The position numbers and the translations under genes were made by a program. The notes below the pieces were generated by a model. That model saw only the letters and a list, made by a program, of their open reading frames with translations, ran no database searches and was not told the origin of the DNA. A DNA stretch of 64,000 nucleotides from Cryobacterium tagatosivorans (GTDB taxonomy: Bacteria > Actinomycetota > Actinomycetes > Actinomycetales > Microbacteriaceae), in contig NZ_SOEZ01000018.1 in NCBI RefSeq assembly GCF_004402215.1, positions 483 through 64,482 of the forward strand, written 5' to 3'. The first letter of the stretch is position 1, and each line of letters opens with the position of its first letter. Shown piece after piece: positions 1 through 64,000 of this stretch.

Positions 1-1083
1 ATCCGCCAGGCCCGGCGCGAGCACATCGCGGCCGATCCGGGCCGCGTTCTCGACGATGCCCTCGTCCTCCATCGCGTCCAGCGCCGCGACGATGGACGCC
101 ATCGCCAGCGGGTGACCGCTGTAGGTCAGGCCGCCCGGGAAGACGCTCGTGTCGAAGGTATGCGCTATCGAGTCCGAGATGATCACGCCGCCCGTCGGAA
201 CGTAGCCGGAGTTGACGCCCTTGGCGAAGGTGATCAGGTCGGGCACGACGTCGTAGCCGTCGAAGGCGAACCAGCGCCCGGTGCGGCCGAACCCGGCCAT
301 GACCTCGTCCAGGATCAGCAGGATGCCGTACCGGTCACACAGCGCCCGCACGCCCGCCAGATACCCGGGCGGCGGCACCAGCACGCCCGCCGTGCCCGGG
401 ATCGATTCGATCAGCACGGCAGCAATCGACGTCGGGCCCTCGCTCTGGATCATGCGCTCCAGGTGGCGCAGGGCGCGTTCGCTTTCCTGCTCCGGCGTTG
501 TCGCCCAGAATTCGCTGCGGTAGAGGTACGGGCCGAAGAAGTGCACGTGTCCGCGCGCGAATTCGTTCGGGATGCGGCGCCAGTCGCCGGTCGCGACAAT
601 GGCCGACCCGGTGTTGCCGTGGTACGAACGGTAGGTCGAGAGCACCTTGTCGCGGCCGGTGTGCAACCGGGCCATCCGGATCGCATTCTCGATCGCATCC
701 GCACCGCCGTTGGTGAAAAAGACCTTGTTGAACCGCGCCGGTGCCCGGCCCACGATCCGTTTGGCCGCTTCGCCGCGGGCGAGGTTGGCCGTCGACGGCG
801 CGATGGTCGCTAGCGTCCCGACCTCTTCGATGATGGCCTTGACGACGGCCGGATGCTGGTGGCCGATGTTGACGTTCACCAGCTGGCTCGAGAAGTCCAG
901 GTAGCTGCGACCGGCGTTGTCCCACACGCGCGAGCCCAGCCCGCCGGCGATGACGAGCGGCTTGAGGGCGCCCTGCGCCGACCAGGAGTGGAAAACGAAG
1001 GCACGATCGAGCTCGACCGTGCGCTGGTCGAGCCCTGCCCCTGCGGTCAGTTTGACGGTGTCATGGCCGGTGGTGTCATACAC
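1..1083 (-). CDS. Class III (PLP-dependent) aminotransferase, C-terminus cut by window edge
   Basis: About 360 residues are visible. They carry the fold-type I class III aminotransferase pattern: an N-terminal substrate-entry segment, a FTNGGADAIENAIRMAR cofactor-phosphate region, the LILDEVMAGFGRTG aspartate block that holds the pyridine nitrogen, and the Schiff-base lysine in TFAKGVNSGYVP. Members move an amino group from an omega-amine, GABA, beta-alanine or similar donor to a 2-oxo acid in the cytosol. The start is GTG at 1083, the first codon that gives the usual distance to the conserved blocks; its ribosome site is weak, so the start is moderately sure. The gene lies 77 bases downstream of the NodB-type hydrolase on the same strand and looks like the last visible gene of the amine operon. 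The substrate cannot be read from the sequence. Confidence 0.88.
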   Translation of the reverse strand, partial: MYDTTGHDTVKLTAGAGLDQRTVELDRAFVFHSWSAQGALKPLVIAGGLGSRVWDNAGRSYLDFSSQLVNVNIGHQHPAVVKAIIEEVGTLATIAPSTANLARGEAAKRIVGRAPARFNKVFFTNGGADAIENAIRMARLHTGRDKVLSTYRSYHGNTGSAIVATGDWRRIPNEFARGHVHFFGPYLYRSEFWATTPEQESERALRHLERMIQSEGPTSIAAVLIESIPGTAGVLVPPPGYLAGVRALCDRYGILLILDEVMAGFGRTGRWFAFDGYDVVPDLITFAKGVNSGYVPTGGVIISDSIAHTFDTSVFPGGLTYSGHPLAMASIVAALDAMEDEGIVENAARIGRDVLAPGLAD

Positions 1084-1160
1084 GATATTCGGTGTCTTTC
1101 TGTAGTGGGGATGGCGCCGAAGCGCGGTAAGGAGTGGTTCGGCGACGGTGGGAGTCGCGG

Positions 1161-2027
1161 CTAGATTTCCGGCCGGACGATTGACCGCGGTGCGAGCCCG
1201 AGGCCGCGGGTGTGCTGCGCGATTTCCTCGAGCGACGCGACCCACACGCCCGGGGTGGCCTTGACCTCGGCCATGAGCTCGCCGAGCTGCCGGGCTCTCC
1301 CCGGCCGGCCGGAAAGGAAGGGATGATTCGTGAGCACCCAGCATCCGCCTTCGTCGTGGAGCCCCTCGAACTCGCTGGTCCAGAGTTCGCGGGCCTTGGC
1401 CGGCGTCTCGATCAGGCCGCTGCCCGAAATGTCCGGGAGGAAGCAGTACTGCTCCCAGTCGTCCAGGGCCCATTGGATGGGAATCTCAACGATCGACTCC
1501 GCGGAGCCCGGCGTGATCGACAGCTCGTAGGGAACATCCGCATCCATCAGGCTCGAGTCGTAGAGGAATCCACGCGCGGCCAGCAGCGCCGGGGTCTCCC
1601 AGGACAGATCCCACATCGGGGCCCGGTAGCCAACCGGCCGCACGCCGACCACCTCGGCCAGGGCGTCCAGTCCCCGATCGAGGTTGTCGATCTGGCCGGC
1701 GAGATCGACGGCGCTCGGTTGCTCGTGCAGGTAGCCGTGGTGGGCGATTTCGTGGCCGGCCCTGGCGATGTCCCTGACAATTCCCGGATACCGGTGGGCC
1801 GTGTACCCGGGGACGAAGAAGGTGGATCGGATCTGATGATGATCGAGCATCCGCAACAGCCGGGGAACGCCCACGAGCGGGCCGTAGGCCTGGTGGCTCA
1901 TCACGCTCATCCGGTCGGCGTTCCCTGGTGCGTTCCAGAGCACGGCCGACTCGGCATCGACATCGAAGGTGAACGCCGCTGCCGACTGCTTCCCTTCCGG
2001 CCATCGGATGGGACCTGCGGCGGTCAT
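1161..2027 (-). CDS. NodB-type polysaccharide deacetylase / amidohydrolase family protein
   Basis: A 288-residue protein that is a single NodB domain without signal peptide. The metal and catalytic motifs are intact: FDVDAE (Asp22, Asp24), [11 protein letters not shown] (His92, His96) and GYRAPMW (Arg135). Lack of a leader and of cell-wall-binding modules argues for a cytosolic small-molecule C-N hydrolase of the PuuE/HpPgdA-like subgroup rather than a chitin or peptidoglycan deacetylase. Its ATG overlaps the stop of the ureohydrolase gene by four bases (ATGA), so the two are probably translated together and act on the same pathway, perhaps hydrolysing an acylated or ureido nitrogen. Family assignment is firm; the substrate is inference. 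Confidence 0.87.
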
Positions 2028-2995
2028 TCGCGGCTCTGCGCAGACATGATCGTAATCAGCTCATAGGCAAGATTCGCCGCCGCCACGGCCGTGATGGCCG
2101 CGTGGTCGTAGGCCGGGGACACCTCGACGATGTCGGCGCCGACGATTTTGTTGTGGCGGAACCCCCTGAGCACCGCGAGGAGTTCGCGGCTTGTCATGCC
2201 CCCGGCTTCCGGCGTGCCGGTGGCGGGCGCGAATGCCGGGTCCAGGACGTCGATGTCGATCGAGATATACACCGGAGCGTCGCCGACCCGGTCAAGGACC
2301 CGCTCGAGGATGCCGTCGACCCCGATGCGGTCGAAATCGCGGCAGTGCACGATGGTGAAGCCCATTTTCTCATCGTCGGTGAGATCTGCCGGGTCGTAGA
2401 GCGATCCGCGGATTCCGACGTGGGCCGACCTGTCCTTGCGGATCAGCCCTTCCTCCGAGGCGCGGCGGAAGGGGGTGCCGTGCGTGTACGGCGCTCCGAA
2501 GTAGGTGTCCCACGTGTCGAGGTGTGCGTCGAAATGCACCAGGGCGACCGGACCGTGCTGGGCGTGGGCCGCCCGAAGGGCCGGGAGGGCGACGGTGTGG
2601 TCGCCGCCGAGGGCGAGGACGAGGCGGCCGTCCGCCATGAGCTCGGCGAGCCCTGCCTCGATCTCCCCGAGCGCTTCCACGATGTCGAACGGGTTGCAGG
2701 CGATGTCGCCCGCGTCGACCACCTGCGCGTCCGCGAAGGGCATCGAGTCGAGAGCGGGGTTGTACGGGCGGAGCAGCCGGGAGGCTTCGCGAATCGCCGA
2801 GGGGCCGAAGCGCGCTCCGGGACGGTAGGTGACCCCCGCGTCGAACGGGATGCCGACGACCGCCACGTCATAGTCCGGCACATCCTCGCGCCGGGGCAAC
2901 CGGGCGAAAGTGGTCAGGCCGGCGTAGCGCGGGGACTTCTGGCCGTCGACCTGGCCTACCGGCGTGCTTCGGGCGCTGATGTCGGGAGTGTTCAT
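2024..2995 (-). CDS. Agmatinase/arginase-family ureohydrolase
   Basis: A 323-residue ureohydrolase. All binuclear manganese ligands are present: GGDHT (His133), HFDAHLD (Asp156, His158, Asp160) and SIDIDVLDP (Asp247, Asp249), followed by the family signature [10 protein letters not shown]. Such enzymes remove urea from agmatine, guanidinobutyrate, guanidinopropionate, arginine or related guanidines in the cytosol. The ATG at 2995 starts 40 residues before the conserved [10 protein letters not shown] strand, normal for agmatinases; the frame stays open upstream but that stretch codes the next gene in another frame. With a permease, two SDRs and an aminotransferase in the same operon, a guanidino compound or polyamine precursor is a likely substrate. 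The class is sure, the exact substrate is not. Confidence 0.9.
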
Positions 2996-3059
2996 GACGT
3001 GTTTCCTTCTGTGTGCTGTGCAGCCCGGAGGCGTGAAGAATTTGGAATCGGGGGCATGC

Positions 3060-3845
3060 TCACGCTCGCCCTCTCGTGGAGCCGCCGTTGACCTGCACCA
3101 CCTGGCCGATGATCGCGGAGAGTCGGAAATCGCACAGCAGCGCGACCGCCGCCGCGATTTCGGGCGACGTGCCGATCCGGCCCAGGGGGATGCCGGCGGC
3201 ATAGACGGCCCGCATCTCGTCGAGGGAGATCCCGGCGCTTCGGGCATCGACCTCAAGCTGGGGGGTGTCGGTCACGCCGGGTGCGACCGCGTTGACGATG
3301 ATGCCTTCGGGGGCCAGTTCGCGGCCCAGCGTTTTGACCAGTGAGATCAGGCCGGCCTTCGAAGCCGAGTAGGCCGTCGCGCCGGGCCACCCCGTGACAC
3401 CCCACTCGCTGGAGATCACCACGATGCGTCCGGCTCCGCGACGTCGCATCCCCGGCAGGACGGCCTGGACGAGGTGGAAGGTGCCACCGAGGTTGGTGTC
3501 GATGACTTTCCACCAGTCCGCGGGGTCGGCCTCCAGGAACGGCCCCATGGTCATGAAGGCGTGGTTGGCGACCAGGACGTCCACCGGGCCGACTTCCAGT
3601 TCGACCCGTTGCACCAGTGCGCGAACCTGATCCGGGTCCGACACGTCGCCGGGCACGGCCAGTCCGGACAGCTCCGCGGCGAGGGCCGACAGCTCGGCCG
3701 AGGCCTCCCGGTCGTTCACCGCCACGGTGGCGCCCGAGGCGGCAAGCCGGCGGGCGTGCTCCGCGCCCATGCCCTGCGCCGCGCCGGTGACGAGGACGAC
3801 TTTGCCTTCGAGATCGGGGTAGGGATGGCCGGTGTTCTCGGGCAT
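3060..3845 (-). CDS. SDR-family oxidoreductase (first of a tandem pair)
   Basis: A 261-residue classical short-chain dehydrogenase. The nucleotide motif GAAQGMG lies near residues 21-27, the NAG-equivalent segment reads NHAF, the catalytic serine is in VVISSEWG and the YxxxK pair is in AYSASKAG. The acidic residue after strand 2 (NDRE) favours NAD over NADP. It ends in the usual SDR C-terminus [11 protein letters not shown]. The ATG at 3845 touches the stop of the upstream SDR (TGATG), so the two are translationally coupled. It shares only family-level resemblance with its neighbour, so the pair may handle successive alcohol/carbonyl steps or form a heteromer. Substrate unknown. Confidence 0.88.
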
Positions 3846-4555
3846 CAGATCACCGCTCCAGCATTGGGGTTGAGGGTTTCCCCGACGCAGAATGTGCCCT
3901 CGTCGAGAAGGAATGCGATGCAGATCGCGACTTCCTCTGGTGAGGTCAGCCTGCCCAGGGGAAGGGTGGCCAGGTATTCCGGGGCGCGCCACGGAGAGTC
4001 GGCTGCGAGCAGGGGCGTGTCCGTTGGGCCCGGCGCGACGGCATTGACCCTGATTCCGCTGGGTGCGGACTCCGCGGCGAGGCTCCGGACGAGGCCGAGC
4101 AACGCGCCTTTCGCGGCCGCGTAGTGCGCGTCCTGCGACCCGCCGCCGATGGCCAGTTCGCTCGTGATCGCCACAATCGACCCGCCGCCGGCCGTTGTCA
4201 TTCCCGGCATCACCGCGCGACTCAGGTTGACGAATCCGCCCACATGGACCGAGAGCATCCGGCGCCAGTGGTCGAGCGTGATCTCGGACACGGGCAGCAT
4301 TTCGTAGTAGCCGGCGGCCGAAACCGCGGCTTTAACCGGCCCGAGTTCCTGCTCGACCCGAGCGACCGCGGCCCTGACCTCCTCCGGATCGGCCATGTCG
4401 ACGCACGCGTCGAAGGAGCACTGCGGCGAGGGCCTGAGGTCGAACCCGGCGACGGTCCAGCCGCGGGACTCGAGTTCCGCTGCGGCGGCCGCCCCGATTC
4501 CGCTGGCTGTGCCCGTGACGATGGCCACCTTGCGTGCCGCCGCGTTCTGGCTCAT
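3845..4555 (-). CDS. SDR-family oxidoreductase (second of a tandem pair)
   Basis: A 236-residue classical SDR with GTASGIG near residues 15-21, an AAG-type loop (SAAGYYE), a catalytic serine in VAITSELA and YAAAK as the active-site pair. Asp38 in GFDLRP predicts NAD preference. It is shorter than the neighbouring SDR at both ends. Its ATG overlaps the permease stop by four bases, and its own stop shares a base with the next start, making permease-SDR-SDR one tightly coupled unit. The role is presumably oxidation or reduction of the imported compound or its deaminated product; nothing in the sequence names the substrate. Confidence 0.87.
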   Translation of the reverse strand: MSQNAAARKVAIVTGTASGIGAAAAAELESRGWTVAGFDLRPSPQCSFDACVDMADPEEVRAAVARVEQELGPVKAAVSAAGYYEMLPVSEITLDHWRRMLSVHVGGFVNLSRAVMPGMTTAGGGSIVAITSELAIGGGSQDAHYAAAKGALLGLVRSLAAESAPSGIRVNAVAPGPTDTPLLAADSPWRAPEYLATLPLGRLTSPEEVAICIAFLLDEGTFCVGETLNPNAGAVI

Positions 4556-6054
4556 GAGAATTGCGATTCCTTTTCCGGGAGGTTCTCCGGCGGCAGGAGC
4601 TCTTCGGGCATCCGGTATTCCAGTCCGGTGACGACGGGGATGCGCTTGTGAACGGCCAGGTAGATCACCGTTCCGACGACGCTCAGGACGGCGACGGCGA
4701 TCCAGATCGACCAGTCGAGGAAGGACTCTTCGTACACGGGCCGCGGCCAGGCGATGTTGAGGAATTCGAAGGTGGCCCAGATCAGCGCGATCACGGCGAG
4801 CGGGAGCGTTGCCTTGCCGAGGGTGAACGGGCCGGCACGCCAGCGTCCGCGCAGATTCACAACAACGAATCCGACGAGCGGGAACAGGAACGAGAGGAAG
4901 AATCCGCCGGAGGTGAAGTTCAGCATCAGCGTGTACACGTTCTCAGCCACGTCGCTCAGGAGGAACAAGGCGCCGCCGACGACCATCGTGATCAGCAAGG
5001 GGCCCACGGGCTGGCGCTGCTTCCGACTCAGCCGGGACAGCATCTTCGAAGCCGGCAGTGCGCCATCCCTCGCGAACGACCAGATCATTCGTGACGCGGA
5101 GGTCTGCAGGGCCAGGAAGCTGGCCAGGAAGCCGATGACGAAGAGGATCTCGACGGGCTTGGCGATCTGGCTGCCGAGCTGCGACGTGAGAGTGAAGTTC
5201 ACCGGGTCAGCGACGCTGCCGCTGCGCACGGCGTCAAGGTCCGGAACGGCGAGGATGAGGGCGAGGCTCGTGTACATGACGACCACGGCAATGAAGATGA
5301 GTGCGAAGAGGATCGCCTTGGGCAGGTTCTTGCGCGGCTCATTGACTTCCTCGGCAATCGCGCCAGCGCTCTCGAACCCGACGAACGAGAAACCGATGAA
5401 GACCATGGCGAGCAGGAACGGACCGCTGAGCGACAGGTAGTCAGTTCCCGGTGCGAGCCCCGCGCTCCCATCGAACAGGACACTGATGGAGTTGTGCTGG
5501 TGGAAGAAGAGAAGCCAGGTGCCGAGGCCGAGCGAGCCGACGATTTCAGCCACGATGCTGCCGATCATGAAGACCTTCAACACCATCCGTCCGGCCAGGT
5601 TCACGGCCGTTCCGAGGACCAGGACCACCAGCGCAATCCAGGCTTTGTCGACGCCGGTGGGGTTGTCGATGCCAATGACGTTGGCGATGAAACCCGCTGC
5701 GGCTATGGCGACGGTTGCCATCGCGATCAGCAGGGTCCACATGTATGCCCAGCCGGCAAACCAGCCGAATGCCTTGCCCCCGAGACGAGCAGACCACTGG
5801 TAGATCGACCCCTCGATGGGCCAGCGCGAAACCAGCATCGCGAAGACGAGGGCGACCAGGAGCTGGCCGCCGAAGACGATGAGAAAGCCCCACCAGAAGG
5901 ACGGGCCGGCGATGGACAGGGCAACGCCGAAGATCCCATAGAGCGCGACGATCGGCGAGATGAACGCGAAACCGAACGCAAAGGATGAGAAGAGGTTGAA
6001 ATCTCGCTTGAGGGTGATGCCTTCGGCGGCAGCGACCGTTTCGGTCTGGGTCAT
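4552..6054 (-). CDS. APC-superfamily amino acid/amine permease
   Basis: A 500-residue membrane protein with about 12 hydrophobic helices and the APC (amino acid-polyamine-organocation) signatures SFAFGFAFISPIVALYGIFG near the start and FIGFSFVGFESAGAIAEEVNEP in the middle. It would take up an amino acid, amine or guanidino compound by cation symport. The start is ATG at 6054 (MTQTETVAAAEG), preceded by GGAGA at proper spacing; upstream in-frame codons lack a ribosome site. It is the first gene of the minus-strand amine operon and is divergent from the PucR regulator gene, so it is the most likely regulated promoter of the pair. Substrate is inferred only from neighbours. Confidence 0.9.
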   Translation of the reverse strand: MTQTETVAAAEGITLKRDFNLFSSFAFGFAFISPIVALYGIFGVALSIAGPSFWWGFLIVFGGQLLVALVFAMLVSRWPIEGSIYQWSARLGGKAFGWFAGWAYMWTLLIAMATVAIAAAGFIANVIGIDNPTGVDKAWIALVVLVLGTAVNLAGRMVLKVFMIGSIVAEIVGSLGLGTWLLFFHQHNSISVLFDGSAGLAPGTDYLSLSGPFLLAMVFIGFSFVGFESAGAIAEEVNEPRKNLPKAILFALIFIAVVVMYTSLALILAVPDLDAVRSGSVADPVNFTLTSQLGSQIAKPVEILFVIGFLASFLALQTSASRMIWSFARDGALPASKMLSRLSRKQRQPVGPLLITMVVGGALFLLSDVAENVYTLMLNFTSGGFFLSFLFPLVGFVVVNLRGRWRAGPFTLGKATLPLAVIALIWATFEFLNIAWPRPVYEESFLDWSIWIAVAVLSVVGTVIYLAVHKRIPVVTGLEYRMPEELLPPENLPEKESQFS

Positions 6055-6189
6055 GGTGTGGTCTCCTTCGACTCTCGCAATTATGAATTGATTCGGGATG
6101 CGGCGGCCACTTTCGGCCACAACTTAGGAAGAACCACCGAGGACGGTGGGTGATATTGTAGGAACCTCTAATCTAAGGCGATCGTATAA

Positions 6190-6205
6190 GCAACAATTGC
6201 GTTGC
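6190..6205. promoter_or_regulatory. Candidate operator in the permease-PucR intergenic region
   Basis: GCAAC and GTTGC form an inverted repeat with a six-base spacer, centred between the permease and the PucR regulator genes. PucR-type regulators usually act on the adjacent divergent operon, so this is a reasonable place for its site. The arms are short and only one copy is seen, so confidence is low. Confidence 0.28.
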
Positions 6206-6222
6206 ATACCGGACATTCTGAA

Positions 6223-7662
6223 ATGAGGGTAGTAGAAGTGGCCAAACCGATCGCTCCGGCATTCGGCCTGGAACTCGGGGAACTCGTCGAAGTGACAGAA
6301 CTCGGACTCCGGCTCATCGTGGGTTCCGACTGGGCGCTGCCCCGGGTCGTCAGCTGGGCCCACGCCACGGAAATGACCGACCCCCGGCCGCATTTGCGCG
6401 GAGCGGAACTCGTCTGCACGGTGGGGTCGGCGCTGCTGGATGCATCCAGTTGTGCGCGGCTGGTCGAAGCGGTCCATGCGACGGGCTCGGCCGGAATCTG
6501 TCTCGGCATCGGAGAGGTTCACACCCAGATTCCCCGGGCATTGATCAAGGAATGCCGACGGCTCTCCGTGCCGCTGATCGAGATGGCCCATGGAGTCCCC
6601 TTCCTCGCCATTAATGATGTTCTCGCCGACGCGCGCGTTCGCGCTCAAACCGGAAGCAGCCAGCGCAATGCGGAGTTGGTCGGCAGGCTGCTGGCGGCTC
6701 TTCGCGAGAATGCGCCGATGGAAGACATCCTGAGCGTTTGTACTGCCGCCCTGGGAGGTTCGCTCACCTTCGAGCCCGTCGACCCTGCAACTGAGCTGCT
6801 CCCCGCGGCCCTCGGCGCAGTGGTTGACGACGCGCCGGGGGCTGTCTCCATCTCGACGGCGGAAGGAAACCTGCTCATTTGGCAGGGCCAGTCCCCCGCG
6901 CCCGATGCCGACCTGCTCGGCCAGATCGGTCGAATTCTCGAGATCGCCCGGCACGAGAAGGCGGACCGTGATATTCAGAACCGTCAACGCATCGGGCAAC
7001 TTTTCGCCCTGGTCTCCGACGGCTTGGCTGATTCTGCGGCCCTCATGCCGGAGTTGCAGAGGGCGGGCCTTGTTGGGAAATCTGTGACGATCTCGGCATG
7101 GCCGGCGGAAACAGCACAACTCCTCGCCGCGCACCTGCCCGGCACGTTGATCGCAGACGCGCCCGAAGCCACTTTCGTCGTCACGACCAGCCCGCAGACC
7201 GTGTACGACACTGCCCGCGATCTGGGTTTGGTCTCCGGCCACGGAAGCCCGGTCGACGTTTCCCAGATCGCGAGGGGAATCGGTGAAGCCCGAGCGACGC
7301 TTCGACTCGCGCGTCGTCACGGGAAGGTTGCCGGCCCGGAAAGCCTGACCAGCCTCACCGGGCTATTGGAACAACAGCCGCCCGTGCGGCTTGTTCCCTT
7401 CATCGACCAGCTCATCCGACCGTTGCTGGAACAGGACGCCCGCCGGGGAAGCCAGCTCCTGGCGACCTTGCGCACGTTCATCGAGCACCAGGGGTCCCTG
7501 CAGGCAACAGCCGAAGCCCAGTACCTTCACGTCAACACGGTCCGTCATCGACTCGGGCGGATCGCGGTCATCGTCGGCCGAAACCCCTTGGAAGACAACG
7601 ACCGAGCCTCCCTGGCCATTGCCCTGTGGGCCTACGACAGGTCGCGACGATATGCTCCGTGA
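6223..7662 (+). CDS. PucR-family transcriptional regulator
   Basis: About 479 residues. The N-terminal ~130 residues look like the PucR/purine-catabolism sensor domain (segments ELVCTVGSAL and GSAGICLGIG), the middle is the linking region, and the C-terminus has the PucR-type helix-turn-helix: LLATLRTFIEHQG, then AEAQYLHVNTVRHRLGRI. Known members activate or repress operons for purine, ureide, amine or amino-acid use in response to a pathway metabolite. ATG at 6223 is chosen; an in-frame TTG at 6202 is possible, and neither has a strong ribosome site. It is divergent from the amine operon (1-6054), which it probably controls. Confidence 0.87.
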   Translation: MRVVEVAKPIAPAFGLELGELVEVTELGLRLIVGSDWALPRVVSWAHATEMTDPRPHLRGAELVCTVGSALLDASSCARLVEAVHATGSAGICLGIGEVHTQIPRALIKECRRLSVPLIEMAHGVPFLAINDVLADARVRAQTGSSQRNAELVGRLLAALRENAPMEDILSVCTAALGGSLTFEPVDPATELLPAALGAVVDDAPGAVSISTAEGNLLIWQGQSPAPDADLLGQIGRILEIARHEKADRDIQNRQRIGQLFALVSDGLADSAALMPELQRAGLVGKSVTISAWPAETAQLLAAHLPGTLIADAPEATFVVTTSPQTVYDTARDLGLVSGHGSPVDVSQIARGIGEARATLRLARRHGKVAGPESLTSLTGLLEQQPPVRLVPFIDQLIRPLLEQDARRGSQLLATLRTFIEHQGSLQATAEAQYLHVNTVRHRLGRIAVIVGRNPLEDNDRASLAIALWAYDRSRRYAP

Positions 7663-7694
7663 CCCACGGGGTGAGATTCCCTCCGACATATGGG

Positions 7695-8477
7695 TCAGTG
7701 CGTGGCAGGTGTGGGCGGCAATCGGGCCTGGTCTCCGCGGGTAACGTTCCCCGCCCGGATGACCTCGGCGTAGACGCCGAAAAGGATCTCGCCGGCATCC
7801 AGTCGATAGCCGGCCAGCGTCTTCAGCAGGCTCGTTCCGCGAGCGCCGGTATCCGGATCGAGGTCGATGACCGCGCAGCGAGGGACACCGCCTTTCACCA
7901 GCAGGCGCGCTCCCCCGAGCTCGAGTTCGCGGCCGGCCCAGGAATCCTCCACATGTGCTGCGGCGTCGCCGGTGTCGATCGTGAAGGTGGACCGGAACCG
8001 GCGCTCGTCAACGGCAATTCCGGATTCGCGGGCCAGCCGACGCAGTGAGCTCGTCGTGGCGATCGTGACGGACGCGCCGAAAACCACGCCTCCTGCGACC
8101 ACGCTCCGCGCGAGAGCCACGCTCCGGCCCAGGAGCCGGGAGAACTCACCGGCCCAGGGCCCGTTGACCACCTCCATCCGGCTGGCACGGCCCCAGTAGT
8201 CGAGTGTGAGGTACTCGCCGCTCATCTCGGGCTCCGCAGCGACCTGCCGCCCGCCGATGTCCACGGAAAGCACCCCGTTGTCCCATCGCGCCTCGCAGGA
8301 CAGAAGGGACGGATGCTCGACAGTTTTCAAAACCTGTCCGCCGTCTGGATCGACGACCGCGAAGACTCGGTCCCCGACCGGTCCGTCGGACTGGAGAAGA
8401 ACCTGGTCCCATGGCTGGTGGCGGCCACCCTTCAGCGCCGACACACCAATGTCGCGCAGATGCACTGTTCTGATCAC
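7695..8477 (-). CDS. MOSC-domain protein
   Basis: A 260-residue protein with an N-terminal MOSC beta-barrel (residues 1-90, containing GPVGDRVFAVVD) and a C-terminal MOSC domain. The C-terminal part has the family pattern RCAVIDLDPDTGARG, where the conserved cysteine is a proposed sulfur or molybdenum-cofactor ligand. MOSC proteins carry activated sulfur or bind molybdenum cofactor, as in YcbX, YiiM and mARC. GTG at 8477 is the only convincing start. The gene is convergent with the PucR gene and divergent from the flavoprotein hydroxylase gene 118 bases away. No molybdoenzyme gene is nearby, so its partner is unknown. Confidence 0.85.
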   Translation of the reverse strand: MIRTVHLRDIGVSALKGGRHQPWDQVLLQSDGPVGDRVFAVVDPDGGQVLKTVEHPSLLSCEARWDNGVLSVDIGGRQVAAEPEMSGEYLTLDYWGRASRMEVVNGPWAGEFSRLLGRSVALARSVVAGGVVFGASVTIATTSSLRRLARESGIAVDERRFRSTFTIDTGDAAAHVEDSWAGRELELGGARLLVKGGVPRCAVIDLDPDTGARGTSLLKTLAGYRLDAGEILFGVYAEVIRAGNVTRGDQARLPPTPATH

Positions 8478-8595
8478 CCAATCGGTCGAATGAGGTCAAG
8501 GCCCGCGAGGTACCTCCCGCAGCCAACCAAATGATATACGATTCAACAAGCGACGACAGCGATGTCCAATTCGCCCACAACGAAGTGAGGAAGCC

Positions 8596-10485
8596 GTGCA
8601 GTTTCACCACCACGGATACGTATCCACAGACCCGCGCATCCAGGACGCCGCGGGGGTCGGCCTCGATCGCCCCGAGGAGCTCCCCGAGAACGTCGACGTT
8701 CTCATCGTCGGGACGGGCCCGGCGGGCATGATCACCGCCGCCCAGCTCTCCCAGTTCCCCGGCATCACGACGCGCATCGTCGAGCGGCGGGGCGCACGCC
8801 TTCCGATCGGGCAGGCCGACGGCATCCAGGCCCGCAGCGTGGAGACCTTCCAGGCGTTCGGTTTCGCGGAGCGCATCATCGCCGAGGCCTACCGCATCAC
8901 CGAGATGGCCTTCTGGAAGCCGGACCCGAGCGACCGCTCGCGCATCATCCGCACCGCCCGCGCGGTGGACGACCCCACCGGCATCAGCGAATTCCCGCAC
9001 CTCATCGTCAACCAGGCGCGCGTGCTGGACTACTTCGCCGAGGTGATGGCCAATTCGCCGACGCGGATGAAGCCCGACTTCGGCCTGGAGTTCCGCGGCC
9101 TGGAGAACACGAACGAGGGCAACTATCCCGTCACGGTGACGCTCGTGCACACGACCGGGGAACGCGCGGGCCAGGAGCGTATCGTTCACGCCAAGTACGT
9201 CGTCGGCGCCGACGGCGCCCGCAGCGGCGTGCGCGACTCCATCGGCTGCACGCTCGCCGGCGACCAGGCAAAGCACGCCTGGGGAGTCATGGACGTGCTC
9301 GCGGTCACCGACTTCCCGGACATTCGCACGAAGTGCGCGATCCAGTCCGGCTCGGGTGGAAGCATCCTGCACATTCCTCGGGAGGGCGGATACCTGTTCC
9401 GCATGTACGTCGACCTGGGCGACGTGGCCGATGATGACAACGGTGCCGTGCGCAAGACGACGATCGAGGAGATCATCGCGAAGGCGAACGCGATCCTGCA
9501 CCCCTACACGCTCGACGTGAAAAACGTCGCCTGGCACAGCGTGTACGAGGTCGGCCATCGACTCACCGACCGGTTCGACGACGTGCTCCCCGCAGAAATC
9601 GGCACCCGCACGCCGCGGGTCTTCATCACCGGCGACGCGTGCCACACGCACAGCGCCAAGGCCGGCCAGGGCATGAACGTGTCGATGCAGGACGGCTTCA
9701 ACCTGGGCTGGAAGCTCGGCCACGTGCTCGACGGTCGCAGCCCCGAGACCCTGCTCGGCACCTACTCGGCCGAGCGCCAGGTCATCGCGAAGAACCTCAT
9801 CGACTTCGACAAGCAGTGGTCGACCCTCATGGCGACGAAGCCGGAGGACCTCAAAGACCCCTCGGAGCTCGAAGACTTCTACACCCGCACCGCCGAGTTC
9901 CCGGCCGGCTTCATGACGCAGTACCCGCCGTCGATGCTGATCGGCGAGTCGACCCACCAGGAACTCGCTACCGGGTTCCCGGTCGGCAAGCGCTTCAAGT
10001 CCGCCCCGGTCGTTCGCGTCGGCGACGCCAACCCGGTGCAGCTCGGACACCACCACCGCGCCGATGGACGCTGGCGCGTGTACGCGTTCGCGGATGCCGC
10101 GGTTTCCGGTGAGCCCTCGGCGCTGGCGGACTGGGCGCACTGGGTGCGGACCTCGCCGGAGTCGCCGCTGCTCGTGCACACCCCGGCGGGGAGCGACATC
10201 GACAGCGTCTTCGACATCAAGGCGGTCTACCAGCAGGCGCACACCGGAGTGGACATCGGCGGTGTTCCCGAGGTGTTCCTGCCGAAGACCGGCCCGTTCG
10301 GGCTGATCGACTACGAGAAGCTGTACGCCGCCGATCCGGAGCACGACATTTTCGAGCTCCGCGGAATCAACCGCGGTGGCGCCGTTGTGGTGGTGCGCCC
10401 GGACCACTACGTGGCGAACGTGCTGCCGCTGACGGCGACGGCGGAGCTGGCTGCGTTCTTCCGGCAGATGCTGCTCGTGCGGTAG
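8596..10485 (+). CDS. FAD-dependent aromatic hydroxylase (phenol 2-monooxygenase / 3-hydroxybenzoate 4-monooxygenase type)
   Basis: A 629-residue group A flavoprotein monooxygenase. It shows the Rossmann motif IVGTGPAGM (residues ~36-44), the DG motif VVGADGARSGVR, and the GD motif FITGDACHTHSAKAGQGMN, which is the form seen in phenol hydroxylase and MobA-type enzymes. The C-terminal ~200 residues form the thioredoxin-like dimerisation domain of these enzymes. It would use NAD(P)H and O2 to add a hydroxyl ortho to an existing phenolic group. GTG at 8596 follows a GAGGAAG ribosome site. No ring-cleavage gene is adjacent, so the aromatic substrate and its fate are not shown. Confidence 0.9.
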   Translation: MQFHHHGYVSTDPRIQDAAGVGLDRPEELPENVDVLIVGTGPAGMITAAQLSQFPGITTRIVERRGARLPIGQADGIQARSVETFQAFGFAERIIAEAYRITEMAFWKPDPSDRSRIIRTARAVDDPTGISEFPHLIVNQARVLDYFAEVMANSPTRMKPDFGLEFRGLENTNEGNYPVTVTLVHTTGERAGQERIVHAKYVVGADGARSGVRDSIGCTLAGDQAKHAWGVMDVLAVTDFPDIRTKCAIQSGSGGSILHIPREGGYLFRMYVDLGDVADDDNGAVRKTTIEEIIAKANAILHPYTLDVKNVAWHSVYEVGHRLTDRFDDVLPAEIGTRTPRVFITGDACHTHSAKAGQGMNVSMQDGFNLGWKLGHVLDGRSPETLLGTYSAERQVIAKNLIDFDKQWSTLMATKPEDLKDPSELEDFYTRTAEFPAGFMTQYPPSMLIGESTHQELATGFPVGKRFKSAPVVRVGDANPVQLGHHHRADGRWRVYAFADAAVSGEPSALADWAHWVRTSPESPLLVHTPAGSDIDSVFDIKAVYQQAHTGVDIGGVPEVFLPKTGPFGLIDYEKLYAADPEHDIFELRGINRGGAVVVVRPDHYVANVLPLTATAELAAFFRQMLLVR

Positions 10486-10494
10486 CCGGCGTGT

Positions 10495-11532
10495 TCACGA
10501 GTCAACCAATGGGCGGTTCGTCGACTCGCGGGCGCGCAGCACGTTCTTGACTGAAGGTGGACCGCTCCGTGCGTCGCCGTCGAGTCGGGAGAGCAGGAAA
10601 TTGACCGCCGCCGTCGCCGTTGCCTCCGGACTCAGGTCAACGGACGTGATCGTCGGCCTGCTGCTGCGGGTCTGTTCGGAATCAGACCCGGCCACAATCA
10701 TGACGTCGCCGGGAACGGTGAGGCCCGCCTCCCGGAGTCGCGCTTGCAGACCGGAGGCATGCCGTCCAGTCAGGCAGTAGATGCCGTCCGGCACCGGCTC
10801 CCCCGAATCCAGCATCACGTCGGCGACCATTCGGCCTCCGCTCTCCCCCGATCGCTCGTCCTCACGGTAGACGATCGCCTCTTGGCCGCGACCTGCGCAC
10901 CACGAGCGATAGGCGATCTCGCTGTCGGCGTTCCAGGCATTGGCATCCGTACCGGCGACGAGGGCCACGCGCTGCGCGCCACGGTCGAGTAGGTGTGCAA
11001 ACACTTCAGTTGAATCCGCCCCTGTGCCCGTCCCGATCCAGTCGGTGAAGTCGGGCCGATCCACGTCTCTGCCCACGGTCACCAATGGGATGCCATTGCG
11101 TTTCAGCAGTCCGATCACGGGATCGTTCCCGACCGGATCGGAGATGATGAAGCCGTCCACGGCGAGCGCGATCCCCGGCACGCTGCCAGTCGTCGGGTCA
11201 CGCACGAGCATCAGGCCGAACCCGCGGTCAAGGGCGGCCACGGCGGCGGCCCCGGCGAACCGGACGAAGTAGTCAACCCCGACGGGCAAGTACGAATCAA
11301 GGGTGTCGAGGGGGCGAATGACCAGCCCGAGAATGCCCAAGCGGTTGCTGCGCAGCCCACGCGCAATCGCATCCGCGCTGTAGCCGAGTGTTGCGGCGGC
11401 ATCGACGACCCTCTTCCGCGTGGCCGCCGCCACAACGCCCTTGCCGTTCAGAGCATGGGAGACGGTGGTTATGGAGACCCCCGCGTTCCGCGCGACATCG
11501 TGAATGGTGACCCGCCGTCCTGAAGTGCTCAC
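10495..11532 (-). CDS. LacI-family transcriptional regulator of the peptide/acyl-compound operon
   Basis: About 345 residues. An N-terminal LacI helix-turn-helix (VTIHDVARNAGVSITTVSHALNG, split by the turn) is followed by the periplasmic-binding-protein-like effector domain (residues ~65-345) ending in a normal LacI C-terminus. GTG at 11532 is chosen; a second GTG at 11541 has GGAG too close to it. The gene is divergent from an ABC importer operon, and two palindromes of LacI type lie in between, so it is very likely the local repressor. LacI proteins usually sense sugars, but here the neighbour is an SBP family 5 importer, so the inducer may be a glycosylated, peptidic or acylated compound. 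Confidence 0.92.
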   Translation of the reverse strand: MSTSGRRVTIHDVARNAGVSITTVSHALNGKGVVAAATRKRVVDAAATLGYSADAIARGLRSNRLGILGLVIRPLDTLDSYLPVGVDYFVRFAGAAAVAALDRGFGLMLVRDPTTGSVPGIALAVDGFIISDPVGNDPVIGLLKRNGIPLVTVGRDVDRPDFTDWIGTGTGADSTEVFAHLLDRGAQRVALVAGTDANAWNADSEIAYRSWCAGRGQEAIVYREDERSGESGGRMVADVMLDSGEPVPDGIYCLTGRHASGLQARLREAGLTVPGDVMIVAGSDSEQTRSSRPTITSVDLSPEATATAAVNFLLSRLDGDARSGPPSVKNVLRARESTNRPLVDS

Positions 11533-11563
11533 GAGAAGCACACTACTCCGTCAAATCAGTTCA

Positions 11564-11600
11564 CAAATCGTTTTGCTCATTCCTCGCCCAAAACGTTTTG
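11564..11600. promoter_or_regulatory. Tandem LacI-type operators
   Basis: CAAAACGTTTTG at 11589-11600 is a perfect 12-base palindrome with the central CG typical of LacI-family operators. CAAATCGTTTTG at 11564-11575 is the same with one mismatched base pair. Their starts are 25 bases apart. They lie 32 bases upstream of the LacI gene and 64 bases upstream of the binding-protein gene, so one repressor could control both directions. Confidence 0.72.
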
Positions 11601-11664
11601 TTCCGCTAGGTTCTCAATCACTGCACGTGCCGGCATCTCCCTCACCAAGAAATAGGGGCTCCAT

Positions 11665-13302
11665 ATGAAGAAGAAGAAAGCAGTCGCCGCTCTCGCGGTT
11701 CTCACCCTGGCTCTGACCGGCTGTGCCGGTGCTCCCAAGACCTCCGAAGGCCCCAGCCTGGCCAAGGATGATCTCCTGGTCACCACTCCCGAGGCCGTCG
11801 GTGAGCTCGACCTCGCCACCTGGAACCTGCCCTTCGGTGAGCCGGCTTCGCTCGACCCGATCAAGGCCTTCAACTACCCGGAAAACACCGTCGTCGCGAA
11901 CCTCTGCGAAGGCCTGATGCAGCTGCAGCCCGACTACAGCATCACTCCCAATCTGGCCGAGAAGGTGGACAGCCCCGACGCGTCGACTTACGTCTACACC
12001 CTGCGGCAAGGCGTGACCTTCTGGGACGGCCAGCCGATGACCACCGAAGACGTTCTCTTCAGCCTGGGTCGCCAGCTCGATCCGAACGAGGGCAGCTACT
12101 GGGCCGGGGGCATCGTCGACAACATCGCCTCCATCGACCAGACCGGCGACTGGGAGGTCACCGTCAAGCTCAAGGCGCCAGATGCCACGTTCAACTCCTA
12201 CATGGTCACCCCCGTCGGCACAGTAGTGCAGAAGGCCCACCGCGAAGCCGCCGGCGAGAGCTATGGCACCCCCGCCGGCCTGGTCATGTGCACCGGACCC
12301 TTCTCCGTCGGCGCGTGGAACGAGGGCCAGTCCATCTCCCTCCAGCGCAACAGCAGCTACTGGAACGAGGACAAGGCCGCCAAGACCGCGCAGGTCGACA
12401 TCAACTTCATCGTCGACTCCGCCGCCATCGCCAACGCGCTGTCCACCGGAGCCATTGACGGCTCCTACGACGTCCCTCTGGGTGCGCTGAGTACCCTGCA
12501 GAACTCCACTGAGGGCACCCTCAACCTCGGGCGATCACTCCAGCTCGTCGCCATCATCGGGACCGGTAACGGCGCGTTCGCGGACCCGGCCGTGCGCAAG
12601 GCACTCATGATGGCCACGGACCGGGAAGCCATCGCGAACACCGTGTTCGAGGGAACTGCCCAGGCCTCCCGGTCGCTCGTCCCCAACAACGGCTGGGCCT
12701 ACGGCGCGAGTGAGTTTGAATCCGGCCGAGAAAACCTCGCGCCGACGGGCGTCGACATCGAGGGGGCCAGAGAGGTCCTGAAAGAGGCCACGGTCGACCT
12801 GACTCAGCCCATCAAGATCGTCTATCCCTCCGAGCGCACCTACTACGCCGACATCATCTCGGAGATCTCTAATGGCGCTGCCGCCATCGGCCTGAAGGTG
12901 GAGCCGGAAGGAATCCCGAGCGCACAGTTCGGCGCGTTCTTCTCCGACCCGAAGGCACGCCAGGGCCACGACGCGTTTGTGACCAATAACTATATGGACG
13001 TGCCGGACCCGCTCGACTTCCTGCGGACCATCATGGGCACCGGTGGATCTCAGAACTACAACGAGTACAGCAGTCCAGAGGTGGACGACCTGCTCGCCGA
13101 AGCGGCCGCAGCGACCGACGAGGACGAACGCGCGGCGCTCGTGAACGAGATCCAGGACATCGCCATGACTGACCTGCCATGGATCCCGATCGCGGACCCC
13201 TCGGTGCGGCTGTTCCTCAACAAGCGGATTACGGGCGTCCCGGCATCCTTCGTCTACCTCTATTACCCCTGGGCCGCCGACCTCGGGGCTGCGGCCGAGT
13301 AG
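11665..13302 (+). CDS. ABC importer substrate-binding lipoprotein, peptide/nickel (family 5) type
   Basis: A 545-residue extracellular solute-binding protein. The signal peptide ends in the lipobox LALTGC (Cys20), so it is anchored to the outer face of the membrane. The body shows the SBP_bac_5 layout: an early NLCEGLMQL segment, YTLRQGVTFWDGQPMTTEDV, the hinge region and a late AALVNEIQDIAMTDLPWIPI segment. Family members bind oligopeptides, dipeptides, opines, some glycosides or antibiotics. It is the first gene of a six-gene plus-strand operon with all remaining importer parts and a C45 hydrolase, and its promoter region carries two LacI-type palindromes. Confidence 0.93.
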   Translation: MKKKKAVAALAVLTLALTGCAGAPKTSEGPSLAKDDLLVTTPEAVGELDLATWNLPFGEPASLDPIKAFNYPENTVVANLCEGLMQLQPDYSITPNLAEKVDSPDASTYVYTLRQGVTFWDGQPMTTEDVLFSLGRQLDPNEGSYWAGGIVDNIASIDQTGDWEVTVKLKAPDATFNSYMVTPVGTVVQKAHREAAGESYGTPAGLVMCTGPFSVGAWNEGQSISLQRNSSYWNEDKAAKTAQVDINFIVDSAAIANALSTGAIDGSYDVPLGALSTLQNSTEGTLNLGRSLQLVAIIGTGNGAFADPAVRKALMMATDREAIANTVFEGTAQASRSLVPNNGWAYGASEFESGRENLAPTGVDIEGAREVLKEATVDLTQPIKIVYPSERTYYADIISEISNGAAAIGLKVEPEGIPSAQFGAFFSDPKARQGHDAFVTNNYMDVPDPLDFLRTIMGTGGSQNYNEYSSPEVDDLLAEAAAATDEDERAALVNEIQDIAMTDLPWIPIADPSVRLFLNKRITGVPASFVYLYYPWAADLGAAAE

Positions 13303-13331
13303 GCGACCGTGAACGAGAAGGGGTCATCACA

Positions 13332-14273
13332 GTGATGTTCGTCATGCGCAGGCTGCTCGCTCTGGCCGGGGTGCTCGTCGTGTCAAGCTTCCTGGTGTTC
13401 GCTGCCATGTACGCGGCGCCAGGCAGCCCGGAGAACTTCCTGGTTCAGGGCCGCACCGTTTCGCCGGAGGTCTTGGCCGCGATCCGCGAACAGTACTCAC
13501 TTGATGACCCCTTCTTCGTTCGCTTTTGGAACTGGCTCACGAACGTGCTGCAGGGCGATTTCGGGCTCTCGCTCTCCAATCGTCAGGATGTGGGCGAGCT
13601 GCTCGCCAATCGTCTGCCCACCACACTGATGCTGGTGCTGCTCGCTGCCATCGTGATCGTCGTGCTGGGCCTGGGCCTCGGCATTGGGGCCGGCGTTCGC
13701 GACGGTTTCGTCGACAAGATCGTCCTTTTGGGTTCCAACCTGGGATTCGCGGTGCCGACCTTCTTCGCCGCTCTTCTTCTGATGAGCATCTTCAGTGTGG
13801 GCCTGGGCTGGTTCCCCGTCTTCGGATCAGGGACGGGGTTTCTCGATCGCATCTGGCACCTCACACTGCCGGCCCTCGCCCTTGCCCTGCCGTCCGCGGC
13901 CGTGGTCGCACGTATCACCCGCACCGCCATCCGGGAGGAGCGGGACTCCGAGCACTCGGTCATGGCGAGCGCCCGCGGAGTGCCCGGCAGATTGGTGCTG
14001 CGCCGCCACGTCATCCGCAACTCCATGCTCCCGGTGAGCACCATCGTCGGCGTGCACATCGCGGGGCTCATCGCGGGTTCCTTCGTCGTGGAATACGCAT
14101 TCACCCTCGACGGACTCGGAACTCTGCTGGTGAGCGCCGTGCAGAGAAAAGACTTCGCCGTCGTGCAGGCGATCGCCATCATTCTGGTCGCGGCATTCGG
14201 CATCATCAACCTGCTCGTCGATCTGCTCTATGCAGCCATCGACCCACGGGTAGGAACGAGGCGCAGCAAATGA
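13332..14273 (+). CDS. ABC importer permease, DppB/OppB type
   Basis: A 313-residue inner-membrane permease with six predicted helices. The N-terminal extracytoplasmic segment has the DppB hallmark SPENFLVQGRTVSPEVLAAI..QYSLDDPF, and the ATPase-contact EAA loop lies around MASARGVPGRLVLRRHVIRNS. GTG at 13332 is taken as start because AGAAGGGG lies eight bases before it; ATG at 13335 is equally possible. It follows the binding-protein gene by 29 bases and overlaps the second permease gene by four bases. Confidence 0.92.
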   Translation: MMFVMRRLLALAGVLVVSSFLVFAAMYAAPGSPENFLVQGRTVSPEVLAAIREQYSLDDPFFVRFWNWLTNVLQGDFGLSLSNRQDVGELLANRLPTTLMLVLLAAIVIVVLGLGLGIGAGVRDGFVDKIVLLGSNLGFAVPTFFAALLLMSIFSVGLGWFPVFGSGTGFLDRIWHLTLPALALALPSAAVVARITRTAIREERDSEHSVMASARGVPGRLVLRRHVIRNSMLPVSTIVGVHIAGLIAGSFVVEYAFTLDGLGTLLVSAVQRKDFAVVQAIAIILVAAFGIINLLVDLLYAAIDPRVGTRRSK

Positions 14274-15097
14274 TCAAGTTCTTTCAACGTATGGGTCCAC
14301 TCGGCTCAGTCGCCGTAGGATTCGTCGCCCTGGTCGTGCTCGGCGCGCTGTTGGCACCGATCATTGCCCCGTATGACCCGACCATCGGGTCCGTCATACA
14401 GCGCTACCAGGGCCCCAGCCTGGCCCACCTGCTTGGCACGGACCAGGCCGGGCGGGATATCTTCTCTCGGTTGCTCTGGGGCGCGCGATCGAGCCTGACC
14501 GGTCCACTCATCGTGGTCGTTGTCACCGCGGTCTTCGGCACGACGCTGGCGTTGACCAGCGTCTGGTGGGGTGGAATGGTGGACTCCTTCATGAGCCGGG
14601 TGCTCGATCTGCTGTTCGCGTTCCCCAACCTCCTGCTGGCGATGCTCGCCATCGCCGTCTTCGGGCCGAGCCTCACCACAGCCGCCCTCGCTCTGTCGAT
14701 TGCGTACATCCCCTATACCGCGCGGGTCATCCGCAGCACGGCGATGCGCGAACGCAACCTGCCCTACATCCGGTCGCCACAGCTGCAGGGCATCTCCGGG
14801 CTGACGATCACCGTCAGACACCTGCTGCCCAACGTCGCGCCACTCATCGTGACCGGGGCGACGATCAACTTTGGTTTCGCGATGATCGAACTCGCCGCAC
14901 TTTCCTTCCTGGGTCTTGGTGTGCAGCCGCCCCAGGCGGACTGGGGCGTCATGGTGTCAAACGGGCAGCAGTCCCTCCTCAAGGGCTACCCGGCCGAGAG
15001 CGTCCTCGCCGGACTGTGCATTGTGCTGACCGTCTCCGCCCTCGGCGTCGTCGGCGAACGTCTGGGCGGCCGTGCGGCCGCCGGAAGGAAAGCATGA
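14270..15097 (+). CDS. ABC importer permease, DppC/OppC type
   Basis: A 275-residue permease with an N-terminal helix, the DppC motif LGTDQAGRDIFSRLLWGARSSL near residues 50-72 (split by a few residues of variation), further helices and a C-terminal segment ending in GERLGGR. It pairs with the DppB-type permease to form the translocation channel. ATG at 14270 overlaps the previous stop (ATGA), and its own stop overlaps the next start in the same way, so stoichiometric production by coupled translation is likely. Confidence 0.92.
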   Translation: MIKFFQRMGPLGSVAVGFVALVVLGALLAPIIAPYDPTIGSVIQRYQGPSLAHLLGTDQAGRDIFSRLLWGARSSLTGPLIVVVVTAVFGTTLALTSVWWGGMVDSFMSRVLDLLFAFPNLLLAMLAIAVFGPSLTTAALALSIAYIPYTARVIRSTAMRERNLPYIRSPQLQGISGLTITVRHLLPNVAPLIVTGATINFGFAMIELAALSFLGLGVQPPQADWGVMVSNGQQSLLKGYPAESVLAGLCIVLTVSALGVVGERLGGRAAAGRKA

Positions 15098-15903
15098 TGC
15101 TGGATATTCGTGGTCTCAACCTCGTCATCACCGGTGAGCACTCGTCACGCCAGATCCTCAGCGACGTGTCGATCACCGTCAACTCCGGCGAGGCCGTCGG
15201 GCTGGTCGGCGAATCGGGCAGCGGCAAGTCCATGACTCTGCGGTCGATCCTCCGCACCGAACCACGGAACGCCACGGCCACCGGCGACATCACCCTCGAT
15301 GGGGTCGACGTGCTCGCGCTGCGGGGCGAGCCGCTGCGTCTCATGCGGGCGAGGGCCGTTTCGATGATCGCTCAAAACCCGCACGCCGTGCTCAACCCGG
15401 TGCTGCCCATCCGGCAGTACCTCGTCGAGGGCATGCACGACGCCCAGGGCCTTTCCGTTCGCGCAGCCCGGCTGCGGGCGGGCGAGCTCCTCGAGCAGGT
15501 CGGCATCGAGCACGTTGACCGGGTCCTCGCCTCTTACCCGCACCAGCTCTCAGGGGGAATGCTGCAGCGGGTCGTGATCGCGGGGGCGATCGCCGGGAAG
15601 CCCCGGCTGCTGCTCGCCGATGAGCCGACGACCGCCCTGGACGTCACCACCCAGGCCGAAGTGATGGCGATCCTCGACGATTGCCGACGCGAACTGGGCA
15701 TGGCCATGCTGTTCGTCACCCATGACCTCGACCTCGCCGCGGCCGTCTGCGACCGAATCAACGTGATGAAGAACGGGGTAGTGGTGGAGACGGGCAAGCC
15801 GGAACAGCTCCGTGACCATCCGCAGCATCCGTACACCCGGGAGTTGATGGATTCCCGCCCTGCCGGCGTGATCTGGACCCGTGCAGCAGGAGGAATCGAA
15901 TGA
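15094..15903 (+). CDS. ABC importer ATP-binding protein, DppD/OppD type
   Basis: A 269-residue ATPase. Walker A is GESGSGKS, the Q-loop is MIAQNPHAVLNP, the ABC signature is LSGGMLQR, Walker B is LLLADEPTTALD and the switch histidine is in FVTHDLD. The C-terminal HPYTRELMDS segment belongs to the Opp/Dpp subfamily extension, although it is shorter than in OppD and lacks an evident cysteine cluster for Fe-S binding. Two adjacent ATG codons start the protein; the first (15094) overlaps the preceding stop. Confidence 0.93.
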   Translation: MMLDIRGLNLVITGEHSSRQILSDVSITVNSGEAVGLVGESGSGKSMTLRSILRTEPRNATATGDITLDGVDVLALRGEPLRLMRARAVSMIAQNPHAVLNPVLPIRQYLVEGMHDAQGLSVRAARLRAGELLEQVGIEHVDRVLASYPHQLSGGMLQRVVIAGAIAGKPRLLLADEPTTALDVTTQAEVMAILDDCRRELGMAMLFVTHDLDLAAAVCDRINVMKNGVVVETGKPEQLRDHPQHPYTRELMDSRPAGVIWTRAAGGIE

Positions 15904-16730
15904 CAACGCCCGCGATTGCCGTCGATTCGCTCACGAAGACCTTCCATACCGGCCACTCCAGCGGGGCTGTGACGGCGCTCGATGCGGTCACACTGACCGT
16001 CGAGCCCGGGTCCTGTCTGGCCGTCGTCGGCGAGTCGGGGTCAGGCAAGACCACGCTGGCACGCATCATCGTCGGTCTGGAAACTGCGGACTCAGGCACG
16101 GTCAGCGTCGCTGGTCACCTGGTCGCCGCCAAGGCGAACCGGCGCGAATTGCGCCGCCGCGCCCGGCACATCCAGATGGTGTTCCAGGACCCCCAGAGTT
16201 CGCTCAATCGCCGACTGCCAGTGCAGACCGCCGTGGACGAAGTCCTCCGCGCCCATTCCACGCTCGATCGCCGGGCCAGGCATCTGCGGTGCGTTGAATT
16301 GTTCGCACAGGTGGGCCTGGAACCGGACCAGCTGGCCTCTCTCCCCGGCGAGCTCTCCGGCGGGCAACGGCAGCGCGTGGCTATCGCCCGCGCCCTGGCC
16401 GCGGATCCGGCTGTCATTGTCCTGGACGAGTCTGTGGCTGCGCTCGACGTCACGGTGCAGGCGCAGATCCTCACCCTCCTGACCGAGCTGCGCCAGTCCC
16501 GAGGACTGACCTACCTCTTCATCACGCATGACCTGTCTGTCGTACAGATGATCGCAGACCAGGTCGTCGTGATGCGCCGCGGCAGCATCGTGGAGCGCGG
16601 GTCCACCGCCGACGTGCTGACCAACCCACAGCATCCCTACACTCAGCTCCTGCTGGAGTGTGCCCCTCGCCCGGGCTGGAAACCCCAGCGCGGCGTCATC
16701 CGTGCCCTTCGGGAAGAAATCACTTCATGA
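15900..16730 (+). CDS. ABC importer ATP-binding protein, DppF/OppF type
   Basis: A 276-residue ATPase with Walker A GESGSGKT, Q-loop MVFQDPQSSLNRR, signature LSGGQRQR, Walker B VIVLDESVAALDV and switch LFITHDLSV. The substitution LDES for the common LDEP/ADEP after Walker B is mild and frequent in this subfamily. It ends with the Opp/Dpp HPYTQLLLE segment. It pairs with the preceding ATPase as a heterodimer. Four-base overlaps join it to the gene before and the C45 hydrolase gene after, so uptake and hydrolysis are produced together. Confidence 0.93.
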   Translation: MTTPAIAVDSLTKTFHTGHSSGAVTALDAVTLTVEPGSCLAVVGESGSGKTTLARIIVGLETADSGTVSVAGHLVAAKANRRELRRRARHIQMVFQDPQSSLNRRLPVQTAVDEVLRAHSTLDRRARHLRCVELFAQVGLEPDQLASLPGELSGGQRQRVAIARALAADPAVIVLDESVAALDVTVQAQILTLLTELRQSRGLTYLFITHDLSVVQMIADQVVVMRRGSIVERGSTADVLTNPQHPYTQLLLECAPRPGWKPQRGVIRALREEITS

Positions 16731-17815
16731 CCGCTCAGACTCCGACAACAATTCGCGTCGACTCCACGGATGCCTTCCAACGCGGCCTTCAACGCGGCCG
16801 GGCGATCCGTGACGTGCTGGCCGACGGCGTTGCAATCTATCTGTCCCTCTTCACCGCAGCCGGCATCAGTCCCGCGAACGTGAGGCTGAACGCGGAACAG
16901 GCGCTTCTCGCCACCGAGCGCTGGTGTCCCGACCTCGCCCTGGAGCTGGAGGGGACCGCCGAAGGAGCCGGGCTCGACGTCTGGCAAGTAGCGGCCCTCA
17001 ACGCGCGCACCGAAATCCTCTCAGGCGGCCTCAAGGCCAAGCCCGGCGAATGCTCGACAGTTGTCAACACGCTTAACAACCCCGTCGGCGCCCAGACATG
17101 GGACTGGCACGAGGAGCTGTCGGGGCACTGGCACTTGCAGGAGGTTCACGGGAACGCCCGCGATTTCGTCGGATTAACCGAGCACGGAATCCTCAGCAAG
17201 ATCGGCATCAACGATGCCGGTGTCGGCATCCTGCTCAATATCCTGGGCCACCAGGCCGACCGGGCGGACGGGGTTCCCGTTCACCTGGTCGGCGCTCGCG
17301 TGCTGGCGCAAGCGTCGACACTCGACGAGGCGATCAATATCCTGCGAACCGCTCCGGTGAGCACGTCTAGTGCAATCACCGTGATAAGCCCGGAAGGCGC
17401 CGTCATCGTGGAGCTGAGCCCGATTGGTGCTGCTGTCGTGGAGCCGCAGGATTACGTGCTGCTCCACACGAACCACTTCCTGGACTCCAGGCTGGCCCTG
17501 GGCGAGAAGCCCGGGCTCTACGACCCGGACTCTCAGCTGCGCCTCGCAACTCTCACTGAGCGGGTGCAACTCTCGCCGCTTCCGCCTGTGGCGTCCGGCC
17601 TCTTGCCTTACCTGGTTTCTCAGCCAGGGGACGCAGCGCAGCTGTGCTGCGTTCCTGCAGACGGAGCCGTGCTGGGCGACCGCTGGGCGACACTAGCGAC
17701 GATCACCCTGGACGCCGCGGCGCGCGCGATGACTGTGTCGGCTGGGTCACCCGCGGAGACGACAGAGAATGAGCCAGTGCGTCTGGTCGTCGTTCCGGCT
17801 GTTCTGAGCCAGTAA
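16727..17815 (+). CDS. C45-family autoproteolytic acyltransferase/hydrolase (penicillin acyltransferase-like)
   Basis: A 362-residue Ntn-hydrolase of the acyl-CoA:6-aminopenicillanic acid acyltransferase (peptidase C45) family. The candidate nucleophile is Cys109 in KPGECSTVV, followed by QTWDWH; in characterised relatives the chain cuts itself just before this cysteine, giving alpha and beta subunits. No signal peptide is seen, so it acts on imported material in the cytosol. ATG at 16727 overlaps the preceding ATPase stop. As the last gene of a complete peptide-type importer operon it probably deacylates, or cleaves an amide in, the imported compound. Antibiotic-like, N-acyl-amino-acid or dipeptide substrates are all possible; this is inference from context. 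Confidence 0.82.
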   Translation: MTAQTPTTIRVDSTDAFQRGLQRGRAIRDVLADGVAIYLSLFTAAGISPANVRLNAEQALLATERWCPDLALELEGTAEGAGLDVWQVAALNARTEILSGGLKAKPGECSTVVNTLNNPVGAQTWDWHEELSGHWHLQEVHGNARDFVGLTEHGILSKIGINDAGVGILLNILGHQADRADGVPVHLVGARVLAQASTLDEAINILRTAPVSTSSAITVISPEGAVIVELSPIGAAVVEPQDYVLLHTNHFLDSRLALGEKPGLYDPDSQLRLATLTERVQLSPLPPVASGLLPYLVSQPGDAAQLCCVPADGAVLGDRWATLATITLDAAARAMTVSAGSPAETTENEPVRLVVVPAVLSQ

Positions 17816-17894
17816 GGCGCACTCCAGCCAACAATGCTCCTTGCCTCGGCGGCACGGCCCCAGCAGAGTAGGGGCCGACAGCGTCAGTGGGCGG

Positions 17895-18317
17895 CTACTC
17901 GGCGGACGGCCGCTGCCGTTGCCGTTTCGTCGCCGACCGCTGCTGCTTTGCGGCGAGGTGCCGCCGGCCCGAGCCCCGGGTGGGTTTGGTCGGGCGGCGG
18001 GGAGCCGCATCGGGAGCAAGGCCCGCGGCAACGAGGTCGGCGAGCTTGGCCAGGGCGATCTCACGATTGCGCAGCTGGGAGCGCCGCTCGGAGGCGCTCA
18101 CCGTGATCACCCCGGCGACGAGACGCCGTCCGAGCCGCGTGAGCAGCAGCATCCGCTGGTCATCGTCGAGTGCCGCCGATTCGGCGACGTTCCAGAAGAG
18201 CTCGACGCGGCTGTCCGAGGTGTTGACGTGCTGACCGCCGGGCCCGGACGAACGCGAGAACCGCCAGCCCAGTTCCGACGCGGGAATCGTGAGCGCGGGC
18301 GACACCTCCAGGTCCAT
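17895..18317 (-). CDS. arfB: Peptidyl-tRNA hydrolase ArfB (YaeJ), ribosome rescue factor
   Basis: A 140-residue class I release-factor-like protein without codon-recognition domains. The catalytic GGQ motif is in RSSGPGGQHVN near residues 23-33, and the C-terminus is a basic tail (PTRGSGRRHLAAKQQRSATKR) that in ArfB enters the empty mRNA channel of stalled ribosomes. It releases peptides from ribosomes stuck on truncated mRNA. Length and layout match the family. It stands alone, convergent with the importer operon, and is the one clear housekeeping gene in this part of the window. Confidence 0.93.
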   Translation of the reverse strand: MDLEVSPALTIPASELGWRFSRSSGPGGQHVNTSDSRVELFWNVAESAALDDDQRMLLLTRLGRRLVAGVITVSASERRSQLRNREIALAKLADLVAAGLAPDAAPRRPTKPTRGSGRRHLAAKQQRSATKRQRQRPSAE

Positions 18318-18400
18318 GCCACCAAGGGTTGCACGATCCGGGCGTCCCTTCGGCAGTTTCCCTAGCGGATGACCATCGGGTCTGCGTGCATCATGGACGC

Positions 18401-18661
18401 ATGGAATCGTCAGAGCACATCCGCATCCACGTCCTGCAGGGGACGCGCGACGCGTTCGCCACCCGAGACGAGCTCGAGAACGTGGTTGAAAGAATCGGCG
18501 CTACGGCAACGCTTCATTGGCTGGTCGACGCGAACCATTCGTTCGAGATCAGGGGCGTCAAGCGTACCCCCGCCGAGGTCGGGGCATCGCTCGCCCCAAC
18601 CGTCGCCGGATTCTTGCGGGGAAGTGATCCGACCAGCGCCGGAGGAACAGTGGGTCGTTGA
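18401..18661 (+). pseudogene. C-terminal fragment of an alpha/beta-hydrolase (KANL3/Tex30-like)
   Basis: Eighty-six residues that match only the last third of small alpha/beta-hydrolases. VLQGTRDAFATRDELENVV is the strand plus acid-residue region, and LVDANHSFEIRG carries the catalytic histidine. The nucleophile elbow and the N-terminal ~130 residues are absent upstream, where arfB begins on the other strand 84 bases away. ATG at 18401 has no ribosome site. It is most simply a 5'-deleted relic; a short expressed protein cannot be ruled out. Confidence 0.6.
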
Positions 18662-18730
18662 CTCAGGCGCCGGAGGCGATTCGACTTCCGAAGAGCTCAG
18701 GGAGATCGTCATCTGACCCGTGCTGGGCAG

Positions 18731-20419
18731 CTACTGGTGGTCGGTAGAAACGTCGGGCGACTCGTCCCCGCGGCGGTACACCAGCGAACCTGCGGAGTAG
18801 GTGCGCAGGACGCTAGTTAGGTGGATGTCTTCGGCCGGCAGGTCGAAGAAGTTGCGGTCGAGTACGGCGAGATCGGCGAGATACCCGACGGCGATTTTGC
18901 CGGATTCGTGTTCTTGCATATTCACAACGGCACTGCCCCAGGTGTACGCAGTGACGGCCGCCGCTAACGAGAGTTGCTGCTGCTCACCCAACGGCTGCTC
19001 AGCGCTGCCCGCGCTAATTCGGTTGACGCCAACGTGGATGGCGGCGATCGGGTCGGGGCTCGACACCGGCCAGTCGCTTCCGGCAGAAAGTTGGGCTCGC
19101 GCGCGGGCGAGGTCGCCAAACGGGTAGTAGCGTTCAACGAGTTCCGGTGCCAGAAATGGCACGTTTAACTCATCCAACTGTCGGGCATGCGCAGCCCAAA
19201 GCATCTGCATGTTTGCGATTGTGCCGAGCTCAGCGAACCGCGGTATATCCCTGATCCCAACCACCTGCAGGTGAGCAAGATGATGCCTGTTACCCAGATC
19301 ACCGTTAGCTTCCCTGGCGGCCTCAATCGCGTCGAGCGACTCGCTTACGGCCCGATCACCGAGGGCGTGGAAATGGACTTGGAATCCCGCCGCGTCCAGT
19401 GCAGTCACACAAATCTTGAGATCCTCGGGATCGATGAATGAAAGGCCGAGATTCTCCGTCATGTCGCCGTGAGTATCACGGTAGGGCTGGCTCATGGCGG
19501 CCGTGAAGTTCTCCGGCACGCCATCCACCATGATCTTGACGGCCGACGCGCGGAAGTGCCCGGATGGATCAGCGTCGCGAATTCGCGCTCGTTGATCGAT
19601 GATTTCGGGAAGTTGCTCGAGCCCTCGACCTCGCTCCCACCAAATCGCAGCGATGGTGCGCATGGTCAGCTCGCCCCGGTCGACCGCATCGAGGTAAGTC
19701 ATGGTGGCGTCTTCCATTCCGAGGCCGCGCCCCAAGAGCGCATCCTGCCAGGATGTGACGCCGAAGCTGTGCAAATACTCCTGCGCCCGCAAGAGCCCGC
19801 GGTCGGCGAGGTCGCCCGTTGCAGACGGAGCGAAGCGGCCGACCAGGTCCATCGCACCTTCATGGAGCGTGCCGCTTGGCTCGCCTCCCTGGGTGCGCTC
19901 AATGCGTCCGTCGATGGGATCCGGGGTTTCCGCGGTGACACCGGCGAGACCAAGTGCGCGGGAATTGACCCACATGCCGTGGTGATCCCGGTTCATGAGG
20001 GCGACAGGCCTGCCCGGGATGACTGCGTCAAGCAGATCTCGGGTCGGCGTCCCACCTGCAAAGAACTCCATCGACCAACCTGCGCCCATGATCCACTCTG
20101 CGTGTGGGTGCGCACGGGCGTAGTCAGCGATCAACCGGAGGCAGTCTTCTGCATCTTTCGCGCCGGTGAGATCGCACTGCAACAGTTCGATTCCTCCGGC
20201 GACGGGATGGATGTGAGCATCCTGAAATCCTGGCAACAACAGACGGCCTGTGATCGGAACAACGTCCGTGTTTTCTCCCACGAGCGCCGCGATGTCCTCT
20301 GCGGCCCCCACCGCCATGATGCGACCGTCCACCACCGCGACATCGGCGCGGACCGGGGCGTCCTGAGGCGCCGAGAAGATCCAGCCGTCAACGAATACGA
20401 TGTCTGCGAAGTCAGCCAT
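18731..20419 (-). CDS. Amidohydrolase family 3 (YtcJ-like) metal-dependent hydrolase
   Basis: A 562-residue amidohydrolase. Metal-binding motifs are GFQDAHIHP (HxH near residues 69-71), HFHALGDRA, HHLAHLQ and GSDWPVSSPDP, the last giving the catalytic aspartate. The C-terminal beta-sandwich segment KIAVGYLADLAVLDRNFF is typical of the YtcJ/exoenzyme-regulatory AepA-like group, whose substrates are mostly amides or formamides and are poorly known. Its ATG shares a base with the stop of the amine-oxidase gene (TGATG). It is the last gene of the polyamine-type operon and may hydrolyse an amide formed or taken up by the pathway. Confidence 0.88.
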   Translation of the reverse strand: MADFADIVFVDGWIFSAPQDAPVRADVAVVDGRIMAVGAAEDIAALVGENTDVVPITGRLLLPGFQDAHIHPVAGGIELLQCDLTGAKDAEDCLRLIADYARAHPHAEWIMGAGWSMEFFAGGTPTRDLLDAVIPGRPVALMNRDHHGMWVNSRALGLAGVTAETPDPIDGRIERTQGGEPSGTLHEGAMDLVGRFAPSATGDLADRGLLRAQEYLHSFGVTSWQDALLGRGLGMEDATMTYLDAVDRGELTMRTIAAIWWERGRGLEQLPEIIDQRARIRDADPSGHFRASAVKIMVDGVPENFTAAMSQPYRDTHGDMTENLGLSFIDPEDLKICVTALDAAGFQVHFHALGDRAVSESLDAIEAAREANGDLGNRHHLAHLQVVGIRDIPRFAELGTIANMQMLWAAHARQLDELNVPFLAPELVERYYPFGDLARARAQLSAGSDWPVSSPDPIAAIHVGVNRISAGSAEQPLGEQQQLSLAAAVTAYTWGSAVVNMQEHESGKIAVGYLADLAVLDRNFFDLPAEDIHLTSVLRTYSAGSLVYRRGDESPDVSTDHQ

Positions 20420-21648
20420 CAGAGACTCCCTCGCACATGGCGATCGAGTATCTCTGCTGCGGCCTCGCGTCCGCTTCGTAGCGCACCCTCCATCAAGCCT
20501 GCGAAATCTCCTCCGAGGTACTCCCCCGCGAAATGCAGGGGTCCGATGTGTCTCCCCAGGTCGTCCACGTCATGTTCTGCGGATGCAGCTCCGTGCGCAG
20601 AATACGCACCCCTGGCCCACGGGTCGTTCGACCACGTGGTGAGAAGGGCGCCTTCGCTGACCAAAGGCATATCGGGCTGGGTTTCCTTCACACGTGCAAC
20701 CCAAGCGTCCGGTCCGTCTCGAACGCCGAGCCGATCCAAGGCCGTGGCTGAGCCAGCGAAGCAATTCAGAACTGCTGGCACACGCCCGGTGTCATCCATA
20801 GCGGTCCAGGACCAATATCGGTCGGGAACACTCATGACGGCGCTCGTGTGGACCGAGCGCGCCAAAGGGATATGGAGCTTCGCAGCGTCACCGTAGGCGC
20901 TCCGAGCCAGGGCGTCCAGTTTCCACCTCGGAAGTGCGGGTGAGATGGATAACTCGCTCACCAGCGGCAGCGGAATGGCGAGCACGACGTGGTCGGCACG
21001 GTATGTGTCAAGGTCGGTTAGGACATCGCAGGTTCCGCCCTCAGCCACTATCGCTCTGACCGGGGTGTTGAGATGCAGGCGATCACCGAGTCGCCCGGCG
21101 AGGGCCTGCGCCAGACCCTGGTTTCCTCCTGCGATGCGATGGCTGGGCAGTGGAGACAGGGACGCCACATGTCCCAGGACACTGCTGTCGAGGAATTCCG
21201 CCTCAAGAGCGCAGGAAATCTCGACCCGGCATCGTATGGCCTCGGCGAGATCCGTAGACACAGTGAGGTTAGACAGCACGTCGCTGATCGACAAGCGTTC
21301 GTCCCCGCCAATGGCGTCGGTCAGCCTTGACCCCGCCGCGATCATCGCGGCGGAATCGACTTCCCCGGCGCCGCGGGGTTCGCGAAGGTAATAGCTCATT
21401 CCCGTGTCGACCAGGCTCAGACCCAATTCGGCGACATAGCTGCGAAGAAGGTCGTATCCGCGAAGAATGAATTCCGCGCCGCGCTCGACAATAACGCTCT
21501 GCCCGTCGGGCAGCGGCATCGATTCCGACCAGACCCGCCCACCGACCCGGTCGCGCGCCTCAAAGACCTGGACGTCGTGCCCGGCATCCATCAACTCGCT
21601 GGCCGCAGCCAATCCGGCCAATCCCGCCCCGACGATAGCTACCCGCAC
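20419..21648 (-). CDS. Flavin-containing monoamine oxidase family protein
   Basis: A 409-residue flavoprotein with the dinucleotide motif [17 protein letters not shown], then [15 protein letters not shown], the usual amine-oxidase N-terminus. The C-terminal FAD-contact region is [21 protein letters not shown]. It would oxidise a primary or secondary amine to an imine and H2O2. GTG at 21648 is chosen because the FAD-binding strand begins immediately after it; its ribosome site is poor and it starts only 16 bases after the cupin stop, so coupled translation is likely. Together with the DAO-type oxidase two genes upstream it suggests two successive amine oxidations. Confidence 0.87.
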
Positions 21649-21664
21649 GACGGCACCACCGGGG

Positions 21665-22087
21665 TCAGCGCAGTTCAGCAACGGGCTCGGGCTCGGTTGC
21701 GGCCCCCACGAGGACATAGGTCTTGCGGATCGTCTCGTGAATGATCCAGGTACCGCGCCATCCAATCGGGAGCACAAGAAGTGAGCCGGCTGCAAGGCGA
21801 ACGCTCGTCCCGTCGTCACCATGCACCGTGGCGGTTCCGCTCAGGATTTGGCAAACCTCGGTGCAGGTGTCGCGCACAGCGCTGAACTCGCCCGGCTCGC
21901 ATTCCCAGACCCCGGTTGAGGTGTGAGGGCCGGCCTCCCACAGGCTGAGGGTCGATTCCATCTGACCTGTTCGGCTTGTGGGTTTGGACTGTGGTTGCGG
22001 GAGGGTCACAGTATTGGCCATCACGTGACGCAGACTGACGGGCTCGGAGCCGGTCTTCGCGCTGGCCAGGGCTTCGTTTTCGCTCAC
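21665..22087 (-). CDS. Small cupin protein (DUF861 / Cupin_3 type)
   Basis: A 140-residue single-domain cupin. [24 protein letters not shown] (described in two parts: the G-rich strand and the EVCQ strand) and the segment [19 protein letters not shown] resemble the Cupin_3 fold of the ureidoglycine aminohydrolase-like group. The classic metal histidines are largely absent (EVCQ replaces the usual E/H pattern), so it may be a sensor or a non-canonical enzyme. Start is GTG at 22087. This cupin class is often found inside polyamine oxidase operons; no function is assigned here. Confidence 0.82.
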
Positions 22088-22129
22088 GATATTTCCTTTT
22101 CCTAATCGGAGTTGCTGTTGATGGGCACT

Positions 22130-23548
22130 TCAGCGGCCCGTGATCATATTCGCAAAGCGTGCGATCTTGCTGGTGCCCGGCAGGTCCCGTTCGTATTCAC
22201 GACGGTCAGCTTCGCGATAGAGGGTGTACATGGCCTGCACACCCAGCCAACGCAAAGGTTCAGGCTCCCACGGGCGAACGCGACGCCCGACCCACGGGAG
22301 TCGGGTGAGTTCGGTGTCACGGCGGAGCACGAGGTCGGCGAGGGTCCGACCGGCAAGGTTGGTGGTCGTCAACCCGCTGCCCACGTAGCCCCCCGCGGTG
22401 CCGAGACCAGTTTCCTGGTCGAGTTCAATCGTCGCGCACCAGTCACGGGGTACACCCAGGACACCGCTCCAGGCTTGAGCGATTGGAACGTCACTTGCTG
22501 CGGGAAACATGCCGTGGAGCAAATCGGTCAGAGCGCGGATCGTCCAGCCCTGGGTCTCACCATTGTCATCGGTGCGGGACCCATACCGATACGGGATGCC
22601 ACGGCCGCCCAGGGCGATTCGATTGTCAGCGGTGCGCTGGGCATACATGTACGCGTGAGCTGCGTCTCCGAGCAGCTCTCCACTTGCCCACCCGATCTGG
22701 GACATCACCGATTCCGGTAGAGGGTCGGTGATGATCATCGAGGAATTCATCGGCAACCACGTGCGCCGTTCACCTTCGATGCTTGGAGTGAATCCCTCCA
22801 GGCAGCGAAGAACGATCGGCGCTCGGACTATCCCCCGGTCCGAGTGGACAGTCTGAGGCTTGATCTCTCGCACCGTCGTCTGTTCATAGATGGAGACTCC
22901 AAGCCGCTCCACTGCGGCGGCGAGACCCCGCACGAGCTTGGCCGGTTGGACGCGGGCGCAGTGAGGGCTGTAAGTGGCACCTCGGGACCCTTCAACGACG
23001 ATTCGGGCGTCCAGTTCAGCGCGACTCAGGAGAACAAAGTCGTCCGCGCCCGCGCCCCAAAGTTTTTCATACTCGAGGCTCTCCTGCAGGCGGCCAAGCT
23101 GCGCACTGTTGCGGGCGACATGAAGAAGTCCGTCCTTGACGATGTCGGCGTCGATGTTCTCGGCCCGTGCGACTTCGATCACCTCATCCACCGCGCCTCG
23201 CATGGCGCGCAGCAAGTCGACAACGCCCTGATGCCCGTGGGTCGAAGCATAGGCAGAGCGTGATCCTGCGAGCTCTGAAGAAAGCCAGCCGCCGTTTCTG
23301 CCAGACGCACCGAATCCTGCGAATTCCTTCTCAAGGATGACGATTCGCAGATCGGGCTGCTCGCGTTTCAGGTAGTAGGCGGTCCACAGCCCGGTGAACC
23401 CAGCCCCGACGATGCAGATGTCGGCTTCCAGGTCGCCAGGAAGCGGAGCGCGGTACGCGGGGATTTCGGTGCTGGAGTACCAGAAAGAAACGCCGCCATT
23501 TGGGATCGCACGCTCGGCCTGCCGAGAGTCATGCTTGATGCTGGTCAT
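22130..23548 (-). CDS. FAD-dependent oxidoreductase, DAO family (gamma-glutamylputrescine oxidase-like)
   Basis: A 472-residue D-amino-acid-oxidase-family flavoprotein. ADICIVGAGFTGLWTAYYL near residue 40 is the FAD motif, followed by ILEKEFAGFGASGRNGGW, the arrangement of PuuB and related amine/glycine oxidases. The C-terminal GYVGSGLTTTNLAGRTLADL segment closes the FAD site. PuuB-type enzymes oxidise gamma-glutamylputrescine in bacterial putrescine breakdown. No gamma-glutamyl synthetase is seen in this operon, so the substrate could be a free amine. It follows the PotA gene by 26 bases. Confidence 0.88.
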   Translation of the reverse strand: MTSIKHDSRQAERAIPNGGVSFWYSSTEIPAYRAPLPGDLEADICIVGAGFTGLWTAYYLKREQPDLRIVILEKEFAGFGASGRNGGWLSSELAGSRSAYASTHGHQGVVDLLRAMRGAVDEVIEVARAENIDADIVKDGLLHVARNSAQLGRLQESLEYEKLWGAGADDFVLLSRAELDARIVVEGSRGATYSPHCARVQPAKLVRGLAAAVERLGVSIYEQTTVREIKPQTVHSDRGIVRAPIVLRCLEGFTPSIEGERRTWLPMNSSMIITDPLPESVMSQIGWASGELLGDAAHAYMYAQRTADNRIALGGRGIPYRYGSRTDDNGETQGWTIRALTDLLHGMFPAASDVPIAQAWSGVLGVPRDWCATIELDQETGLGTAGGYVGSGLTTTNLAGRTLADLVLRRDTELTRLPWVGRRVRPWEPEPLRWLGVQAMYTLYREADRREYERDLPGTSKIARFANMITGR

Positions 23549-23574
23549 TGATGCACTCCTGTTTCTGTGGACGG

Positions 23575-24729
23575 CTAGTTCGACGTGAAGACGGGAACTT
23601 GGACGTCGGCGGCCAACTGTGGCCTATCGGGGCTCTCGTTAGTTGTGAGGACAACGGCGTCTTCGGGGAGGAAAGTGAGCCACACGCGGTCCCCGGGACG
23701 ATTCGCCGTAACTTCACCCGCTGATTCGCGGACGAAGACTTTGCTTCCGTCGCCCAGTTCGACCTCGAGCTTGCGTGAGTTGCCGAGGTAGATTTCCTGA
23801 ATGATGCGCCCACGAACTGCGTTGCCGCTCGGTTCCACCCCGTCGATTGGCTGCACTCGAATCCGCTCGGGACGCACGACCATAGCGGCATGCGCGCCGC
23901 TGCGCGCGTCACCCCTGTGCGCATGCAAAGTCCTATCTGAACTCAACACCCCCTTTCCCCCCTGGTGGTCGAGAGCCAGACCATGGAACAGGGACGATTC
24001 ACCGACGAACTGTGCGACAAAGATCGTGCTCGGACGCTCGTAGAGGTCTTGGGCGCTGCCCACCTGCTCGATCTTTCCCTGGTTGAACACCGCAATGCGG
24101 TCTGAAAGAACGAGGGCTTCGTCCTGGTCATGTGTGACGTATACAAAGGTGGTCCCGAGCTCCGCATGGATCCGCTTGATCTCCAGTTGTAGGGAGTCGC
24201 GCAGCTTCTTATCCAATGCCCCGAGTGGTTCATCCATCAGCAGCACTCGCGGGCTGTAAACGATCGCGCGCGCGAGGGCGACGCGCTGCTGCTGCCCGCC
24301 GGACAACTGCCGCGGCATGCGGTGGGAGAGATTGGAAAGGCCGACCTTGTTCAATGCATCCGCGACAAGGCGCCCTCGCTCGGATTTGGGCAGTCTGCGC
24401 TGGCGCAGCGGATACGCAACGTTGTCGCCCACCGACATGTGAGGGAACAGCGCGTAGTGCTGGAACACCATTCCCATGTTCCGTTTGTGGGGCGGAAGGG
24501 CGTAGACGGGCTTGCCATCGACGAGGATTTCACCTTCGGTGACGTCCACGAACCCGGCGATCATGTTGAGTGTGGTCGTCTTGCCCGAACCGCTGGGCCC
24601 CAGCAGGGTGAGAAACTCGCCAGGCTCTGCGTTGAGGTCAATCGCGTCTACGGCCGTTGCATCACCGTAACGCTTTGTCAGCTTATTGAGGGTGATGGCA
24701 GCACCCTGCGAGATCGAACTATCGGACAC
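23575..24729 (-). CDS. potA: Spermidine/putrescine-type ABC importer ATP-binding protein (PotA-like)
   Basis: A 384-residue ATPase. Walker A is GPSGSGKTT, signature LSGGQQQR, Walker B VLLMDEPLGALD and switch VTHDQDEA. After the nucleotide domain a C-terminal TOBE domain (residues ~280-370, with VVRPERIRV and a GSKVFVRE strand) fits PotA/FbpC-type ATPases. GTG at 24729 overlaps the permease stop by 11 bases. It energises the importer encoded by the three preceding genes. The polyamine assignment rests on family plus adjacent amine-oxidase genes; opines or other amines are alternatives. Confidence 0.88.
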   Translation of the reverse strand: MSDSSISQGAAITLNKLTKRYGDATAVDAIDLNAEPGEFLTLLGPSGSGKTTTLNMIAGFVDVTEGEILVDGKPVYALPPHKRNMGMVFQHYALFPHMSVGDNVAYPLRQRRLPKSERGRLVADALNKVGLSNLSHRMPRQLSGGQQQRVALARAIVYSPRVLLMDEPLGALDKKLRDSLQLEIKRIHAELGTTFVYVTHDQDEALVLSDRIAVFNQGKIEQVGSAQDLYERPSTIFVAQFVGESSLFHGLALDHQGGKGVLSSDRTLHAHRGDARSGAHAAMVVRPERIRVQPIDGVEPSGNAVRGRIIQEIYLGNSRKLEVELGDGSKVFVRESAGEVTANRPGDRVWLTFLPEDAVVLTTNESPDRPQLAADVQVPVFTSN

Positions 24730-25519
24730 GATTCCTCCGAGCGATATAGAGAGTTATGGTCAGCGTGAGAACGGTCGTCAATCCCAGGATGAGGGTAGCG
24801 GCCGCCGCTATTGTCGGGTCGGTGTCCCGCGTGACGGAGGCGTACATCTTCACTGGGAGGGTTTGAAGATACGGACTCTGAATAAAAAGGGACAAGACGA
24901 CTTCGTCGAAGCTGGTGACGAAGGCAAATAGGGCACCCGAGATAACACCGGGCGCAACGAGCGGCAACGTGACCTGTCGGAACGTGGTCCAGCGATTCGC
25001 TCCGCACATAGCCGCGGCGCTCTCGAGGCGACGGTCGAAGCCGTTCAGGCTCGCCGTAACGGGGATGATGACGAACGGCAGAGCGAGAACACTGTGAGCA
25101 ATGACAAAGCCAAGAGTTGTTCCAAGCAGGTTTGCGCGCAGGAACAGCGCGTACAGGCCGACTGCGACGACGATCACCGGGGCAATCATGGGCGCGAGAA
25201 GTATCGCATTCACGGTCTGTTGGCCACGGAATGCCGATCGGGTCAGAGCTGCAGCAGCAGCTGTGCCGGCAATGGTCGCGACGATCGCAACAAGCGCCCC
25301 CACCTGCAAACTGGACGCGAGGGCTCCAACCCAGCTTGGGTCCTGGAAGAAGTTCGTGTACCAGCGCGTCGACCAGCCGGTCGGCGGAAAGGAGAAGGAT
25401 GGCTTGTCGGTCAGGCTGAGCGGGATGACGATCAACGAAGGAGCGGCCAGCCACAGCGCCACCAGCGCGCAGAACAACCACAAGGCGCCGTTCCACATCC
25501 GTGCCACGGGCTTTCTCAT
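24719..25519 (-). CDS. potC: Polyamine-type ABC importer permease (PotC-like)
   Basis: A 266-residue permease with six hydrophobic helices and the EAA-loop segment RRLESAAAMCGANRWTTF. The FTNFFQDPSWVGALASSL-like region after helix 1 is typical of PotC. ATG at 25519 is chosen (MRKPVARMWNG); it shares a base with the stop of the PotB-like gene (TGATG). The in-frame extension upstream of it only overlaps that neighbour and lacks membrane-protein character. Confidence 0.88.
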   Translation of the reverse strand: MRKPVARMWNGALWLFCALVALWLAAPSLIVIPLSLTDKPSFSFPPTGWSTRWYTNFFQDPSWVGALASSLQVGALVAIVATIAGTAAAAALTRSAFRGQQTVNAILLAPMIAPVIVVAVGLYALFLRANLLGTTLGFVIAHSVLALPFVIIPVTASLNGFDRRLESAAAMCGANRWTTFRQVTLPLVAPGVISGALFAFVTSFDEVVLSLFIQSPYLQTLPVKMYASVTRDTDPTIAAAATLILGLTTVLTLTITLYIARRNRVR

Positions 25520-26415
25520 CAGCGCACCCCCTTGATCGTGCTGGTTGACCGTCCAATGACGAGCGCCAGGATTGCGAGGATCGCGAGCGTGATCACAATT
25601 AGCACGACCCCCATGGTCCCTGCGCGACCCCATTGCAGCAGCCCGTTCACCTGAGTGAATATCTGTTGACTGATCAGCGAGTTCCCTGGAGACCCCAACA
25701 GCGCCGGGGTCACGTAAAAGCCCAGGCTGCTAATGAACACGATCAGCGAGCCGGCGCCCACCCCAGGTAAGGACAATGGCAGCCAAATCCGAAAAAAGGA
25801 CGTAAGCGGGCCGGCGCCCAGACTCGAAGAAGCCAAAATCAGGCGGCGATCAATATTTGTCATTACCGCGTACAGCGGCAAGACGAAGAATGGCAGCAGG
25901 ACCTGACTCATGCCGATAACGACGCCCAGGTTGGTCCTGATGAGCGGGATCTGACCCAGACCGACGGTTGCGAGGAGGGATTGAAGAGGCCCGTGATCCT
26001 GGAGCAATATCACCCAGGCGAACGTGCGAACCATCAAGCTGGTCCAGAAGGGCACGAGGACCAGCAAGGTCAGCACAGCTCGCAGCTTCGGCCCTGCTGC
26101 AACCATGGCGTAGGCGTATGGATATCCCAGCAGTAGGCAGACGACTGTCACGTTGACAGCCGTCGTGAACGTGCGCAGCAGTATCCGCTGCTGAACAGCG
26201 TCTCCCAGGTACCACGCGAAGTTGCCAAACCCAACCGAGGGGTCCGTAAACGCGTACCACAGCATGATGACCAGCGGGACGACGAACCCGACGATCAGCA
26301 AGAGCCCTGCGGGGACGAGCAGGCCCAGGCGGCCCCACCTCTTGGATGGGGCCGCTTGGTCGATGACCGTGTCAGCGGTAATAGATCCTGCCACGAGTGC
26401 TTCCACGGTAGCCAT
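25519..26415 (-). CDS. potB: Polyamine-type ABC importer permease (PotB-like)
   Basis: A 298-residue permease with a ~30-residue hydrophilic N-terminus, then six helices, beginning LGLLVPAGLLLIVGFVVPL. The EAA-type loop reads LASSSLGAGPLTSFFRIWLP. It pairs with the PotC-like permease. It starts eight bases after the binding-protein stop, so it is in the same transcript. Assignment to polyamine uptake rests on subfamily pattern and the neighbouring oxidases. Confidence 0.88.
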   Translation of the reverse strand: MATVEALVAGSITADTVIDQAAPSKRWGRLGLLVPAGLLLIVGFVVPLVIMLWYAFTDPSVGFGNFAWYLGDAVQQRILLRTFTTAVNVTVVCLLLGYPYAYAMVAAGPKLRAVLTLLVLVPFWTSLMVRTFAWVILLQDHGPLQSLLATVGLGQIPLIRTNLGVVIGMSQVLLPFFVLPLYAVMTNIDRRLILASSSLGAGPLTSFFRIWLPLSLPGVGAGSLIVFISSLGFYVTPALLGSPGNSLISQQIFTQVNGLLQWGRAGTMGVVLIVITLAILAILALVIGRSTSTIKGVR

Positions 26416-26423
26416 CGAAATGC

Positions 26424-27560
26424 CTAGCCGGCCAGCCAGTTCGTGTACGCCGTAACCATTTCGTCATGGTTCTCTGCCCACCAGGAGTTGTCCAGCTTGA
26501 AGGCGTCCTTGACTCTTTCAGGCGTGGTCGTCACGAAGGACTGAGCCAGCTCGTCCAGCTTCGGCTTGGAATCCGTGTTTACGGGACTGTATGAGGTCAG
26601 TTCGGTGAGCTTGGCCTGTTGCTCACTCCCGAGGTAGTAGTTGATCATTGCCATTGATGCTTTCGGGTTTTTAGCGCCGATAGGGACAGCGAGGGCGTCC
26701 GCCTCGGGCATCCACTGGTTCCACATCGGCGCGTACGCCGCGCCGTTCTTCACCGCAGAGTACGCACGACCACTCCAGAGCAGCGCCATGTCGACCTGAC
26801 CCGATTCGAGCAGCTGCTGGGACTGGGCGCCGCTCGACCAGAACACAATGTCCTTGCGGATCGACGCCATCTTTTTCATGGCGCGCTTCTCATCGATCGG
26901 GTACATGGAGTCGGCGGAAACACCATCGGCGAGCAAGGCACCTTCAAAGACACCCGGGTCGAGGTCGCCAGTACCGCCCTCAATCCCTCGCTTGCCAGGG
27001 AACTTCTTGGTGTCGTAGAAATCGGCCCAACTGGTCGGAGGGTTGGCACCATACTTCTTGGTGTTGTACATGACGATCATGCCGTAGCTCATCGCCGGCA
27101 CCGAGCACTTGTCTGTAAGCAGACCGGCAGGGATCTTGCTCGTGTCCACGATGCTGGTGTCGAGCGGCATGAACAATTTGCCGCACTGCTGGGCTGCGAA
27201 GACGTTCGTGGTGTCGACAACGTCCCATGTCACATTTCCTGAGGTGACCTGCGCCTTCAGCTTGGCATTGTCCGTGGGCCCGTCCTGAAGGATTTTCGCG
27301 CCTGAAGCAGCACCAAACGGAGAGATGGCTGCGGCGACTTGGCCATCCTGGTAAATACCCCCGTAGGAAACGAAGGTCAGGGTCTGGCCCGTCAAGGCAT
27401 TTGCCTTGACAGACCCAGAGACCGCCGCTCCGCTCCCGAGATCGACTGGTTTAGCAGGTCCGCCGCCACCTGCGGTACAGGCGGCTAGAAAGAGTGAGCC
27501 TGCGGCGACGGTGGCGATGGCACCGACCCGGACACTCCAGGTTGATTTCGCGATTTTCAT
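26424..27560 (-). CDS. potD: Polyamine-type ABC importer substrate-binding lipoprotein (PotD-like)
   Basis: A 378-residue extracellular binding protein with lipobox LFLAAC (Cys28), then a Gly-rich linker. The mature part has the SBP_bac_8 pattern LTFVSYGGIYQDGQVAAAI, WDVVDTTNV and MSYGMIVMYNTKKYG. Proteins of this group bind spermidine, putrescine, GABA-like amines or opines. ATG at 27560 follows AAGGAG. It lies 80 bases downstream of the XRE-cupin regulator gene on the same strand and begins the importer part of the operon. Confidence 0.9.
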   Translation of the reverse strand: MKIAKSTWSVRVGAIATVAAGSLFLAACTAGGGGPAKPVDLGSGAAVSGSVKANALTGQTLTFVSYGGIYQDGQVAAAISPFGAASGAKILQDGPTDNAKLKAQVTSGNVTWDVVDTTNVFAAQQCGKLFMPLDTSIVDTSKIPAGLLTDKCSVPAMSYGMIVMYNTKKYGANPPTSWADFYDTKKFPGKRGIEGGTGDLDPGVFEGALLADGVSADSMYPIDEKRAMKKMASIRKDIVFWSSGAQSQQLLESGQVDMALLWSGRAYSAVKNGAAYAPMWNQWMPEADALAVPIGAKNPKASMAMINYYLGSEQQAKLTELTSYSPVNTDSKPKLDELAQSFVTTTPERVKDAFKLDNSWWAENHDEMVTAYTNWLAG

Positions 27561-27640
27561 TTTTTCTCCTTGTGAGCTTCGTTGCGTTTCAGGATGAGGA
27601 CTCGGCGGTTCCCGTGTTGACCAGAATCAGTCGCTGAGGC

Positions 27641-28231
27641 TTAGGGGGCTCCGAGGGTTGGTGGGCTGATGATCCAAATGACCTCTGCCGGTTCTGTGCT
27701 GGTGTTGCGGACCGAGTGGAGTGTCGACGTGCGGTACTCGGCGCTGTCGCCACGGTTGAGTTGGTACTCAGCGCCAGCCAGTTCCAATGTCACGCTGCCG
27801 GAAATGACAACAAGCATTTCCTGAACATCGCCGTGAGTGTACGCATCGCCCGAGTTTCCGCCGGGAAGGAAGTCAGCGACATACACCTCCAGATTGCGCA
27901 GTGGCTTCTGAGACAACAGGTACTTCGAGGTCAGGTTGCTGGTGTGAATCTCCGGACGGTGTTCGCGCCGCAATACTTTGGGTCTCGTGACGTCATCGTC
28001 AGTGAAGAGGTCAGGGAGAGTGATTCCCAGTCCTTCCGCCAGCTTGCGAAGGGTCCCAACGCTGGCGTTGGCCTGGCCTCGCTCAAGTTGGCTCAGGAAG
28101 CCAGGTGAGGTATGAGCGAGCAGGGCAAGCGCGCGCAAGCTCATGCGGCGAGCGAGTCGAAACTCGCGGATACGCGCACCCAGCGATTCCTCCGGCGTCA
28201 ACTCGCCCGCGGCTGGTACGCCATCGATCAT
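27641..28231 (-). CDS. XRE-cupin transcriptional regulator (PuuR-like)
   Basis: A 196-residue one-component regulator. The N-terminal helix-turn-helix covers residues ~20-75 (FRLARRMSLRALALLAHTSP, then GFLSQLERGQANASVGTLRK), and the C-terminal cupin effector domain spans ~110-185 (YTHGDVQEMLVVISGSVTLE). PuuR, the best-known relative, represses putrescine-use genes. ATG at 28231 is preferred; a TTG 21 bases upstream is in frame but no better placed. It heads the polyamine operon and is divergent from an APC permease gene; an inverted repeat lies 47 bases upstream of its start. Confidence 0.9.
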   Translation of the reverse strand: MIDGVPAAGELTPEESLGARIREFRLARRMSLRALALLAHTSPGFLSQLERGQANASVGTLRKLAEGLGITLPDLFTDDDVTRPKVLRREHRPEIHTSNLTSKYLLSQKPLRNLEVYVADFLPGGNSGDAYTHGDVQEMLVVISGSVTLELAGAEYQLNRGDSAEYRTSTLHSVRNTSTEPAEVIWIISPPTLGAP

Positions 28232-28277
28232 GCGAACATCCGATCGGCCCAAAGAAACAATGTGTTATTTCCTAGCG

Positions 28278-28292
28278 AACGAAATGTTCGTT
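28278..28292. promoter_or_regulatory. Candidate operator for the XRE-cupin regulator
   Basis: AACGAA-ATG-TTCGTT is a perfect inverted repeat with six-base arms and a three-base spacer. It is 47 bases upstream of the regulator start, a natural place for autoregulation. A single AACGAA half-site recurs in the 80-base gap before the binding-protein gene (about 27570-27580, minus strand). Confidence 0.5.
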
Positions 28293-28480
28293 GGGACTGA
28301 ATTTATGCGCGCCGATGGTCGGGTGTCAAGCAACATTTTCGTTTTCTTTCGCTTCGCAGCCAGCCGCGACCTTCGCTCACCCAGACGCCTGTCATTCGCG
28401 CACTCACACGGTTGCCGGGCCGAAACACGAGCGTCCTGATCCCGGGTGAGAGACGGCCTGCCGAACCCTTGGCCAACGAT

Positions 28481-28510
28481 TTGACACGTTCCATCTCCGG
28501 CATGTACCGT
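28481..28510 (+). promoter_or_regulatory. Sigma-A-type promoter for the second APC permease gene
   Basis: TTGACA at 28481-28486 and TACCGT at 28505-28510 are separated by 18 bases, matching the actinobacterial -35 TTGACN and -10 TANNNT pattern. Transcription would begin near 28517. This argues against the ATG at 28502 as the permease start and for the TTG at 28550. Confidence 0.5.
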
Positions 28511-28549
28511 CAGCCCGTTCTCATCAACTTGATCGACGAAGGAGTCGCT

Positions 28550-30004
28550 TTGACAGAAACGCATGCTTTGCGCAGGAACGCGCTGGGCCTGGGCGGGGCG
28601 GTCATCATGTCCGCTGCGCTCATGGGTCCCGCGGTGTCCGTGTACTTCAATCCGCAGGTGGTGGCGGCCAACGCCGGGGCTGCGACGCCGCTCGTGTTCG
28701 TCCTGGCGCTTGTGGTCATGCTCGTCCTGGCGAGCAGCATCATGGAGATGGCACGTACTTTTCCTGGTGCTGGATCCTTCTACACCTACGTATCGCGCGG
28801 GATCGGCGCCCGCAGCGGTTTCGTCACGGGTGGCCTCATGTTCATTGCCTATGGCCTGCTCGTGCCCGCGGAACTCGCGCTGATCGGCACCTATGCTGAA
28901 GGCATCCTGGCCGGCTACGGCGTGCACATTTCCTGGGTCGTCATCTCCGCTGCCTTCCTCGTGCTCATGGTTTTCTTGTCGTTTCGCGGCATCACCGGTT
29001 CGCTGAAGACCGCTGCGATCCTCTTCGTCGTTGAAGTTGCGGTGATCGTGCTCCTCAGCGCAATTGTGCTGGCCCAGGGCGGCGCACACGGCCTGACGCT
29101 GGAGCCGTTGTCGCCTGCTTCGTCGCCAAACGGTCTCTCCGGTTTGGCGCTCGGCATGGTGTTCGGCATCCTGTCCTTCGTGGGTTTCGAGGCCGCCACC
29201 ACCCTCGGCGAGGAAGTGCGCAATCCGCACCGGAACATCCCGCGCGGCATGTTCCTGTCGCTGCTGCTCGTCGGTGCGATCTACCTGTTCACGACCTACA
29301 GCGAGATGATCGGCTTCGGTACCGATGGCGTCGGCCAGCTCGTCAAGGACGCCGCGCCGTTCAACACCCTCGCGGCAACGTACGCACCGTGGCTGGAGCT
29401 GCTGATCGGCCTGGCCGGCGTCTCGAGCATTTTCGCCGTAACCATGAACGCCAACAATGGCGTCGTTCGCATTCTCTTCGCGATGGGCAGAGAGGGCATG
29501 CTGCCGCCCGTGCTCGGACGCATCCATCCCGTCCACCGCACGCCGGCGAACGCGATCTGGTTGCAGGCGGCCGTCGCTGTCGTGTTCACCTTTGGTGTCG
29601 GGCTCCTGGCCGGGCCGTTCAATGCCTATATCTACCTCGGATCGATCCTGACCCTCGCGATCATTCCCGTCTACATCCTCACCAACATTGCGTGCATGCG
29701 TCATTTCAGTGGCCCCGGCCGGGCCGAACGGACCCTCTGGCGGCACGTCGTGCTCCCCGTCCTCGGCATCCTGCTCCTCGGGATACCGATCTACGGGCAG
29801 GTCTACCCGGTGCCGCCAGCTCCGCTGAACACGTTCCCCTACATCGTGTTGACACTCATCGCCGTCATGGCAGGCATCGCATTCGTCCTCGGTCGAAAGC
29901 GCCCTGAACTGCTCAAGCGGGCAGGCGCAGTCCTCGCCACCGGAGGCGTAGACGACGCAGTGCTGGAAGAGGACTCGGCACCGGTAGGCTCCGGAGCCCG
30001 ATGA
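28550..30004 (+). CDS. APC-superfamily permease (amine/amino acid)
   Basis: A 484-residue membrane protein with about 12 helices. The APC pattern is visible in GLGGAVIMSAALMGPAVSVYF at the start (read in two halves) and GILSFVGFEAATTLGEEVRNP in the middle. The TTG at 28550 is chosen because AAGGAG lies six bases before it and a likely promoter covers the alternative ATG at 28502. It is divergent from the polyamine importer operon and probably brings in the same or a related amine by symport, giving low- and high-affinity uptake. Its stop overlaps the start of the next gene by four bases. Confidence 0.87.
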   Translation: MTETHALRRNALGLGGAVIMSAALMGPAVSVYFNPQVVAANAGAATPLVFVLALVVMLVLASSIMEMARTFPGAGSFYTYVSRGIGARSGFVTGGLMFIAYGLLVPAELALIGTYAEGILAGYGVHISWVVISAAFLVLMVFLSFRGITGSLKTAAILFVVEVAVIVLLSAIVLAQGGAHGLTLEPLSPASSPNGLSGLALGMVFGILSFVGFEAATTLGEEVRNPHRNIPRGMFLSLLLVGAIYLFTTYSEMIGFGTDGVGQLVKDAAPFNTLAATYAPWLELLIGLAGVSSIFAVTMNANNGVVRILFAMGREGMLPPVLGRIHPVHRTPANAIWLQAAVAVVFTFGVGLLAGPFNAYIYLGSILTLAIIPVYILTNIACMRHFSGPGRAERTLWRHVVLPVLGILLLGIPIYGQVYPVPPAPLNTFPYIVLTLIAVMAGIAFVLGRKRPELLKRAGAVLATGGVDDAVLEEDSAPVGSGAR

Positions 30005-30456
30005 GTCGCTCGTTGACACTCGGCACCGCCGAAAGGATGGTGGCCGTCGCCCGGGAGCGCGCCGAGGAACTGGGCGTGCTCGTGAGCATTGCCGTCGTCG
30101 ATCGAGGTGGCCACCTGGTTGCCTTCGCACGCATGGACGACGCGGAGATCGCGGGTCCGACGCTGGCAGTCGACAAGGCATTCACGTCCGTGGCGCACAG
30201 CGCGCCCACCGCTGAGCTGGCCCTCCTGGCGGCCCCCGGCGGGCCGCTCTTTGGCCTGCAGGCGAATGGAGGCGGGCGCTACGTCATTTTCCCGGGCGGC
30301 GTCCCGTTCCGGGAGAAGGACCTGATCGTCGGCGGGATCGGCGTCAGCGGCGCAACTGCGCCAGAGGATGCTTCCTGCGCTGAGGCAGCCGTGGAATGGT
30401 TCCGCGCGATGACCGGGGATTCCCGACTGGCTCAGCCGCCGGAAGCCGGCCGGTAA
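30001..30456 (+). CDS. GlcG/HbpS family (DUF336) protein
   Basis: A 151-residue protein of the GlcG/HbpS fold. It shows SIAVVDRGGHLVAFARMDDA near residues 29-48 (given in two runs: SIAVVDRGGHL, VAFARMDDA) and the glycine-rich end VGGIGVSGATAPEDASCAEAA. HbpS from Streptomyces binds haem and senses redox state; most members are uncharacterised and are found next to catabolic or transport genes. The ATG overlaps the permease stop (ATGA), so it is coupled to the permease. The terminator directly after it ends the unit. Confidence 0.85.
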   Translation: MSRSLTLGTAERMVAVARERAEELGVLVSIAVVDRGGHLVAFARMDDAEIAGPTLAVDKAFTSVAHSAPTAELALLAAPGGPLFGLQANGGGRYVIFPGGVPFREKDLIVGGIGVSGATAPEDASCAEAAVEWFRAMTGDSRLAQPPEAGR

Positions 30457-30460
30457 TACA

Positions 30461-30494
30461 GAAAGGCCCCCGATTTCTCGGGGGCCTTTCTTGT
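30461..30494 (+). terminator. Rho-independent terminator
   Basis: A perfect 13-base-pair stem, GAAAGGCCCCCGA against TCGGGGGCCTTTC, with a TTTC loop, followed by TTGTT. It starts four bases after the GlcG-family stop codon. The stem is symmetrical enough to stop the opposite transcript (thiolase side) too. Confidence 0.93.
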
Positions 30495-30529
30495 TCACCT
30501 GGGCACCGCTCCCGGCGTTCCGTCGTTGG

Positions 30530-30706
30530 CTACGGCCAAAGTCGCTTGCTGGCCAGCTCGGCGCCGTCCGTCAGGGTCTGGAGTTTGGCCACCGCGATCT
30601 GGGGGTGGATCCGTCCCCCGAGGCCGCGGTCCGTGGACGCGATGACGCGCTCCCGTCCGACGAGCGCGGCGAAACCCTGGATGCGGTCGGCGACGAGTTC
30701 CGCGGG
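30530..30706 (-). pseudogene. C-terminal remnant of a MetE-like (cobalamin-independent methionine synthase family) gene
   Basis: Directly after the thiolase stop codon, in the same frame, 58 sense codons read to the next stop (complement of 30530-30532) and encode a typical C-terminus of the UROD/MetE-like superfamily: FAALVGRERVIASTDRGLGG, then RIHPQIAVAKLQTL and AELASKRLW. Family members have DCG at this place, with the cysteine as a zinc ligand; here it is DRG. There is no start codon or N-terminal part: the rest of the gene would have to lie where the thiolase is. It is a relic left after a deletion or insertion at this spot. Confidence 0.75.
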
Positions 30707-31900
30707 CTACACGGACTCCAGCACGCTGACGTAGTTGGCGATCCCGACGCCGCCCATGTTCTGGACGACGGCGCGCCGGGGAGCCGGAAGCTGCATGTCC
30801 CCCGCGGTGCCGGTCAGTTGCATCGCTGACACCACGTGTTGGGAGACTCCCGTCGCCCCCACGGGGTGCCCCTTCGCCTTGAGGCCGCCGGAGATATTCA
30901 CCGGGAGCTTTCCGTCACGGTACACCCAGCCTTCTTCGATGGCCTGGCGACCCTGGCCCGGCGCGGTGAGGCCCATGACCTCGTACATGATCAGCTCGGC
31001 GATCGTGAAGCAGTCGTGAACCTCAGCGAAGTCCAGGTCGTCGAGCCCGACGCCGGCCATCGCCAGGGCGCGTTCGAACGAGACGCGGGTGGCGGCAAAC
31101 TCGGTGGGGTCACGGCGGGCGGCCGGCAGGAAATCATTGGCCTGGCCGAAGCCGGCCAGACGCACCGCATCGGTCACGGCGGAGCCCGCGCGGAACCGGT
31201 CCGAGGTGAGAACCACGGCTGCGGCCCCGTCGGAAATCGGGGAGCAGTCGGTGCGGCGCAGCGGGCTCGCCACCATGGGGTTCTTTTCTGACACGGTTCG
31301 GCAGAAGTCCTCCCCCAGGTCCTTGCGCAGTTGCGCGTAGGGGTTGGCGAGGCCGTTTCGGTGATTCTTGGCCGCGATCGAGCCCAGGACGTCTCCGATC
31401 GGTCCGTAGCGCTCCTCGTATGCCCTGGCCACGGTGGCGAAGAGTCCGGTGAAGCCCGTCGTGGAGAACTTCCCCGCCATGTCATAGTCAGCGCCGAGGA
31501 GCGCCGACCCGACCAGCTCCGGGGAGGCCTGCGTCATCTTCTCGGCCCCGATCACCAGCACGGTACGGGCAGTGCCGGCGAGAATTGACTTCACGCCCTG
31601 CTGGAATGCGGCCGACCCCGAGGCGCAGGCGTTTTCCACACGCGTCGCGGGCACATTGACCAGCGCCGGGGCCGTTTGCAGGACCAGGGACGACGGGAAG
31701 CCGAGCGGTAACAGACCGGAGTTGAACTGACCGAGGAAGATCTCGTCGATATCCGCGGCATCCACGCCCGAATTAGCGATCGCCTCCGACGCGACCTGCA
31801 CAATGAGGGTTTCCAGGGTGTCGTCCACAAGCTTGCCGAAGCGAGTGTGACCCCACCCGGTCAGCAGCACGTCGGTGCCGAACTGTTCCTTGAGGCTCAT
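30707..31900 (-). CDS. Thiolase family acyl-CoA acyltransferase
   Basis: A 397-residue thiolase with all catalytic blocks: nucleophilic Cys92 in [19 protein letters not shown] for the first histidine and [14 protein letters not shown] for the C-terminal histidine-glycine motif. The HDCF form and overall pattern fit the SCP2/SCP-x-like branch rather than PhaA-type acetyl-CoA acetyltransferases. It would cleave a 3-oxoacyl-CoA with CoA to acetyl-CoA plus a shortened acyl-CoA. ATG at 31900 overlaps the CoA-transferase beta stop by four bases. In this locus it is the last step after ketone carboxylation and CoA transfer. Confidence 0.88.
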
Positions 31901-32553
31901 GCGGCCACCTCGCTCAGGTCTGCGGCGACGGAGAAGGCGGGCTCGGTGTTCGCGCGGATCTGCTCGACGGTGACTCCGGGGGCCAGACGGCGCAGCAGGA
32001 GTCCGGCATCCGTCACGTCGAACACCGCGAGGTCGGAAACGATGCGGTCGACCACTCCCACCCCGGTCAGCGGCAGGCTGCACTCGTTGACGATTTTCGC
32101 CGAGCCGTCCCGCGCCGTGTGCTCGGTGAGCACGACCACGCGCGGGGTGCCCGCGACCAGGTCCATCGCCCCGCCCATGCCCTTGACCATTTTCCCGGGG
32201 ATGGTCCAGTTGGCGAGGTCCCCGGCGCCGGAGACCTGCATGGCGCCGAGGATGGCGACCTTCACGTGACCGCCGCGGATCATGCCGAAGGAAGTGGCCG
32301 AATCGAAGATTGACCCGCCCGGCAGTACGGTGACGGTCTGCTTGCCGGCGTTGATCAGGTCGGCGTCCTCCTCGCCCTCGAAGGGGTAGGGCCCCATTCC
32401 GAGCAGCCCGTTTTCGCTCTGCAGCGTCACCCGGATGCCCGCGGGCAGGTTGTTTGCCACGAGGGTCGGGATGCCGATGCCCAGGTTGACGTAATCGCCG
32501 TCGTTGAGTTCCTCGGCCGCGATCGCTGCCATTTCGTCACGTGTCCATGCCAT
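31897..32553 (-). CDS. scoB: 3-oxoacid CoA-transferase subunit B
   Basis: A 218-residue subunit B of the class I CoA-transferase family (SCOT/PcaJ/AtoA). The catalytic glutamate is in [11 protein letters not shown] near residues 43-53, and [15 protein letters not shown] near the N-terminus is the family signature. It transfers CoA from succinyl-CoA or acetyl-CoA to a 3-oxoacid such as acetoacetate or 3-oxoadipate. ATG at 32553 is preceded by AAGGAGG. It lies 33 bases after subunit A and overlaps the thiolase start. Confidence 0.92.
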
Positions 32554-32585
32554 GATTTCCTCCTTGAAGTTGTGGGTTGCTGCGG

Positions 32586-33302
32586 CTACGCGACGGCCGC
32601 GACCGGCCGCTGGCGAACGGTGCGCTGTTCGATGTCCTTGGGTCGGTTCCCGGCCAGGACCAGCCGCTGGACGTACAACCCCGGGGTCACGACGTGCTCC
32701 GGGTCGATGTCGCCCGGCTGCACGATTCGTTCGGCCTCGGCAACGGTGACGAGGCCGGCCGTGGCGACGATGGGGTTGAAATTGCGTGCGGTGTACCGGT
32801 AGACGAGGTTGCCGTCGGTGTCGGCCAGGTGCGCGCGCACGAGAGCGACATCGGCGACGATCCCGCGCTCCTGGATGTAGGTCACGCCGTCGAACTCCGC
32901 GTGCGGCTTGCCCTCGGCGATCAGGGTGCCGACACCGGTCTTGGTATAGAACGCGGGGATGCCGGCTCCGCCGGCGCGCAAACGCTCGGCGAGGGTGCCC
33001 TGGGGGCTGAATTCCACCTCGAGCGCTCCGGCCAGGAACTGCTCGGCGAACAACTTGTTCTCGCCCACGTAGGACGCGATCACCTTGCGCACCTGCCCGG
33101 CCTCGAGCAGCACTCCGAGACCCTTGCCGTCGATGCCCATGTTGTTGGACACCACCGTGAGATCCTGCACCCCGGATGCGCGCACGGCGTCGATCAGGTC
33201 CGCCGGGATTCCGCTCAGGCCGAAGCCGCCGACCGCCAGGACCATCCCGTCCCTGAGTGCGTTACCGAGCGCGTCGGCCGCGCTTGAATGAACCTTGGAC
33301 AC
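32586..33302 (-). CDS. scoA: 3-oxoacid CoA-transferase subunit A
   Basis: A 238-residue subunit [18 protein letters not shown] near residues 24-40 is the CoA-binding signature, followed by [19 protein letters not shown] and the [17 protein letters not shown] segment. GTG at 33302 follows GAGGAG at good spacing; the frame is open further upstream but has no other supported start. First gene of the scoA-scoB-thiolase operon, divergent from the IclR gene. No protocatechuate-pathway gene is near, so the substrate is more likely the 3-oxoacid made by the carboxylase genes across the regulator genes. Confidence 0.9.
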
Positions 33303-33353
33303 TGGATCTCCTCGTTGAGTCGTCGTGGTTGCACCGAAATGCGACGTCGCGTG

Positions 33354-33370
33354 TGTCCACTTTATGGACA
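33354..33370. promoter_or_regulatory. IclR-type operator upstream of scoA
   Basis: TGTCCA-CTTTA-TGGACA is a perfect inverted repeat with six-base arms. It lies 52 bases upstream of the scoA start. A near-identical copy is found just before the iclR start codon. Confidence 0.75.
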
Positions 33371-33385
33371 GTTGGTTTACAGTCA

Positions 33386-33415
33386 ATCGTATTCGCCCAA
33401 CGGAAGAACTGTCAA
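33386..33415 (-). promoter_or_regulatory. Promoter of the scoA-scoB-thiolase operon
   Basis: On the minus strand TTGACA (33415-33410) and TACGAT (33391-33386) are 18 bases apart. Transcription would start near 33379, placing the operator at 33354-33370 just downstream, where a bound regulator blocks elongation or promoter clearance. An alternative pair, TTGACT (33386-33381) with TAAAGT (33364-33359), would put the operator over the -10. Confidence 0.48.
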
Positions 33416-33472
33416 TGCCCGCGACTACAGCGCGTTGATTGCGCCCACGGGGCCGGGACGATATCGTAGAGC

Positions 33473-33489
33473 TATCCACATTATGGACA
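33473..33489. promoter_or_regulatory. IclR-type operator upstream of iclR
   Basis: TATCCA-CATTA-TGGACA is the same repeat as at 33354-33370 with one changed base in the left arm. It ends nine bases before the iclR ATG and touches the ribosome site AGGAGA, so the regulator probably controls its own gene. Confidence 0.72.
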
Positions 33490-33498
33490 GGAGAAATC

Positions 33499-34317
33499 AT
33501 GCTCGGTTTGTCGGGAACGCCCGCCGGTGGAAAGCCCGTGCAGGGCGCCCAGGTCGTCAGCAGGGTCGCGCTGCTCCTCCGGCTCGTCGGGCGGGACCCC
33601 AACGGATCCGCCCTGGCTGACATCGTGCGGGACTCCGGGCTGACCCGCCCGACGGTCTATCGCCTGCTGGGTTCGCTCGCCGCCGAGGGGCTCCTGGAAC
33701 TCGATCCGAAGAGCAACACCTGGCGCTATGGCCCGGAGATCTTCGTCATGGGCACCGTCGCCGCGCCGCGCTATCCGATCGAGGACCTCGCCCGGCCCTC
33801 CCTGCGCAGGCTCGCCGACGCGACCGAGGAAAGCGCCTTCCTTTCGGTCCGCCGCGGCAACGAAACGGTCTGCCTGCTGCGCGAGGAAGGCAGCTTCCCC
33901 ATCCGATCCTTCGTCCTGCACGAGGGCGTGCGGTTCCCGCTCGGTGTCGCCTCGGCGGGCATGGCCATCCTCGCCGCCCTGCCTGACTCCGAGGTGGACC
34001 AGCTGCTGCTGGATGCGGACCCGGCCTTTGTGCAACGGTGGGGCGAACAGAACTCCCCAGCAGCCATGCGCGCCGGCATCGAACGGACGAGGGCCGCCGG
34101 GTACGCCGTCAACCCCGGGATGATCGTCGAGGGCAGCTGGGGCATGGGCGCGGCCGTCTTCGACCCGGCCGGCCGGCCTGCGTGGGCATTGTCACTGACC
34201 GGCATCGAACCCCGCTTCCGGCCGGAACGACAGGAGCACCTGGGGCGACTCCTCGTCGAGGAGGCCCAGGCGATCACACGGAAATTGCGGCAGGACGAAT
34301 CCGCTCCCGCCCGCTGA
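33499..34317 (+). CDS. IclR-family transcriptional regulator of the CoA-transferase/thiolase operon
   Basis: A 272-residue IclR protein. The winged helix lies near residues 20-75 (LADIVRDSGLTRPTVYRLLG), and the effector domain spans ~90-265 (SLRRLADATEESAFLSVRRG and PLGVASAGMAILAAL). IclR members often control ring-cleavage, 3-oxoadipate or short-chain ketoacid pathways. ATG at 33499 has AGGAGA at good spacing. It is divergent from scoA, and two near-identical inverted repeats lie in the 196-base gap. A ketoacid or CoA intermediate of the pathway is a likely effector, by inference. Confidence 0.9.
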   Translation: MLGLSGTPAGGKPVQGAQVVSRVALLLRLVGRDPNGSALADIVRDSGLTRPTVYRLLGSLAAEGLLELDPKSNTWRYGPEIFVMGTVAAPRYPIEDLARPSLRRLADATEESAFLSVRRGNETVCLLREEGSFPIRSFVLHEGVRFPLGVASAGMAILAALPDSEVDQLLLDADPAFVQRWGEQNSPAAMRAGIERTRAAGYAVNPGMIVEGSWGMGAAVFDPAGRPAWALSLTGIEPRFRPERQEHLGRLLVEEAQAITRKLRQDESAPAR

Positions 34318-34328
34318 CCCGGCGCTCC

Positions 34329-36167
34329 CTACGCGGCGTCGATGCCGAAACTCTTGAGCTTGCGGTAGAGCGAGGACCTCGCGATTCCCAGCGCCGCCGC
34401 GGCGCGCACCCGATTGCCCTCTGCATCGTGGAGGGCCGCCACGATCATGTCCCGCTCCCCCGATTCCAGAACCGACAGGAGCCGGCTGGCACCGCTGTGG
34501 CAGTATCCCGGCAGATCCTCGGACTGGATCTCACCGACGGGCCGTTTGAGCAACGCCACCGCGAGCGCTTCTTCCAGCTCCCTGATATTCCGCGGCCAGG
34601 GGTAGCGGGAGATGACGCGCATCGCGGCGGGGCTCACCACGGCGCGGCGCCCCCCGGTCACGTTGGCGATGACGTGCGCCACGAGCAGGGGGAGGTCTTC
34701 AATCCGGTGCCGAAGCGGGGCCACCGTTACGGCCCTCGCGAAGTGCGGCAGGAGATCCCGGAAAGGAAGGCCGGAGCCAAGATCGGCGTCCGAGACGGTC
34801 GCGGCGATGGAGATTGGCCGGTCGCTGGCGGCAAGCCCGACCAGGAAGTCGTTCAGGCCGACGACGCCGTCGATGCTCAGCCGGTCGATGTTCGTGAAGA
34901 GGAAGAGCGTGGGATCGACCGTATCGGCCAGCGCACGCTCCGCATCCCGGATGCGTGGCCCATCCAGATCGGCCGACGCGAACACCATGGTGCGGCCGCC
35001 CGGCACGGCACTCCGGTAGAGATCGGCAATGAGCGAGCGCTTTCCACACCCGGCCTCACCCATGACGAGCAGGGCGACGTCATCGCGGAGTGCATCGGAG
35101 ATACCGCTGCAGGCCCGGTGCCACAGCAGCGAACGGCCATCGCCGGAGGCGACGGACAGGTCCGCGACGGCCGGCCCGGCTCCAAGGGAGGCCGGCTGTG
35201 TCTCGCCCGCGCGGTAGCTGCGACCGGATGCCCGATGCTCCAGGGATGCCGTCTCCGAGACGATCTGCACGGCCACGACGATCCCCGCGACATCATGACC
35301 GACGATGATCCGTGTTCCGCGGAGGTGAACGACCTTCCCGGACGACAGCTCGATCTGGTCGACGGGGTTGCTCTGTCCCATCATGAGATAGCGCGCGTGT
35401 TCATGAATCGTGCGCTGCTCGGACGGTTCGAAGAGGTTCTGCGCGACGGCATTGCCCATCACAATCGAACCGCCGATCGCCATCAGGGCGCCCCGCGTGC
35501 GGGAGTCCAGCCGGATGAAGGTGTCGAACAGGGCCTGCTGGCACTCGTTACGATCGACGAGCAGGTTGCGCTCGATGTCGTGTGCCGCCGACCTCACCAG
35601 GGAATGCATGAGCGGACTCGAATGCTCGGTCAGGCAGCTGATATCGAGCACGCCCTCGACCCGCCCGGTGGCAGGGTCGCGGATGGGGCTTCCCGCGCAG
35701 GCAAAAGGCTGCAGCTGTTCGTGGAAGTGCTCCGGGCCGACGATGTACAACGGTTGGCCTGACTCCAGCACCGTGCCAATGCCGTTGGTCCCGACCGATC
35801 CCTCGGCGTAGTTGAACCCCGGCGCCAGCGAGACCTTGTCCAGCAGGGTGCCGATGGTCCTGTCAGTCTCCGACCGGCTGAGAATCCTCGCCCGGTAGTC
35901 GGTGAGCACGATGCTCAGGGGCATTTCCGACATGTCATCGCTGAGCCGGGCGATGACCGGAGCGGCGCTGCGCATCAGGCGCCCGGTCAGGTCAAGGTCT
36001 TCGTGGTACGCGGCCTGCGACGTCGCGGCGTCGACTCCGGCCGAAAAGGAGCGTTGCCAGGATGCGGCGACGACCCCGGGCACTGTCGTGGACTCCGCCC
36101 GGCCTGACCGCAGAAAATCGGCCCGTGCAGTCGCGATCCTTGAACGCCGCTCGACGATTCCCGGCAT
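34329..36167 (-). CDS. AcoR-type Fis-family regulator with degenerate AAA+ domain
   Basis: A 612-residue regulator of the acetoin/ketone (AcoR) group. A GAF sensor spans ~80-200 (GFNYAEGSVGTNGIGTVLES). Walker A is MGEAGCGKRS near residues 369-378, and the Fis-type HTH ends the protein (GNRVRAAAALGIARSSLYRK). The sigma-54 contact motif GAFTGA is absent, and Walker B reads LFLFTNIDRL without the Asp-Glu pair, so ATP-driven sigma-54 remodelling is not possible; it must act as an ordinary sigma-A activator or repressor. ATG at 36167 has AAGGAG at ideal spacing. It is divergent from the carboxylase operon, with palindromes between. Confidence 0.88.
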   Translation of the reverse strand: MPGIVERRSRIATARADFLRSGRAESTTVPGVVAASWQRSFSAGVDAATSQAAYHEDLDLTGRLMRSAAPVIARLSDDMSEMPLSIVLTDYRARILSRSETDRTIGTLLDKVSLAPGFNYAEGSVGTNGIGTVLESGQPLYIVGPEHFHEQLQPFACAGSPIRDPATGRVEGVLDISCLTEHSSPLMHSLVRSAAHDIERNLLVDRNECQQALFDTFIRLDSRTRGALMAIGGSIVMGNAVAQNLFEPSEQRTIHEHARYLMMGQSNPVDQIELSSGKVVHLRGTRIIVGHDVAGIVVAVQIVSETASLEHRASGRSYRAGETQPASLGAGPAVADLSVASGDGRSLLWHRACSGISDALRDDVALLVMGEAGCGKRSLIADLYRSAVPGGRTMVFASADLDGPRIRDAERALADTVDPTLFLFTNIDRLSIDGVVGLNDFLVGLAASDRPISIAATVSDADLGSGLPFRDLLPHFARAVTVAPLRHRIEDLPLLVAHVIANVTGGRRAVVSPAAMRVISRYPWPRNIRELEEALAVALLKRPVGEIQSEDLPGYCHSGASRLLSVLESGERDMIVAALHDAEGNRVRAAAALGIARSSLYRKLKSFGIDAA

Positions 36168-36199
36168 ATCTACTCCTTTGTGGACCCTGCAAGCATGCG

Positions 36200-36247
36200 C
36201 TTCCAAGCTTGGGATCCGCTACACGAGACGTGTCCCAATCTGGGACA
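36200..36247. promoter_or_regulatory. Paired inverted repeats between the AcoR-type regulator and the carboxylase operon
   Basis: TGTCCCA-ATC-TGGGACA (36231-36247) is a perfect 17-base inverted repeat. A weaker copy with the pattern TCC-A---TGGGA lies at 36200-36216. The centres are 31 bases apart, about three helical turns, as expected for two dimers on one face. They are the best candidates for the AcoR-type regulator sites. Confidence 0.68.
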
Positions 36248-36336
36248 GGTCGCCGCGGAGGCCCGGAGCCACTCTTGGTTGGTGGCCCCGAAAGGGCCCC
36301 CACGGTCATTCACAAGACAGACGCAAAGGAGCGCTC

Positions 36337-38208
36337 ATGGAACGTTTGATCAACATCGACAATGGCGGAACACTCACGGACATCGTGGTCGGCAGCGGGA
36401 CGGATTTCACGTTCACGAAGACCCTGACCACCCCGGTCGACCTGTCACAGTGCCTCTTCGACGCGATGACGAAGGCGTCGGCGCAGCTCTTCGGCGAGGC
36501 CGACCTGGCCGGCCTGCTCCACTCCACCCGCCACATCCGCTACTCGTCCACCCAGGGCACCAACGCCCTGGTGGAGCGCAAGGGACCGCTGATCGGCCTG
36601 ATCACGGATGATCCCCAGCTCGTTAACGCGCTGCGCGCCTCGGAGGAGACCGCCGAACTCTGGGTCGACCTGATCGGCGCCCGCATCGAGGTCGTCTCCC
36701 CCGACGGCACGCCCGAGGAACTGGCCAGGGAGCTCGTCGCCGGGATCAACCGGTTGACGACGGCGGGAGCCGAACGACTGGTGGTCGCGGCAGCCAGCCT
36801 GGAACGCGAGCACCTGTACAAGCGCACCATGCTGAAGAACTTCCCCCGGCACCTCCTCGGCTCGGTGCCGATCCTCTTCTCCCGCGAATTCGCCGCGGAC
36901 ACGTCGCGGACGCGGCAGGTGTGGTCCGGCATCCTGAATTCCTTCCTGCACCCGACGGTGGAGCGTTTCCTCTACAGCGCGGAGCACCGGCTCCGGGCCT
37001 ACAAAGTCAAGAATCCCCTCCTGATCTACCGCAACGACGGCGCGTCCTCCCGGGTCGCGAAGTCGGTGGCCCTCAAGACGTACTCCTCTGGGCCTCGCGG
37101 CGGGTTGGAGGGCACTCGCGCCCTGGCCGAGGCCTACGGCCTGGCGAACGTGCTGATGATCGACGTCGGCGGCACGACCACCGATGTCGGGGCCGTGCAC
37201 GATTCAACGATCGCCGTTGACCGGCGCGGTTCGATCCAGGGCGTGGACATCTCCTATGAGATGAGCGATGTTCGTTCGACCGGCGTGGGCGGAAGCTCGA
37301 TCATCGCCGTACGTGACGGCGAAATCACGGTCGGCCCGGAGAGCGTCGGGGCCGCGCCCGGCCCGGCCTGCTTCGGATTCGGCGGAACGCAGGCCACCAT
37401 CACCGACGTCAACCTCCTGCTCGGAGTGCTGGATCCGGAGACGTACCTGGAGGGCGAGATGGCCCTGGACGCCGAACGCTCCCGCGCCGTCATCACCCGG
37501 ACCGTCGCGGAACCGCTCGGAATCAACCTCGAAGAGGCGCTGATCCTGATGGAGGACACCTACTCGCGCCGGCTGGCCCACGCGTTCGCGGACCTCGTCG
37601 ACCCGGCCGGTGACACGACCGTTGCCGCGTTCGGCGGCGGCGGGCCGATGAGCGCCTGCGGTGCGGCCCGGCTCGCCGATGTCCGCCACGTGCTCGTGCC
37701 TCGCCTGGCCGCCGTCTTCTCGGCATACGGGATCAGTTTCTCCGACATCGCGCAGTCCTACGAGAGCGACGTCACCGGCCTCGGCGCCGCGGCGATTGAC
37801 GCGGCGAAGCAGCGGATGGAGGCGTCTGCGGCCCGGGACATGTTCCAGGAGGGACACGACCTGAGCGAGTGCGACCTCGAGTGGACGTCCATCACTGAGG
37901 GCGAGGCTGAAATCCTGGCGCTCAAGGCGGTCTTCCGACTGCCGCACCCCACCTTCGACGGTAGCCTGCCCGCCGAGAACAGCGTCGCCGTGGCGAGCGG
38001 CACGCGGCAGGTGCGGTCCTCCGCGTCCCAGGTCGACACGGTGTCGGTCTACCGGCTCGACGATCAGGAACCGGGCGCCGCGGCATCCGGCCCGGCAATC
38101 GTCGAAGGCCCGTTCTTCACGGCCAGGGTACCCGCCGGCTGGCGCCTGAACATCTCGGCCGCCGGCGACCTCCTGCTCACCGACACTCACGGCCACCAGC
38201 ACCAGTAA
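36337..38208 (+). CDS. Ketone carboxylase subunit, HyuA type 1 (acetophenone/acetone carboxylase-like)
   Basis: A 623-residue protein of the hydantoinase A/5-oxoprolinase N-terminal superfamily (ASKHA-like ATPase). It has SSTQGTNALVERKGPLIGLI near residues 68-87, a second phosphate loop MIDVGGTTTDVGAV near 270-283, and GGGGPMSACGAA. The first loop is unusual: NIDNGGTLTDIVV, with Asn where most relatives have a hydrophobic residue before the GGT. ATG at 36337 follows AAGGAG. It is the first gene of a five-gene operon whose make-up equals acetophenone carboxylase. Its size (~66 kDa by length) fits the smaller HyuA-like subunit. Confidence 0.82.
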   Translation: MERLINIDNGGTLTDIVVGSGTDFTFTKTLTTPVDLSQCLFDAMTKASAQLFGEADLAGLLHSTRHIRYSSTQGTNALVERKGPLIGLITDDPQLVNALRASEETAELWVDLIGARIEVVSPDGTPEELARELVAGINRLTTAGAERLVVAAASLEREHLYKRTMLKNFPRHLLGSVPILFSREFAADTSRTRQVWSGILNSFLHPTVERFLYSAEHRLRAYKVKNPLLIYRNDGASSRVAKSVALKTYSSGPRGGLEGTRALAEAYGLANVLMIDVGGTTTDVGAVHDSTIAVDRRGSIQGVDISYEMSDVRSTGVGGSSIIAVRDGEITVGPESVGAAPGPACFGFGGTQATITDVNLLLGVLDPETYLEGEMALDAERSRAVITRTVAEPLGINLEEALILMEDTYSRRLAHAFADLVDPAGDTTVAAFGGGGPMSACGAARLADVRHVLVPRLAAVFSAYGISFSDIAQSYESDVTGLGAAAIDAAKQRMEASAARDMFQEGHDLSECDLEWTSITEGEAEILALKAVFRLPHPTFDGSLPAENSVAVASGTRQVRSSASQVDTVSVYRLDDQEPGAAASGPAIVEGPFFTARVPAGWRLNISAAGDLLLTDTHGHQHQ

Positions 38209-38259
38209 TCAGCAACTTCCCGTAACCCACTTTTGTTTCCCAAGGAAGGTAAAAACAAA

Positions 38260-38709
38260 ATGCGCGTCCCTATGACGGAATACCTCTTCATCGACCTCGA
38301 CACGGAGAGATGGATTTGCCGAGTCTGCGCCCACGACTTCGGTGACGCCCGCGGCAACTACAAGGAGGGGACGCTGGTCTACGACCGCGATCCCCGCGAG
38401 ATCCACCCGCCGGTGATCGACCCGGAGAAGTACGAATTCACTTTCTCCCCCGACCCCGCCTTCTGTCGCATCCTCGAGTTCTACTGCCCGACCTGCGGCA
38501 CCCAGATCGAAGCCGAGTACCTGCCGCCGGGGCATCCCCCGACCGTCGACATGCTCTGGGACATCGACTCGCTCCGCGAGAAATGGGAGGCCCGGGGCGA
38601 CAACCCCGAAGAAGTCGTCAACTACGGCCCAGGCGAAAACGCCGTCACGGACCTCAGCGCCCGCTTCGACTCCGTCGGCGGCCACACGCACGGAAAGGCA
38701 GGACACTGA
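38260..38709 (+). CDS. Small zinc-type subunit of the ketone carboxylase
   Basis: A 149-residue protein with two cysteine pairs, WICRVCAHDFG near residue 20 and FYCPTCGTQIEAE near residue 75, which together look like one four-cysteine zinc site. Small subunits of this type accompany acetone carboxylase (gamma) and acetophenone carboxylase (the ~15 kDa subunit). An acidic PEKYEFTFSPDPAFCRI stretch separates the pairs. ATG at 38260 has AAGGAAGG ten bases upstream. It starts 51 bases after the first HyuA-type gene and ends two bases before the second one, so it is made with them. Confidence 0.8.
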   Translation: MRVPMTEYLFIDLDTERWICRVCAHDFGDARGNYKEGTLVYDRDPREIHPPVIDPEKYEFTFSPDPAFCRILEFYCPTCGTQIEAEYLPPGHPPTVDMLWDIDSLREKWEARGDNPEEVVNYGPGENAVTDLSARFDSVGGHTHGKAGH

Positions 38710-38711
38710 CC

Positions 38712-40838
38712 ATGAAACGGATCTCCGTGGACATCGGTGGCACCTTCAGCGATTGCTTCTTCGTCTGGGATGACATCTACATCGAATCAAAGGCCCTGAC
38801 CACCCACCACAACCTGGCCCTGGGCTTCAACGAGGCCCTGGACCGGGCCTGCGGACGAGCCGGGATCTCCCGCGAAACGGCCCTCCGCGAGGTGGACTCG
38901 GTGCGCTACGCCACCACCCTCGGCACGAACGCCCTGATCGAGGGCAAGGGGCCCCGGGTGGCGGCCATCGTCACCCACGGCTTCGAGGACACGATCCCGC
39001 TGTCCCGGGGTCGCGGCTACGGTGAGGGCCTCGACGGCATCAAGCAGGGCGACATGCCCGATGCCCAGCGCCCGGATCCGCTGGTGCCGCGCCGCCTGAT
39101 CCGTTCGGTCAAGGAACGCATCGACTCGGTGGGCGAGGTGCTCGTGCCGCTCATGTACGACGACGTGCGCACCCAGGTGCGCGAGTTGGTGGACAACGGG
39201 GCCGAGGCCATCGTCATCGCGCTCACCAACGCGACCGAGAATTCGGTGCACGAGGACCGCATCCTGGAGATCATCCTGGAGGAGTACCCGACGCACGAAC
39301 TGGGTTCCATCCCGGTGCTCCTGAGCAGCCAGGTCTCCGGACGCAAGGGTGAGTACGTTCGGGCCATGGCCACGATCGTGGACGCATTCCTGCACGAAAC
39401 CATGTTCCACGCGCTCAACCAGCTCTCCAACAACCTGCGCGATTCCGGCTACAAGAAGCCCATGCTGGTCATCCACAATTCCGGCGGCATGGCGCAGCCC
39501 AACTCCACGGATGCGCTGCAGACGATCCACTCCGGTCCGATCGCCGGCGTCGGGGCGGCGCAGCACCTGTCCGAGTCGACCGGGCTCGGCGATGTGGTCT
39601 CGATGGACATGGGCGGAACGTCGTTCGACATCGGACTCGTGCCGGAGGGCGGCGTGCGGCACTACGACTTCCAGCCCACGATCGGGCGCTGGCTGGTGTC
39701 GGCGCCGATGATCCACCTCAACACCCTGGGAGCCGGCGGCGGGTCGATCGCCGCCTACAACCGCATCCACCACGCCATCCAGATCGGCCCCGAATCGGCC
39801 GGGTCGGACCCGGGACCGGCCTGCTACGACCGCGGCGGCCTACGCCCCACGGTCACGGACGCCGACCTGGTCCTGGGCTACCTCGACCCGGACAACTACG
39901 CCAACGGCCACATCCAGCTCAACAAGAAGCGTTCGCTGCACGTCATCGATGACACGCTCTCCGACGAGCTGGATCTCGACGCGGTCGAGGTGGCCAAGGT
40001 GATCAAGCGGACCGTGGACGAGCAGATGGCGATCGGCATCGAAAAGGAGCTGCGCTCCCGCGGCGGGCTCATCGAGGACTACACGATGCTCGCCTACGGC
40101 GGCAACGGCCCGCTGCACGCCTGCGGCATCGCGGCGAGCGCGGGGATCAGCCGCATCCTGTTCCCGCCGTTCGCGTCGGTGTTCTCGGCGCTGGGAGCCG
40201 GCAACATGCGGCCCCTGCACATCCACGAGCGCAGCGCCTATGTCGTGCTCTACGAGCCCCTGAAACGGAGCCTGTACAGCAAGTACGAGACGATGAACGG
40301 CTACATCGAGGAGCTGGAGGCCAAGGGCGCCGAAGACCTGGTTCGCCAGGGTTACGACCGCGGCGACGTGCGCTACCGGCTCGAGATGGACATGCGTTAC
40401 GGCAACCAGCTCGTGACCACGGCCGTCGCCTTCGACATCAACCGGGTCGACGGGGTGGCCGACGTGCTGCACCTGATCAAGACCTTCTCCGAGATCTTCG
40501 GCGAGCGCTACGGCGAGGGCACGCAGGCGCCCGAGGCGGGCATCCGGGTGCAGACGATCCGGGTGGCCTCCTACATCGAAGGCGAAGTCATCCAGTTCGA
40601 GTCCATCCACGCCGGCGGTGAGAAGACGAAGCCGGCGCCGGTGTCCCACCGTGAGGTGCACTTCACCAACATCAGCGGCGCCGTCGACACCCCGGTCTAC
40701 GACGCCGACGCGCTCAAGCACGAGTACGTCATCCACGGGCCGGCGATCGTCACCACCGAGAACACCACCTACCTGGTCGAACCGGGATGGCGGCTCGAAC
40801 CCACAGTGCAGGGGGCCGTGTGGCTGCTCAGCGACTGA
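38712..40838 (+). CDS. Ketone carboxylase subunit, HyuA type 2
   Basis: A 708-residue hydantoinase A/oxoprolinase-family protein. The first phosphate loop is canonical (SVDIGGTFSDCFFVWDD), then TTLGTNALIEGKGPRVAAIV, the second loop SMDMGGTSFDIGLV, GAGGGSIAAYN, and YGGNGPLHACGIAA. It has a C-terminal beta-rich domain (GPAIVTTENTTYLVEPGW) shared with N-methylhydantoinase/acetone carboxylase beta. It would bind ATP and activate bicarbonate and/or the ketone enol by phosphorylation. The contrast with the degenerate loop in the first HyuA-type protein suggests division of labour between two paralogues, as in acetophenone carboxylase. Confidence 0.87.
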   Translation: MKRISVDIGGTFSDCFFVWDDIYIESKALTTHHNLALGFNEALDRACGRAGISRETALREVDSVRYATTLGTNALIEGKGPRVAAIVTHGFEDTIPLSRGRGYGEGLDGIKQGDMPDAQRPDPLVPRRLIRSVKERIDSVGEVLVPLMYDDVRTQVRELVDNGAEAIVIALTNATENSVHEDRILEIILEEYPTHELGSIPVLLSSQVSGRKGEYVRAMATIVDAFLHETMFHALNQLSNNLRDSGYKKPMLVIHNSGGMAQPNSTDALQTIHSGPIAGVGAAQHLSESTGLGDVVSMDMGGTSFDIGLVPEGGVRHYDFQPTIGRWLVSAPMIHLNTLGAGGGSIAAYNRIHHAIQIGPESAGSDPGPACYDRGGLRPTVTDADLVLGYLDPDNYANGHIQLNKKRSLHVIDDTLSDELDLDAVEVAKVIKRTVDEQMAIGIEKELRSRGGLIEDYTMLAYGGNGPLHACGIAASAGISRILFPPFASVFSALGAGNMRPLHIHERSAYVVLYEPLKRSLYSKYETMNGYIEELEAKGAEDLVRQGYDRGDVRYRLEMDMRYGNQLVTTAVAFDINRVDGVADVLHLIKTFSEIFGERYGEGTQAPEAGIRVQTIRVASYIEGEVIQFESIHAGGEKTKPAPVSHREVHFTNISGAVDTPVYDADALKHEYVIHGPAIVTTENTTYLVEPGWRLEPTVQGAVWLLSD

Positions 40839-40890
40839 CCACCCCTCACACCATTTCTTCAGCACGCGCAAGCAAAGGAGCTTGAGAACA

Positions 40891-43224
40891 ATGACAATGA
40901 CAACCAGCGAGTTTGTGCCCACCGGCGGAAACGACGAAGAATCCCAGCTGCTCACCAACCAGGAGCAGCAGTGGGTCGACAAGTTCATGGACGAGACGAC
41001 GCTCTTCCTCGGCCCGGATCCGGCCATCATGCGGCATCACGAGATCATGCCGCGCAGCAAGTACGAAGAGGAATGCATCGCACAGGGCGTCGACCCTCTC
41101 GAGATCGACCGGATCCGCAAGCGCCTGGCCGGCGCTTTGGATGAGGCCTTCGAAATGTGCGAGAGCATGGGCGCCGCGCCCGGCGCGAAGTGGGCCGACC
41201 TGTCCTGCGCCGTCTACACGGCGGAGGGTGACGTCACCTACCTGTCCAACCGCGGGGTCATCGCCTTCTCCGCGGTGCTGCACCACCCCATCCGCTACAT
41301 CATGAAGAACTGGAAGGACGAGCCGACCGTCGGCATCAACGAAGGCGACGGATTCTTCCACAACGATTCACGCTTCGGCATGGTGCACAACACGGACCAG
41401 TCCATGCTCGTGCCCGTGATCCGCGGCGGAATCATCATCGCCTGGGTGGGCGCGACCATCCATGAGGGCGAAAACGGCGCCTGCGAGCCCGGCGGCATGC
41501 CGTCCGGTTCGGAATCGCCCTTCGACGACGGCCTTCGGGCGTCCCCGATCAAGATCGTCGAGCGGGGGCACCTGCGTCGCGACCTGCTGACCTTCCTGCA
41601 GCACTCGACGCGGGATCCGAAGCTGATGCTCGCCGACATCAAGGTGAAGATGGGCGCCGTGCGGCGCATCATGGACACCGTCGACCGCCTCATCGACGAG
41701 GTCGGCCAGGAGACCTTCGTGGCCTCCCTGCGCGTGACGGTCGAGGATGTCGAGACCGAGGTGCGTCGTCGCATCGGCGAGCTGCCCGACGGCACGGTGA
41801 CGTTCAACCAGTTTGTCGACTCGACCCTCAAAGAGAACATCCTGATCAAGTTCGCCTGCAAGATCACCATCAAGGGCGAGCGGATGATCGTTGACCTCAC
41901 CGGCACCGGCCCCGAGATCCTCAACCGGGCCATCAACTCGCCGCTGGCATCGACGAAGTCCTTCATGGCCCAAGCGATCCTGTCGTACTGGTGGCCCGAT
42001 CTCCCCCGCAGCACGGGGGCGCTCTCGCCCATCGAGGTCATCACCGAGGAACACAGCTGGGCCGATGCCGGCTACGACGCCCCGGTCGGCCAGTCGCTCC
42101 AGGCATCATTCCGTGGGTTCTCGGCGCTCCAGACCGCCTTCGCGAAGATGCAGTTCTCCTCCCCGCAGAAATACTCCAACGTCGTGGCCCCCTGGTTCAA
42201 CCAGATCAACGACTTCCTCTGGGGCGGCACGACGCAGAACGGCGAGCAGGTGGGCAACCTCTGCGCCGACCTCAACGGCATGGGCGGTGGGGCGAAGGCC
42301 TTCCGCGACGGAGAGGATGCGGTCGCCCCGCTGTTCTGCGCCATGGCCGACATCGGCGAGCAGGAGGTCATGGAGGAGGAAGTTCCGTTCCTCCAGCTGG
42401 TGAGCAAGCGGCTCGTCCGCGACAACCAGGGCTTCGGTAAATTCCGCGGCGGCATGGGCTACGAAATGATCGTCGCCTCTCGCGGCACGCCGAGCTGGGG
42501 CTTCATGACCGTCACCTCCGGGTCGAAGTTCTCGTCGGTGCCCGGCATGTTCGGCGGCTACGGCTGCCCGGTCTATCCGCTGGCGATCGTCAAGGGCATC
42601 AACATCTACGACATCATCCAGAAGGACCCCACCCAGTTCGACCTGTCGATCGAACGCGTCATGAACGAGCAGCCCTTCGAGGGAGGCGACTACCAGTCCG
42701 CGCACATGGGACTGCAGTTCGACGTGGCGAAGGAAGGCGAGTTGTACATGATCGCCCAGGGCGCCGGCGGCGGCTACGGCGACGTGCTGGAACGTGACCC
42801 GGAACTCGTGGTGACCGACCTGGAACTGGACCGGATCTCCGCCCAGGTCGCCACGAACATCTACGGGATCGTCTGGGAACCGGAGACCTACGTCGTGCAC
42901 GAGCAGGCGACCATCGAGCTCCGGGCCCAGATCCGCCGGGACCGGATCGCCCGCGGCAAGCCGTACCACGAGTTCGTCGCGGAGTTCGTGCAAGAGGAGC
43001 CCCCGAAGGACCTGCTCTACTACGGGTCATGGGGGCAGGACAATGACGAGGAACTCATTGCGACGCACTGGGGCGGCCTGGAGCCCGAGCGGGTCACCGG
43101 CAAGCTTGGCGAACTGCCGCTGATCATGGTCCCCGATCGCCGGGTGCTGAAGATCGCCCGTCTCGAGGAGCGCGTGCGCGAACTCGAGCAGAAGTACGGC
43201 GAAACGGTCGTGCACAAGTCCTGA
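40891..43224 (+). CDS. Ketone carboxylase subunit, HyuB type
   Basis: A 777-residue hydantoinase B/oxoprolinase-family protein, close in size to acetone carboxylase alpha and to the large Apc subunit. Family segments include GDGFFHNDSRFGMVHNTDQS, then GATIHEGENGACEPGGMP, FRGFSALQTAFAK, and KFRGGMGYEMIVASRG; the histidines of the first two are where the metal site of acetone carboxylase lies. The C-terminus is a coiled-coil-like LEERVRELEQKYGE. ATG at 40891 follows AAAGGAG by ten bases; ATG at 40897 is an alternative. It follows the second HyuA-type gene by 52 bases. Confidence 0.88.
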   Translation: MTMTTSEFVPTGGNDEESQLLTNQEQQWVDKFMDETTLFLGPDPAIMRHHEIMPRSKYEEECIAQGVDPLEIDRIRKRLAGALDEAFEMCESMGAAPGAKWADLSCAVYTAEGDVTYLSNRGVIAFSAVLHHPIRYIMKNWKDEPTVGINEGDGFFHNDSRFGMVHNTDQSMLVPVIRGGIIIAWVGATIHEGENGACEPGGMPSGSESPFDDGLRASPIKIVERGHLRRDLLTFLQHSTRDPKLMLADIKVKMGAVRRIMDTVDRLIDEVGQETFVASLRVTVEDVETEVRRRIGELPDGTVTFNQFVDSTLKENILIKFACKITIKGERMIVDLTGTGPEILNRAINSPLASTKSFMAQAILSYWWPDLPRSTGALSPIEVITEEHSWADAGYDAPVGQSLQASFRGFSALQTAFAKMQFSSPQKYSNVVAPWFNQINDFLWGGTTQNGEQVGNLCADLNGMGGGAKAFRDGEDAVAPLFCAMADIGEQEVMEEEVPFLQLVSKRLVRDNQGFGKFRGGMGYEMIVASRGTPSWGFMTVTSGSKFSSVPGMFGGYGCPVYPLAIVKGINIYDIIQKDPTQFDLSIERVMNEQPFEGGDYQSAHMGLQFDVAKEGELYMIAQGAGGGYGDVLERDPELVVTDLELDRISAQVATNIYGIVWEPETYVVHEQATIELRAQIRRDRIARGKPYHEFVAEFVQEEPPKDLLYYGSWGQDNDEELIATHWGGLEPERVTGKLGELPLIMVPDRRVLKIARLEERVRELEQKYGETVVHKS

Positions 43225-43251
43225 GCCCCGCTCTCGTTGCCCCACGCCGGT

Positions 43252-43293
43252 GCGGGGCCTTCCTGTCGACAACCGTCGGCAGGAAGGCCCCGC
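43252..43293 (+). terminator. Strong stem-loop between the HyuB-type gene and the last operon gene
   Basis: GCGGGGCCTTCCTG and CAGGAAGGCCCCGC form a perfect 14-base-pair stem. The 14-base loop contains CGAC/GTCG that can pair further. No U-run follows, and the last operon gene starts 32 bases later. It may be a partial terminator or an mRNA-end stabiliser that lowers expression of the last gene. Confidence 0.6.
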
Positions 43294-43325
43294 CTTCCCG
43301 CACCAATTCTCGTGAAGGAACAATC

Positions 43326-44135
43326 GTGACCACCTCGCTTACCGCCGTCATCGCCCGGCCGCCGTCCGGCCGCACCAGGGCCGTCCTGATCGACAGCCAT
43401 GACTACGCACAGACCGTCATCCTCCAGGGCAAACCAGTCCCCTGGCAGGAGCCGATGGCCTACTCGAACTTCTTCGGCCAGGCGCAGGGACTGCTGAAGT
43501 CCGACGTTGCCCTGCTCAGCCTGGACCGGTTCTACGCGCACCGACTCGACGGCAACCCCGGCCTGGCCACGGCGATGGGCGCCAAGACCCGCACCGGATA
43601 CGCCCTCCGCACCCTGCTCGGCGACGCCGATACGACCCGGGCCGTGATCGACTTCGCCGCGATCTTCAGCAAGACCCAGCGCGAGCCGGTCGTGCTGCAG
43701 ATCCCCTCGCCGATGCAGTGGCTCGCCCGCACCCACGCCTTCTCCGGCGCCTCCGATGTCTCCGACCTCGACGCGGATGACGCCGAAAACGCATCCATGT
43801 ATGTGGCGGACTGGCTCCGAGGCTTTGCTGCGCTGCCGCTGGCGGCGGTGTTGCTCGACGACAGACCCGGGGCGAGCGACCCCGTCACCGTGCCGGTACC
43901 CCTCGACACGTACTCCCCCATCGCCAACGTCACCGACCACTACCAATGGACGCTCGGTATGCGGCACGCCGGCGGGATCGAGCTCAAGGGAACCGCCGCC
44001 TCAGGATCCCTCATCCAACCCGAGTTCTGGTTCGATGACGATCAAACGCCGCCGGCCGGCGACTTCCTACTGGGAGAGATCCCGGCAGCGGCCGTCCCCG
44101 AGGATGTCCTGGCCCGAATCTCGACGCTGATGTGA
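43326..44135 (+). CDS. Protein of unknown function in the position of acetophenone carboxylase epsilon (ApcE)
   Basis: A 269-residue soluble protein with no domain I can name, no signal peptide and no membrane segment. Acidic and aromatic residues are frequent (PLDTYSPIANVTDHYQWTL, EFWFDDDQTPPAGDFLLGEI). GTG at 43326 follows AAGGAA. It is the fifth gene of the carboxylase operon, separated by a strong stem-loop. Acetophenone carboxylase has, besides its four-subunit core, a fifth ~34 kDa subunit needed for activity and loosely bound. Position and size make this gene the candidate counterpart; I cannot confirm it by sequence. Confidence 0.6.
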   Translation: MTTSLTAVIARPPSGRTRAVLIDSHDYAQTVILQGKPVPWQEPMAYSNFFGQAQGLLKSDVALLSLDRFYAHRLDGNPGLATAMGAKTRTGYALRTLLGDADTTRAVIDFAAIFSKTQREPVVLQIPSPMQWLARTHAFSGASDVSDLDADDAENASMYVADWLRGFAALPLAAVLLDDRPGASDPVTVPVPLDTYSPIANVTDHYQWTLGMRHAGGIELKGTAASGSLIQPEFWFDDDQTPPAGDFLLGEIPAAAVPEDVLARISTLM

Positions 44136-44155
44136 GTGTTGCCCGGCGGCAACAC

Positions 44156-44479
44156 CTAGCCGCGATCCACTCGTCTCCTGGCAGCGATAGCGTTCGTGAG
44201 TTGATCCAGCGTGGGGAGCCCGGCCAGACCGTTGGGCGTGGCATAGAGGCGGCACGCCAGGTCGACAATGCGCTCGGCGCCGGGGAAGATGTCGACGCCG
44301 TCCAGGACCAGGGTGGGCGATCCGGCATAGGGGAAGTTTTCCGCGTCCTGCGGCGTCCGGATCTCCCGAGAACCGATCTCCACGTCAGGATGCCCGGTCG
44401 CGATGAGCGCCTGGCGCACCATCCGCCCAGCCTGCTCCCAGTTCGGACAGTCAGCCGTGTGCCGGATCTCGACCCTCAT
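44156..44479 (-). CDS. Small thioredoxin-fold protein
   Basis: A 107-residue protein with a CPNW motif near residue 11 after a short strand (VEIRHTADCPNW), then helices and FPYAGSPTLVLDGVDIFPG, where Ser-Pro is in the place of the cis-proline loop of thioredoxin folds. Only one cysteine of the CxxC is present, so redox shuffling by a disulfide pair is unlikely. Proteins like this are often labelled thioredoxin family or alkylmercury-lyase-like. ATG at 44479 lacks a clear ribosome site. Function unknown. It is convergent with the carboxylase operon. Confidence 0.72.
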   Translation of the reverse strand: MRVEIRHTADCPNWEQAGRMVRQALIATGHPDVEIGSREIRTPQDAENFPYAGSPTLVLDGVDIFPGAERIVDLACRLYATPNGLAGLPTLDQLTNAIAARRRVDRG

Positions 44480-44522
44480 ACGGCCATTATTCGACACGCG
44501 CGGTGCATCAGCCAGCTCGCAC

Positions 44523-46538
44523 TCAGCGCCAGTCGATCGACACGACGGGTGTCGGCTCTGAGATTCCCTTGAGCTCCAGGGTGCGACGTCCGGTCTCGCC
44601 GAACGAGCGCCTGCTGCCCGACAGGCTCGATTCACTGACCAGGATCTCGGACCCGGAGGCTGCCGCCGCGATCCGGGCGGCGATGTTGACGCCCGTGCCC
44701 GAGTAGTCCGAGGCGAGTCGCGTTGCCTCGGCGGCGTGGATACCGACCCGGATCGACGGAGCGAAACCCTGGGTGTCGCGTTGCCGGGCCAGGCGGCGCT
44801 GGAGGGCGATCATCGCCTCGATCGCGCGGTCCGTGTCGTCGAAGGCGAGGAAGAAACCGTCGCCAATCTCCTTGACCTCCTCCCCGCCGTGCTCCGCCAC
44901 GACCGATCGCACCGCCTGATCGTGCCAGCGCATGAGCTTTCCCCAGGCGTCGTCGCCGAGCAGTTCGCCCAACTTTGTCGAGTCGACGATGTCGGTGAAG
45001 GCGAACGTCTTCAGCTGGCGGGCGTCCGGGTGCCTCGGCGCGCCGCCGTCCTCGCCGCCGAGGGAGGCAAGAAGCTCTCGGGCCCTCGCCAAGTCGATGA
45101 GGGCCCCGAGGCGCTCGAATGTGTCGGCCGCGGCCCGCAGCTCGACCGCGGCTCGGTCCGCACTGGCGTTCGCCGCGTACGCCTGGGCCAGCACCATCCG
45201 CGCCCGCGCTGCCTCGTGCGGCGCCTCCAGTCTGGTCCACGCGTCGACGGCGGTGCGAAGGGACACCTCGGCCGCCGGCGCGTCGCCCGAGGCCAGCTGG
45301 AACATCCCGCGCGCGCTGGCGACGCCGGCGCCGATCGCCTGGCTGCCGAACCGGCCGGCGAGTGCCCCGAGCTCATCGACGGCCGCGCTCGCAGTTGCGA
45401 GGTCTTTCGCCGCCAGGGCGATCTCGATCTGGGCCCGCAGCAGGGGCATCCGCATCAGCGGCGTGTCCGGCGGCGCGTCCCAGGTCGTCGTTCTCGGCGG
45501 GTCCTCGAGGGCGCGTCGAATGGACGCCGCCGCGACTGCGGGGCGTCCCTGTGCGAGGCGCAGCAGCGAGAACGCCGGTTCGGTCTTCGTGCCGCGGGCG
45601 TGCGCCTGCGTCAGGACCTCCTCTGCCGCCTCCAGGTCGCCACGCTGGAGGCGAATCGCACCGATCCGGTAGAGCGCCAGTGCGGCCGCGGCGGGAATGA
45701 AGTTCTCGAGTTCGATCGATGCCCGGCGCGCCTCGGCCTCAGCTTCCAGCCACTGGCCTCGCAGCTGCTTGATCTCGGATCGATAGAGGCGGCACATGCC
45801 CGGGAACCCGCTGATGCCCTCCCGTTTGCACCAGCGATCCTGCGCCTCGGTCCACTCGGCCGCGCGTCGCCACTCGCCCAGGCTCGCGCACGTGCCGATG
45901 GTGGTGCAGCAGATTCCGCCTGCCGTGCCCGGCTCGAGCTCACCGGCGACCGCGGCCACGCTGGACTCGTCGACCAGGGCGAGCCCTTCGTCGACATGAC
46001 CCTGGTTGACCAGCGCGAACCCGCGTTCCGCCTGGGCCATCGCCGCAATGTCGCGATCCCCGAGTCGCCGCCCGATCTCCTCGGCCAGGGTCGCCGCCGC
46101 GAGTGCGGTCTCGATGTCGCCGACCATGGCGGCGCGGAACGAACGCACGATCGCGAGCCAGCCATGCCCGGCGTTTTCCGGCACGCTCTCGAGCAATCGC
46201 TCGGCGCGGCGGGCCCAGGCGGCCGACATCGAATCGGCAGCCCGGTAGACATTGTCACGCGCCAGGGCGATCGCCGCCCTGGCGGCGACCGCGGGCTGGT
46301 TGGCCTTCATCGCGGCGGCATAGCTGCGTTCGCGGACCTCGATCGCCAGGGGCAGCTGACCCGTCCACCACGCCGCCGTCGCCAGGAGCTCGAGGTCGCC
46401 CGCATCCAGCTGGCCCTGGGCGTCGGCCGTGGCCAGCTGCTCGAGTGCCTCCCCCCACGCATGGCGCGCAAGCGCGGCGCGGCCCTGCTCAACCAGGGTG
46501 GGCGCCGCAGGCGCCGGTGAAGATGACTTGGTCGCCAT
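44523..46538 (-). CDS. TPR-repeat protein with C-terminal class III adenylate cyclase domain
   Basis: A 671-residue protein. Residues ~10-480 are alanine-rich helical repeats of TPR type (for example LEQLATADAQGQLDAGDLEL). Residues ~500-670 are a class III cyclase domain with FTDIVDSTKLGELLGD (first metal Asp), VKEIGDGFFLAFDD (second metal Asp plus the adenine-selecting Lys) and SDYSGTGVNIAARI (transition-state Arg). All catalytic residues appear present, so it should make cAMP. No membrane segment is seen; the repeats likely bind a protein partner or peptide. ATG at 46538 is chosen as the first start after the divergent neighbour's region. No neighbour suggests its signal. Confidence 0.87.
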   Translation of the reverse strand: MATKSSSPAPAAPTLVEQGRAALARHAWGEALEQLATADAQGQLDAGDLELLATAAWWTGQLPLAIEVRERSYAAAMKANQPAVAARAAIALARDNVYRAADSMSAAWARRAERLLESVPENAGHGWLAIVRSFRAAMVGDIETALAAATLAEEIGRRLGDRDIAAMAQAERGFALVNQGHVDEGLALVDESSVAAVAGELEPGTAGGICCTTIGTCASLGEWRRAAEWTEAQDRWCKREGISGFPGMCRLYRSEIKQLRGQWLEAEAEARRASIELENFIPAAAALALYRIGAIRLQRGDLEAAEEVLTQAHARGTKTEPAFSLLRLAQGRPAVAAASIRRALEDPPRTTTWDAPPDTPLMRMPLLRAQIEIALAAKDLATASAAVDELGALAGRFGSQAIGAGVASARGMFQLASGDAPAAEVSLRTAVDAWTRLEAPHEAARARMVLAQAYAANASADRAAVELRAAADTFERLGALIDLARARELLASLGGEDGGAPRHPDARQLKTFAFTDIVDSTKLGELLGDDAWGKLMRWHDQAVRSVVAEHGGEEVKEIGDGFFLAFDDTDRAIEAMIALQRRLARQRDTQGFAPSIRVGIHAAEATRLASDYSGTGVNIAARIAAAASGSEILVSESSLSGSRRSFGETGRRTLELKGISEPTPVVSIDWR

Positions 46539-46644
46539 GCGGTCATTCTGCACCTTGCGCGGGTCACCCGCGAGAGCGCACCGTGCGGCCCGAGCCAGCC
46601 CAGAAGCCCAGCGAGCGCCCATCTTGAGCAGGCACGATGTCGAG

Positions 46645-47368
46645 GTGCCGCTGGTCTCTGTCAGGGTCCATCCCTCCCTCCGGACCCTTCTGCCTCCGCG
46701 GGACCGGGGAGACCACGTCGTGCGTGACGCGGCCCCCACCGAGACGGTGGCACACCTCCTTCAAGTCCTGGGCGTGCCGCTGACCGAAGTCGGGGCGGCA
46801 TCCGTCAACGGCCGGAGGATCGGCCGCGAGGCGCTTCGTACGACGCTCATCGGACACTCGTCAGCGCTCGAGGTCGAAGCTCGGGAACGACCGCAGTCCA
46901 ACTCCGGCCGTTTCCTGCTCGACATGCACCTCGGCACGCTGGCGCGACGGATGCGGCTGCTCGGCCTCGATGCGGCCTATGAACCCGATGGCGATGACTC
47001 CAGCCTGGCGACCCGTTCCGCGACCGAGCAACGGGAGCTGCTCAACCGGGACCGCGGGCTGCTCTTCCGCAAGACCGTGCACGACGGCGCGCTCCTCCGC
47101 TCAGGCGACGTGAACGCGCAGCTCGATGACGTCCTCAGTCGCTTCGCCCCGCATCTCGCCCCCGTGGACGCGGTGCCTGCGCTGCGGGGCGCTCCTCGAG
47201 GAGGTGGCCGCCGCAGATGTCGCGGCCCAACTTGAACCAGGCACCGCCCGCACCTATCGCTCGTTTTCGCGGTGCACCGGTTGCGGTCGGGTGTACTGGC
47301 GCGGCGCGCACAGCCGGCGACTTGAGGCGCTGGTGCGTCGGGCCACCGGGGACGAGCCAGCGGGGTAA
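46645..47368 (+). pseudogene. Frameshifted Mut7-C RNase-domain protein with N-terminal ubiquitin-like domain
   Basis: In one frame an N-terminal MoaD/ubiquitin-like segment is followed by the Mut7-C PIN-like nuclease pattern: FLLDMHLGTLARRMRLLGLD, then LLNRDRGLLFRKT. At 47159-47163 a run of five Cs shifts the reading. The second frame continues exactly where the zinc knuckle is expected: TRCLRCGALLEEV, then CTGCGRVYWRGAHSRRL. With four Cs the two parts would join into one normal ~240-residue protein. Start is uncertain (GTG 46645; TTG 46624 also in frame). Either a recent mutation, a sequencing error in the C run, or frameshifting. Mut7-C proteins are poorly characterised RNases. Confidence 0.78.
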
Positions 47369-47419
47369 CCCGGAATTCTTCCCTGACCAGTCCGCCCGCT
47401 GAGACGACCCGGTCAATCG

Positions 47420-47626
47420 CTATCCGATGTGGAAGCCGTCCGTGGCGATGTACATCAGGTCCACGGGACGCTGCGTGATCTGCCGGCGAACCTGCCAGTA
47501 GTTGTCGATCCAGATCGGCGTCTCGGGGTCCGGGACATCCTCGAGCATCTCGAGGAACTCCGACTTCGTGAAGTGCTGGTGTCCAGCGGGCAGCTTGTTC
47601 ATCAGCGGCCAGGGGTGTTCGACCAT
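47420..47626 (-). CDS. Small conserved-looking hypothetical protein
   Basis: Sixty-eight residues, mildly acidic, rich in Trp, His and Pro (VEHPWPLMNKLPAGHQHF, then PIWIDNYWQVRRQ). ATG at 47626 follows GGAAGGA at good spacing, which supports real expression. No domain is recognised. It stands alone between the Mut7-C relic and the nuclease gene, 100 bases downstream of the latter on the same strand. Confidence 0.6.
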   Translation of the reverse strand: MVEHPWPLMNKLPAGHQHFTKSEFLEMLEDVPDPETPIWIDNYWQVRRQITQRPVDLMYIATDGFHIG

Positions 47627-47726
47627 GGTGTGGTCCTTCCGGTACAACTCCCGCCCGGCGGGCAGGGTTGAATCGGGAGCCAGGTCATCAGGCGAGCATA
47701 GCGGTCGCTCGCGAAATCACCCCAGG

Positions 47727-49229
47727 CTAGCCGACGCGCGCCAGGACCGGATCCGCGATATCTGCAACAACCCAGGCACTGGCACGAACCAGTTGCGAGA
47801 CGGTCAGCGTGTCGGCCCGAACGTACTTGTACACGAAGTCCGAACCGAACGATCCGAATCCGCTCTCGGTCTTGAACGGCCCCGTCGGCGCTCCCGGGTC
47901 TCCGAGCACTGCGTCCAGCCCATCGAAAGAGAACAGATCCGGATGCCGTCGCGCAAAGGCGAACCGCTCGGCCTTCTTCTCCAAGGAGGTGCCGAAGATG
48001 TGCGGTGTGATCGCGAAGCGACGGAACTGCCCATCCTGGAGTTGCCATCCGACTCGAATCTGGTGGCCCTCCCGCTCGATCCCGGTTTCCCACGTGACCA
48101 GAGGCTTGCCGTGGGAGACATCGGCTTCCGCGGCGTCTGCGAATTGGAGATTCGAGCCCACCAGGGCGGCCAGTCGGAAAGCGCGCATTTTCTTCAATGC
48201 AGTCCGAGTTTGCGACGAGGCGATAGGCGCCAACTCGTCCTCATCGAGCCAGACATGCTCATCGGACTCAGGGCCCTGGACGGACGTTGACTCGATGAGC
48301 GCACTCAGGAGACGCACGATGCTGGAGTATCGACGCATCGTCTCCACCTCATAAGACCTTGTTGCGCCTTCCAGGGCCTCGTCCAGACGGTCTGCGAGGC
48401 TGTCGTAGCTCAGGTGTCGCCATCCGTTCGGGGTGAAACTCACCGGCTTCCCCTCGATCTCACGCAACTCCGTCTCGGGAGCAATCATGCTGAGAATGCA
48501 GAGCTCAGGCGCCGATCCTTTCCACTTCACAACCTTTTCCGCATACCGGTCAAGCTGCTCGAGCGCGGGCAAGGAGAAGACCTTGTTCTCGATGACGAGT
48601 GGCGCGAAGCCCGGCCAGTTGAACACCAAATCGAGGTTCTGCCGTTCGCGGTCGACGGAACGTCCTTCTCCATCGCCTGGTAGTGCGAGCGGCTGGAACA
48701 CTCGATCGGCGATGTCCGGCAACGCTTCAAAGAACCACGCCAGGAGGTTGGTGTGGAACAGTTCGCGCTGGCCGAACATGATCCGCGCGAGCGGTTCCGC
48801 GTTGAGGTCGGCAGCGATCTTCGCAACGTCGGCCGACACAGCCGCGGGGACGCCGTCAAGGAACAAGCGAACAGGATTGGCCGCACCACGCGATGGAGCG
48901 ATTCGTTTCACACTCGTGCCGACGACCTCGAGGTCACGTGCCGGCACACCGTTGAACCCCCATCGTTTCTCTTCGCCGAGCCGCTGCGACGGAAACCAGG
49001 ATTCCACGCGGTAGGCGCCGCGCACGATCCCACCGGCTACTCCGAGGACATACTGGGCCCGCTCACGAGAGCCCTTGGCGATCCGCCAGTTTCCGCGGGT
49101 GGCCTCGTATACGGCGGCGTCATCGTCGCCCTCACGCCAGGCCCTATTGATCACCACCATGATGGTTGGGGCGTCAATTGACGGGATTGGGACGTCGCCG
49201 ACCCACGAACCCGATTCGTCGCTGAGCAC
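47727..49229 (-). CDS. PD-(D/E)XK nuclease-like protein with PUA/EVE-like N-terminal domain
   Basis: A 500-residue protein. Residues ~145-330 hold a PD-(D/E)XK_4-type nuclease core: GQRELFHTNLLAWFFE (Glu156), NLDLVFNWPG (Asp200) and VIENKVFSLP (Glu214, Lys216), then a QLDRYAEKV helix. Residues ~20-95 form a separate domain with VYEATRGNWRIAKGSRE, then YVLGVAGGIVRGAYRVESW and RWGFNG, a layout resembling PUA/EVE/ASCH readers of modified bases; this second call is tentative. GTG at 49229 follows GGAGGG. Such fusions are typical of modification-dependent restriction, but no methylase or helicase gene is adjacent. Confidence 0.68.
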   Translation of the reverse strand: MLSDESGSWVGDVPIPSIDAPTIMVVINRAWREGDDDAAVYEATRGNWRIAKGSRERAQYVLGVAGGIVRGAYRVESWFPSQRLGEEKRWGFNGVPARDLEVVGTSVKRIAPSRGAANPVRLFLDGVPAAVSADVAKIAADLNAEPLARIMFGQRELFHTNLLAWFFEALPDIADRVFQPLALPGDGEGRSVDRERQNLDLVFNWPGFAPLVIENKVFSLPALEQLDRYAEKVVKWKGSAPELCILSMIAPETELREIEGKPVSFTPNGWRHLSYDSLADRLDEALEGATRSYEVETMRRYSSIVRLLSALIESTSVQGPESDEHVWLDEDELAPIASSQTRTALKKMRAFRLAALVGSNLQFADAAEADVSHGKPLVTWETGIEREGHQIRVGWQLQDGQFRRFAITPHIFGTSLEKKAERFAFARRHPDLFSFDGLDAVLGDPGAPTGPFKTESGFGSFGSDFVYKYVRADTLTVSQLVRASAWVVADIADPVLARVG

Positions 49230-49230
49230 G

Positions 49231-49329
49231 TCAGCCCTCCCTGCGCTGCACGGTCGCCGCAAGCGCAACCGCGGAGCCACCAGGCACCACGTCGAGATTC
49301 GGGCCAAGGGTGTGCGGCAAGATCGTCAT
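49231..49329 (-). CDS. Possible 32-residue leader ORF before the nuclease gene
   Basis: An ATG at 49329 with GGAG close upstream opens a 32-codon frame that ends one base before the nuclease start. Such spacing is seen in coupled leader or antitoxin genes. The peptide has no recognised motif, and the ribosome site is too near the ATG, so this is a weak call. Confidence 0.2.
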   Translation of the reverse strand: MTILPHTLGPNLDVVPGGSAVALAATVQRREG

Positions 49330-49463
49330 GCTCCATTCTCCAATGTGCTGCTGCCTGACCGAGTCGATTCCCTTTACGAGCGCGGCGCGCCGGACGGCGA
49401 CTTTGGCCGCTGGGGGCCACGAGACACTAGCCTCTGGGAAACAACAAGGTCGGAGCGCTGGCA

Positions 49464-49901
49464 ATGGTTGATGCAAGAATCTGGGCAGGCGCACTCTTCT
49501 GCACCGCAGCCCTGGTCCTCACCGGGTGCGCAGCAGATGACGCGACCTCGCAGATCCGCAAGTTCCTGACTACCGACAGCGGCCCGGAAGACGTGCTGCC
49601 GACCAGGCTTGAAGACTTGACGAGCGACCCCGAGTCCAGCCGCCTCATCGGCGATCACGCCGGTGTCAGCTACTTCGTCACGAAATACGTCGATCCGGAC
49701 TCGGGGAGACCCGGCTTCTGCCTTGTGCTCTCCAAACCGCCGGAGGGCGCTGTGTCCGGCTGCGCGTCCGATGCCGACGCAACACGCATGCGGGTTGGCG
49801 GCTCCGGGACGAGCAGCGCCAGGGTCGTGGTCGCCAACGACATCATCCCCGACGGGTGGACGAAGGTCGGCGACTTCCTGATCGTCAACCCCGAAACCTG
49901 A
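49464..49901 (+). CDS. Putative lipoprotein of unknown function
   Basis: A 145-residue protein with a type II signal peptide ending in LVLTGC (Cys22). The mature part has two further cysteines (GFCLVL and SGCASD) that may form a disulfide, and a C-terminal DGWTKVGDFLIVNPE strand. No family is recognised. It is divergent from the nuclease gene and convergent with the xylulokinase gene; no partner is evident. Confidence 0.7.
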   Translation: MVDARIWAGALFCTAALVLTGCAADDATSQIRKFLTTDSGPEDVLPTRLEDLTSDPESSRLIGDHAGVSYFVTKYVDPDSGRPGFCLVLSKPPEGAVSGCASDADATRMRVGGSGTSSARVVVANDIIPDGWTKVGDFLIVNPET

Positions 49902-49947
49902 TCTCGGTTCGGCCCTCGGTCGATCATTGCGCGATCGCCGGATCTGA

Positions 49948-51333
49948 CTATTGCTGGGCAGCCTCATATTGCGCGCGAATCACAGGGGCAACTCGTGGTT
50001 CATGAGCTGGGGCGATAGGTGTCGACCACGTGGGCAGCTCCCCCGTGAGCGCCCAACCGGCTTGCCGGGCAGCGCCCGCCGCCACGTACTCACCCGTGAC
50101 GGGGATTGAAATGGGATACGTGAAGATCTCGGATGCGATCTTCTGGACGGACGAGTTCTGAGCTGCACCTCCGATGAGCAGGATTCTCCTGACCTTCACC
50201 GATTGACTCAATACCGCGTCCAACCCGCCGGCGAGGCCACACAGCATGCCCTCGATCGCCGCCCGGGCGAGGTTCGCCCTGGATGTATTTGCCAGGGTCA
50301 TCCCGAATAGCGTGGCCGTCGCATCGGGGAGATTGGGGGTCCGCTCGCCCTCGAAGTACGGATGAAGCACGACCCCGCCCGAGCCGGGGGCGACGGACTC
50401 GGCAATTTCGCCCAACGCACGATGGCTTACCGCGAGCAGGTCGGCGACGACATCCAGGATCCGGGCAGCGTTCAGCGTCGCAATGAGCGGTAGATAGCGC
50501 CCCGTCGCGTCCGCAAAACCGGCCACCGCCCCGGACACGTCCCGTACGGGATCGTCGGTGACCGCGAAAACGGTGCCGCTGGTCCCGATCGAGATAATGA
50601 CGTCCCCCGATGACGCGCCAAGACCGAGAGCGGCCGCCGCGTTGTCACCAGCTCCCGCTCCGATCACGATGTCCGTGCCGGCAACGCAGCCCGCGCGATC
50701 AGCGGCACCGAGCACGCGGGGAAGAATGACGTCGTGGCCGAGTGCTGCGATGAGGATCTCGCGGTCGTACTCTCCCGTTGTTGGATTCCAGTAGCTCGTG
50801 CCGCTGGCGTCCGAGCGGTCCGTGGTCAATTCATGAAGCGCCGGGTTCGCCGGACCGAAGCCGCGTAGCCGCCAGGTGAGCCAGTCGTGCGGAAGGGCTA
50901 CGGCGGCCACCGAAGCGGCATGGTGTGGCTCGTTATCGCGGAGCCAGCGCAGCTTCGTCGCGGTGAAGGAGGCGACGGGCACGGACCCGGTCCGTCGAAC
51001 GAACGCCTCGGGTCCGAATTCGGCAATCAGGTCGAGGGTTGCCTGGGCGGACCGAGTGTCGTTCCAGAGCATGGCAGGCCGCACGACGCGGCCGTTCTTG
51101 TCGAGGAGTACGGAGCCGTGCTGCTGACCCCCGATCGCAATCGCCGCGACATCGGCCAACCCGCCCGCTTCCGCGATCGCCTCGTAGAGCGCCGCCCACC
51201 AGTCTTCCGGGTCGATTTCCGTGCCAATTGGGTGCGGTGCGCGACCGGTGCGCACGATCTCCCCAGTGACCAGATCATGGACGACCACTTTGCAAGCCTG
51301 GGTGGACGAATCCACTCCCGCCACCAGCGTCAC
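49948..51333 (-). CDS. xylB: Xylulokinase
   Basis: A 461-residue FGGY-family sugar kinase. VAGVDSSTQACKVVVHD near the N-terminus is the phosphate-1 loop, AIGGQQHGSVLLD the substrate loop typical of xylulokinases, then LWNDTRSA, and SIGTSGTVFAV and ILLIGGAAQNS form the C-terminal ATP site. It phosphorylates D-xylulose, the product of xylitol or D-arabitol oxidation, for the pentose phosphate pathway. GTG at 51333 overlaps the stop of the PfkB kinase gene (GTGA). It is the last gene of the polyol operon. Confidence 0.92.
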   Translation of the reverse strand: MTLVAGVDSSTQACKVVVHDLVTGEIVRTGRAPHPIGTEIDPEDWWAALYEAIAEAGGLADVAAIAIGGQQHGSVLLDKNGRVVRPAMLWNDTRSAQATLDLIAEFGPEAFVRRTGSVPVASFTATKLRWLRDNEPHHAASVAAVALPHDWLTWRLRGFGPANPALHELTTDRSDASGTSYWNPTTGEYDREILIAALGHDVILPRVLGAADRAGCVAGTDIVIGAGAGDNAAAALGLGASSGDVIISIGTSGTVFAVTDDPVRDVSGAVAGFADATGRYLPLIATLNAARILDVVADLLAVSHRALGEIAESVAPGSGGVVLHPYFEGERTPNLPDATATLFGMTLANTSRANLARAAIEGMLCGLAGGLDAVLSQSVKVRRILLIGGAAQNSSVQKIASEIFTYPISIPVTGEYVAAGAARQAGWALTGELPTWSTPIAPAHEPRVAPVIRAQYEAAQQ

Positions 51334-52238
51334 CGTGTCACATCCGAGTCGACGGCTTTTCGGAGCAGCGCGCCTTCCGTGCGACAGGTTGCGGCGGCGG
51401 TCAGCATTGCGGACTCCATGAGCTGCCTCCACCCAACCGCGTCGCCGGGTACTCCGCGGGACAGGAAGTGCCGCACTGTCGCAGCGAGCGTTGCGTCGCC
51501 CGCGCCCATCGTGTCCACCACCTCGCCATGCAGGACGGCGATCGGAACACGCACCAGCACCCCGCGGCTCGTCCCGATGGATGCGCCGTGGCGGCCGGCG
51601 GTCGCAAGCACCGCTTGCGCGCCGTTCACCAGGAGCAGCTCCCTGAGCTCCTCGAGCGCTATCCCATACAGGAGATCTGCATCCTCATCGCCGACCTTGG
51701 TGATCAAGCTCCGGGCGGCCATCCGCTCGAAGTTGGTCACGAACAGTTCGGAATTGGTGAGCATGCCGGCCCGGGGGTTCGGATCGATGACGAGTCTGTG
51801 CTCCGGGTCCGAGACGCATGCCGCGAACTCATCAGTTTGCCTCGTGTCGTCGAAGGGGAAGCAGCTCACGACGACGAGGCTCGCTGCCTTGAGCGCGTCG
51901 CGCTCCGCCGCGCCGAATACAATCCGGCGTTTTTGGGCCGCCTCGTTGAAGATGTACCTCGGTTCGCCTTCCCTCCGGTCTGAAATCGCCCGCGAGCTAC
52001 CGAACAGACTTGTCGTGGCCAGCAGATCCACACTGTGGGACGCAAGAAATTCGCGGATTACTCGCCCGTCGGCGTCCTCTCCGACCATGGCAATGAGTGT
52101 GGTCGGTACCCCGAGGATGGCGAGACCGACTGCGACGTTGAGCGCCGCCCCGCCGGGAAACTCCCGGCTCCCCTCCGGATCGCGCATCTCATCGATCAAG
52201 GCGTCGCCAACGACGACAACGCGGTTCTTTTCAGTCAT
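51330..52238 (-). CDS. PfkB-family carbohydrate kinase (fructokinase-like)
   Basis: A 302-residue ribokinase-family protein with FPGGAALNVAVGLAILG near residues 28-44 (PfkB signature 1) and VVDTMGAGDATLAATVRHF near residue 240 (signature 2 with the catalytic Asp). Fructokinase is the most plausible role, because a mannitol dehydrogenase-family enzyme in the operon would produce fructose. ATG at 52238 follows AGGGAGA. It is placed 63 bases after the zinc dehydrogenase gene and coupled to xylB. Confidence 0.85.
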   Translation of the reverse strand: MTEKNRVVVVGDALIDEMRDPEGSREFPGGAALNVAVGLAILGVPTTLIAMVGEDADGRVIREFLASHSVDLLATTSLFGSSRAISDRREGEPRYIFNEAAQKRRIVFGAAERDALKAASLVVVSCFPFDDTRQTDEFAACVSDPEHRLVIDPNPRAGMLTNSELFVTNFERMAARSLITKVGDEDADLLYGIALEELRELLLVNGAQAVLATAGRHGASIGTSRGVLVRVPIAVLHGEVVDTMGAGDATLAATVRHFLSRGVPGDAVGWRQLMESAMLTAAATCRTEGALLRKAVDSDVTR

Positions 52239-52301
52239 GCGGACGAATCTCCCTGAAGCGCGAGCGATCAGCTCGGTTGGAATGGTGGCGGCGCAGGCGG
52301 G

Positions 52302-53318
52302 CTACCGCCCGGGATAGACGATGGCCTTCATCTCACCGGAGAGTTTGCCGGAGTTGAGGGCTTCCTCTGCCTGCTCCAGCCCGTATCGGCCCGTCACGAG
52401 AACGTCGAGGTCAACCTTGCCGCTGCCGACGAGCTCGATACCGAGCGGCCACGTGTTGGCGTAGCGGAACACGCCACTCAGCCAGATTTCGCGATTCTGA
52501 ATCCAGGAGACCGGCAGCTCGACGGTGTCATTGCCCATGCCGACGAGGATCACACGGCCGGCGGGACGAACGGCCTTGATTCCGGCTTGCACGGCCGCAG
52601 CGACACCGGATGCATCGATGAACACGTCGACTTCGAGGCCCTCGACCGAGTCCACCCGAGGATCGAGCGCGACATCCGCCCCATGGCCGAGTGCGAACGC
52701 GCGGCGATCGTCCGAGACGTCGGTGATGTAGACGGTCGACGCGCCAAAGGCCTTGGCGGTCTGGGCCACGATGACGCCAATAGGGCCGGCTCCTGCGATC
52801 AGCACCCGGGAACCAAGAGCCACCCCGGCGCGCTTGCACGCCCAGATTCCCACCGACAACGGTTCGATCAGGGCGGCCGCCTCATCGGAGATGCTGTCCG
52901 GGATGCTGTGGGCGAAGTCCGACTGGATAGCCACATACTCACAGAAGGCTCCGTCGATGGGCGGCGTCGCAAAGAATTCGATGTCGGGGCACAGGTTGTA
53001 TCGACCGGCCTTGCACTGCTCGCACACCCGGCAGGGTCGCTGCGGCTCGACCGCAACCCGCTGCCCGACGCGGGCGGAATCCACGGCTGAGCCGACGGCC
53101 GTGATCCGGCCCGACAGCTCGTGGCCGAGGATCAGCGGATGGTTGACAACATACGGACCGATGCGGCCGTGCTGGTAGTAGTGCACATCGCTGCCGCACA
53201 CGCCGACGGCGGCAACCCGGACGAGCACCTGGTCAGCCTCCAGCACTGGCACGGGCAGCATCACCACGGCGACCTCGCTCTGCTTGTTCAGGAAGGACGC
53301 TTTCATCTGGGTTGGCAT
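52302..53318 (-). CDS. Zinc-dependent polyol dehydrogenase (sorbitol/xylitol/arabitol type)
   Basis: A 338-residue medium-chain dehydrogenase. VGVCGSDVHYY holds the catalytic zinc cysteine, GHELSG the histidine-glutamate pair, and CRVCEQCKAGRYNLC the four-cysteine structural zinc lobe. The Rossmann motif is AGAGPIGVIV, and Asp after strand 2 (YITDVSD) predicts NAD. Pattern and context fit sorbitol or xylitol dehydrogenase, giving fructose or xylulose, which the following two kinases can phosphorylate. ATG at 53318 has GAGAG upstream. Confidence 0.88.
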   Translation of the reverse strand: MPTQMKASFLNKQSEVAVVMLPVPVLEADQVLVRVAAVGVCGSDVHYYQHGRIGPYVVNHPLILGHELSGRITAVGSAVDSARVGQRVAVEPQRPCRVCEQCKAGRYNLCPDIEFFATPPIDGAFCEYVAIQSDFAHSIPDSISDEAAALIEPLSVGIWACKRAGVALGSRVLIAGAGPIGVIVAQTAKAFGASTVYITDVSDDRRAFALGHGADVALDPRVDSVEGLEVDVFIDASGVAAAVQAGIKAVRPAGRVILVGMGNDTVELPVSWIQNREIWLSGVFRYANTWPLGIELVGSGKVDLDVLVTGRYGLEQAEEALNSGKLSGEMKAIVYPGR

Positions 53319-53382
53319 GCGGCTCTCTCGCTTAGGTCGGAGGTCTGGTGAATCGATTCGAACGGGGGCATCCGTCCGGGGA

Positions 53383-54852
53383 TCAAGAGAAGGAGCTGAC
53401 CGTGGCATGGGCGCCCCTTTCCCAGAGTGATGTCAAGGCCGACAGGTACGCCGCCCGGAACCGCTCGTTGTCGGCCAGGTCGCCGAAGAGGCGACGATTC
53501 TGGATGAACGCCAACGGGTTCTCCCGCTGGCTGCGGGCAATCGCAACCAGGTCGTCGCGTAGCGCATCCACCACTTCGATGGGTTCTCCCTGCTCGTCTA
53601 CGGCCTCGGCGTAGCGCGCCCAGCTCGCGACGATCGCCGCAGAACAGTCGATGTCACCTCCGGATGCGAGCTGGTCGCGGATGACCGGAACCAGCCACTT
53701 GGGAATACGGTCGGATGATTCTGCGCACAGCCGCGCCAGCGTGTCGCGCACCTCGGGGTTTAAGAAGCGCTCGATCAGCATCGACTTGTACGCGGCGAGG
53801 TCGATTCCCGGTACGGGCCGCAGGGTCGGCGTGGCTTCCAAGTCCATGTATCGGGTGAGGAACGCGGAAATCGCGGGATCTTGCACCGCTTCGTGGGCGA
53901 AGCGATAGCCGCTGAGGTACCCGAAGTAGCACAAGCCCTGGTGGCTCGAATTCAGCAGACGGAGCTTCATGTACTCGTACGGCTCGACGTCGTCGACCAT
54001 CTGCACGCCCGCCTGCTCGAACGGGGGCCGGCCCAGGCCGAAGTCGTCCTCGATCACCCATTGGAAGAACGGTTCGCACACGACGGGCCAGGCATCGTCG
54101 AGCCCGGTCAGTGAGGCCGCCTCGGCGATGTCCTCGGGAGACGTCACCGGCGTGATCCGGTCGACCATCGAGTTCGGGAAGTGCACGTTGGCGTCGATCC
54201 ACTCGCCTAATTCCGCATCCTTGAGCCGTGCGTAGGCGGTGAACATCCGCTCGGCGATGTCCCCGTTGCCCTGGATGTTGTCGGAGGACTGGACGGTGAA
54301 CGGTGCCAGGCCGCGGTCTCTCCGGCGCCGCAGGGCTTCCGTGACGAAACCAAAAGCGGTGGTCGGTGTCGCGCCGTCCTGCAGCTCGGCGACGACGTTG
54401 GGATTTGTGGCGTCGAACTCACCTGTGACCCGGTCGAAGTTGTAGCCGCCCTCGGTGATCGTCAGCGAGACGATTCGGGTCTCGGCGCTCGCCATCTTCT
54501 CGATCACGGCCTCCGGGCCGTCGGGGGCGAAGAGGTAATCGATGATGCTGCCGACGACCGAGGCCTCGCGGCGTCCGTCGGGGTGTTTGAGAATGACCGT
54601 ATAGAGGCAGTCCTGCGCGTCGAAGACGTCCTTCATACGCCGGTCTCCCTCGAGCAGGCCAACCCCGCAGATCGCCCACTCGTGCGCGAGTCCGGCGTTC
54701 ATCAACCGGTCGAGCGCCACGGCCTGGTGGGCGCGGTGGAAGCCGCCGACACCGATGTGCACGATCCCGGCCGTCAGCGACGTGCGATCGTAGGTCGGGC
54801 GCCCGATGTCGGGATCGAGCGTGCCGAGGGAACGCGCGTTGAGTCTCTCCAT
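53383..54852 (-). CDS. Mannitol dehydrogenase family protein (polyol 2-dehydrogenase)
   Basis: A 489-residue long-chain dehydrogenase. IVHIGVGGFHRAHQAVALD near residue 30 is the NAD-binding region, ITEGGYNFD the substrate loop, and MKLRLLNSSHQG the K-x5-N-x2-H catalytic motif of the mannitol 2-dehydrogenase/arabitol dehydrogenase group. It oxidises mannitol, D-arabitol or sorbitol to the 2-ketose. ATG at 54852 is preferred; a GTG at 54894, overlapping the permease stop, is in frame but has no ribosome site. It follows the permease gene and precedes the zinc dehydrogenase gene. Confidence 0.9.
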   Translation of the reverse strand: MERLNARSLGTLDPDIGRPTYDRTSLTAGIVHIGVGGFHRAHQAVALDRLMNAGLAHEWAICGVGLLEGDRRMKDVFDAQDCLYTVILKHPDGRREASVVGSIIDYLFAPDGPEAVIEKMASAETRIVSLTITEGGYNFDRVTGEFDATNPNVVAELQDGATPTTAFGFVTEALRRRRDRGLAPFTVQSSDNIQGNGDIAERMFTAYARLKDAELGEWIDANVHFPNSMVDRITPVTSPEDIAEAASLTGLDDAWPVVCEPFFQWVIEDDFGLGRPPFEQAGVQMVDDVEPYEYMKLRLLNSSHQGLCYFGYLSGYRFAHEAVQDPAISAFLTRYMDLEATPTLRPVPGIDLAAYKSMLIERFLNPEVRDTLARLCAESSDRIPKWLVPVIRDQLASGGDIDCSAAIVASWARYAEAVDEQGEPIEVVDALRDDLVAIARSQRENPLAFIQNRRLFGDLADNERFRAAYLSALTSLWERGAHATVSSFS

Positions 54853-54893
54853 CGTGGCGCCCACTTCCGGTAGAGCTTCTCGGGGGGAAGACA

Positions 54894-55706
54894 CTACTTG
54901 ACCGCGCCCATTGCGAGTCCGCGAACGAGCTGCTTCTGGGCTGCCCAGCCGGCGATGATGACGGGGAGAACGGCAATCGTCGCGGCGGCCGACAGCACGG
55001 CGAGGAATTGTCCTCGGCCGTCAACGAAGCTGGCCAGGAATGGCGGCGTCGTGCGCGCCTGGAACGTGGTGAGCAGGGTTGCCAGGAAATACTCGTTCCA
55101 GGAGAAGATGAAGCAAATCAGCGCGACGGCGGCTATCCCGGGCAGGAGGATGGGCAGCACGACGCGCACCAGTTCCGTGCGCAGATTGGCTCCGTCGATC
55201 TGCGCGGCTTCCACGATTTCCAGGGGGACTTCGTTGAAGAACGACCTCATCATCCAGACGGCGATGGGCAGATTCATCGCGGCGTAGAGGAATGTCATCG
55301 CGGTGATGTTGTCGAGCGCGCCGACCGACTTGAGGATGAAGAACACCGGAAGGATAGACGCCGCAGCCGGAAGGAAGCGCGTGGAGATGAAGAAGAAGAG
55401 CACATCCTTGACCTTCTTGATCGGCCGGATGCTGAGGCCGTAGGCGGCGGGAATGGCCAGCAGGAGCACCAGGATGGTCGATCCCACGCTCGCGGTCAGC
55501 GAGTTGAGGAGATACGCGCCCATGCCGCGTTCGAAGACGATCGCATACTGGTCGAAGCTGAGGTCGGCGATGAATCGCGGCGGGATCAACGCGGCGTCGC
55601 CCTCGGACTTGAGGCTGGTGAAGACCATCCACCCGATCGGGAAGAAGAACATCAGTACGAGCACCCACGTCATCGCGGTGATCAGGATTCCACGTGTCTT
55701 GCGCAT
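54894..55706 (-). CDS. Polyol ABC importer permease (MalG/SmoG type)
   Basis: A 270-residue permease with six helices; the EAA loop is VPLEIVEAAQIDGANLRTEL. The C-terminal QKQLVRGLAMGAVK is the normal end of sugar-importer permeases of this class. ATG at 55706 shares a base with the stop of the partner permease (TGATG). It forms the channel with that partner; the ATPase is not encoded here, and in actinobacteria a shared MsiK-type ATPase often serves such importers. Confidence 0.92.
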   Translation of the reverse strand: MRKTRGILITAMTWVLVLMFFFPIGWMVFTSLKSEGDAALIPPRFIADLSFDQYAIVFERGMGAYLLNSLTASVGSTILVLLLAIPAAYGLSIRPIKKVKDVLFFFISTRFLPAAASILPVFFILKSVGALDNITAMTFLYAAMNLPIAVWMMRSFFNEVPLEIVEAAQIDGANLRTELVRVVLPILLPGIAAVALICFIFSWNEYFLATLLTTFQARTTPPFLASFVDGRGQFLAVLSAAATIAVLPVIIAGWAAQKQLVRGLAMGAVK

Positions 55707-56671
55707 CAGCGCTCTCCTCCATTGATGAAGACCTTGAACAGCGTGCGGAGGGCGAAGGTCGCCACCGCAATGGTGACCACAACGGTCACGACACCGAAGG
55801 CGGCCGCCTGGCCGACGTCGAGTCCGATGAATGCCCGCTCGTAGAGCAGGTAGGACAGCGTTTTGGTGCCGCCCGTGCCCTTAGTCATGATGGCTATCGG
55901 GTCGAAGGCCTGGAGCAGCATGATCGAACCCAGAAGGGTCGCGATCTCGATGTACTGACGCAGGTGGGGCAGGGTCATCCACTGGAATGTGCGCCAGGGG
56001 CCCGCGCCGTCGACGGATGCCGCCTCGAGAACTTCACGACTCTGGCTCTGCAGCCCGGCGAGGAGGATGAGCATCATGAAGGGGGTGTACTGCCAGGTCA
56101 GCAGCATGATGATGGTGACGATCGGCAGGTCGGTGTTCCAGGCGACCGAGGGAAGACCGACCGTGTTCAGCGCCCAGTTCACCATGCCCACGTTGACGTC
56201 GAGCATCGACCACTTCCAGATCAGGGCGGCCGCGGCCGGCATCACAAGGAACGGGGTGATCATCAGGGTGCGTGCCAGACCCTGGCCGACGAATTTGCGG
56301 TCGAGCAGAATCGCGAAGAAGAGGCCCAGCAAGAGGGAGAGCACAACGGACGAGCCGGTAATGATGACCGTCGACATCAGGGAGGGCAGGAAGTCCGGAC
56401 CGGTGAAAACTACCGCGTAGTTCTTGAACCAGTTGAATGCGATCTCGTCGGGCCGCAGCTGATTCCACTGGAGGGTGGAGAAGTAGATCGTCGTCAGGAA
56501 CGGGATCTGCGTCATGACCACGGAGAAAATCAGGGCGGGCAAGACAAGCGCCCGTGCCTGTCGAGCCTTTTTCCGCTGTGGAGCGTTGCGGGGGCGAGTC
56601 GCCGGTCGCCCGCCTGTTGCGGCAGGTGTCGCCGCGGTCGGCATCGTGGGGGGTGGGGTCAGGGTTGTCAT
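55706..56671 (-). CDS. Polyol ABC importer permease (MalF/SmoF type)
   Basis: A 321-residue permease with a ~35-residue Pro/Arg-rich cytoplasmic N-terminus, then helices starting ALVLPALIFSVVMTQIPF. The EAA loop is REVLEAASVDGAGPWRTFQW. It pairs with the SmoG-type permease. It starts 78 bases after the binding-protein stop, with a strong stem-loop in the gap. Confidence 0.92.
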   Translation of the reverse strand: MTTLTPPPTMPTAATPAATGGRPATRPRNAPQRKKARQARALVLPALIFSVVMTQIPFLTTIYFSTLQWNQLRPDEIAFNWFKNYAVVFTGPDFLPSLMSTVIITGSSVVLSLLLGLFFAILLDRKFVGQGLARTLMITPFLVMPAAAALIWKWSMLDVNVGMVNWALNTVGLPSVAWNTDLPIVTIIMLLTWQYTPFMMLILLAGLQSQSREVLEAASVDGAGPWRTFQWMTLPHLRQYIEIATLLGSIMLLQAFDPIAIMTKGTGGTKTLSYLLYERAFIGLDVGQAAAFGVVTVVVTIAVATFALRTLFKVFINGGER

Positions 56672-56699
56672 TGTCTATCCTCGTCGTTGAGGTGATACA

Positions 56700-56725
56700 C
56701 GGGGCCGGGCGGATACCCGGCCCCG
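56700..56725 (-). terminator. Stem-loop between the binding-protein and permease genes
   Basis: GGGGCCGGG and CCCGGCCCC pair perfectly around a six-base loop (one more C-G pair outside). There is no U-run. Such hairpins between binding-protein and permease genes usually protect the upstream mRNA so that binding protein is made in excess. Confidence 0.65.
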
Positions 56726-56749
56726 CGAGTCACAGTCGCCGTGCGTGGG

Positions 56750-58087
56750 TTATTTCTGTTTGTCTCCGGCGGCCTGGGCGATCTTCTGACCCTTGGCGAG
56801 GGCATCCTCGACCGAGGACCGTCCGGCAATCGCGTCGGCCACCAACTGGGCAACCTGGTTGCCCACGTCCTGGAACTCAGGAATCGTGACGTACTGGATG
56901 CCGACCCACGGTTGCGGGTTGAGTCCAGGCTGCTTGGGGTTGACCGCGTTCATGACCTCGAGGGTGATCGGCGCGAACGCCGCGGCCGCCTCCTTGTACT
57001 CCGGGATCGAGTAGGTCGAGGTGCGCGCTCCCGGCGGGACCCGCGTCCAGCCGAGGGTTTCGCCGACGAGTCGCTGGTACTTCTTGCTGGTTGCCCACTT
57101 CACGAACGTTGTGGCGGCATCCGCGTTCTTTGAAGTCGCCGGAACGGCGAGGTTCCACGACCAGAGCCAACCCGATTCCTCGGTCTTGTTGACGGGAGCG
57201 TGCACGTAGCCCATCTTCCCGGCGACCTTGGACGAGGTGGGGTCTTCAAGGATCGAGGCGGCCACCGACGCGTCGTACCACATCGCCACCTTGCCGGCGC
57301 TGAGCTGGTTCAGGCACTCGGTGAAGCTGTTCGAGACGGGGTCTTTCTCACCGGCGTCCTTGAGGAGATCGACGTAGAAGTTGACCGCTTCGGTGAACTC
57401 GGGCGAGTCGACCTGGGCATCCCAGTTCTCGTCGTACCAGGTGCCGCCGAAGGTCTGGACGACCGTCGTCAGCGGCGCGAACAGGTCGCCCCAGCCAGGC
57501 TTTCCGCGCAGGCAGATTCCGGCGGTCTCCGCGGTGTTCAGCTTCTTGGCGAACCCGGCGACTTCCTGCCAGGTGGGTTCGTTCGGCATCGTCAGGCCGG
57601 CCGCGGCGAACATCTCCTTGTTGTACATCAGGATGGACGACTCGCCGTAGAAGGGGACGGCATACTGCTTGCCGTCCACCGACAGCGCGGTGCGCACGGG
57701 AGGGAGGATGTCGTCGACGTCGTACGCCTTGTCGTCCTTGAGCGACGGCGTCAGGTCTTTCAGCCAGCCCTGGGCACCCCACTGCGGGACCTCGTAGGCG
57801 CCGACGGTGACCACGTCGTACTGACCTGCGCCCGAGGCGACATCCGCGGTGACGGCGGCCCGGAGGTCGCCCTCTTCCATCTGCACGAAGTTGACCTTGA
57901 TGCCCGGGTTGTCCTTCTCGAAGGTACCCTTGAGCTCCTCCATGTCCTTCATCTGCGGGTTGTTCACCGTGGCGAGCGTCAGTGTGACGTTCTTCGATGA
58001 GGTCCCGGCCCCTGAGCAACCGCTCAGGGCGACGGCCGAGATGATCAGCCCCGCCCCCACTGCCAACGCGCGCTTCTTCACAAGCAT
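56750..58087 (-). CDS. Polyol ABC importer substrate-binding lipoprotein
   Basis: A 445-residue SBP_bac_1-type binding protein with lipobox AVALSGC (Cys24). The mature part has VTLTLATVNNPQMKDMEELK, then YGESSILMYNKEMFAAAGL, and the C-terminal SIPEYKEAAAAFAPITLEVM region characteristic of the sorbitol/mannitol-binding (SmoE-like) group. ATG at 58087 has AAAGGAG six bases upstream, better than the ATG at 58108. It is the first gene of the polyol operon, divergent from an AraC-type regulator. Confidence 0.9.
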   Translation of the reverse strand: MLVKKRALAVGAGLIISAVALSGCSGAGTSSKNVTLTLATVNNPQMKDMEELKGTFEKDNPGIKVNFVQMEEGDLRAAVTADVASGAGQYDVVTVGAYEVPQWGAQGWLKDLTPSLKDDKAYDVDDILPPVRTALSVDGKQYAVPFYGESSILMYNKEMFAAAGLTMPNEPTWQEVAGFAKKLNTAETAGICLRGKPGWGDLFAPLTTVVQTFGGTWYDENWDAQVDSPEFTEAVNFYVDLLKDAGEKDPVSNSFTECLNQLSAGKVAMWYDASVAASILEDPTSSKVAGKMGYVHAPVNKTEESGWLWSWNLAVPATSKNADAATTFVKWATSKKYQRLVGETLGWTRVPPGARTSTYSIPEYKEAAAAFAPITLEVMNAVNPKQPGLNPQPWVGIQYVTIPEFQDVGNQVAQLVADAIAGRSSVEDALAKGQKIAQAAGDKQK

Positions 58088-58246
58088 TTGAGACTCCTTT
58101 GTATTCATTGCTTACTCTCGGTGGTGCTCACTGTTGCTTGAGCGTACGAGGTGGCGAAGGGGCGCCAACAGCCCAATTGACGTGCAAATCTGATACTTTC
58201 TTTCCAACGCCGCAGAGCTGCTGCGCCACACGAAGGAGTGGACGTG

Positions 58247-59218
58247 ATGAAACCGTTACTGTCCGACCGCGGCGATCGGGCCCGTATCCCCCAACAGTTC
58301 CTCGACCGCCCGGCGACGCGGGAGGTCATCCGGCACTTGCCGGGCGAGTCTTTCCGGTGGCTCGAACACGACTATCCGAGCGAGATCGCCCGCTGGAACT
58401 ACCATCCGGAATTCGAGGTGCACCTGATCAGGTCGGGCACCGGAAGCTACATCATCGGCGACCAGGTCGGCCCATTCGGGCCGGGACATGTGGCCCTCAT
58501 CGGGTCGGGGCTCCCACACGACTGGATGAGCGACCTGGCCCCGGACGAAGTGATCCACAATCGGGACGCGGTCGTGCAGTTCGATGGCGACTGGATCGAC
58601 CGGAGCGCCGAAAGCATGCCGGAGCTGAACGAGGTCCGGGAGATCCTGAACGCGTCGGGGCGGGGCATCGTGTTCTCCGGGGAAACCGCGCTGAAGGCGG
58701 CGGAAGAGATCGAAGAGGTCGGGCGACACCACGGTCTGCGGCGCCTGTCCCACGTTCTGGCGCTGCTCTCCCTCCTGGCGCATGCGCCGGACGACGAGCG
58801 CCAGTTCATCGCCAGGGAATGGTTCGCGTCGCCCAGCGGCGACGAGGGCACTGCGGCCGTGGACGCCGGCCTGGCCTACATTTTCGAGAACCTCAGCACC
58901 CGGATCAGAATGTCGGAAGCGGCACGTCTTGCGCTCATGTCCGAGCCGACCTTCTCCAAGTACTTCAAGAAGGCGAGCGGGCTGACCTTCAGCGACATGG
59001 TCAGGAAGCTGCGCATCGCAAACGCCTGCCGTCTGCTCGAGCAGACGGACCGGACGATATCGACGATTTGCACGTCCGTCGGATACACCAACCTGGCCAA
59101 TTTCAATCGCCAGTTCCTCGCCGAAATTGGCGTGACCCCCAGCGCCTTTCGAAAGCTGCAGCCCGACGAGAAACCTCGCGGTCGGGCGCCCAGCCTGGGG
59201 TTGAGCGGGACTGTTTAA
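58247..59218 (+). CDS. AraC-family regulator of the polyol operon
   Basis: A 323-residue protein with an N-terminal cupin sensor (YHPEFEVHLIRSGTGSYIIG, residues ~45-65) and a C-terminal AraC double helix-turn-helix (residues ~215-310: MSEAARLALMSEPTFSKYFK and ISTICTSVGYTNLANFNRQF). ATG at 58247 has AAGGAG eight bases before it. It is divergent from the polyol binding-protein gene and probably activates it when a polyol is bound. Its stop codon is shared with the opposite-strand kinase gene's stop (TTTAAG). Confidence 0.88.
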   Translation: MKPLLSDRGDRARIPQQFLDRPATREVIRHLPGESFRWLEHDYPSEIARWNYHPEFEVHLIRSGTGSYIIGDQVGPFGPGHVALIGSGLPHDWMSDLAPDEVIHNRDAVVQFDGDWIDRSAESMPELNEVREILNASGRGIVFSGETALKAAEEIEEVGRHHGLRRLSHVLALLSLLAHAPDDERQFIAREWFASPSGDEGTAAVDAGLAYIFENLSTRIRMSEAARLALMSEPTFSKYFKKASGLTFSDMVRKLRIANACRLLEQTDRTISTICTSVGYTNLANFNRQFLAEIGVTPSAFRKLQPDEKPRGRAPSLGLSGTV

Positions 59219-60924
59219 GGCAGAGGGCCGCGCCGCGCCAGGACCCGGGCGAAGAGGGCGTGAAGCAGCGGGAGCACAGACACCGCGATGAGCACCGTCC
59301 CGATCACCATGTCCTCGGCGCGAAGCAGGATGCCGCCGACCAGCAGGGCGGTGAAGAGCACCGCCGAGACGATCCGCCGTCCTGTTCGCTCGATGTCGGC
59401 CAGGCGACGCTCGAGCCGGGGGGCCTGCGCCGAGACCGTGCCCTCTTCGATCCGCGTCATGAGGCTGTCGAGCCGCTGGGGCAGCCTGGCGATGATGCCC
59501 GCAGTCGACATCGCTTCCCTTGCGACCGACTGCACCAGGTTCCCGCCCTCGGCCCTGATCAGTTGGGCGGAATATGGCTCGACGGAGTTCCAGATGTTGA
59601 ACGCGGGGTCGAGCGAACTGCACATCCCCGAGGTCAGCGACATCGCGCGCACGATGAGCAGGAAGTTCTCCGGAAGCTGGAACGGCAGCGAGCGCACCAC
59701 ATCACCGAACTCGAGGGCAAAGGCGCGGAACTCGCGCGGGTCGACCTCCTGCAACTCGGCGAAACCCATCCCGCCGAACCGGGCGAACAGCTTCGTCATC
59801 GCCCGCTCGAGTTCTGCGGTGTCAGCGGACGGCAGGAGCACACCCACCTCGCGGATGCCGTCCACCATCCCCTTGCCGTTGCGTGACGCGGCCGCGATGA
59901 GCAGCTTCCGAAGACCCTGGCGCAGGGCATCGGGCACGTCGCCCATCATCCCGAAGTCGATGAAGGTGAACTGCCAGGTGCGGCCGCCGTTCGCTTCGGG
60001 CAGGCCGGCGCCGGCAAGCGGTGTCACGAAGATGTTGCCGGGGTGCGGGTCGGCGTGGAAGTAGCCATGCACGAAGAGCTGGTCGAACATGACGGCCGCG
60101 AACTCGGTGGCGACCTCGGACGGGTCGATACCGGCCGCCCGCAGGCCGTCGACATCGTTGATCTTGATCGCCGTCACATCCTGCAGCGTCAGCACCCGCC
60201 GTGTCGTGCGCTCCCACACCACGTCGGGAAAGCCGACCCGGGGGTCGTCGGCGAAGGACTGAGCGAACCGCTCGGCGTTCGCCGCCTCGTGCAGGTAGTC
60301 GATCTCCTCGAGACTCGTGACCGCGAACTCCTCGACAAGGGCGGGCACGTCGACGCGATCCGAGACCAGACGAAAGTGGCTGAGCCAGCGGGCGACCCGG
60401 CGGAGAGCGCTGAGGTCGACATCGACGATTGTGCGGATGCCCGGCCGCTGGATCTTGACGGCCACGTCGAGCAGGCCGGTCTGGGCAGCATCCAGCTCCG
60501 AGAGCCGGGCGCGGTGCACCTGGCCGAGGGATGCCGCCGCCACCGGCGTCGGATCGACGAACGAGAACGTGCGCTCGAGCGTCACCCCCAGCTCGGCTTC
60601 GGCGAGGGTTCGGATATCCGGGAACGGCACCGGCGGAACCTCGTCTTGCAGGCCCTCGAGCTCCTTCGTGATCTCCGGCGGCAGCACGTCGAGGCGTGAG
60701 GACATGAACTGGCCGACCTTGATCATCAGGCCGCCGAGGTCGACGGCGAGCCCGTGGAAGCGCTGCGCGATACGCTGCACGCGCGCCGACCGGTTTCGTG
60801 CGGCGACCCGCGCGAGCCCGACCCGCGGGAGGAACAGTTCGTACCACCACGTCTGCGCCAGATGGCGGGCGGCGAACCAGAGGATCCTGCGGGTGCGGGC
60901 GCGCATGTTCCCGACGTCGGTCAT
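59215..60924 (-). CDS. ABC1/AarF/UbiB-family atypical kinase
   Basis: A 569-residue protein-kinase-like protein. KVGQFMSSRLDVLPPEITKE is the KxGQ motif region of the family, then AAASLGQVHRARL is the Ala-rich nucleotide loop, VAVKIQRPG holds the catalytic lysine, and HADPHPGNIFV the HxDxHxGN catalytic site, with FIDFGMMG as the DFG equivalent. Two hydrophobic helices end the protein and anchor it to the membrane. Relatives support quinone biosynthesis or lipid homeostasis. ATG at 60924 has AAGGAGA upstream. It precedes a PadR gene on the same strand by 37 bases only in the opposite order, so PadR is transcribed first. Confidence 0.9.
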   Translation of the reverse strand: MTDVGNMRARTRRILWFAARHLAQTWWYELFLPRVGLARVAARNRSARVQRIAQRFHGLAVDLGGLMIKVGQFMSSRLDVLPPEITKELEGLQDEVPPVPFPDIRTLAEAELGVTLERTFSFVDPTPVAAASLGQVHRARLSELDAAQTGLLDVAVKIQRPGIRTIVDVDLSALRRVARWLSHFRLVSDRVDVPALVEEFAVTSLEEIDYLHEAANAERFAQSFADDPRVGFPDVVWERTTRRVLTLQDVTAIKINDVDGLRAAGIDPSEVATEFAAVMFDQLFVHGYFHADPHPGNIFVTPLAGAGLPEANGGRTWQFTFIDFGMMGDVPDALRQGLRKLLIAAASRNGKGMVDGIREVGVLLPSADTAELERAMTKLFARFGGMGFAELQEVDPREFRAFALEFGDVVRSLPFQLPENFLLIVRAMSLTSGMCSSLDPAFNIWNSVEPYSAQLIRAEGGNLVQSVAREAMSTAGIIARLPQRLDSLMTRIEEGTVSAQAPRLERRLADIERTGRRIVSAVLFTALLVGGILLRAEDMVIGTVLIAVSVLPLLHALFARVLARRGPLP

Positions 60925-60961
60925 CTAATCTCCTTGATGCCGACGTGCTGCGGGCACTCGG

Positions 60962-61531
60962 TCAGTCTTTGGCGAGGATGGAATAGAGCTTACGACGTGC
61001 CTCATCCAGCACGGCAACGGCCTCCTTGACCTGCTCCGGGGTGCCGGTGCGCCCGACCTGTGCGGCCGCCTGGGCCAGGTCGATGCCGGCCTTGGGGAGC
61101 GCGCTCGCCCGCCCGCTGTCCCGAGCACTCGGTGCCTCCCACGGCGCGGGCTGATCTGCCGCGGCGTCCGCCAGCTGTCGCCCCTCGTCGGTGAGCGAGT
61201 AGGTCTTGCGACCGTTGGACTCCTCGGCGGCGATGAGACCCTCGTCGGCAAGCAGCTGCAGCGTCGGATAGACCGAGCCTGGGCTCGGCTTCCAGGCGCC
61301 GTTGCTGCGTTCCTCGATCTCGTGGATGATCTGGTAGCCGTGCATCGGCCCCTCGGCGAGCAGGGCAAGCACCGCCGCGCGCACGTCGCCGCGTCCCATC
61401 CTCGTGCCGGCCTTGCGGTCGAACTGGCCGCGAAGCTGCTCCATCGCATCCCACACCGCGGTGGCTGGCCAGCCCTCACCAGCGCCGCCCCGGCGTCCGG
61501 CGAACCTATCGCCCATGAATGAATTGCTCAT
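60962..61531 (-). CDS. PadR-family transcriptional regulator
   Basis: A 189-residue PadR protein. The winged helix covers residues ~50-115 (AAVLALLAEGPMHGYQIIHE, then WKPSPGSVYPTLQLLADEGL), and the C-terminal helix mediates dimer contact (PEQVKEAVAVLDEARRKLY). A Gly-rich leader of ~45 residues precedes it. ATG at 61531 follows GAGGAGG. It probably controls itself and the AarF-type kinase gene 37 bases downstream. Confidence 0.9.
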   Translation of the reverse strand: MSNSFMGDRFAGRRGGAGEGWPATAVWDAMEQLRGQFDRKAGTRMGRGDVRAAVLALLAEGPMHGYQIIHEIEERSNGAWKPSPGSVYPTLQLLADEGLIAAEESNGRKTYSLTDEGRQLADAAADQPAPWEAPSARDSGRASALPKAGIDLAQAAAQVGRTGTPEQVKEAVAVLDEARRKLYSILAKD

Positions 61532-61578
61532 GATCTTCCTCCTCAGCGCCACAGCCATCCAGGCTCGACGATACTTAA

Positions 61579-61588
61579 CGATATATCG
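61579..61588. promoter_or_regulatory. Candidate PadR operator
   Basis: CGATATATCG is a perfect ten-base palindrome 47 bases upstream of the PadR start. A CGATA half-site also lies at 61569-61573. AT-rich palindromes of this shape are common PadR sites. Confidence 0.5.
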
Positions 61589-61684
61589 GTCAACCTGGTG
61601 AAGCGAGACTGCATTCCCGTATTCGCAGGGAGTCCGGGCGCCTCGGTGCGGTGCGGCCCCCGAGGGGGAAGGTCGACCCGATGC

Positions 61685-61716
61685 GGCGGCGGGCGGCCCG
61701 CATATACGGACCGCCC
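61685..61716 (-). terminator. Stem-loop after the GH16 gene
   Basis: GGCGGGCGG and CCGCCCGCC pair perfectly around a 14-base loop, which can itself pair (CCG/CGG). It lies 18 bases downstream of the GH16 stop codon. No U-run follows, as is common for terminators in high-GC actinobacteria. Confidence 0.6.
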
Positions 61717-61733
61717 GCCTCGTGCCGAAGAGC

Positions 61734-62654
61734 CTAAATGCTCTTATATACCGAAACGTAGTCAACGAGCATGGGTATCCCCGACTTTGTCAGCCCACTG
61801 GGGCGACCCGGCCAGCTGCCGCCAATGGCCACATTGAGGATGATGAAGAAGCCGTGGCCGGTGGCATTGGCCCACGTCGTGGCGTCTACATCGCCCTGAT
61901 TGACGATGTGGTAAACGACGCCGTCCACGGACCAACGGAGCTGTTCGCTCGCGCCGCTGCGGTCCCACTCAATTCGGTAGACATGGAACGCCGACTGGCA
62001 CGTGGCACCTGGGCACGTCGTGCTGCCGCCGAGACCCGTGGTCTCGTTGCACGGACCGCCGGGGCTCGTGCCGCAGTGCAACGTCGCCCAGACCGTGTTC
62101 ACGCCGTTGACGTTTTCCATGATGTCCATCTCGCCCACCGACGGCCAGTTCGTGTAGTTACCGCGGAATGGAGCGCCGAGCATCCAGAACGCCGGCCAGT
62201 AGCCCTGCGCCGCTGTGCCGGTGACGTTCGGCATCTGGATGCGGGCCTCGACTGCCATCACCTTGCCAGGGTCGGGCTGGAAGTCTGTGCGCTGGGTTTC
62301 GATACGACCTGAGGTCCAGTTCTTCTGGGTGTCGCGGATGGGTTTGATGTTGAGGTTGCCCTTGCCGTCCTGGAAGACGTTGGCCGTGGACGATGTCATC
62401 GTCTCGACCTCGCCTGTGCCCCAGTTGGCGGCCCCGCCCGGGTAGCTTGTGCCGATGTCATACAACCACTTGGCGGTGTCGACGCCGGTTCCCGCTGCGC
62501 CGTTGAAGTCGTCGCTCCATGCGAGCGTCCACCCGGGCGGGGTGGCCGGAAGCGCGGCCTGGGCGGTTGGTGCGGCAGAAGGCACCACGGCAACGGCAAC
62601 CGCGACAGCGGCGGCGACGACAGCGACAACGTTATATTTTGAGCGAAACTTCAT
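61734..62654 (-). CDS. Secreted glycoside hydrolase family 16 beta-glucanase
   Basis: A 306-residue protein with a Sec signal peptide (charged start, long Ala/Val core, cleavage near AQAA at ~34). The GH16 catalytic motif is SVGEMDIMENV: Glu175 nucleophile, Asp177, Glu180 acid/base, in the bulge form of laminarinase/lichenase-type enzymes. GYWPAFWMLG and the C-terminal FFIILNVAIGGSWPG are family blocks. No carbohydrate-binding module is attached. It would cut beta-1,3 or mixed beta-glucans outside the cell. Two GAGCGCTC palindromes in its upstream region point to LacI/CelR-type control. Confidence 0.9.
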   Translation of the reverse strand: MKFRSKYNVVAVVAAAVAVAVAVVPSAAPTAQAALPATPPGWTLAWSDDFNGAAGTGVDTAKWLYDIGTSYPGGAANWGTGEVETMTSSTANVFQDGKGNLNIKPIRDTQKNWTSGRIETQRTDFQPDPGKVMAVEARIQMPNVTGTAAQGYWPAFWMLGAPFRGNYTNWPSVGEMDIMENVNGVNTVWATLHCGTSPGGPCNETTGLGGSTTCPGATCQSAFHVYRIEWDRSGASEQLRWSVDGVVYHIVNQGDVDATTWANATGHGFFIILNVAIGGSWPGRPSGLTKSGIPMLVDYVSVYKSI

Positions 62655-62691
62655 CGTTTACTCGTTTCATTGTGGGAACAGATGGTTGGAT

Positions 62692-62724
62692 AGAGCGCTC
62701 TCTTGAGTTTGGGAGAGCGCTCTC
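62692..62724. promoter_or_regulatory. Tandem CelR-like (LacI-family) operators before the GH16 gene
   Basis: GAGAGCGCTCTC at 62713-62724 is a perfect 12-base palindrome and AGAGCGCTCT at 62692-62701 a perfect ten-base one, centres 22 bases apart. They share the GAGCGCTC core of CelR boxes that govern cellulase genes in actinobacteria. No LacI gene is adjacent, so the regulator is encoded elsewhere. Confidence 0.72.
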
Positions 62725-62812
62725 ACACTGTCTAACAGCCGAGACGTGTGCCGTCAAGAGAGGAGCTGAGAGCGAGCGCCCTCGGCCGAACGGATGCCGC
62801 GGCGCCCTGGCC

Positions 62813-63682
62813 TCAGCGCACGAGCGACGCGAGTTCGGCCCTGGTCGAGGCACCCACCTTGCGCAGCAGATTCGCCACATGGAACTTCACAGTATTTTCG
62901 CTGATCGAAAGCTTCTCGGCGATCGCCCGGTTGCGCGCCCCCGAGGCCACCAGCGCCAACACGCCTTGTTCGCGGGGGCTGAGCCCCCACTCCGCGGGCA
63001 CCGTGGCGGATGAGCCCGGCGCGTCGAGCGGGAGCGTGACCGACATCTCGGAACCCCACCCAGGGGTGCCGTCCACGAGCAGGGAGCCGTTGAGCGCCAC
63101 GACGCGGGCGGCCCGTTGCCGCACGCTCGGAATCTCTGAGGTGAGATCGCCAGGGCCGTCATCGCGGATCCCGATCAGCAGATTATTACCGTCACAGTCC
63201 CACTGCACGCGCACCCGAGTAACGCCTATCCTCTCCACCAAGGCGAGCACTGCCCCGCGCACGATGGCACGGGCCGCCTGGGCCACGTCGCCCGGCAAGG
63301 CCCGCCCGTTCACCGGGGGCTCGATGAACTGAACGTCCAGGTCACCGAAGCGCACCAGGGGGCGCAGGTCGTCGCGCAACCTCTCGAACGCACTCGCCAC
63401 AGGCTCCTCGGACATCAACCGGTCTTGATCCGACACGGCGCGCAGCCGCACCAGTGCCGCGGCCGCCAGATCCGTCGCAATCCGCCTCGCCCCGACGTCG
63501 CTGGCGTCGCGAGAGCGAAGCACGGCGAGCATCGATTCGAGCGTCGTCGAGTGCTCATCAGTGAGGTCCGCCAGAAGCCGCGCCCGCTCGGCCGACCCCG
63601 CACGTAACTCCCGAAGGTATTCCACGGGTAGGGCGGCAGGTCGGACCACGTCGTTCGAATGGGGTATTTCGGTACCGGTCAC
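62813..63682 (-). CDS. LuxR-type regulator fused to a degenerate histidine-kinase module
   Basis: A 289-residue protein. Residues ~20-90 resemble the dimerisation helices of HisKA_3 kinases, but the ERxRxxxDLHD motif reads ERARLLADLTDEH, without the phospho-accepting His. Residues ~130-215 resemble a HATPase_c domain with the G1 box RDDGPGDL and GWGSEMSVTLPL, but the N-box asparagine is missing. Residues ~225-289 are a LuxR HTH (LSPREQGVLALVASGARNRA, then ISENTVKFHVANLLRKVG). Start is GTG at 63682. It is divergent from the hexuloisomerase gene and may regulate it, probably by binding a ligand rather than by phosphotransfer. Confidence 0.82.
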   Translation of the reverse strand: MTGTEIPHSNDVVRPAALPVEYLRELRAGSAERARLLADLTDEHSTTLESMLAVLRSRDASDVGARRIATDLAAAALVRLRAVSDQDRLMSEEPVASAFERLRDDLRPLVRFGDLDVQFIEPPVNGRALPGDVAQAARAIVRGAVLALVERIGVTRVRVQWDCDGNNLLIGIRDDGPGDLTSEIPSVRQRAARVVALNGSLLVDGTPGWGSEMSVTLPLDAPGSSATVPAEWGLSPREQGVLALVASGARNRAIAEKLSISENTVKFHVANLLRKVGASTRAELASLVR

Positions 63683-63709
63683 CCTTGATTGTAAGCCCCG
63701 AGCGGATGA

Positions 63710-63725
63710 ACCCATCCGAATGGGT
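63710..63725. promoter_or_regulatory. Candidate operator between the LuxR-type gene and hxlB
   Basis: ACCCAT-CCGA-ATGGGT is a perfect inverted repeat with six-base arms and a four-base spacer, located in the 100-base divergent gap. Confidence 0.5.
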
Positions 63726-63782
63726 AGGAAAACCATCACTTCGACGGGCTGCTTGGGCGCCGCAGGGATGGGAACCTGAGTC

Positions 63783-64000
63783 ATGCACGAAATCACGAGC
63801 ACTCTCACCGGCCCGACCGTCGCGGAATCGCTCGCGACAATTGCGGCCGAGCAGGCCAGAGTCATCCGCCGGCTGATCGACGGGCCGAACACGACCCCCG
63901 ACGCCGAGTTCGAGGCGGCCGTGGCCCGCCTGCAGACCGCGCGGCGCATCTTCGTGATGGGCGCGGGGCGTTCGGGCCTCGCGCTGCGCATGACCGCGAT
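63783..64000 (+). CDS. hxlB: 6-phospho-3-hexuloisomerase, SIS domain (cut by window edge)
   Basis: The first 72 residues are visible. After an N-terminal helical segment, ARRIFVMGAGRSGLALRMTA is the SIS sugar-isomerase motif in the form typical of 6-phospho-3-hexuloisomerase (PHI/HxlB) of the ribulose monophosphate pathway. PHI converts D-arabino-hex-3-ulose 6-phosphate to fructose 6-phosphate in formaldehyde fixation. The usual partner, hexulose-6-phosphate synthase, would lie beyond the right edge. ATG at 63783 is preceded by a GGGA stretch. Divergent from the LuxR-type regulator. Confidence 0.78.
   Translation, partial: MHEITSTLTGPTVAESLATIAAEQARVIRRLIDGPNTTPDAEFEAAVARLQTARRIFVMGAGRSGLALRMTA

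Follow-up and report, generated by a model that had tools for sequence, protein, structure and literature searches.

Known ketone carboxylases and the locus

Two ATP-dependent ketone carboxylases come closest to the system described here. Acetophenone carboxylase of Aromatoleum aromaticum (Apc; subunits ApcABCDE, structures 5l9w and 9fou) was, as of 2017, the one characterised enzyme of its branch, with an essential epsilon subunit described as elusive (PMC5214803). Acetone carboxylase (Acx; AcxABC, structures 5m45 and 5svb) consists of three subunits only, without alpha' and epsilon (PMC5214803). An Apc-like cluster in actinobacteria is in itself not new, having been annotated earlier in Rhodococcus ruber Chol-4 (PMC6498646). 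Acetone carboxylase is also mentioned in a paper on Frankia (PMC5059922), and the part of the literature surveyed yielded no description of an actinobacterial five-subunit acetone carboxylase.

Here we analyse a stretch of 64,000 nt from Cryobacterium tagatosivorans (the window), which carries an operon of five genes, A to E. It very likely encodes a five-subunit ATP-dependent ketone carboxylase that belongs to the Apc type in class and general mechanism. This assignment rests mainly on the gene set, the best database matches, the trees of D and A and the fold of E.

Gene arrangement and recurrence of the operon

The five reading frames lie on the plus strand, contain no internal stops and follow the order apcABCDE over positions 36337–44135 (Table 1), with intergenic distances of 51 (A-B), 2 (B-C), 52 (C-D) and 101 nt (D-E). 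Pfam assigns Hydantoinase_A to A (9.5e-55) and C (1.7e-72), Hydantoinase_B to D (6.3e-85) and Acetone_carb_G to B (1.3e-38). Coordinates, strand and domains thus agree with the operon of 623-, 149-, 708-, 777- and 269-residue proteins proposed in the first-pass annotation, and the two CxxC pairs that it had reported in the 149-residue protein are C20xxC23 and C76xxC79.

Table 1 Features of the operon and the adjacent upstream region in the window.
Feature	Position	Strand	Description
PRK07516-family thiolase	30707-31900	-	NF005704, 609 bits (cut-off 412)
3-oxoacid CoA-transferase subunit B (PcaJ/ScoB family)	31897-32553	-	TIGR02428 above cut-off
3-oxoacid CoA-transferase subunit A (PcaI/ScoA family)	32586-33302	-	TIGR02429 above cut-off
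IclR-family regulator	33499-34317	+	domain/family match
GAF / degenerate AAA / Fis-HTH regulator	34329-36167	-	AcoR/DhaR-like, divergent, without GAFTGA loop
gene A	36337-38208	+	623 aa, HyuA-type, ApcA (alpha') counterpart, proposed bicarbonate kinase
gene B	38260-38709	+	149 aa, small four-Cys gamma subunit, ApcB counterpart
gene C	38712-40838	+	708 aa, HyuA-type, ApcC (alpha) counterpart, proposed ketone kinase
gene D	40891-43224	+	777 aa, HyuB-type, ApcD (beta) counterpart
RNA hairpin between D and E	43252-43293	+	19-bp stem, 43252-43270 / 43275-43293
gene E	43326-44135	+	269 aa, GTG start, putative epsilon, ApcE-like by fold, URO-D-type barrel
short perfect hairpin	44136-44155	+	directly after E; sequence reading and folding

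Scanning with protein B yielded 80 loci across which the same gene order is repeated. Because the order recurs in this way, the five-gene set is not a chance arrangement. A gene E of more than 240 codons is present at 67 of these loci; ten break off no later than shortly past D; at three (L078, L079 and L083) E is not recognisable despite at least 5 kb of sequence behind D. By record title, the taxa bearing the operon include Rhodococcus, Gordonia, Mycolicibacterium, Cryobacterium, some Proteobacteria and one Bacillus. The window's own genome, a 97.8%-complete draft, holds a single gamma-type gene, a single full-length D and no second ketone carboxylase; the only other match to D (28%) covers residues 101–662.

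Subunits A to D resemble the Apc core

For all four core subunits, Apc outranks both Acx and the hydantoinases. The best PDB match of A is ApcA of 5l9w (1.4e-80, phmmer), and the other subunits of 5l9w lead likewise for B (ApcB 7.5e-33 versus Acx gamma 8.7e-9), C (ApcC 3.9e-143 versus Acx 5.3e-83) and D (ApcD 4.2e-80 versus Acx 9.8e-41). Subunit A has the ASKHA motifs and lacks R/KERiDsxG, which ApcA lacks too; among the three named polar residues of the ApcA bicarbonate site, D274 alone is kept, E248 being replaced by S250 and K281 by D283. Subunit C has the alpha fingerprint KERIDSVG as well as the ATP motifs. The four cysteines of B are conserved in all 39 chosen actinobacterial rows, and D retains D95, H158, D161 and H183. 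D exceeds ApcD by 93 aa in total length and, in the alignment, is extended at its C terminus.

Phylogenies were computed as quick trees with long branches flagged, each rooted on one of the genome's own HyuA or HyuB proteins, and in neither do the window proteins branch with Acx. In the D tree, the 67-row window group (support 99) is joined at 99 with Apc and the loci L128/L129, the latter placed with Apc (81), and Acx lies outside. In the tree of A and C (76 rows, SH-aLRT support), every A row and ApcA form one clade (99), the window A group joining ApcA at 96; the extra alpha' subunit is therefore common to both systems. The window C pairs with C of L128/L129 (80), and the A clade is next to join them (91); ApcC falls outside, near Acx but in no resolved order with it. 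Of the phylogeny suggested as a check in the first-pass annotation, D and A thus gave the expected placement with Apc, but C did not join ApcC, so that the trees give no firm deep branching order.

Subunit E is recognisable by its fold

Sequence searches with subunit E returned no family in Pfam and NCBIfam at an E-value of ≤0.001, no uroporphyrinogen decarboxylase (URO-D) family in Pfam at ≤1 and no PDB chain at ≤10; its profile gave just two chance-level matches to PDB chains (0.032 and 0.61). Profile comparison with ApcE (51 versus 4 rows) gave a probability of 0.3%, that is, no detectable sequence similarity. The structural model, predicted with confidence (pLDDT 96.1), adopts the URO-D fold, and the fit to ApcE that had been proposed as a check came out positive: ApcE is the best Foldseek match, and the sole two matches at ≤0.001 are ApcE chains. 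The fold is that of the URO-D superfamily, whose members score equal to ApcE against the model in VIA-align, with 8–13% identity in their rows. By its modelled fold, E is a putative epsilon subunit of the ApcE kind; N201, H205, Y159 and R89 are among its conserved residues. The loci make up a large related group with the same parts, in which epsilon is recognisable by fold alone.

On the model of Apc, C (alpha) would phosphorylate a methyl ketone in its enol form and A (alpha') would phosphorylate bicarbonate, with D and B as the likely scaffold. E (epsilon), a URO-D-fold barrel, would then join the core, and carboxylation would be completed to a beta-keto acid, which in the window could be taken up by the 3-oxoacid CoA-transferase and the thiolase encoded alongside.

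A recurrent hairpin precedes the gene for E

What is new here is a hairpin in front of the epsilon gene. The 101-nt D-E gap folds at -51.4 kcal/mol (z -6.4; none of 200 shuffles as low), and z < -2 was found in 52 of 58 D-E gaps versus 2 of 75 other gaps (A-B 2/42, B-C 0/2, C-D 0/31). Among Cryobacterium the hairpin covaries, with compensatory changes. A pattern scan of positions 36000–44400 found neither a sigma-70-type promoter nor a U-tailed terminator at this hairpin, and the single Rfam match over 30000–46000 scored well under its cut-off and did not fall within the operon. The recurrence of the hairpin hints at a dosing of subunits, and we consider it an even question whether the hairpin lets less message reach E than the core; a literature search on hairpins and subunit dosage returned no relevant paper. 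The second hairpin, directly after E, is a possible end of the operon.

A broader proposal joins these elements. The epsilons of Apc-type carboxylases would be recruited URO-D-fold barrels, so that a decarboxylase fold would serve carboxylation, and the enol phosphate and activated CO2 would meet in this barrel rather than in the HyuA/HyuB core; the actinobacterial hairpin, positioned precisely at the border of core genes and epsilon, would keep a detachable epsilon below the level of the core, and the clade would constitute an unrecognised five-subunit acetone/butanone carboxylase. In this combined form the proposal is speculative and probably does not hold throughout.

Neighbouring genes and the candidate substrate

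Regulator, CoA-transferase and thiolase genes lie just upstream of the operon (30707–36167). The GAF/AAA/Fis regulator adjoins it at 40 of 51 actinobacterial loci, the window included, and at all 15 Cryobacterium loci. Leaving the window aside, 17 of 50 actinobacterial loci from outside Cryobacterium have a CoA-transferase pair within 8.5 kb of the operon, compared with about 2% expected by a rough estimate from the four pairs in the window's own 3.78-Mb genome. Zinc alcohol dehydrogenase and acyl-CoA ligase genes recur as well (nine loci each); these matches name no substrate, and reading one outright from the neighbours was dropped. Co-occurrence of thiolase and operon within the genus was likewise rejected: across 57 Cryobacterium genomes this thiolase is about equally frequent with the operon (10 of 20) and without it (16 of 37), and among the ten with both, adjacency occurs only in the window's genome.

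It is somewhat more probable than not that the substrate is acetone or butanone, short aliphatic ketones both, as suggested by the CoA-transferase pair at the non-Cryobacterium loci. Acetone is a leading candidate because the adjacent CoA-transferase and thiolase fit a product such as acetoacetate. The assignment is nevertheless tentative, since a CoA-transferase adjoins the operon at none of the 15 other Cryobacterium loci, nor does a thiolase (at L013, only 3.5 kb upstream is present). The initial reading as a ketone carboxylase is upheld as to class by the D and A trees and the fold of E; on its suggestion that the ketone may be neither acetone nor acetophenone the findings are divided, the pocket being unlike both Apc and Acx and the neighbouring genes fitting acetoacetate.

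A less likely though still serious alternative, which concerns the substrate and not the enzyme class, is that the Cryobacterium enzyme takes some other, more complex ketone, and that the CoA-transferase/thiolase block adjoins it by accident, serving for example a beta-ketoadipate-like pathway. Within the genus, block and operon do not go together, and at all 15 other loci the two are non-adjacent; the families matched by the IclR regulator and the CoA-transferase include Pca members. Against this, a block alike in order and directions adjoins the operon at L025 and L057, the latter from Pseudoclavibacter with a D 71% identical; scoAB follows E in distant genera; and the best family of the thiolase is PRK07516, PcaF being absent among the 25 families listed.

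A true acetophenone (aryl ketone) carboxylase, common to or acquired by actinobacteria, would account for a five-gene order and an epsilon fold identical to those of Apc, but is improbable. The ketone pocket of C is unlike both Apc and Acx: two of the seven listed ApcC residues are kept, and the other five differ in all 39 chosen actinobacterial rows. The core proteins score 319.5, 137.1, 526.9 and 294.5 bits (A to D) with the NCBIfam Apc models, far below the equivalog cut-offs of 1250, 250, 1500 and 1500, or a fifth to just over half of them. The neighbours are CoA-transferase and thiolase, where the Apc operon has a benzoylacetate-CoA ligase (PMC4729919).

It is very improbable that the operon encodes an ATP-dependent hydrolase of cyclic amides (a hydantoinase, oxoprolinase or lactamase) with accessory subunits. 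The Hydantoinase_A and Hydantoinase_B domains and below-cut-off matches to the caprolactamase models CapA/CapB would accord with it. Against it, oxoprolinase and N-methylhydantoinase from the PDB come after the corresponding Apc subunit for each of A, C and D, though ahead of Acx for A, and hydantoinases and oxoprolinases have two subunits (PMC5214803), where gamma, a second alpha and epsilon are present here.

If acetone or butanone is indeed the substrate, actinobacteria would possess a second ATP-dependent route by which common volatile ketones are carboxylated. A 1999 paper reportedly described an acetone carboxylase from Rhodococcus rhodochrous B276, which could be the very enzyme found here.

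Comparison with known systems

The window operon resembles Apc in gene order, in its two HyuA-type, one HyuB-type and one four-Cys small subunit, in the epsilon fold, and in the ATP motifs and alpha fingerprint. It differs in sequence (A, C and D 30–36% identical, B 54%), in the alpha pocket residues and two of the three named alpha' residues, in its longer D, in an epsilon unrecognisable by sequence, in its neighbours and in the hairpin before epsilon. With Acx it shares the HyuA/HyuB/gamma architecture, the E/D-H-D-H site in the HyuB subunit and possibly the product; the acxABC cluster, however, has the order HyuA-HyuB-gamma, unlike the five genes here, and Acx is 25–33% identical (L136) and lies outside the group of Apc and the window in the D tree. 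Hydantoinases and oxoprolinases form a two-gene hydAB unit without gamma, alpha' and epsilon, all three of which the window has.

Also related is the cluster of R. ruber Chol-4, apc1-4 with fisR, annotated as 'Acetophenone carboxylase (anaerobic)'; in the part of the report available, it is an annotation only, which names four subunits and describes no epsilon, substrate test or hairpin (PMC6498646). The locus titled R. ruber NBRC 15591 (L058) has A-B-C-D-E together with the regulator, and the Chol-4 cluster is in all likelihood an operon of the window's type.

Gene content and enzyme family

The first-pass annotation had described a five-gene operon by the sizes and types of its proteins, and reading frames and Pfam matches agree with that description. 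The genes A to E follow each other in the same order as apcABCDE, as given in PMC5214803.

Features of the window and their positions
Feature	Position	Strand	Length	Assignment
Gene A	within 36337–44135	+	623 aa	Hydantoinase_A (Pfam)
Gene B	within 36337–44135	+	149 aa	acetone carboxylase gamma subunit (Pfam)
Gene C	within 36337–44135	+	708 aa	Hydantoinase_A (Pfam)
Gene D	within 36337–44135	+	777 aa	Hydantoinase_B (Pfam)
D–E gap	43225–43325		101 nt	hairpin
Gene E	within 36337–44135	+	269 aa	without Pfam family match
Regulator gene	34329–36167	-		GAF/Fis type; divergent, upstream of operon
IclR regulator, 3-oxoacid CoA-transferase A and B, thiolase	30707–34317			upstream of operon
FAD monooxygenase	8596–10485	+		phenol-hydroxylase-like (PF01494, PF07976); not part of the carboxylase finding
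Nuclease-domain protein	47727–49229	-		matches PD-(D/E)XK nuclease domain (7.5e-6)

In a search of solved structures, the acetophenone carboxylase of Aromatoleum aromaticum (Apc; 5l9w) was the top match for A (1.4e-80), B (7.5e-33), C (3.9e-143) and D (4.2e-80), with acetone carboxylase and hydantoinases ranking below it in all four cases. A to D all fell far short of the NCBIfam cut-offs for Apc proper. Scanning named genomes with an alignment of B yielded 452 relatives in 493 stretches; across the best 80 of these the A–E order was found again, with E present in 67 loci, not found despite room in three (L078, L079, L083), and beyond judgement in ten that stop too soon. The named records closest to the window belong to Cryobacterium. 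The predicted product of the operon is an Apc-type ketone carboxylase, which very probably acts on a small ketone.

Phylogenetic analysis

In a quick tree of D (77 rows, long branches flagged by the program), 67 proteins including that of the window formed a single group (support 99), which was joined at 99 with a group of Apc and the loci L128 and L129 (81), leaving the three-subunit acetone carboxylase (Acx) outside. The quick tree of A and C (76 rows, long branches likewise flagged) placed every A subunit in one clade (99) and joined ApcA with the window's A group at 96; the second alpha subunit was therefore inherited in common. C of the window grouped first with C of L128/L129 (80), and this group in turn with the A clade (91); ApcC fell outside, beside Acx without clear order.

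L128 and L129 are Apc-like operons with added room between B and C (at about 6532–7389 and 9912–10727, respectively), where a frame of L129 is weakly similar to E (E-value 0.002). L037, a 9.7-kb contig titled Marinobacter, branches with Rhodococcus loci in the D tree, for which transfer and contamination are candidate explanations. L043 is titled Rhodococcus sp. IEGM 1409 but is listed under a family of cyanobacteria in the taxonomy of the tree tool, a labelling mismatch, and gene A of L075 (6060–7972) is broken into two overlapping frames by a frameshift or assembly error.

Active site and substrate

PMC5214803 names seven residues for the acetophenone pocket of ApcC, of which five are changed in C (L81 to T72, F281 to I272, N282 to H273, Q344 to H335, T345 to L336). 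Each of the 39 rows chosen from actinobacteria, the window's among them, carried all five replacements (39/39), and 11/11 other rows shared T72, H273 and L336; C also departs from Acx at five of the seven positions. This uniform pocket suggests a single common substrate. Among three polar residues named there for the ApcA site (E248, D274, K281), A keeps D274 (D276); because the other two are changed (S250, D283), the bicarbonate role may be transferred from Apc to A only with caution.

A CoA-transferase pair lies at most 8.5 kb from the operon in 17 of 50 other actinobacterial loci outside Cryobacterium, often directly 3′ of E, the 17 including L051 (titled Gordonia paraffinivorans) and L077 (titled Mycolicibacterium agri), which are nearly one and the same operon; recent transfer, mislabelling and contamination are candidate causes of this near-identity. 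A canonical Acx locus, L138, also has a CoA-transferase directly behind it. Such neighbours are consistent with acetoacetate or 3-oxopentanoate as product, and therefore with acetone or butanone as substrate. Against this reading, the CoA-transferase/thiolase block was beside the operon in 0/15 Cryobacterium loci other than the window, and across the genus the occurrence of the thiolase does not follow that of the operon (present in 10/20 genomes with the operon versus 16/37 without). The window's own genome, a draft (3.78 Mb, 97.8% complete), has CoA-transferase pairs at four places. On balance we lean slightly towards acetone or butanone.

Divergent regulator

The AcoR/DhaR-like regulator retains GAF, lid and Fis-HTH parts, its AAA part lacking the GAFTGA loop, which is kept in none of the 57 frames of its family in the loci studied, window included. 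A PF04552 search, positive in 4/14 control genomes, did not find sigma-54 in the window's genome. The regulator presumably functions without sigma-54, like DhaR, for which such action was argued (PMC3162934, in part).

Hairpin between D and E

A 19-bp stem forms in the D–E gap of the window, whose folding energy is -51.4 kcal/mol; 0/200 dinucleotide shuffles reach so low a value. Among 58 loci with D–E gaps of 40–200 nt, all actinobacterial except L037, z was below -2 in 52 (median -4.6), and 40 had a perfect stem of at least 9; other gaps reached z < -2 in 2/42 (A–B), 0/2 (B–C) and 0/31 (C–D) cases. These 58 loci lack independence, since Cryobacterium contributes 16 of them, counting the window. 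Across ten alignable Cryobacterium gaps, 95.9% of 194 cells were paired, a figure favoured by drawing the structure from one of the ten. Both-sided changes occurred at 5/20 pairs (1/500 shuffles as high; slid versions 0 to 2), and further pair types were not unusual (59/500 shuffles). Instead of being separated by a gap, the frames of D and E share 4 nt in L082, L086–L089, L132 and L134 and likewise in the actinobacterial L071; they are more than 1.2 kb apart in L048 and L064.

Because the stem ends only 32 nt before the start codon of E and a pattern scan found no promoter pattern there, E is probably transcribed by read-through from the core. The hairpin may thus reduce the amount of E compared with that of the core subunits, or protect the core transcript at its 3′ end; a detachable epsilon subunit, as in Apc, would be in keeping with this. 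Similar clusters were annotated earlier (PMC6498646), and the abstract of PMC11737030 contains the term acetophenone carboxylase. Assigning E by its fold is new, as are the uniformity of the C pocket and the D–E hairpin.
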